The notes under the pieces: generated by a model
Seen by the model: the letters and a program-made list of their open reading frames with translations, nothing else
Database searches by the model: none
What the model was told of the DNA's origin: nothing
IMG/VR virus record: IMGVR_UViG_3300044294_000583
Coordinates: 1-21,232 of that record
Length of the DNA: 21,232 bases
Reading direction: 5' to 3' (one strand)
Origin: a virus
Program-made: the position numbers and the translations under genes
Shown here: positions 1 to 21,232 of the stretch, one piece after another
How positions within the stretch are numbered: the first letter of the stretch is position 1
Layout: each line of letters opens with the position of its first letter

Positions 1-282
1 CTAGGCGCGCGGTTCGAGATCGAAGTAGGGCGCGCCTACGCCACCGCCCTCGGCGCGGTTGAGCACCTTGTCCTCGCGCGCGCTGCTGATCAGCACCTGG
101 ACGCCGCGATAGCGGATCCCGACGCCGACCGAGACGCAGGTCGTCGGGAAGCCCGTCGACGGCGTCTTGATCCAGGTTGTCGAGTTGAAGGTGATCGCAC
201 CTGGCAAGAACGCTTCGTCGCCCTTCTCCGCAGCCTCCTTGGCCATGGCGTCCAGCATGTCGTCGATCTCGTCGCGGGTCAT
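1..282 (-). CDS. Hypothetical protein, 93 aa
   Basis: I do not recognise this protein. The reading frame ends in TAG at the left edge of the window, so the gene is complete. ATG at 282 is taken as the start because the frame upstream of it codes for an arginine/proline-rich stretch that looks like non-coding GC-rich DNA. The ribosome site before this ATG is poor: AAGGAA lies about 20 bases away. The N-terminal third is acidic and probably helical (TRDEIDDMLDAMAKEAAEKG). The rest (about residues 27 to 93) looks beta-rich. It lies 38 bases downstream of another small gene on the same strand and beyond the terminator that closes the lysis operon, so it belongs to a separate transcript. Function unknown. 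Confidence 0.5.
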   Translation of the reverse strand: MTRDEIDDMLDAMAKEAAEKGDEAFLPGAITFNSTTWIKTPSTGFPTTCVSVGVGIRYRGVQVLISSAREDKVLNRAEGGGVGAPYFDLEPRA

Positions 283-320
283 GGGGCGCGGTCTAGGGCG
301 ATTCCTTGATAATCGACGCT

Positions 321-530
321 CTACCAGTTCACCGCCACAGCGAGCTCTAACGCTGCTTCGCACTCCTCGATTTCTTGTCGCAAGTATTTTCGACAGTCCT
401 CCGCTTGCTTCGGTAACTGCTTGATGCGTGGATCAAGCTCTAACGCTGCTACAGCGGCCCTCAGGCGGACTATCCGAGCCGAATACTCTCCGGAGGAGGC
501 CGGACCCATCGCTATTTTCTCAACGTACAT
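321..530 (-). CDS. Hypothetical small protein, 69 aa
   Basis: I do not recognise this protein. The start is supported by AGAGGTG seven bases before the ATG. The middle and C-terminal parts are Ala/Leu/Glu-rich and probably helical, with an acidic stretch LRQEIEECEAALELA that could form a short coiled coil. There is no signal peptide or membrane segment. It lies just downstream of the intrinsic terminator at 619-650 and 38 bases ahead of the next small gene, so the two may form a small operon. No promoter was recognised in the roughly 90 bases upstream. A chance ORF is possible, but the good ribosome site argues for a real gene. Confidence 0.5.
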   Translation of the reverse strand: MYVEKIAMGPASSGEYSARIVRLRAAVAALELDPRIKQLPKQAEDCRKYLRQEIEECEAALELAVAVNW

Positions 531-618
531 TGCGCAGCACCTCTAAGTCGGCACCGCACTTGGGTAGTCGCGCGGCGCTCCGCTAGTTGCACCGAAGCGA
601 TTTCGATTCGACGCGTCC

Positions 619-650
619 AAAAGGCCCGCCACGCCGAAGCGCAGCGGGCC
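619..650 (-). terminator. Rho-independent terminator of the lysis operon
   Basis: Read on the minus strand, this is a hairpin with outer stem GGCCCGC/GCGGGCC, a TG/TG internal mismatch, inner stem CGC/GCG and a TTCG tetraloop, followed directly by TTTT. It begins 53 bases after the DUF1353 stop codon. Stem strength, the stable UUCG-type loop and the T tract together make this a convincing intrinsic terminator. It marks the end of the leftward transcript. Confidence 0.85.
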
Positions 651-702
651 AATTCTGACGACTTAGGCCGCTAGGGCCGGTCATCTCGCCGAAGGTGGCG
701 AG

Positions 703-1158
703 TTAGGTGCCGAAAGCCCGCGAGCCTCCGACGCGCACGGCGGCATAGATGACCGCCCGCTTCCAGGCCGGGACGCCTAGCACTTCCATTGCTTCCTTGA
801 ACAAGTCGTCGACCTGCTTTCGCGTCATTCGGCCACCCCAGCCCCGGGTCACATAGCCCGCGTCGTGAATGACGGCGGCCTTAGCCCAGGGGCCGTTCGG
901 CGGCATAAGGCCGCGAGCGATGGCGGGGATTGAGGCCAGATCGGTCACGCCGTCCGCCCGAATGTCCCGCAGCTCTTCGTCGGTGTAGCTCTCGCGGTCG
1001 AAGGCCGGGACGATGATGAAGTCGCCAGAGCCGATGTACCCTAGCTCATAGACTAGGGGCGTTGGCAGGTACCAGAGGCAGACCCCGCCACGGAGGACCG
1101 GCCGGCCATTGCTGTATTCCAGCATGACCAAGCCGAGGTTGCTCGTGAACCGGCTCAC
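703..1158 (-). CDS. DUF1353 family phage protein
   Basis: The 151-residue protein matches the DUF1353 family, which is common in tailed-phage genomes. Visible family features are the MSRF start, TDLASIP (72-78), the PNGPWAKAAVIHDAGY block (87-102) and a C-terminal WKRAVIYAAVRVGG segment. Biochemical function is unknown. The start is GTG at 1158, placed by the conserved MSRF beginning; the only other early in-frame start, ATG at residue 12, has no ribosome site. It follows the lipoprotein gene after 4 bases and is the last gene before the terminator, so it is co-transcribed with the lysis genes. A role in lysis or in modifying the host surface is only suggested by position. Confidence 0.85.
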   Translation of the reverse strand: MSRFTSNLGLVMLEYSNGRPVLRGGVCLWYLPTPLVYELGYIGSGDFIIVPAFDRESYTDEELRDIRADGVTDLASIPAIARGLMPPNGPWAKAAVIHDAGYVTRGWGGRMTRKQVDDLFKEAMEVLGVPAWKRAVIYAAVRVGGSRAFGT

Positions 1159-1162
1159 GTCG

Positions 1163-1420
1163 TCACGTCCCCCCCGGTGGGCTCTGGGGCGCGGCGGCCG
1201 GCGCTTCCTTGGCCGGACACCGGATCTGACCGTTGACGGTCGCGCCCGAGCCGGGGTTCAGAGCCCCCACGCTTGCCGAGTAGCTGACCAGGCGCTCGCA
1301 GTGCGAGTACGCCTCGCCGAACGCCTTTATGAACGCCGCCGGGTCGCTGTTGCCCGTGGCGCAGCCGCCAAGGCCCAGGCACGCGACCGCAGCCGCGCCC
1401 ATGAGAAGGGCTCGCTTCAT
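1163..1420 (-). CDS. Small phage lipoprotein, possible Rz1-like outer spanin
   Basis: This is an 85-residue exported lipoprotein. A positively charged start (MKR), a hydrophobic segment and a lipobox LGGC with Cys20 as the predicted lipidated residue are visible. The mature part has two more cysteines (41 and 68) and a Pro/Ala-rich C-terminus. The ATG at 1420 is chosen because a GGAG ribosome site lies just upstream and the signal peptide starts there; a longer frame exists but overlaps the preceding gene. Its place after the endolysin suggests an outer-membrane spanin subunit. However, no partner with an N-terminal membrane anchor is seen next to it, so that role is inferred from position and lipobox only. 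Confidence 0.75.
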   Translation of the reverse strand: MKRALLMGAAAVACLGLGGCATGNSDPAAFIKAFGEAYSHCERLVSYSASVGALNPGSGATVNGQIRCPAKEAPAAAPQSPPGGT

Positions 1421-1464
1421 GGTGATCTCCTTACGGGAGCTGCCGGCGTCCGGCCGGCGCGGTC

Positions 1465-1725
1465 TTAAATGACGCCCAGCGCGTTTGCGCGGTCGATCAT
1501 GGAAGTGAACTGGGCGGGCGGCTCGAAGATGAACCAACCGTCGCCAAGGGGATGCGGATCCCGCAGCGTGAGGCGCTCGTCTGCTAGACGTTCGATATCC
1601 CGCTCGAGCGCACGAAACTTGTCTCCGTGACGACGGGCCAGCGCGGCGTGGATCCTCGCCAAGGTGTCCAGCGCGTCATAGATGAGCTCCGACTCAACAG
1701 TCAGGGTCAGGGGGGCGGCGGCCAA
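1465..1725 (-). CDS. Hypothetical protein, 86 aa, in the lysis cassette
   Basis: I do not recognise this protein. The frame starts with TTG at 1725, five bases after the endolysin stop, with AAGG nine bases before it; there is no ATG until near the C-terminus. Residues 10-55 look like an amphipathic, charged helix pair (ALDTLARIHAALARR, ERDIERLADERL). The C-terminal third contains WFIFEPPAQF. It has no membrane segment, so it is not an obvious inner spanin. The tight spacing on both sides supports translation as part of the lysis operon. Confidence 0.6.
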   Translation of the reverse strand: MAAAPLTLTVESELIYDALDTLARIHAALARRHGDKFRALERDIERLADERLTLRDPHPLGDGWFIFEPPAQFTSMIDRANALGVI

Positions 1726-1729
1726 GGGT

Positions 1730-2269
1730 CTAAGCCTTGCCCAGGAACACTGCCCGTTCGGCCTCGCGGCGGTTCACTAGGCCCTGCAGGACCTTGCCGC
1801 CGGCGTACTTCCAGGATCCGAAAGCCTCGGCCGCGCCGACCAAGTCTCCGGCCAGGTACTTGCGCCGCACGGTGCTGTCGGCGAAGTCCGGCGCTCCGCC
1901 GATTTCGCCAACGCCGATGTTGTAGGCGAGCGAGACCATCGCACCGAGCTGGGCGTCGGTCGGTGTCCGGCCGGGAAGCAGGCGCATGATCCGATCGCAG
2001 ACCTGCTGGGCCACCTGGGTCAGCAGCAGATCCGCCTCGATCCGCGTCATGCCGCCTGGCCAGCGCGCCCGCCAGATCCGATAGGCGGTCTCGCGGTCGC
2101 GGACCGGCTTGCCCTTGTCGAAAAGGGCATAGCCCCAGCCGACAGTGTAGATGCCGATCGGGTCGGCCTCGGGCTCTAGGATGTTCGGCGTCTTCTTGTC
2201 GCCGTCGTGCAGACCCTCAAAGCGCTTGATAAGCGCCAGGGCGCACGCGGGCACGGCTCGCGCGGTCAT
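1730..2269 (-). CDS. Endolysin, GH24 lysozyme-like muramidase
   Basis: This enzyme would cut the glycan strands of peptidoglycan at the end of infection. The 179-residue protein shows the GH24 catalytic pattern: Glu18 in IKRFEGL, then Asp36 and Thr42 in DPIGIYTVGWGY. A later conserved block reads AYNIGVGEIGG, followed by FADSTVRRKYLAGD. The stretch between Glu18 and Asp36 is about nine residues longer than in T4/P22-type lysozymes, an insertion rich in Asp, Lys and Pro. No signal peptide or SAR anchor is obvious, so a holin would be needed for release. AAGGA seven bases before the ATG supports the start. It follows the metallophosphoesterase gene after 22 bases. Confidence 0.9.
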   Translation of the reverse strand: MTARAVPACALALIKRFEGLHDGDKKTPNILEPEADPIGIYTVGWGYALFDKGKPVRDRETAYRIWRARWPGGMTRIEADLLLTQVAQQVCDRIMRLLPGRTPTDAQLGAMVSLAYNIGVGEIGGAPDFADSTVRRKYLAGDLVGAAEAFGSWKYAGGKVLQGLVNRREAERAVFLGKA

Positions 2270-2291
2270 TTCGTATTCCTTTTGGAAGAAG

Positions 2292-3920
2292 TCAGGCGGC
2301 CCGGTAACGGCCGTCGCGCACCGTCAGCAGGGTGCGCTTCGCGTTCGGATAGGTCGCGATCAGGGTATGCGACCAGCTGCTGGGCGCGTCAGCGTTGTAG
2401 CCCTGGTCCATCAGCCCTGAGAGGCCGGCGGTGTAGACGCCGTCGAGGATGCCGGCGACGTGCGTATGAGCGGTGTTGAGGCGGCTGGAGACCCGGAGCA
2501 GCGCCTGTGGCGTGCCTCGCGCTCCGTTGGGCCCCTTGTCGCCATGGTAGATGTTCTCGATGCCGCCCTGGTCCTGACAGATCAGGAAGCTGGCGTCGCG
2601 CGGCGGAAAGGCGATGTCCTCGAGGCTGGACGCGTCGTGTCGCGCCAGGGCCCAGCGGACGACGTCGAAGGCATGGTCGCCGGCCTGGATCGCTCGATAG
2701 GTCGCTGCATTCGCCTCGAACCAAAGCAAAGCGTTGACCTCGTCCTGGCGCGGGTCGGCCTCTCGGAGCCAACGCGGCAAGGCGTCGTTGTGGTTCGACG
2801 GGATCACAACGGTCTGACAAAAGTCGCGGGCGCTGGCTCGTAGGAACTTGGCGCCGCGTTCCAAGGCCTTCTCGATCGAGGCTTCGCCAGCGACATGCAT
2901 CTGGAACCGGAAGACGTGGTCGCCCTTCCGGTGATGGTTACGCGCCATGAAGTCGATCAGGTCGTGCATGAACTGGAAGCGCGGTCGCAGTTGGTCGACC
3001 AGGCCGTCGTCGACCTTCTCCATCTTCTCGGCGTCTAGCCCCCAGATTACGCGGGCGATGACCGGGTCAATCTTCTCGATGTGAATGTCGCCAGGCGTGA
3101 TCGCCTCGATCCGGTGCCCGCGAGAGACGACCCCTGCCCTGACCCGCACGTCCAGATCCTGGAAGGATCCGTCGTCGGTCGCGCTGATCTGGCGACAGAA
3201 CACCACCCCGTCGGGGGCGATCTCGACCAGCGTCGCGCCGAAGATGTGATGGAAGGCCGCCTTCAGGCCGGCTTTCTTCTCGACGTAGTTCGGAACGGTG
3301 CAGGCCCCTGTCGTCATCAACATCGCCGGGTGGCGCGTGAAATGCGTCGGCACGCTGACCAGTTGGACCTTAGCGTGGGGGAACACGCCCCAACGCCCCT
3401 GCGTATAGGTGTCGAGGCCCGACAGGGGCCGGACCGCCGTGGGCAGGGTGTTCATCTCGGCGCAGAACACGATGTCGTCGGAAAGCGCGACCTGCTCGTG
3501 GCGCAGGTAAGGCTGCACGACCTCGGCAAACACCGCCGACCGCGCCGCGTGATCTTCGAACAGCCCCTTCTGATAGGTGAAGCCGCCGACCATGAGCTCT
3601 GCGCCAAGGTCGCGGGAATAGGTGAGCAGGTTCTCCCAAAAGGGCATGAACACAGGAGTATTGTCCTGTGCGGCTGTCAGCAGGAACCGGCGGACCCTGC
3701 CCGCTTTCGCGGCCAAGATGGGCGCTCCGAGCGCGCGCTCGACGATCCGTGTCTCGTCGGCCTCTTTCTTCCTGACGGCAGCGACAGCCGCGCTGATCAA
3801 GCTCTTGGCCACGCCCAGGTTCTGGGCCGCCTTCGCGACGGTGCCGTACTTTTCCCAGGCGTCCATGAGCTCTAGCTGGCGCGGCGTTGCGTGGCGGCGC
3901 AGCTCCGGGCCGAACCGCAT
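2292..3920 (-). CDS. HTH-metallophosphoesterase protein, phage A1-like family
   Basis: This 542-residue protein appears to be a metal-dependent phosphoesterase or nuclease with an N-terminal DNA-binding region. Residues 11-52 form a helix-turn-helix (AAQNLGVAKSLISAA). Calcineurin-like metal motifs follow in order: GDIH (277-280), HDxxD followed by NHH (319-330), SNHND (375-379), HGDKG (459-463) and AHTH (484-487). Blocks such as TTGACTVPNY and GDKGPNGARGTP recall a large uncharacterised phage family, and I think also the T5 pre-early protein A1; this is from memory and was not searched. ATG at 3920 overlaps the TGA of the preceding gene (TGATG); a TTG one codon earlier is less likely. It lies between the holin candidates and the endolysin, which is an odd place for such an enzyme. 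Confidence 0.75.
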   Translation of the reverse strand: MRFGPELRRHATPRQLELMDAWEKYGTVAKAAQNLGVAKSLISAAVAAVRKKEADETRIVERALGAPILAAKAGRVRRFLLTAAQDNTPVFMPFWENLLTYSRDLGAELMVGGFTYQKGLFEDHAARSAVFAEVVQPYLRHEQVALSDDIVFCAEMNTLPTAVRPLSGLDTYTQGRWGVFPHAKVQLVSVPTHFTRHPAMLMTTGACTVPNYVEKKAGLKAAFHHIFGATLVEIAPDGVVFCRQISATDDGSFQDLDVRVRAGVVSRGHRIEAITPGDIHIEKIDPVIARVIWGLDAEKMEKVDDGLVDQLRPRFQFMHDLIDFMARNHHRKGDHVFRFQMHVAGEASIEKALERGAKFLRASARDFCQTVVIPSNHNDALPRWLREADPRQDEVNALLWFEANAATYRAIQAGDHAFDVVRWALARHDASSLEDIAFPPRDASFLICQDQGGIENIYHGDKGPNGARGTPQALLRVSSRLNTAHTHVAGILDGVYTAGLSGLMDQGYNADAPSSWSHTLIATYPNAKRTLLTVRDGRYRAA

Positions 3921-4207
3921 CAATCACGCCCCTGCGGCGCGCGCTGTCCCCAGAGGTTGGCCAACATCACGACCGCCGAAACCCCGATCGCCGTCGCCAG
4001 CATCGCCTCGCGCGCCGTGGCGCCGCCGTGGCCCAGGACATGGATCGCCTCGCCAGCCATGATGACCGAGAAGCCCATGACGACGATCGAGACGGGCCGG
4101 CTGGAGACCCAGCCGCGCGCCTCGGGTTTGAGCATGTTGCCGCGCAGGGCCAGCGCCAGGCCGCCGATGGTCGAAACCCCGGCCGTGTAGAGGTCCAGGG
4201 CGTCCAT
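3920..4207 (-). CDS. Small membrane protein, holin candidate
   Basis: The 95-residue protein has three hydrophobic stretches: about residues 5-22 (LYTAGVSTIGGLALAL), 38-58 (PVSIVVMGFSVIMAGEAIHVL) and 66-86 (REAMLATAIGVSAVVMLANLW). It ends in a short charged tail (GQRAPQGRD), as many holins do. The start ATG directly follows the TAG of the upstream membrane protein (TAGATG), and the stop overlaps the next start, so translation is coupled on both sides. Size, topology and nearness to an endolysin suggest a holin or antiholin. No specific holin family was recognised. Confidence 0.65.
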   Translation of the reverse strand: MDALDLYTAGVSTIGGLALALRGNMLKPEARGWVSSRPVSIVVMGFSVIMAGEAIHVLGHGGATAREAMLATAIGVSAVVMLANLWGQRAPQGRD

Positions 4208-4561
4208 CTACTTGCTCCCCTCGTCGAGCTCTTCGACGCGGCGCGCGGCCTTGTTCCGGAGCACGCGGAAGATCAGGGGCAGCAGCTCCCAGCCAAAGGC
4301 CCCGACGCCAAAGCCAAACGCCGAAGCGTCGCGCAACGGGGCGAATGGGATCAGGGGCGCGACCACCTGGACCAGGAACATCGCCAGGATGACGCCGGCG
4401 GCTGTGGCGCAGGCAATATTGATCGCGAGGTTGCGATACTCGTCCTGCGTCACGGGATGCCCGCTCAGCGCCAGGGCGCCGAACGAGACGAGGCCATAGA
4501 TAGCCGCGCCACCAAGCGCGCCGATGCCCGCCCGCAGGCGGTCGGGGTCGATGTCCAACAT
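4208..4561 (-). CDS. Small membrane protein, second holin candidate
   Basis: The 117-residue protein has hydrophobic segments at about 12-33 (GIGALGGAAIYGLVSFGALAL), 46-73 (NIACATAAGVILAMFLVQVVAPLIPF) and a weaker one at 80-98 (AFGFGVGAFGWELLPLIF). The C-terminal tail is charged (RVLRNKAARRVEELDEGSK). A strong GGAGG site four to five bases before the ATG makes it the likely first gene of the lysis group. It is directly followed by another three-segment membrane protein, so the pair may act as holin and antiholin. This is inferred from topology and position; other phage membrane functions are possible. Confidence 0.65.
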   Translation of the reverse strand: MLDIDPDRLRAGIGALGGAAIYGLVSFGALALSGHPVTQDEYRNLAINIACATAAGVILAMFLVQVVAPLIPFAPLRDASAFGFGVGAFGWELLPLIFRVLRNKAARRVEELDEGSK

Positions 4562-4674
4562 TGGACCTCCAGGTTGTCAGGAGCTAGCCTTGCCGGGGCG
4601 GTCAGGGCGTGAGAGCGGTGCCGGCTTGGTGATCCGGCTCTTCTTTCGCGAGGGCGGCTGCGGCCCTCGGGCCG

Positions 4675-5499
4675 TCAGCACTGGTCTTGTTGGTGGATGG
4701 CGTTGAACCGGTCCATGACGGTCCGGCCCGCGTTGATGCTGTGGGCATAGGTCTCAAGGAAGATCGTTGAAGACTTCCAACCCCCGGCGTCCATCGCCAC
4801 CCGCACCGAAACCCCAGCGTTGAGGGCGTTGGTCGCGAAGGCGTGTCGGCCGACCGTATGCGACGACTTGTAGGGCAGGCCCGCCCGCCGGCAGACGGCC
4901 GCGATTCTCTCATTGACGGAAAAACGGCTGGTGTAGCGGAAGACCCGAACCCCCGGCCGGGGATCCAGCTCGCGGATCCGCTCGACCAGGTGATCGGGCA
5001 GATAGCGCAGGCTCATCACGTCGGTCTTGGTCTTGACCAGCATGGCCGTGCGCTGGCGCAGATCGACGTCCTGGCCCTGCAGGGCGATCGCCTCCGAGAC
5101 CCGGGCGCCGGTCAGATTCATCATCAAGACCAGGGCCGCCAGGTGCTTGAGGCCGTCGACGTCGCACTGGTCGATGAACCGCTCAAGCCAGCGCCGCGTC
5201 GCCGGCGTCGTCTTGCGCTGCTTCGGCGCTGGGAAGAGTCGAATGCGAGCCGGAAGGCGCCAGCCCAGCTCATGGGCGTGATAGAGCACAGCGCGGGTTG
5301 GCGTGATGATCTGGCGGTTGCGGGTCGAAGGCGCCGCGTTCGGCATCATCTCGACCGCCGCGCTGCGCACCGCCAGCGGCGTGATCGCGGTGACGAGCTC
5401 GGGACCGAACCTCGCGATCAGGGGTGGAAGGTAGCGTTGCTCGCCGCCGTGCTGGATGTAGCTCTCGGCCGCCGCTGCGAAAGTGCGTTCCTGTTCCAT
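4675..5499 (-). CDS. int: Tyrosine recombinase (phage integrase)
   Basis: This enzyme would join phage and host DNA at att sites during lysogeny. The 274-residue protein has an N-terminal core-binding part (about 1-90) and a C-terminal catalytic domain. The active-site set is visible: Arg133 in TGARVSEA, Lys158 in KTKTD, His214 and Arg218 in SHTVGRHAFAT (the variant with three residues between His and Arg), Trp241 in GGWKS and the nucleophile Tyr251 in ETYAHS. The length is short for an integrase, because the N-terminal arm-binding domain seems small or missing. The start ATG at 5499 has TAAGGT just upstream. It is divergent from a ribbon-helix-helix gene across 72 bases that contain repeated motifs, so it is probably controlled there. 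It is oriented like the late genes around it. Confidence 0.93.
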   Translation of the reverse strand: MEQERTFAAAAESYIQHGGEQRYLPPLIARFGPELVTAITPLAVRSAAVEMMPNAAPSTRNRQIITPTRAVLYHAHELGWRLPARIRLFPAPKQRKTTPATRRWLERFIDQCDVDGLKHLAALVLMMNLTGARVSEAIALQGQDVDLRQRTAMLVKTKTDVMSLRYLPDHLVERIRELDPRPGVRVFRYTSRFSVNERIAAVCRRAGLPYKSSHTVGRHAFATNALNAGVSVRVAMDAGGWKSSTIFLETYAHSINAGRTVMDRFNAIHQQDQC

Positions 5500-5500
5500 G

Positions 5501-5534
5501 ACCTTAACCGGATATAAACCGTAAGGTTTAACCG
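5501..5534. promoter_or_regulatory. Candidate operator between integrase and RHH gene
   Basis: The 72 bases between the divergent starts contain three copies of WAACCG on the plus strand, at 5505-5510 (TAACCG), 5516-5521 (AAACCG) and 5529-5534 (TAACCG), with starts 11 and 13 bases apart, close to one helix turn. The same stretch has an inverted repeat ACCTTA (5501-5506) / TAAGGT (5522-5527) and an AT-rich core TATAAA that could be a -10 element on either strand. Tandem short repeats are the usual target of ribbon-helix-helix repressors. Binding by the neighbouring protein is inferred. Confidence 0.45.
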
Positions 5535-5571
5535 TCGCGGCTCTCGGCGACAGATGACAGGAGATACACTT

Positions 5572-5751
5572 ATGGGGCGACCCAAACTCAACGTGAAGCA
5601 GGTAGGCGTTCAGCTAACGCCGGAGATCCTGGACCGCATCGACGCCCTGGTCGGCGGCCACCACCGGTCCAAGTTCATCCGTCAGGCGATCGAGAACGAG
5701 CTGGCCAGGGCCGAGGCCGAGAAGGCCGCCGACACTGGCCAGACAGGGTAA
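5572..5751 (+). CDS. Ribbon-helix-helix (CopG/Arc-like) regulator 1
   Basis: The 59-residue protein looks like a dimeric ribbon-helix-helix DNA-binding protein. The N-terminus GRPKL is followed by a candidate DNA-contacting strand at about residues 8-15 (VKQVGVQL), helix A at 16-28 (TPEILDRIDALVG) and helix B at 32-48 (RSKFIRQAIENELARAE). The ATG at 5572 is preferred over one 18 bases upstream because AGGAGA lies just ahead of it. It is divergent from the integrase and probably represses integrase and/or itself through the repeats between them. A second, related protein is encoded at 6337-6525. It could be a lysogeny regulator or an excision-control factor; the sequence does not decide. Confidence 0.85.
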   Translation: MGRPKLNVKQVGVQLTPEILDRIDALVGGHHRSKFIRQAIENELARAEAEKAADTGQTG

Positions 5752-5753
5752 CT

Positions 5754-5775
5754 GTGGGGGTGGCTGGACCCCCAC
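5754..5775 (+). terminator. Terminator-like hairpin after RHH gene 1
   Basis: A perfect 8-base stem GTGGGGGT/ACCCCCAC with a 6-base loop starts three bases after the stop codon of the regulator gene. No T tract follows on either strand (AAATGG on the plus strand), so it is not a standard intrinsic terminator. It may act as a transcript-stabilising or weak stop structure. Confidence 0.4.
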
Positions 5776-5795
5776 AAATGGTCGGGGAGCGTATT

Positions 5796-5805
5796 GGGCC
5801 GTTTA
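5796..5805 (-). repeat. TAAACGGCCC motif, copy 1
   Basis: The motif reads TAAACGGCCC on the minus strand. It lies 45 bases after the stop of RHH gene 1, just past the hairpin. The same ten bases recur at 6250, 6523 and, far away, at 18817. Confidence 0.5.
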
Positions 5806-6249
5806 GGCGAGGTCTGAGAGGTTGCCGGGGGATTTCACCCCGGCGCGGCCAAAGCCTCTGACGCCGTCACACCCGGCGCCTAGTGGACAGCGCACCGCCG
5901 CGCCGCAGGCCTACTAGGGGAAGTCCGGTCGCCCACATCCACGGAGCTTCCATCAACCCTCCCCGTTCGCACGGGATCTAGATCCGCCGGACGAACCGGC
6001 GGTCGAGCACTCTGCGGCGTTGGCGACCATGCCCGTACCCGCAGCGCCCTCCGAGATTTTCGGGGCCGGAACCCCTTTCACGCGGCCTCCGAGGTGATCA
6101 ACCTCTTCACCGGCTTGAGCGCCGAAGCGCCGTAGGTCGCCGAAAACTCATGTGGCCGTTCGGCCGAAACTGGCCTCGGACCGACTTCGACGGTCAGCAC
6201 GGCTCGGGAACAGCCCTGTCGGGCGACCGTGGCGAGGAAGCCAAACAGA

Positions 6250-6260
6250 TAAACGGCCCC
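6250..6260 (+). repeat. TAAACGGCCCC motif, copy 2
   Basis: An 11-base match to copy 3, in a longer similar context (CAGATAAACGGCCCC here, CAGAGTAAACGGCCCC there). It ends three bases before a candidate -35 box for RHH gene 2, which is a typical place for an operator. Confidence 0.5.
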
Positions 6261-6263
6261 ATT

Positions 6264-6292
6264 TTGATCGTCAATACTCGGCGCCGTCTATT
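6264..6292 (+). promoter_or_regulatory. Candidate promoter of RHH gene 2
   Basis: A -35-like TTGATC (6264-6269) and a -10-like TCTATT (6287-6292) are separated by exactly 17 bases, each matching the sigma-70 consensus at four of six positions. The predicted transcript would begin near 6299 and give a leader of about 38 bases before the GTG start at 6337. The call rests only on these boxes. Confidence 0.35.
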
Positions 6293-6336
6293 TACGCCTT
6301 GCCGCTATGGTGAAGCCCTCGACCAGGGAGGGCGAC

Positions 6337-6525
6337 GTGGGCAGGCCACGCCTCGACTATATCCGAACGCACATCAGCCTTGACGCCAAGGCCCTGGCCC
6401 GCCTTGACGCCATCGTCGGCGAGAAGGGCCGGGCCGCCTTCATCCGCAAAGCCACCAATCAGATGCTCGACGCGGTCGAAGAGGCCCAGCGTATCGCCGC
6501 CAAGGGCAAGGCTAAGGCAGAGTAA
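6337..6525 (+). CDS. Ribbon-helix-helix (CopG/Arc-like) regulator 2
   Basis: The 62-residue protein is laid out like the regulator at 5572-5751. Both begin GRP(K/R)L, both have LD.I(A/V)G-like helix A residues (ARLDAIVGEKG) and both have FIR.A in helix B (AAFIRKATNQML); about 17 of the first 48 positions agree. The start is placed at GTG 6337 because it aligns with the MGRPKL start of the relative and has GGGAGGG four bases upstream; an ATG at 6307 would add ten residues not found in the relative. The C-terminal tail is Lys/Ala-rich. TAAACGGCCC motifs flank the gene, one before its candidate promoter and one over its stop codon. It is probably a DNA-binding regulator; its target is inferred. 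Confidence 0.8.
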   Translation: MGRPRLDYIRTHISLDAKALARLDAIVGEKGRAAFIRKATNQMLDAVEEAQRIAAKGKAKAE

Positions 6526-6533
6526 ACGGCCCC
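6523..6533 (+). repeat. TAAACGGCCCC motif, copy 3
   Basis: This direct repeat of copy 2 begins with the TAA stop codon of RHH gene 2. It is in the short gap where that gene and the leftward tail operon converge. Copies 2 and 3 therefore bracket the gene at a distance of 273 bases. Confidence 0.5.
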
Positions 6534-6569
6534 GAAAACGCCCCCACAATCGAAGTGAAGGCGTTGGGG

Positions 6570-8108
6570 CTAGCTATTGGCCCAAGACCAGATCGCGTTA
6601 GCCAAACGCGCCGACAGCATATCGTAGAACGGCGGGATTGGATGGCTATCCGTGAACACAGACGCAATCTTCCAATAAAAGCGGTCCTTGTTTCCGTTGG
6701 ATTGAGGCGAGTTGCCCGTTCCCGTGCCAGATGTCCACGCACCCGCAGGGTCGGTAAGAACCGGGACAAAGACCGTGTTAACGTCTCCGAACGTTGTAAC
6801 AGCCGCAGACATATCGGCCTCTAGTGTAAGCTGGTTAGCCCCGGTGGCGCTTTCCGATTGGAGCAAATGGCCTCCCGTGACGAAGAACGCGCAACGGGGA
6901 AGCGCAGCGCGCGCGGCCTGAAGATATGACACTACCGCCGCTTGGCGCTGCGCTGAGCTGTAGGTGCCAACCGCGTCATTATGGTTTCCGCCAAGCACCA
7001 GGATGTCAGGATTGAACGACGAAATTCGATCTAGCCGTTCTGCAAGCGTCGTCTTGGTACCCGACGAATTAGCCAAAAAGCCCGTTCCGCCGATTGCGTT
7101 ATTATAAAAATGGTCACACCCAATCCGGCGAGCCGTAAGAACATCGACCCCCAAACCTGGATTAATCGGTGACGAGTAAGAACCCTGCGTAATGCTGTCG
7201 CCATCAAACGCCAAGCCGAAGCGCATTGGGTTTTTTGGTGCTCGAACACTGTCGCGCGGGCCGACATAAACAAGATACGTCAGAGTGCTTCTTATGTTTT
7301 GATACCCATAAATCCTGACACTCTTTTCACCGTTGAAGGTCGACAGGTCGATCAACAGGCACGAATTTGAGGCGAGCGACGGCACTCGAAATGCTGCTGG
7401 TGACAGCAACCGGCCATTAACTTCGATCAAAAACGGTGTGCCCGCGTACATCGGCCCCGCGCCTTGGAAAGCAATCCATCGCGCATCTGTGACCATGTCC
7501 ACGACCGGTCGGCGAAGTGAGTCTGGGTAAGAAGGAGAAGCCGCCGTGGCGTTGTTAGGCCCCTGAATAAGCGGATGCCCACCCTCAATTGCAAAGGGAC
7601 CGCCCGTCATCCAGAACAAACGATCATTCGCGGTCTGCGTGGCCGTCACATCGATGACGCGCGTGAGGCCGATCGTGCTCATGGCGCTTGCGGCGACAAT
7701 GGCAAGATAGCCGTCCATCACATCCGACGAGGCCGCTGGAGTGACGGTCGATACCAACGGACGTGAACCGACCGACCGCGCTACGCCATAGTAAAGCCAG
7801 CGGCAGGTGTTGTCGGAAATCAACCCAACGTCTTGACCACTCGAAAACGGATTGGCGTTGAATGGCGTCGAGGCTCCAGACGTGCCAGCTACGCCCGCCC
7901 CCGAGGAAGAGTTGCCAAACATCAAATACAGATAGCCGTTGGCCTTGACGATGCTTCCGGCGAAATAGCTGGTGCTCGCTTGCCAATCTGGCGCAGGCCC
8001 CCACGGGTCGCTGTCAACGCTATTCAAAGCGCGGGCGGTTGCAGCGGCGGCTTTGACCTTTTCCTTAACCTGCGCAACCGAAGACGAAAAAGCACGCGTG
8101 GTCGGCAT
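6570..8108 (-). CDS. Tail spike/fibre protein with C-terminal SGNH hydrolase domain
   Basis: This is probably a virion tail protein that removes ester-linked (for example acetyl) groups from the host surface polysaccharide. The 512-residue protein has an N-terminal part (1-290) with small-residue-rich, beta-like sequence, likely for attachment. The SGNH domain (about 295-510) has Ser305 in FDGDSITQG, Gly340/341 in AIGGTGF, Asn375 in GGNHND, and Asp487 and His489 in FTDSHP; the last block has one residue fewer than the usual DxxH. It starts at ATG 8108 overlapping the stop of the previous small gene (TAATG). Base composition is clearly AT-richer than its neighbours (29 of 60 G+C in 7021-7080), a sign of recent acquisition, as is common for receptor-binding genes. 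Confidence 0.85.
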   Translation of the reverse strand: MPTTRAFSSSVAQVKEKVKAAAATARALNSVDSDPWGPAPDWQASTSYFAGSIVKANGYLYLMFGNSSSGAGVAGTSGASTPFNANPFSSGQDVGLISDNTCRWLYYGVARSVGSRPLVSTVTPAASSDVMDGYLAIVAASAMSTIGLTRVIDVTATQTANDRLFWMTGGPFAIEGGHPLIQGPNNATAASPSYPDSLRRPVVDMVTDARWIAFQGAGPMYAGTPFLIEVNGRLLSPAAFRVPSLASNSCLLIDLSTFNGEKSVRIYGYQNIRSTLTYLVYVGPRDSVRAPKNPMRFGLAFDGDSITQGSYSSPINPGLGVDVLTARRIGCDHFYNNAIGGTGFLANSSGTKTTLAERLDRISSFNPDILVLGGNHNDAVGTYSSAQRQAAVVSYLQAARAALPRCAFFVTGGHLLQSESATGANQLTLEADMSAAVTTFGDVNTVFVPVLTDPAGAWTSGTGTGNSPQSNGNKDRFYWKIASVFTDSHPIPPFYDMLSARLANAIWSWANS

Positions 8109-8257
8109 TAGATAGCCTCCAGAAGATAGGCGCCATCCGTATCCATCAGGTACGCGCCGTCAGTGTCGGTGAGAAAGACAAAGCCATAAGGCGGAACCAG
8201 CCCACCCTTGTTGAGGGCGGGGGCGCCCAGGCCGAAGCCGAAGCCGAAGCCCGACAT
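8108..8257 (-). CDS. 49-residue tail-module peptide with GF and TDGAYL repeats
   Basis: This short gene fills the gap between two tail genes exactly. Its ATG overlaps the previous TGA (TGATG) and its TAA overlaps the next ATG (TAATG). The peptide starts MSGFGFGFGLG and ends with a tandem duplication, TDTDGAYLM followed by DTDGAYLLE. An in-frame CTGGAGG near its end serves as a ribosome site for the next gene. Similar glycine/phenylalanine-rich micro-proteins occur before tail fibre genes in other phages, as far as I recall, with no known function. Translational coupling on both sides strongly supports that it is expressed. Confidence 0.75.
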   Translation of the reverse strand: MSGFGFGFGLGAPALNKGGLVPPYGFVFLTDTDGAYLMDTDGAYLLEAI

Positions 8258-8577
8258 CACGCGAACTTTACGGCGATCTCTTCGCCCGCGCCTTCCACAG
8301 CGTAGTTGTAGGTTCCCGCGATCGGCAGGAAGCGGCCCGCATTCGCGCCGGCGGTCGGGTTGGCGCCCATGGCGATGAAGGCCGCCGCGTCGACCGCGAC
8401 TTCCCAGAACAGGCCTTCCCAGCCCGTGTCAGGCGCCTTGACGGTCGACTCGGTCGAGCCCGTCGCCGACGTGATCGTCTGCGGCGTCGTGACCGGGATC
8501 GAGTCTGTCACCTGGGCGGTGGCGCCGGTGTCGGCGCGGCCAGAGACGCGCACCAGCGCAACGTGAATGTTGGGCAC
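8257..8577 (-). CDS. Hypothetical tail-module protein, 106 aa
   Basis: I do not recognise a named family. The start is GTG at 8577, with AAGGAG seven bases upstream. The protein is rich in Ala, Thr and Val and looks beta-stranded throughout, with a C-terminal FIAMGANPTAGANAGRFLP segment followed by GEEIAVKFA. Small proteins of this type occur between fibre genes in phages and could be virion decorations or fibre-associated. It is tightly coupled to the 49-residue gene downstream. Confidence 0.7.
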   Translation of the reverse strand: MPNIHVALVRVSGRADTGATAQVTDSIPVTTPQTITSATGSTESTVKAPDTGWEGLFWEVAVDAAAFIAMGANPTAGANAGRFLPIAGTYNYAVEGAGEEIAVKFA

Positions 8578-8621
8578 GTTTGGGCTCCTTGAAAGGACGA
8601 TGTCGGGAAAGGTCGAGATCC

Positions 8622-8638
8622 GGCGAATTGAATTCGCC
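8622..8638. repeat. 17-base palindrome between tail genes
   Basis: GGCGAATTGAATTCGCC is a perfect inverted repeat with 8-base arms around one central base. It lies in the 68-base gap between the DUF4376 gene and the next gene, one of the larger gaps in the tail module. There is no T tract after it on either strand. It could be a protein-binding site or an RNA hairpin (7-base stem, 3-base loop). Confidence 0.45.
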
Positions 8639-8645
8639 AGCAGGG

Positions 8646-9101
8646 TCAGCCGGGCCAGCCGGCCGTCAGGTCGATCGCGTCCAGCGCGTCATGGTCGGCG
8701 GCGGCCAGGATGGCGTCGCTCAGGGCTTGCTCGTTGTCGAAACAGGCCTGGACGTGCGCGCGAATGGCGATGCCGTAGGCGGCCACGTCCTCGACCGACC
8801 AGGTGCGGAATTCGCCGTTCTTGAGCTTCCAGGTGATGTCGCCGGCGACCGGCGCCACCGTGTCGGCCACCACCACGCCCAGCACCGCCGTCAGGGCGCT
8901 GTCGGCGGGCACGCCGTCGACGCCGTCATAGGTGAACGTCTGGGTGGCCCGCCAGCGGATCCTAGCCAGCGTCGCCAGGCGTTCGGCCTTGGCGTCAGCC
9001 AGTGGGCCGCGGAAGGCGGCGATCTCTTCGGCGGTGAGGGTGCGCGTGACGGGCTCCAAGGCCTCGCCGTCCTCGCCGCGCCCAATACGAACTTCGATCA
9101 T
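8646..9101 (-). CDS. DUF4376-like phage tail protein
   Basis: The 151-residue protein resembles DUF4376 proteins, often found with tail fibres or fibre-assembly genes. Visible features are an Ala/Arg-rich helical segment at 32-50 (GPLADAKAERLATLARIR), then QTFTYDGVDGVPAD, a central ITWKLKNGEFRTWSVEDVAAYG (88-109), and a C-terminal helical part ending in DALDAIDLTAGWPG. It starts at ATG 9101, six bases after the fibre gene stop. Whether it is a virion part or an assembly helper cannot be told from sequence. Confidence 0.7.
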   Translation of the reverse strand: MIEVRIGRGEDGEALEPVTRTLTAEEIAAFRGPLADAKAERLATLARIRWRATQTFTYDGVDGVPADSALTAVLGVVVADTVAPVAGDITWKLKNGEFRTWSVEDVAAYGIAIRAHVQACFDNEQALSDAILAAADHDALDAIDLTAGWPG

Positions 9102-9107
9102 GGCCGC

Positions 9108-10118
9108 TTACCTCTTGAACATTTTGATCGAGCCGGCATTGGTCAAGGCGACGCCCGAGAACGAGAACTGGAAGGCCGCCATGCCGCCCGTGTGCTTCCA
9201 GACGGCGGTGTAGGGGTCAGTCTTTGAGAAGCCGTTTGGAGAGCTGATCGCGCCCGTGCTGAGCGCCGGCACGCCAAGGGACATGTCGCCGCGATACCCG
9301 TGCACAACGAGCACGCCGGTGTAGTGCGAGAAGTTGCTGATCAGCGACACCGCCCCCCCAAAGCTGGAGCCGTTGACGCTCGCCGCCGCCGCCATCGCGG
9401 CTGCGGAGGATGGAACGATGCCGTCAATCTCAAACTTCAGGTCATTAAAGCCGCTGGGCGTCGTGAAGGTGATCAGCGTCGGCGAGCCGGTGACGGTGTA
9501 GGTCGTGTCCAGCGTCCAGTTGGCGGTCGGGCCTTGAATCCCCTGGTCGCCCTTACTGCCGCGCGGATCCAGAACCAGCACCAGGCTGTCGCCATCGGCG
9601 AACGGATTGGTGGTCGACACCGTCACGTTGGTCAGGGTCAGATTGACATAGCCCGTGCCGCCGCCACTGGGCGTGTTGGCGGTCACGTCAGCCAACAGGC
9701 GCTTGGACGGGTCGCCGAACTTGTACATCAAGATCGAGCCCAGCGGCGCGCTGGTGCTGGTCATCCGCGCCAGGGTGGCGGTGGCCGAAGCGCCCAGATT
9801 ATCGAGCGCGTCGGCGATCAGGGCCGTCGCAGAGCCCTGCGTAAGGTTGTTCAGCCCCACCTTGCCCGCGCCGCGATCGGCTACGGCTGCCGATGTGCCG
9901 TCGAACGTATAGGTGACCACGATCGCGCCCGGCGGAAACGCCGCCGCCTGATCCGCCGCCAACGTTGCCATCCACGCGCCGAGCCCGACCAAGTCTTGCG
10001 CCCACAATGGCGCAGTGGCGCCCCAGGTCGACGCGGCGGCGACATAGGCGTCAGCGTCAGCAGCATTGCGGTTTGGAAAGTCACCAAGATCGCGCACTTC
10101 AGGCGGCGTGAGATTCAT
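9108..10118 (-). CDS. Tail fibre-like protein with collagen-type motif
   Basis: The 336-residue protein is a likely tail fibre or receptor-binding subunit. The N-terminal 60 residues (PPEVRDLGDFPNRNAADADAY and the Ala-rich helix after it) resemble attachment ends of phage fibres. Residues about 187-198 (GSKGDQGIQGPT) form a short collagen-like Gly-X-Y run, common in trimeric phage fibres. The C-terminal part (200-336) is beta-rich with many Ser, Thr and Gly, and would form the head of the fibre. ATG at 10118 overlaps the preceding stop by four bases (ATGA). No enzyme domain was seen. Confidence 0.75.
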   Translation of the reverse strand: MNLTPPEVRDLGDFPNRNAADADAYVAAASTWGATAPLWAQDLVGLGAWMATLAADQAAAFPPGAIVVTYTFDGTSAAVADRGAGKVGLNNLTQGSATALIADALDNLGASATATLARMTSTSAPLGSILMYKFGDPSKRLLADVTANTPSGGGTGYVNLTLTNVTVSTTNPFADGDSLVLVLDPRGSKGDQGIQGPTANWTLDTTYTVTGSPTLITFTTPSGFNDLKFEIDGIVPSSAAAMAAAASVNGSSFGGAVSLISNFSHYTGVLVVHGYRGDMSLGVPALSTGAISSPNGFSKTDPYTAVWKHTGGMAAFQFSFSGVALTNAGSIKMFKR

Positions 10119-11014
10119 TGCGAAAGCCCTTCAACTTCGAGGCTGCAGGTGGTGAAGGTCGGCCCCTGGATCTCCTGGCTGAAGTCCTTGACGTAGCCAT
10201 AGACGAGGGTTGCGCCGTACTGGGTCGAGCCCTGGAACACGATCGGCCGGGCGCGGTAGTCGGACAGCTGGGTGTTGACCTGGTCGAACATTCCCGGCGC
10301 CACATTGACGACGAAGGTCGCGCGCTTGGAGAACGCCCGCTCGACCACGATCTCGTTGCCGAAATCGTCGCGGTCTTTGCGGCTGTAGTCCTGAATGCCG
10401 ACATTGGCGCCGTACTGGGTGCCGCCTACCGGCTGGCTCAGGCTGGGGATGATCTCACCGACCTTGGCCGTCGCCCCCGGCGAAAACACCCGCACCGTAA
10501 TGGTCAGGCCCGCATACAGCGGCGAGATGCCGCTGACGTGCACATCGCGCCGCCGGCGGATGGGCTCGATCAGATAGGCGTAAATGTCGATGACGCCATA
10601 ATTGACCACCAGGCTGACGGTCTGGTCGAACACCACCCCGTCGGTGGCGTCTTCGGCGATCACCTGCACGCTCACGCCGTCCAGGTTCAGCAGCGACACG
10701 CCGTCGATCCGGCCCGCCACGGTGAACTTGTATTCGACGCTTTCGGCGCGCTGGGCCTGGGCGCCGATCTTGCCATCTAACGCCTTCCAGCGATTGGATG
10801 GCCCCAGCGCCAGCCATTTGCTGGCGTCGGTGACGGGGTTGCCGTAGTTGCCGCTGGCGAGGCTCTTGTACTCGACAGCGCCCGTCGCTTGGTCGACGCG
10901 AGCGATCGCATTCAGCGCATAGGTGGTCATGGCGCTGTACAGCGCGTTCGGCTCGGCGACCGTCGAGCTGACCAGATCGGCCAGGGCGATGGTCGTGGGG
11001 CGCATCAGGCGCAT
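10115..11014 (-). CDS. Phage tail protein, unnamed family (tail tip candidate)
   Basis: The 299-residue protein directly follows the tape measure gene, where distal-tail or baseplate genes usually lie. I recognise the general type from other phages (SKWLALGPSNRWKALDGKIG near 65-85; GIQDYSRKDRDDFGNEIVVERAFSKRATFVVNV near 207-240; C-terminal SLEVEGL) but not a named family. It looks beta-rich, with a middle part similar to a carbohydrate-binding or jelly-roll fold. Its start overlaps the tape measure stop (TGATG). A role in the tail tip is inferred from gene order. An alternative ATG three codons in is possible. Confidence 0.65.
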   Translation of the reverse strand: MRLMRPTTIALADLVSSTVAEPNALYSAMTTYALNAIARVDQATGAVEYKSLASGNYGNPVTDASKWLALGPSNRWKALDGKIGAQAQRAESVEYKFTVAGRIDGVSLLNLDGVSVQVIAEDATDGVVFDQTVSLVVNYGVIDIYAYLIEPIRRRRDVHVSGISPLYAGLTITVRVFSPGATAKVGEIIPSLSQPVGGTQYGANVGIQDYSRKDRDDFGNEIVVERAFSKRATFVVNVAPGMFDQVNTQLSDYRARPIVFQGSTQYGATLVYGYVKDFSQEIQGPTFTTCSLEVEGLSQ

Positions 11015-14000
11015 CAGTAGTCCCGATTTTGGGGCATGCCGTCACCGTCCCAGCGGCTCATCTGACGCGCGGTTTTGCCGGTATTGATCGTGGTCTGGAC
11101 CATCGCCGACTCCAACCGGGCGACGTCGTTGCGCAGGCCGCGCAGTTCGGCCGCCAGGCTGTTGTCGTTCGCGCCCATGCCGCGCGGAATGACCGAGATC
11201 ATCTCGCCACGCCCCACTCGCGCCACGCCGACGTTGTTCAGCGACAACAGGTTTTGATCGACGCCAGGATTGCCGCCGACGGTGAAGGAGCCGCCGCTGG
11301 CGAAGCCCGGCAGTCCCGACATTGAGTCTCCCCGTATCGAAGCGAACAGCTGGGCCAAGCGCTCGGGATAGGCAGCAAGATCATTGGCCTTGTTCAGCGC
11401 TAGACTGCGCACCCACGCGACATCGTTCTGGTAGCCCGCTGAAGTGGACTGCGTTGCCTTGGAAGCGTCCAGGAAAGCCTGGGCCAGGCCCTGATCGAAG
11501 GTGCCGCTGGCGGCGCCCTTTTCCAGGAGCGACCGCATGGCCGCATAGCTCTGCTGCTGCCCGCCGAAACCCAGCTCGCTCAGCAGACTGTCGGCGAACG
11601 ACCGGATCGACTTCTCTGCGTCAGCGGCGTTCTTCATCGCATCGACGAAGCTGTCGCCCAGCGTGCGAATGGCGTCGGCCTGGCGTTGAGCGGCCTGGGC
11701 CACTAGATCGGCGGTGTCGGCCTGGACCTTATTCCACAGCTCCAGCGACTTGGTCGCCGCAGTCTGATCTTCGGCAGCAGCTTGAGCAGCCTCAGCCGAC
11801 GCCGTCGCCGCGTCTTCCAGACCAAACAGCCGATCGATCATCGCCGCCAGCGCCGGATCCATCGCCGCCAGCTCCGCCCGCTCGCGGGCGCGCGCCTTGG
11901 CCAGCAGTTCGGCGGCGGTCATCGTCAGGGCGTCGATCCGGTCCTGGATCGTCTGGGCCTTGGCTTGGATCGTCGCGGCGCGTTCGGCCGCCGCAGCGGC
12001 GGCCTCGTCGGCGGCGGCCTTGGCGTTGCCGGCGTCGATCGCGTCGTACAGCGCCTGCTTTTGCGCGACGAGGCTGGCGTCCAACTTGGCCAGCGCGTCC
12101 AGCTCGGCTTTGCGCTCCAGATTGAGCGCTTCCTGCTCCTTGCCCTGGGCACGCAATAGGTCGATTTCCAGCACCAGACGCGTGTCGGCGATCTGCTGCT
12201 GGCGTTGGGCTTCCTTGGCCGCCGCCTCTGCCGCCGCCTGGGCCTTTGCCTGCTTCTTGGCCTTGGAGGAGCCGAACAGACCACCCAAGCCGCCAAGGAT
12301 GCCGCCGATAGCAGCACCCACCGGTCCGCCCATCTGGAACCCAGCCAAGGCGCCCGACGCTGCGCCGCCAAGAGCCGCGCCGCCAGACCCGCCGACTAGG
12401 TTTCCGACCCCCTGGGCGATACCCGCCACCGCGACGAATTTGTCGGCTGACGTCGCGCCGGCAGCGAAAGCCTTCTCGACCTTGGCCAACACATTCGCGA
12501 GGGCGGCGAACGCCGAGGTCCAGTCGTTCTCATTGATGGCCCGCGCGACGTCGTCGATATCATAGGCTAGGTCGCGGGCCTTCCAGGCTGCTTCACCCAG
12601 ATCGTCGGCAGCGCGCTCCAGCGCCGTCGAGAAATGAAAGATGCCGCCCGTAGCTTCCTTGAACGTGCGGATGCTATCCTGCTGCTGGTCATTGACGAGC
12701 TTCTGGATCTCGGCGGCCTCAGCGCCGACCTCAACCTGCGCCTCATAACGATCGGCAAGATGGTTGATGTGATCAGCCAAGGCCTGAGTGGGCGCCGCTG
12801 CTGCCTGGAGACGCATCTCTCTGACTTTCAGCTGCTGGGAGGACATCCCCATCGTGGAGATCTCTTCCAGCAACGAGGCTGCGTAATCGGCAGAGCGCTG
12901 CTCGGTTTGGCGCATCGCGTCAGACAGCACCTTCATAGCAGCAGCGTGTTCTCGCTCGGCCGCTGCAGCGGCGCGGGTCGCTGCGTCGAGCTTTCGCTTG
13001 GCCTCCGAGGCCTTGTCTTGCTCTTCGAGGAGGTTTCGCAGTTCGCCAGTGAGAGGGCTTTCCGGTGCCTTCTTTTTTGACGCAGACCCTGAGCCCAGCC
13101 AGTCAGAAAGACTCGAGGCCTCGACGGTGCGGCCTCGCAGCGCCGCTCGGTCCATTATCTTCCCAAGATTGCCGAAACCGATCGACAGTGGGTTGGCGCC
13201 AATCGCCTTGCTACGAGCGTCGCGCGCCCAGGCAGGTGCCGAGTCAAAGCTGGCTTTCAGGCCGCCTGCGACGTCATCGAGTCGTTCTGCAAGCTCTCCG
13301 GCCGCCTTCGCGCCGTCGACCATCATCTCCGTCAGCGACATCACGAGCGGGATCGCGTTGGTCATCGCTGTGCGATACTGTACGCCTAGAATGGCGGTCA
13401 GCGCTTCATATTGGTCGTTTGCCGTCCCGGCCTTCTCGATCAGGTCCGATTCCATGACGTATCCGAGGCGCTGAGCCTCGGCGCGCATCTCGTCGATGGC
13501 GGCCGTGCCTTCGCGAATGGCGGGCAGCATCGGCGTCAAGCCCAGCTTGTCTGCCACCGCCGCCTGTTCGGCGGCCGAACCAAGCGCAGCGATCTTGTCG
13601 ATCGTCGCGTTCAGCGCCTCTTCGACGCTGCCGAACGACTTGGGATCAAGGCCCAGCGCCTCGAAGGGCTTCATCGCCTTGCTGGACAGTCCCGAGGTCG
13701 CCTGGCCAAAGGCTTTCGTGAAGCTCTCCAGCGCATCGTCGGCGTCTGAGAAATCACCGCCCAGACCATGCGCCGCAAAGCGCATCTCCTGCAGATAGTC
13801 GGTCGTCACCTGCAACTTGGCCGCCGTGTCGCCGATCTCGTCGCCGAACGCCATCGCTTGGCGTGCGCCCTGGAAGGCAGCGCCAAGAGCGGCGGCCGCT
13901 GCGACGCCCGTGATGCCCAGTCCGCTCAGGATGCTGCCGGCTGCGCCGGCTGATCCCGCCATACCCGACAGGGCATTCTCAACTTCGCCAAAGGCGGCCT

Positions 14001-14130
14001 TCAGACCGTCGCCGACACGCAGCTTTCCAAACTCGCCCAACTTCTTCTGAGCGGACGCAAGGCCGCTGTCGAAGCCGGCCGTGTTCAACCCCAGCCATGC
14101 GTAAAGATTGCCAACGGCTTCAGCGGCCAT
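11014..14130 (-). CDS. Tail tape measure protein
   Basis: This protein sets tail length during assembly and is ejected ahead of the DNA. The 1038-residue chain is long, Ala-rich and helical. Hydrophobic stretches occur at about 57-88 (GMAGSAGAAGSILSGLGITG and on) and 566-617 (Gly/Ala-rich, ending GGILGGLGGLFGSS). A long charged coiled-coil region follows at about 620-830. The C-terminal FASGGSFTVGGNPGVDQ...ARVGRGEMISVIPRG block is typical of phage tape measures. At about 0.15 nm per residue the tail would be near 155 nm, indicating a siphovirus. GGAGG six bases before ATG 14130 supports the start. It follows the chaperone pair, as expected. Confidence 0.95.
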   Translation of the reverse strand: MAAEAVGNLYAWLGLNTAGFDSGLASAQKKLGEFGKLRVGDGLKAAFGEVENALSGMAGSAGAAGSILSGLGITGVAAAAALGAAFQGARQAMAFGDEIGDTAAKLQVTTDYLQEMRFAAHGLGGDFSDADDALESFTKAFGQATSGLSSKAMKPFEALGLDPKSFGSVEEALNATIDKIAALGSAAEQAAVADKLGLTPMLPAIREGTAAIDEMRAEAQRLGYVMESDLIEKAGTANDQYEALTAILGVQYRTAMTNAIPLVMSLTEMMVDGAKAAGELAERLDDVAGGLKASFDSAPAWARDARSKAIGANPLSIGFGNLGKIMDRAALRGRTVEASSLSDWLGSGSASKKKAPESPLTGELRNLLEEQDKASEAKRKLDAATRAAAAAEREHAAAMKVLSDAMRQTEQRSADYAASLLEEISTMGMSSQQLKVREMRLQAAAAPTQALADHINHLADRYEAQVEVGAEAAEIQKLVNDQQQDSIRTFKEATGGIFHFSTALERAADDLGEAAWKARDLAYDIDDVARAINENDWTSAFAALANVLAKVEKAFAAGATSADKFVAVAGIAQGVGNLVGGSGGAALGGAASGALAGFQMGGPVGAAIGGILGGLGGLFGSSKAKKQAKAQAAAEAAAKEAQRQQQIADTRLVLEIDLLRAQGKEQEALNLERKAELDALAKLDASLVAQKQALYDAIDAGNAKAAADEAAAAAAERAATIQAKAQTIQDRIDALTMTAAELLAKARARERAELAAMDPALAAMIDRLFGLEDAATASAEAAQAAAEDQTAATKSLELWNKVQADTADLVAQAAQRQADAIRTLGDSFVDAMKNAADAEKSIRSFADSLLSELGFGGQQQSYAAMRSLLEKGAASGTFDQGLAQAFLDASKATQSTSAGYQNDVAWVRSLALNKANDLAAYPERLAQLFASIRGDSMSGLPGFASGGSFTVGGNPGVDQNLLSLNNVGVARVGRGEMISVIPRGMGANDNSLAAELRGLRNDVARLESAMVQTTINTGKTARQMSRWDGDGMPQNRDY

Positions 14131-14173
14131 GACGGACCTCCGCGTGAGGGTTCAATCTGGTGAGACGAGAGGG

Positions 14174-14479
14174 TTAGCCGCCAGGGTGGGCAGCTAGGGC
14201 GTCCAGGGTGGCGCACCACAGATCCATGGATGCCTCGAGCGACAGGTCAGGCTTGTTCGGCTTGCCTGTCATGTAGTCAGCGAGACTGGGGAAGCTCTTC
14301 CCGCCGTGCGGGGCCAGCATGTGCCAGCCCAGGAAGCGACGTCCTTCGATCTCTCGACGGACGCGCGCCCAGCCGCCTTCAAGCGCCAGGGCGAGGGTTC
14401 TGGGGGTCTGTCGCCAGTAGGCGTCAGGATCCCCCAGGCCAAGTTCGCACCACTCGACTAGGAGGGCTTCCCAGTCCCA
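14174..14479 (-). CDS. Tail assembly chaperone, second part, probably made by -1 frameshift
   Basis: This frame codes for about 101 residues beginning WDWEALLVEWCELGLGD, followed by AYWRQTPRTLALALEGGWA. That is the pattern of the Phage_TAC_6 / GTA gp10.1-type tail assembly chaperone (W..L....LGL.P..FW..TP.EL...LEG). It has no ATG, GTG or TTG until an ATG about 50 residues in. The frame is open back to a TAA at 14540-14542 and overlaps the end of the first chaperone in the -1 frame. The lambda G/GT pair is the known model: a small share of ribosomes shift to make a fused protein. No classic slippery heptamer was found; GGC codons preceded by G within 14458-14539 are possible slip sites. Confidence 0.7.
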   Translation of the reverse strand, partial: WDWEALLVEWCELGLGDPDAYWRQTPRTLALALEGGWARVRREIEGRRFLGWHMLAPHGGKSFPSLADYMTGKPNKPDLSLEASMDLWCATLDALAAHPGG

Positions 14480-14847
14480 GCCTCGCCCGGCGCCGTCTGA
14501 GGGTCCGGCGCATCGCCCTCGCCCAACTTCTTCTTGGGCTTAGGAAATGCGAGGTTCAGGCCGTCGAGCACGATCTGAGAAGGCAGCTTGTCGCCGGCCA
14601 ATGTGGTCATGATCCGATCAACATCGCCCGGCGTTAGGTCAGGGTGGTGGCGTCGCAGGCCGGTCAACAGACCGGCCCGCACGAACCCGACGCGCCCCTG
14701 GACAATCTGTGCGGCGATCTGCACGGCCGGTCGATCCAAGAGATCTTCCAAGGCGCAGATGGCCGGGATGTCAAAGACGGCCGTGAACTCCCGGCCGTCT
14801 TCGGTGGCGAACTTGAGCTCGCCTTGCAATGGATTTGCGGCGGCCAT
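14458..14847 (-). CDS. Tail assembly chaperone, GTA-gp10-like family
   Basis: The 129-residue protein resembles the gene-transfer-agent gp10 family (PF11836), thought to act like lambda gpG in tail assembly. The N-terminus NPLQGELKFATEDGREFTAVFDIPAICALEDLL (5-37) shows the family's strand-strand-helix start. It is followed by VQIAAQIVQGRVGFVRAGLLTGLRRHHPDLTPGDVDRIM. The tail is charged and low in structure (KPKKKLGEGDAPDPQTAPGE). ATG 14847 lies two bases after the tube gene stop. It is followed by an overlapping frame without a start codon that carries the second chaperone part. Confidence 0.8.
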   Translation of the reverse strand: MAAANPLQGELKFATEDGREFTAVFDIPAICALEDLLDRPAVQIAAQIVQGRVGFVRAGLLTGLRRHHPDLTPGDVDRIMTTLAGDKLPSQIVLDGLNLAFPKPKKKLGEGDAPDPQTAPGEAGTGKPS

Positions 14848-14849
14848 GA

Positions 14850-15275
14850 CTACACCGAGCTACGGGCGATTTGGCCCGAGACCTTGATGCCCAAGCTGGC
14901 GGTGCGTTTGTCGCCTAGGCTGCCGGTCGGCGACCAGCCAGTCGGGAACGATTGGTAGCTGAACCGGCGACCGTTACGCAGCGTCATGCGGGTGGCGCGG
15001 CGCTCACGCGCAGCCATCCAGTTCAGCACGAACTCTTCGGTCTGGTTGCCGGCGATATAGTTCAGATCCAGCTGCTGGTCGCCGGGATCAATCAGGCCGG
15101 GCGTGAACTCGCGCACCCCGCCCGGGCTTTCCATATGCGTGGCTTCCTGGCTGTCCGCGGACTGGTTGGGCGGCGGTAGGTTGGTTACCTCGCCGAGTTT
15201 GAAATAGACGCCCGAGCCCGCGTAGGTCTCGACTTCGATGATATCGCCAATGGCGACTTCGGCGTTGGTGGCCAT
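14850..15275 (-). CDS. Major tail tube protein
   Basis: The 141-residue protein is the probable building block of the tail tube. It has the layout of lambda-type/TP901-1-type tube proteins: an early GDIIEVETYAGSGVYFKLGEVTNLPPP (10-37), a loop with ATHMESPGGVREFTPGLIDPGDQQLDLNYI (45-74), and a late FSYQSFPTGWSPTGSLGDKRTASLGIKVSG (105-134). The gene lies between the tail terminator and the chaperones, as expected for this protein. AAGGAG eight bases before the ATG, overlapping the previous stop, supports the start. Confidence 0.85.
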   Translation of the reverse strand: MATNAEVAIGDIIEVETYAGSGVYFKLGEVTNLPPPNQSADSQEATHMESPGGVREFTPGLIDPGDQQLDLNYIAGNQTEEFVLNWMAARERRATRMTLRNGRRFSYQSFPTGWSPTGSLGDKRTASLGIKVSGQIARSSV

Positions 15276-15288
15276 GGTGATCTCTCCT

Positions 15289-15687
15289 TTATGGATCGTA
15301 GTGCCTGACCCTTAGGTCCAGGCGTCGGGTGTAAAATTTGGCGGGCTTGGCGCCGTCGACCGGCCCTTCGCTCGTGTCATTCTCGGATCCGCCGCCCTCG
15401 GCTGTGACGAGGTGCAGGACAGAGCCGGTGTGGCCGTCAACTCGTCGGCGAACAGCTTGTTGGATCCGCGCCGCCTCGGCCGGCGACGTTCCGATGCAGT
15501 TGACCTGCACCGTGCTTTCCAGGAGCCCTGACGGCCCTTCCATGGTTTGGTCGCTCTTGGGTCCGGTGATCAGATACAGAACGACGGCGGGGTTCCCGAG
15601 GCGCTCGCCCCAACGGATCGACGCGGACGGAACAATCGTCGTCACGTCGTCGTCGCCGACGATCAGCGCGCGCAGCGCTTCCTCCAT
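15289..15687 (-). CDS. Tail terminator/completion protein, DUF3168 family
   Basis: The 132-residue protein fits DUF3168, whose members sit between head-tail joining and tail tube genes and close the top of the tail. The start MEEALRALIVGDDDVTTIV and the following IRWGERLGNPAVVLYLITG are typical. Then come a strand block (TVQVNCIGTSPAEAARIQQAVRRRVDG) and a C-terminal YTRRLDLRVRHY. ATG 15687 is chosen over an upstream frame start because the family begins here, AAAGG lies eight bases upstream and the gap to the previous stop is then only four bases. Confidence 0.85.
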   Translation of the reverse strand: MEEALRALIVGDDDVTTIVPSASIRWGERLGNPAVVLYLITGPKSDQTMEGPSGLLESTVQVNCIGTSPAEAARIQQAVRRRVDGHTGSVLHLVTAEGGGSENDTSEGPVDGAKPAKFYTRRLDLRVRHYDP

Positions 15688-15691
15688 GAGA

Positions 15692-16327
15692 TCAGCCTTT
15701 CTTGCGAAGAGCCCGGCGCCGGGCCCGCTCAGCGGCCTTGGCGATCGCGTCGCGCAAGGCGCCAGCAATCAGGCCCAGGCTCTTTTCCTTGGCCTCTTCG
15801 AACCCGGGCCGCATGAAGGCCCGGGGTTTGTGGCCAGGGTGCAATACCTTGGCCGGCATGACGCGATCGCCGTCCAAACTAAAGGACAGCTTTCCGGTCG
15901 GATTGTTCTTCCGCGGCTTGATGACGTGGGGGCCTGCCCCGTACTCGACGATGTGCGCTACCTTGGTCGCGCGAGACCGTTTCCGCCGCGCAGGTCCGAC
16001 GAAGATCATCGACAATTTGTCGCCGCGAAGCGCATTCATTGCTGCGCCCTTGGCCATGTTCTGGCCCCGACTATCGGCGCCGCGCCGCTTGGCCGCCGCC
16101 GCCGCATCCAGCCCTGCCACCGAATTGGGGCTAGCGAGAATGCTGTCTTCAAGCTCCGCCTTAGGGGTCAGAGGATTGTCGGGCACGTGCCGTTTGATCG
16201 CATCAACCATCGGCTCCGCTGCCGTCGTCAAGGCTTGGTTTGCGACGCGACGCGCAGCGCCCTTCTTCATCTCCTCGAGGGCGGCCGCCATCTCTTTTGC
16301 GCCCTCGATCCTGAACGTCGCCCTCAC
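15692..16327 (-). CDS. HK97 gp10-like head-tail connection protein
   Basis: The 211-residue protein resembles HK97 gp10 family members, involved in head-tail joining or early tail assembly. The N-terminal helix EMAAALEEMKKGAARRVANQALTTAAEPMVDAIK (12-45), AHIVEYGAGPH and the C-terminal HPGHKPRAFMRPGFEEAKEK are characteristic. The middle part is longer than in HK97 gp10, with an inserted Ala/Lys/Arg-rich segment. The start is GTG, overlapping the previous stop (GTGA). The last 15 residues are very basic (ERARRRALRKKG). Confidence 0.85.
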   Translation of the reverse strand: MRATFRIEGAKEMAAALEEMKKGAARRVANQALTTAAEPMVDAIKRHVPDNPLTPKAELEDSILASPNSVAGLDAAAAAKRRGADSRGQNMAKGAAMNALRGDKLSMIFVGPARRKRSRATKVAHIVEYGAGPHVIKPRKNNPTGKLSFSLDGDRVMPAKVLHPGHKPRAFMRPGFEEAKEKSLGLIAGALRDAIAKAAERARRRALRKKG

Positions 16328-16665
16328 GCCTTGGCCTCGTCGACCAGCGCTGCTGTCAATTCGAGTTCTTTGCGGCGGCCGATCTCCTTGGGCTTGGCGA
16401 CAAGCTCGAAGACATCGCCCTCAAACTGGATCCGGTCTGCTGATGTCAGGGCCCGGGCGGCCTGAGTTGAGAGAATGTTGAAGCGGATCGTCATGACGAC
16501 ACCGGCAGCCATAGCCTTAACCCGCTCGCTATCGCTGACGTTCAGCTTTTCGGCCCAGACCGTGTCGCCCGGGCTCCAAATGACGGCGGGGGTGCCAAAC
16601 CCGTCGGTCGCGCCCTCGCTCTTGATCAGGAACGTGACGCGCCGATCGCGCTTACCCGCCGGCAT
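16324..16665 (-). CDS. Head closure (head-tail adaptor) protein
   Basis: The 113-residue protein fits the phage head-tail joining family (PF05521, SPP1 gp16/HK97 gp7-like): an N-terminal DRRVTFLIKSEGATDGFGTPAVIWSPGDTVWAEK (6-39), a middle SDSERVKAMAAGVVMTIRFNI, and a C-terminal DRIQFEGDVFELVAKPKEIGRRKELELTA. It would cap the portal-connector channel after DNA packaging. GGAG eight bases before ATG 16665 supports the start. It overlaps the next gene by four bases. Confidence 0.85.
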   Translation of the reverse strand: MPAGKRDRRVTFLIKSEGATDGFGTPAVIWSPGDTVWAEKLNVSDSERVKAMAAGVVMTIRFNILSTQAARALTSADRIQFEGDVFELVAKPKEIGRRKELELTAALVDEAKA

Positions 16666-16679
16666 CTGTGTCGCTCCGA

Positions 16680-17180
16680 TTAGGCCGAGCGACCGATGAT
16701 GAACACGTCATAGGTCACGGGCGTACCAGAGCCACCGTTCGCGACCTTCAGAAGGTCAGCGGTCGCAGCAGTCACCGACCAGCCCGTGTCGTTCATCAGG
16801 AGCACGCCCGCTCCCGGCGGCAACTTGATCTTGTCGGTCGAGGCGCCGAACATCGGGAAGAAGCCGTTGGTGGCCGCGCCGCCGATCTCGAGATTATTCG
16901 TATTCGCCGTCGCAGCCCGGAAGTAGATCGCAACGACCTTCACGAAATTGGCGGCCGCGCCGAACACGTCCTGAAGGCTGCCATTGAGGTCGAGGTTTTC
17001 GTTAGCCGAAGCCGCCAGCGTGCGCTGGCCACTGAACACCGTATCGGCCTGCCCTGGACTGGTGCCGGTGACGAGGTCGAGCAGCGCTTTAGCCAGTACG
17101 GGCTGTTGAGGATTGCCGAAGTCCTTGGTGGTGCTGACATTGCCTTCGATCGAGGCCGTAACCTTGAGGCTGACGTTCAT
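16680..17180 (-). CDS. Unnamed virion-region protein, 166 aa
   Basis: I do not know a named family, though similar proteins are found in structural gene clusters of other phages. The sequence is beta-rich: NVSLKVTASIEG at the start, GQADTVFSGQRTLAASANENLDLNGSL near 43-69, NNLEIGGAATNGFFPMFG, and the end TADLLKVANGGSGTPVTYDVFIIG. It sits between the connector and head-closure genes, which is not a place where a required gene is expected, so it may be a head decoration or fibre protein. AAGGA eight bases before the ATG supports the start. Confidence 0.65.
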   Translation of the reverse strand: MNVSLKVTASIEGNVSTTKDFGNPQQPVLAKALLDLVTGTSPGQADTVFSGQRTLAASANENLDLNGSLQDVFGAAANFVKVVAIYFRAATANTNNLEIGGAATNGFFPMFGASTDKIKLPPGAGVLLMNDTGWSVTAATADLLKVANGGSGTPVTYDVFIIGRSA

Positions 17181-17236
17181 GGTGCTGTTCCTTTAGACAA
17201 GCCTGCGCTCGGCGTTCCAGTGCAGGCGTTTCGGTT

Positions 17237-17842
17237 TCAGGGGATGCGGGGACGCCAGTAGCCCGCGAGGAGTCGCTCGGCGGCGGGCGTCAGGGGGGCC
17301 TTGAGCCCCGGATCTGGCGGTGTGGCTTCGCGGTGCTCGAAGAGGTCGGCGACCATCAGTAGAGCGGCGTTGTGGATGCGGGGAGGAAGCGACGCAAAGC
17401 CCGCGTCAAAGCGGATCCGCACCGAGTCGGGGCGGTCAAAAGTCCATGGCCAGCCCGTCACCGGCATGAGGTAGGCGGACAGCTTACTGGGCTGCGCCAC
17501 GAAATACTGCGCGGGATCCAGCGTGATGAGTGCATTATCCGCGTCGAAATACTGGACCTGGATCGTGCTCTCGTCTCGCAGCGGCGGGTAGTCGAGTTCG
17601 ATCCGTGCGGAACAACGGCCGCCGAGTACGGACTTGCCGAAGCGAGTCATCCTCTGCTCGAGGCGCTGTGGCAGGAAGGCAAAGCCGCTGTCACCGTCAG
17701 GCCCGTCAAGGGTGTTGGTGACAGCGGCGATCGCATCTTCCAAGGTGGCGTTTTCGTCGTCGCCGTCGATCCGGCAGTGAGCCTTGACCTTTTCCAGCGT
17801 GACGATCTTCACCGCTGGCGGGGTAACGACGAAAACGCCCAT
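17237..17842 (-). CDS. Head-tail connector, phiE125 gp8/HK97 gp6-like
   Basis: The 201-residue protein would form the ring bound below the portal. The family pattern is clear: TLEKVKAHCRIDGDDENATLEDAIAAVT near 15-42, LPQRLEQRM, LDYPPLRDESTIQVQYFDADNALITLDPAQY in the middle, then an SVRIRFDAGF strand and a helix NAALLMVADLFEHREATPP. The C-terminal LLAGYWRPRIP ending is typical. ATG 17842 begins two bases after the previous stop, and its ribosome site is weak, suggesting translational coupling. Confidence 0.85.
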   Translation of the reverse strand: MGVFVVTPPAVKIVTLEKVKAHCRIDGDDENATLEDAIAAVTNTLDGPDGDSGFAFLPQRLEQRMTRFGKSVLGGRCSARIELDYPPLRDESTIQVQYFDADNALITLDPAQYFVAQPSKLSAYLMPVTGWPWTFDRPDSVRIRFDAGFASLPPRIHNAALLMVADLFEHREATPPDPGLKAPLTPAAERLLAGYWRPRIP

Positions 17843-17844
17843 GG

Positions 17845-18189
17845 TTAGCGCTTCTTCGGCGGCGGCGTATCGCCGGTGGCTTCGGCTTCAGGCGGGGTCT
17901 CGGCCGCCGGTTCGGGCTGGGGCTCCGCCTCAGGCTGCGGCTCAGCCGGGAGCTCTTGTTCCGGCACAGCCTCCGCGTTGGGTTCGCCGGGCGCGTCGGA
18001 TGCGCCTTCCGAGGCCTGGTCCGCATCGCTCTCCGGACCGACCTCGCGCTCCTGGACATCGGTGGCGGGGGCCTCGACGTAGTCCGCGGCGCGCTTCTTC
18101 ACCAGGTCTTCGGCCCGTTCGTCGTCGAAGCCCGCGATCTCCCCGCGATTATAGGGCGGGAAGAAGTGGTTGAATTTGAGCAGCTTCAT
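17845..18189 (-). CDS. Small head-region protein with Glu/Pro-rich tail
   Basis: The 114-residue protein has two parts. Residues 1-45 form a compact start (LLKFNHFFPPYNRGEIAGFDDERAEDLVKKRAADYV) like small proteins seen beside capsid genes in other phages. Residues 46-114 are low-complexity and acidic, with many Glu, Pro, Ala and Gln (for example PAEPQPEAEPQPEP), ending in a basic PPPKKR. The tail is surely disordered. Function unknown. GGGAG before ATG 18189 supports the start. Confidence 0.7.
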   Translation of the reverse strand: MKLLKFNHFFPPYNRGEIAGFDDERAEDLVKKRAADYVEAPATDVQEREVGPESDADQASEGASDAPGEPNAEAVPEQELPAEPQPEAEPQPEPAAETPPEAEATGDTPPPKKR

Positions 18190-18242
18190 GGGTCTCTCCC
18201 ATTGTTCGCGGGAGCGGGATCACCGCTCCCGCGCGGGCGGCG

Positions 18243-18698
18243 TTACGACTGCTTGCGGCGGCCGCTGAGCTGCAGCGTGCGCTGGATCGCGGCGGTGTCG
18301 GTGCCGGAGGCGCTGAGGTCGGGCGTGAGGCTCAGCTTCAAGTACCTCAGGGCGTTCTCCAGCGGCGCGTCGAGCACCGCAGCGCCGGTGACCGTACCGC
18401 CGCCGGTGCTGGTGACCGAAATGATCGTCGCAGCCGACGTCAGATCGACGTAGGTGCTGTCATCATCGCTCGTGAGCCACTTGGCCGAGACCGTCAGGCC
18501 TTTGGTCGCAGCCAGCGTGGTGGTGTAGGCCACGATCGCAGCGATGGCTTCGAAGCGATCGGGCAGCGCCGTCAGATCGATGGCCGGCGACAGCGCGGCG
18601 GTTGCGTCACCGCCGCCGCCCGCAGTGACCGAAATGGCGGCTCCGGCGTAGACCGGATAGATATCCGCGGCGGGGTTCCGCCCAAGCGAACCTTGCAT
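18243..18698 (-). CDS. Hypothetical head-region protein, possible decoration protein
   Basis: The 151-residue protein follows the major capsid gene and may decorate the head, but no family was recognised. It looks beta-rich, with many Thr, Ser, Ala and Gly (ISVTAGGGGDATAALSPAIDLTALPDRFEAI near the start, TIISVTSTGGGTVTGAAVLDAPL in the middle). ATG 18698 is chosen because GGAG lies six bases upstream; a GTG at 18728 and an ATG at 18710 give longer versions. Confidence 0.65.
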   Translation of the reverse strand: MQGSLGRNPAADIYPVYAGAAISVTAGGGGDATAALSPAIDLTALPDRFEAIAAIVAYTTTLAATKGLTVSAKWLTSDDDSTYVDLTSAATIISVTSTGGGTVTGAAVLDAPLENALRYLKLSLTPDLSASGTDTAAIQRTLQLSGRRKQS

Positions 18699-18816
18699 GA
18701 TGCTCTCCATGGTGAAGCGGCCGCTCACCGGCGCGGCGGCTTCGTCGTCTTGGCGCGTTGCGCGAGAGAAAAGGCGGCCACCGGCGGGCCGCGAGGTTCA
18801 GGCCCTCAGGCCGTCT

Positions 18817-18826
18817 GGGCCGTTTA
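18817..18826 (-). repeat. TAAACGGCCC motif, distant copy 4
   Basis: The ten-base motif found around the RHH genes also occurs here on the minus strand, starting with the stop codon of the capsid gene. It may be chance; it is listed so that all four copies are on record. Confidence 0.35.
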
Positions 18827-20158
18827 GCTGCGGCCCCACTTCACGGCGGTCAGGACCGCGACGGCCTTGGCCCGCTTCATGCCGAAGTCGTGGCCGGCGA
18901 TGGCGCGGATCAGGGTCTGATTGCGCGAGTAGGCCGAGACCAGCGAGCCGGCGACGCGGTACGACGCGCTCTCGTTGGCGTCGATCTTGATCTGGTAGCT
19001 GTCGGCGACGACCGCTTCGCCGAAGTCGACCAGATAGATCTCGCTCTCGTCGCCGCCGCCGCCAAGGTTGGCGGGAACGCTGTTGGTGACCTCGACCGGG
19101 AAGCCCTTCCAGACCGGCTGCGCCAACTGCAGACCCGGGAACACGATGTTGCCGTTACCGTCGCGCAGGTCCTGGAGATAGCCGAAGTCCGTCGGGTTCA
19201 TGATCCAGCGGACGTTCGACATGGGGATGTCAGCCGTCGCCAGGCGGTTGATCGCCTTACGCGCATCCTTGTCGATGTTCGCCAGGTTGACGGTCGCGTT
19301 GGCGCCGATGGTCGACTCGACCAGGTAGCGCATGCCCTTGGGAGCCGGGCCCACGCCGTTGCCGCGGATGAAGGCGACGTCTTCGGTCAGAGCGAAGCTC
19401 TTCAGCAGGTCGTCGCGGACAGTCATATCGACGTTCAGCGCGGCGTGACGGAGCAGCTTGTTCGAGATCGGCACGATCGCGGCGATTTCGCGCTCGACGA
19501 AGTTCAGGGCGCCGAACGTCGGTTCGGTCACCGTGATGTCCGAGCCCTCGCCGATGTAGTAGGCCGCCGAACCGCTCTCGACCGTCGGCATGGTGTCTTT
19601 CCCGCCGATCAGCGGCACTTCGCTGGCGTTGCGGCGGACCACGGTCTTGGGACGCAGAAGGCCGATCATCTCGGCGGTGAAGCGCTCGGGCACCAGGAAG
19701 CCGCCGGCGCTGGCGTCGTTGGCTTGCAGAGCGGCCGTGACCTCGTGGCGGTCGCCCCAGGTCGAGGCCGCGAACTGCGCCGCTTCGCGGGCATTACCGC
19801 GACCGGCGATCAGGGCGCGGGTGGTCTGGGCGAACAGAATGCCCGGCTCGTGGGCGTCCTTGGCCTGCGGAGCGACGCGGCGCGGGGCCGGGTCACGGTC
19901 ATGGTCGGCGTTCGCGCCGACGTCGTCGTTGGCGTCGTCTTCCGACTGGAACGAGGTGATGGCCGACGAGGCCTTCAGCTTGTTCAGGCGTTGAACGTTG
20001 GCGATGCGCTTGTCGATGTCTTCCACCTCGGCGGCTGCGGCATCAAAAGCAGCTTGGTCTTCGGCGTTGAGATTGCCGCCGTCCTTGGCCTGTAGCGCTT
20101 CCATTTTTTGAACAGCAGCCGCGCGCAGTTGGCGAAGGCTGGCGAGATCGCGGGGCAT
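18824..20158 (-). CDS. Major capsid protein, HK97 fold
   Basis: This protein forms the icosahedral head shell. The 444-residue chain has an N-terminal helical delta/scaffold-like domain (about 1-60, MPRDLASLRQLRAAAVQKMEAL, then an acidic helix). A charged linker near 75-95 follows, likely close to the site cut by the protease. The HK97-fold body begins near 150: GGFLVPERFTAEMIGLLRPKTVVRRNASEVPLIGGKDTMP, SAAYYIGEGSDITVTEPTFGALNFVEREIAAIVPISNKLLRHA, RGNGVGPAPKGM. The start is set at ATG 20158 because GGAGG lies five bases before it; an ATG four codons upstream precedes that ribosome site. It follows the protease gene. Confidence 0.95.
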   Translation of the reverse strand: MPRDLASLRQLRAAAVQKMEALQAKDGGNLNAEDQAAFDAAAAEVEDIDKRIANVQRLNKLKASSAITSFQSEDDANDDVGANADHDRDPAPRRVAPQAKDAHEPGILFAQTTRALIAGRGNAREAAQFAASTWGDRHEVTAALQANDASAGGFLVPERFTAEMIGLLRPKTVVRRNASEVPLIGGKDTMPTVESGSAAYYIGEGSDITVTEPTFGALNFVEREIAAIVPISNKLLRHAALNVDMTVRDDLLKSFALTEDVAFIRGNGVGPAPKGMRYLVESTIGANATVNLANIDKDARKAINRLATADIPMSNVRWIMNPTDFGYLQDLRDGNGNIVFPGLQLAQPVWKGFPVEVTNSVPANLGGGGDESEIYLVDFGEAVVADSYQIKIDANESASYRVAGSLVSAYSRNQTLIRAIAGHDFGMKRAKAVAVLTAVKWGRS

Positions 20159-20228
20159 ATAATCCTCCATGTCCGCGGGATGGGGCTCACGCCCCGGAAA
20201 GTCCCCGGCCTTCGCCTGGGGAACGGGG

Positions 20229-21113
20229 TCAGGCCTTCAGGCGGGCGAGCTTCCGGCTGTTGGCGAGAGACTGAGCGATGGCCCGATAGGCCGCGTCGAA
20301 GCTGGTGACCTTGTCGGCCATGCCGGCGGCGACCGCCGCCGCACCGACCTTCACGCCGCCTTGGCCGAAGTCGGCCTTCACGCGCGCCGGCGTCGTGTTG
20401 CGGCCGCGCGCGACGTCGGAGATGAACTCGCTTTCGATCGCGTCGAGCATCGCGCGGATTTGGGCGATGCCCTCTTCAGTGCCGAGATCCGGAGCCTTCT
20501 CCGGCGCGTTCGAGCTGACGATGTCCAGCGGCATCCGGCCGTCGGAGTCGGGCTCGACCTGGCGAGCAAGGCCGGCAAGCACACCGATCGAGCCGACGAC
20601 GGCCGTGCGGTCGATGGTGATCGTCTGCGCCTGGCTGCTGAACCAATAGGCCGCGCTCGCCATCGTGCCCATGGCATGAACCGAGAGCGGCTTGACGCGG
20701 CGGCCGGCCCACATGGCGTCGGTCAGCGCGGCGATACCGGAAACGGCGCCGCCCGGGCTGTCATCCAGGAGCATGACGTGCTCGACATCCGCACTGTTCT
20801 GCGCTGCGCGGTAGTCGCTCAGGATGCCTTGGGCGGTTGTCGCGCCGGAGACCTCGGTCATCATGTTGGCGCGCGGGAAGATCGGTCCGAAGACGGGTAT
20901 CAACGCGACCCCATCAGCCGTCACGGTTGCGGCGCGGGAACCTTCAAGCTTGCGGGCGTCCGGGCCGGCAAAGACTTCGAGGTTATGACCAGCCCAGGTG
21001 GGCTTGGGGATGTTGACGGGCTCGCGCATCGCCAGGGCGGCGATGATCGGCAGCCACGACGCTTCGATCGCCCACGGCTCGGCCGTGAGCGCCGCAAAGG
21101 CGCGAGTAGGCAT
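20229..21113 (-). CDS. Prohead protease, S49/ClpP-like (SppA fold)
   Basis: This peptidase matures the prohead by cutting scaffold and capsid N-terminal parts. The 294-residue protein matches phage S49 peptidases: GVALIPVFGPIFPRANMM (68-85), LLDDSPGGAVSG oxyanion block (115-126), nucleophile Ser153 in MGTMASAAYWFSSQA, and AVVGSIGVLAGL (171-182). Lys206 in SSNAPEKAPDLG is the candidate general base by comparison with SppA. The C-terminal part, about 210-294, is helical and may include a scaffold function. ATG 21113 is supported by AGGAG and lies 14 bases after the portal stop. The portal-protease-capsid order is the usual one. Confidence 0.93.
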   Translation of the reverse strand: MPTRAFAALTAEPWAIEASWLPIIAALAMREPVNIPKPTWAGHNLEVFAGPDARKLEGSRAATVTADGVALIPVFGPIFPRANMMTEVSGATTAQGILSDYRAAQNSADVEHVMLLDDSPGGAVSGIAALTDAMWAGRRVKPLSVHAMGTMASAAYWFSSQAQTITIDRTAVVGSIGVLAGLARQVEPDSDGRMPLDIVSSNAPEKAPDLGTEEGIAQIRAMLDAIESEFISDVARGRNTTPARVKADFGQGGVKVGAAAVAAGMADKVTSFDAAYRAIAQSLANSRKLARLKA

Positions 21114-21127
21114 GGGATGCTCCTGGA

Positions 21128-21232
21128 TCAGCCGCCGGCGGGGCGGTTGCGGCTCTGGTCGGGCCCGTCATCGGCGGGCGTCGGCGGGTCTTCTTGATCG
21201 GTCGGGGCGGCGTCATTGATCGACGCCGTGTT
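21128..21232 (-). CDS. Portal protein, C-terminal end (partial)
   Basis: The last 34 codons and TGA stop of a gene that runs off the right edge. The encoded tail is Pro/Asp/Gly-rich and disordered (APTDQEDPPTPADDGPDQ), which is typical of portal C-termini in HK97-like phages. The portal call is based mainly on position directly upstream of the protease and capsid genes; the visible part has no diagnostic domain. Confidence 0.6.
   Translation of the reverse strand, partial: NTASINDAAPTDQEDPPTPADDGPDQSRNRPAGG

Follow-up and report, generated by a model that had tools for sequence, protein, structure and literature searches.

An A1-family helix-turn-helix metallophosphoesterase among phage lysis genes and the lysis-linked lineage to which it belongs

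Nucleases with which phages destroy host DNA are generally regarded as tools of early takeover. The locus described here, in which a relative of the phage T5 protein A1 is encoded between holin candidates and an endolysin, raises the question of what such a protein does in a lysis cassette. The window, meaning the whole stretch of DNA that was analysed, is the 21,232-base virus record IMGVR_UViG_3300044294_000583, which is probably a fragment. The A1-family gene occupies positions 2292–3920 on the minus strand and encodes 542 aa, with the ATG at 3920 and the stop codon at 2292–2294. This ORF bears out the coordinates of an initial annotation, which had left the strand unstated. On the plus strand, the frame of the gene contains stops and no comparable gene is present within 2292–3920.

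The A1-family protein and its metal site

Comparison with PHROGs matched the protein to a single family, phrog_1745 (DNA transfer protein), with an E-value of 6.6e-164 over residues 38–539. This is the family of T5 A1, and alignment identified the window protein as a full-length homolog with 36% identity to T5 A1 and with metal-binding motifs common to both. Relatives were found by tblastn in 1,124 phage records, none of them above 60% identity; the best among the matches listed were approximately 44–45% identical to the window protein, and no cultured phage record exceeded about 45%. T5 A1 had been described in the initial annotation as a distant relative. The kinship holds, but the homology is close and extends over the full length, and several A1-like phage proteins are 43–45% identical to the window protein. 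No NCBIfam model and no PADLOC defence model matched the protein, and the window as a whole gave no hits to Rfam or in a tRNA scan. A scan of viral contigs with the single sequence recovered no relatives; an alignment was required. The gene and the predicted elements of its product are as follows:

2292–3920, minus strand: A1-family helix-turn-helix metallophosphoesterase, 542 aa (phrog_1745, structure model and viral fold matches)
3771–3881, minus strand: N-terminal helix-turn-helix, residues 14–50 (Pfam HTH_1, LysR-type, E-value 0.0019, under the curated Pfam cut-off; fold matches to LysR DNA-binding domains)
3081–3092, minus strand: metal motif I, GDIH, residues 277–280 (D278 in 70/70 relatives, H280 in 69/70; beta strand precedes)
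2952–2966, minus strand: metal motif II, HDLID, residues 319–323 (D320 in 70/70, D323 in 63/70; beta strand precedes)
2931–2939, minus strand: NHH, residues 328–330 (H329 and H330 in 69/70)
2784–2798, minus strand: metal motif III, SNHND, residues 375–379 (N376 and H377 in 70/70; beta strand precedes)
2532–2546, minus strand: metal motif IV, HGDKG, residues 459–463 (H459 in 70/70)
2460–2471, minus strand: metal motif V, AHTH, residues 484–487 (H485 in 68/70, H487 in 70/70; beta strand precedes)

An AlphaFold2 model of the protein, built from a 70-sequence alignment, had a mean pLDDT of 93.9. The top matches of this model in a viral structure library were A1 homologs, followed by calcineurin-like phosphoesterases, MPP, SbcD and the Pol II small subunit with E-values of 1e-7 to 1e-3. 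A fold search of the PDB returned no metallophosphoesterase at E<=0.001, with YfcE, MPPED2, GAP50, PP5 and Pol delta p50 matching weakly; at the N-terminus it matched LysR DNA-binding domains (9iyz, 1.6 Å over 44 columns). Helix-turn-helix families were also matched by many of the 70 relatives in Pfam. No Pfam phosphoesterase model matched the window protein, and none ranked within the 25 families found most often in those relatives. A profile search of PDB sequences returned nothing beyond designed repeat proteins and a dehydroquinate dehydratase, the latter by chance through an SNHxxALxxWL stretch, and these matches were rejected. According to the model, the window protein is a calcineurin-type metallophosphoesterase fold behind a helix-turn-helix. 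This is the domain combination first proposed from the sequence, and the pLDDT, the viral fold matches and the LysR-type matches agree with it; the metallophosphoesterase fold is present in the structure prediction.

Every motif named beforehand (GDIH, HDxxD with NHH, SNHND, HGDKG and AHTH) is found in the protein, and the order GDxH, HDxxD, SNH, HG, [AG]HxH is that of the calcineurin-like metallophosphoesterase superfamily, with HDxxD in motif II of the window protein where the superfamily has GDxxD. Conservation of the core residues of the metal motifs extends to 68–70 of the 70 relatives, with H319 (64) and D323 (63) of motif II being lower. In the model, a beta strand lies directly before four of the five motifs, and motif IV is less clear. 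SbcD/Mre11 and the small-subunit metallophosphoesterases of DNA polymerases share the fold class of A1 by structure comparison but show no significant sequence match to it, and A1 has its own N-terminal helix-turn-helix and an extra domain.

These features bear on the possibility that A1 is a regulator, in which the helix-turn-helix and an interaction with RNA polymerase would bring about a transcription switch as the cycle ends and the phosphoesterase fold would be only partly used. Such a role would fit the helix-turn-helix found by Pfam, by PDB fold search and in relatives, as well as the published binding of T5 A1 to RNA polymerase (PMC8541194, PMC3556154) and the regulatory reading of the phiCbK protein; for A1s encoded in replication modules the authors prefer a role in RNA polymerase interaction or transcription (PMC3556154). 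However, the metal-motif residues are almost invariant at 36–69% identity and a pure regulator would not need them, whereas the N-terminal helix-turn-helix is variable and seemingly absent in some homologs that keep the metal site, such as that of RcSimone-Hastad. A regulatory function is considered unlikely.

The lysis cassette of the window

The genes surrounding A1, in the direction of the minus strand, are as follows:

4675–5499, minus strand: tyrosine integrase upstream of the lysis cassette (PF00589, E-value 4.6e-15)
4208–4561, minus strand: holin candidate, a membrane protein of 117 aa (phrog_2359 holin, E-value 2.3e-5; hydrophobicity)
3920–4207, minus strand: membrane protein of 95 aa, second holin or antiholin candidate (ORF and hydrophobicity; no convincing family match in Pfam or PHROGs)
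1730–2269, minus strand: endolysin, a phage lysozyme (PF00959 Phage_lysozyme, E-value 1.2e-23; phrog_7, E-value 4.4e-32)
1465–1725, minus strand: ORF of 86 aa between the endolysin and the lipoprotein (no match in Pfam or PHROGs)
about 1163–1424, minus strand: small lipoprotein with an LGGC lipobox, outer-spanin candidate (from the sequence; no family match)

The TGA of the 95-aa membrane protein overlaps the ATG of A1 by one base, the gap between A1 and the downstream endolysin on the same strand is 22 bases, and 113 bases separate the integrase from the cassette, again on the same strand. From this tight spacing, A1 is predicted to be co-transcribed with the holin candidates and the endolysin. 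Neither a sigma-70-like promoter nor a minus-strand terminator-like site was identified between positions 600 and 6600. The initial placement of the gene with lysis genes rather than replication genes is supported by the common strand, the upstream overlap and the short gap to the endolysin.

Several further genes lie nearby. A DUF1353 protein (703–1158, minus strand; PF07087, E-value 2.1e-19; phrog_1158) is encoded just 3' of the lysis genes, and a 512-aa SGNH/GDSL hydrolase (6570–8108, minus strand; PF13472, E-value 1.1e-9, no PHROG match) is found at the end of the tail genes. The integrase (minus strand) and a ribbon-helix-helix gene (5554–5751, plus strand) diverge across 54 bases (5500–5553) that contain the inverted repeat TAAACC-TTAC-GGTTTA, a candidate operator. 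Another small gene, similar to the ribbon-helix-helix gene, is located at 6307–6525.

A lysis-linked clade and other branches of the A1 family

A1 genes with flanks of up to 10 kb were taken from virus contigs and genomes, ORFs were called by a codon model, and neighbours were assigned by clustering, phmmer and PHROGs/Pfam. Two main arrangements were found, a replication-module clade and a lysis-linked clade that includes the window. In the latter, an endolysin gene lies no more than six genes away from A1. The rule of lysis linkage was formed on the first set, in which 21 rows of a 23-row clade (SH-aLRT 99) are lysis-linked. A second scan, using different patterns for new loci, provided 13 further A1 loci with 47–63% identity; L114 and L115 are apparently one sequence, and L125 closely resembles L128, which reduces the number of distinct loci to 11, among which L111/L120 and L128/L129 remain close relatives. 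In all 13, the strand of A1 also carries an endolysin homolog, located two to four genes upstream, with 11 of the 11 distinct loci fitting the rule, and the eight endolysins that were checked were all confirmed by PHROGs. In a joint tree of 59 sequences, 30 lysis-linked rows and 2 others form one clade (bootstrap 100, SH-aLRT 98). The Fisher and binomial figures for the linkage are tiny and were computed ignoring kinship among rows. The lysin queries came mostly from the lysis clade, and endolysins of other families near other A1s are possibly under-counted; the PolA and methyltransferase neighbours of those A1s argue that under-counting is not the whole reason for the contrast. The lysis position, initially regarded as unusual, is not so within the clade, where 30 of 32 members share it. 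Homologs thus occur routinely at this position, and no different role is known for them.

Many members of the clade have the order tail, holin, endolysin, spanin-like gene and A1, with A1 last and opposite-strand genes often next, and the endolysin follows A1 in the window and in L014, L017, L019, L051 and L064. The clade endolysins belong to at least seven families (phrog_7, 181, 315, 465, 894, 17001, 1259/9589 and GH108 types), and the link between A1 and lysis genes is therefore not one inherited block. There are two exceptions. In L081, the nearest relative of the window protein (67%), A1 adjoins an N4-type RNA polymerase (phrog_2051) and an HNH endonuclease without lysis genes, which suggests that A1 has been exchanged between unlike phages. 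In L073, A1 is flanked by portal/head-morphogenesis and head-protease genes. Conservation of the lysis position in the clade is strong, though not absolute. Within the L081 locus (5343–16330), A1 follows a 480-aa ORF. The idea that A1 has a membrane protein as its dedicated partner was rejected, as the small membrane proteins frequently encoded upstream come from several unrelated families and are more readily explained as holins or spanins.

The A1s of the sister clade adjoin PolA, an amino-methyltransferase (directly upstream in many), an SNF2-type helicase and a YfbR-like 5'-deoxynucleotidase. PolA, the methyltransferase and the deoxynucleotidase are the neighbours that a part for A1 in breaking down DNA would predict, and the A1s of the lysis clade are without them, so the use of the protein would differ there. 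Sphingobium phage Lacusarx, Erythrobacter phage XM05, the phiCbK group and Shewanella phage KASIA encode proteins of the same family, those of Lacusarx and XM05 being 44–45% identical to the window protein. In contrast to the window gene, which has none of these genes nearby, their A1s adjoin DNA polymerase and replication genes, several with a methyltransferase and 5'-deoxynucleotidase. An amino-methyltransferase (phrog_799 or NPPY-type) is found beside A1 in about two thirds of the replication-type clade, directly upstream in L003, L006, L008, L027, L063, L069 and others, with the YfbR-like deoxynucleotidase near. The pairing of methyltransferase and A1 resembles a modification-and-degradation pair, and a methylase neighbour of A1 was earlier described for Lacusarx (PMC5648845). 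A rule that lysis-type phages lack methyltransferases was rejected, with N6_N4-type or phrog_799-type enzymes present in several of their records.

A third branch consists of late-position A1s whose start is overlapped or abutted by a small membrane protein (L002, L005, L009, L070, L074, L080, L084, L096, L101 and L106); a phrog_6420-like membrane protein family recurs upstream of A1 in nine loci. In Rhodobacter phages RcCronus and RcSimone-Hastad, the A1-like gene is the last of the tail/late region, preceded by the gene of a small membrane protein, and has been described solely as shared and without known function (PMC8601537). RcCronus is listed as temperate, like the predicted lifestyle of the window phage, but the A1s of the two phages belong to a different branch of the tree and are 39–42% identical to the window protein. 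The A1 family, and A1-like genes following tail genes in phages of which one is listed as temperate, are thus already known. Among open-licence papers, a scope that does not prove absence, none on a lysis-linked A1 lineage was found.

Integrase matches occur in 12 of 15 lysis-linked records of the first set and in 10 of 12 of the second. Roughly half of the tested records of the replication type have an integrase match as well, in many cases to short frames, and the integrase was rejected as a mark of the lysis type for not being discriminating. It supports a predicted temperate life and does not define the type; the earlier assignment of the phage as temperate agrees with the integrase at 4675–5499 and with those of most lysis-linked relatives. 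A1 prophages are rare in bacterial genomes (4 of 385 of the class sampled, one being the centre genome itself). In the lysis-linked clade, the records that contain L128, L129 and L134 may derive from isolates. A1 might instead be a moron with a function in the lysogen or in defence against competing phages, with the lysis/integrase site being a permissive insertion site. The integrase directly upstream in the window, the two ribbon-helix-helix genes beyond it and the integrase that follows A1 in L013 would suit a moron. However, the position of the integrase relative to A1 varies among relatives, no promoter-like site (600–6600) or PADLOC match was identified, and the A1 of most relatives is on the late strand, closely behind lysis genes and often followed by opposite-strand genes. 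The moron explanation is regarded as quite unlikely.

A late role for A1 and its implications

In T5, both the degradation of host DNA and second-step DNA transfer require A1, which is essential to them and is synthesized after injection from the first-step DNA (PMC13250531). The Demerecviridae pre-early gene product (phrog_1745) is like the window protein in its full-length homology and near-invariant metal motifs, but is encoded alongside dmp and A2 in the terminal repeat, whereas the window A1 belongs to the lysis cassette of a phage with an integrase. The pre-early position is a T5-type feature, absent for the window A1 and without parallel in the wider family. The requirement of T5 A1 for second-step transfer, together with the A1 genes of Pan1, RcCronus and L073, which lie within or behind the structural genes, could indicate a virion-carried protein that is made late for packaging only and aids the next infection by DNA transfer or early attack on host DNA. 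Set against this are the synthesis of T5 A1 after injection and the location of the clade A1s among lysis genes more than structural genes, and a virion-carried protein is held to be very unlikely.

The reading of the window A1 as a late, metal-dependent nuclease that acts on DNA and is produced alongside the lysis proteins is preferred, its chances being judged about even. It starts from established features, namely the homology, the fold, the near-complete conservation of the motifs and the recurrent lysis linkage, from which we infer nuclease activity, late timing, choice of target and benefit. Enzyme activity is argued from the near-invariance of the two-metal site, action on DNA from the helix-turn-helix and action at the end of the cycle from the linkage to lysis genes. 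In the proposed sequence of events, A1 of the distinct lysis-cassette lineage, with its DNA-binding helix-turn-helix joined to a two-metal calcineurin-type phosphoesterase, would be made together with holin, endolysin and spanins and, as the lytic cycle ends, would degrade the host nucleoid or other DNA that has not been packaged. Progeny genomes would already be protected in capsids, and the benefit would be virion release and the removal of host DNA. Counting against the nuclease are the contexts of L081 and L073, the PDB search without a metallophosphoesterase at E<=0.001, the lack of a Pfam phosphoesterase match, and the integrase directly 5' of the window cassette on the same strand. As of 2021, nuclease activity had been reported for no A1 protein (PMC8541194), and the preference for transcription in earlier work (PMC3556154) likewise counts against it.

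A broader proposal is offered tentatively and with some doubt, that a terminal nuclease is a regular lysis-cassette component in a large, uncultured, mostly temperate lineage and destroys host or unpackaged DNA with holin triggering, as a relative of T5 A1 whose action has been transferred from the beginning of infection to the last stage. If true, some phages would destroy DNA on leaving the cell, and the A1 family would spare the phage's own genome in three ways: by acting before most of the genome has entered in T5, beside a methyltransferase in the replication type and after packaging in the lysis type. A single enzyme that exists in early, replication-linked and lysis-linked forms would provide a clean comparison for testing the role of A1, and the prediction for the lysis-linked form is open to test in any inducible prophage with such a gene.
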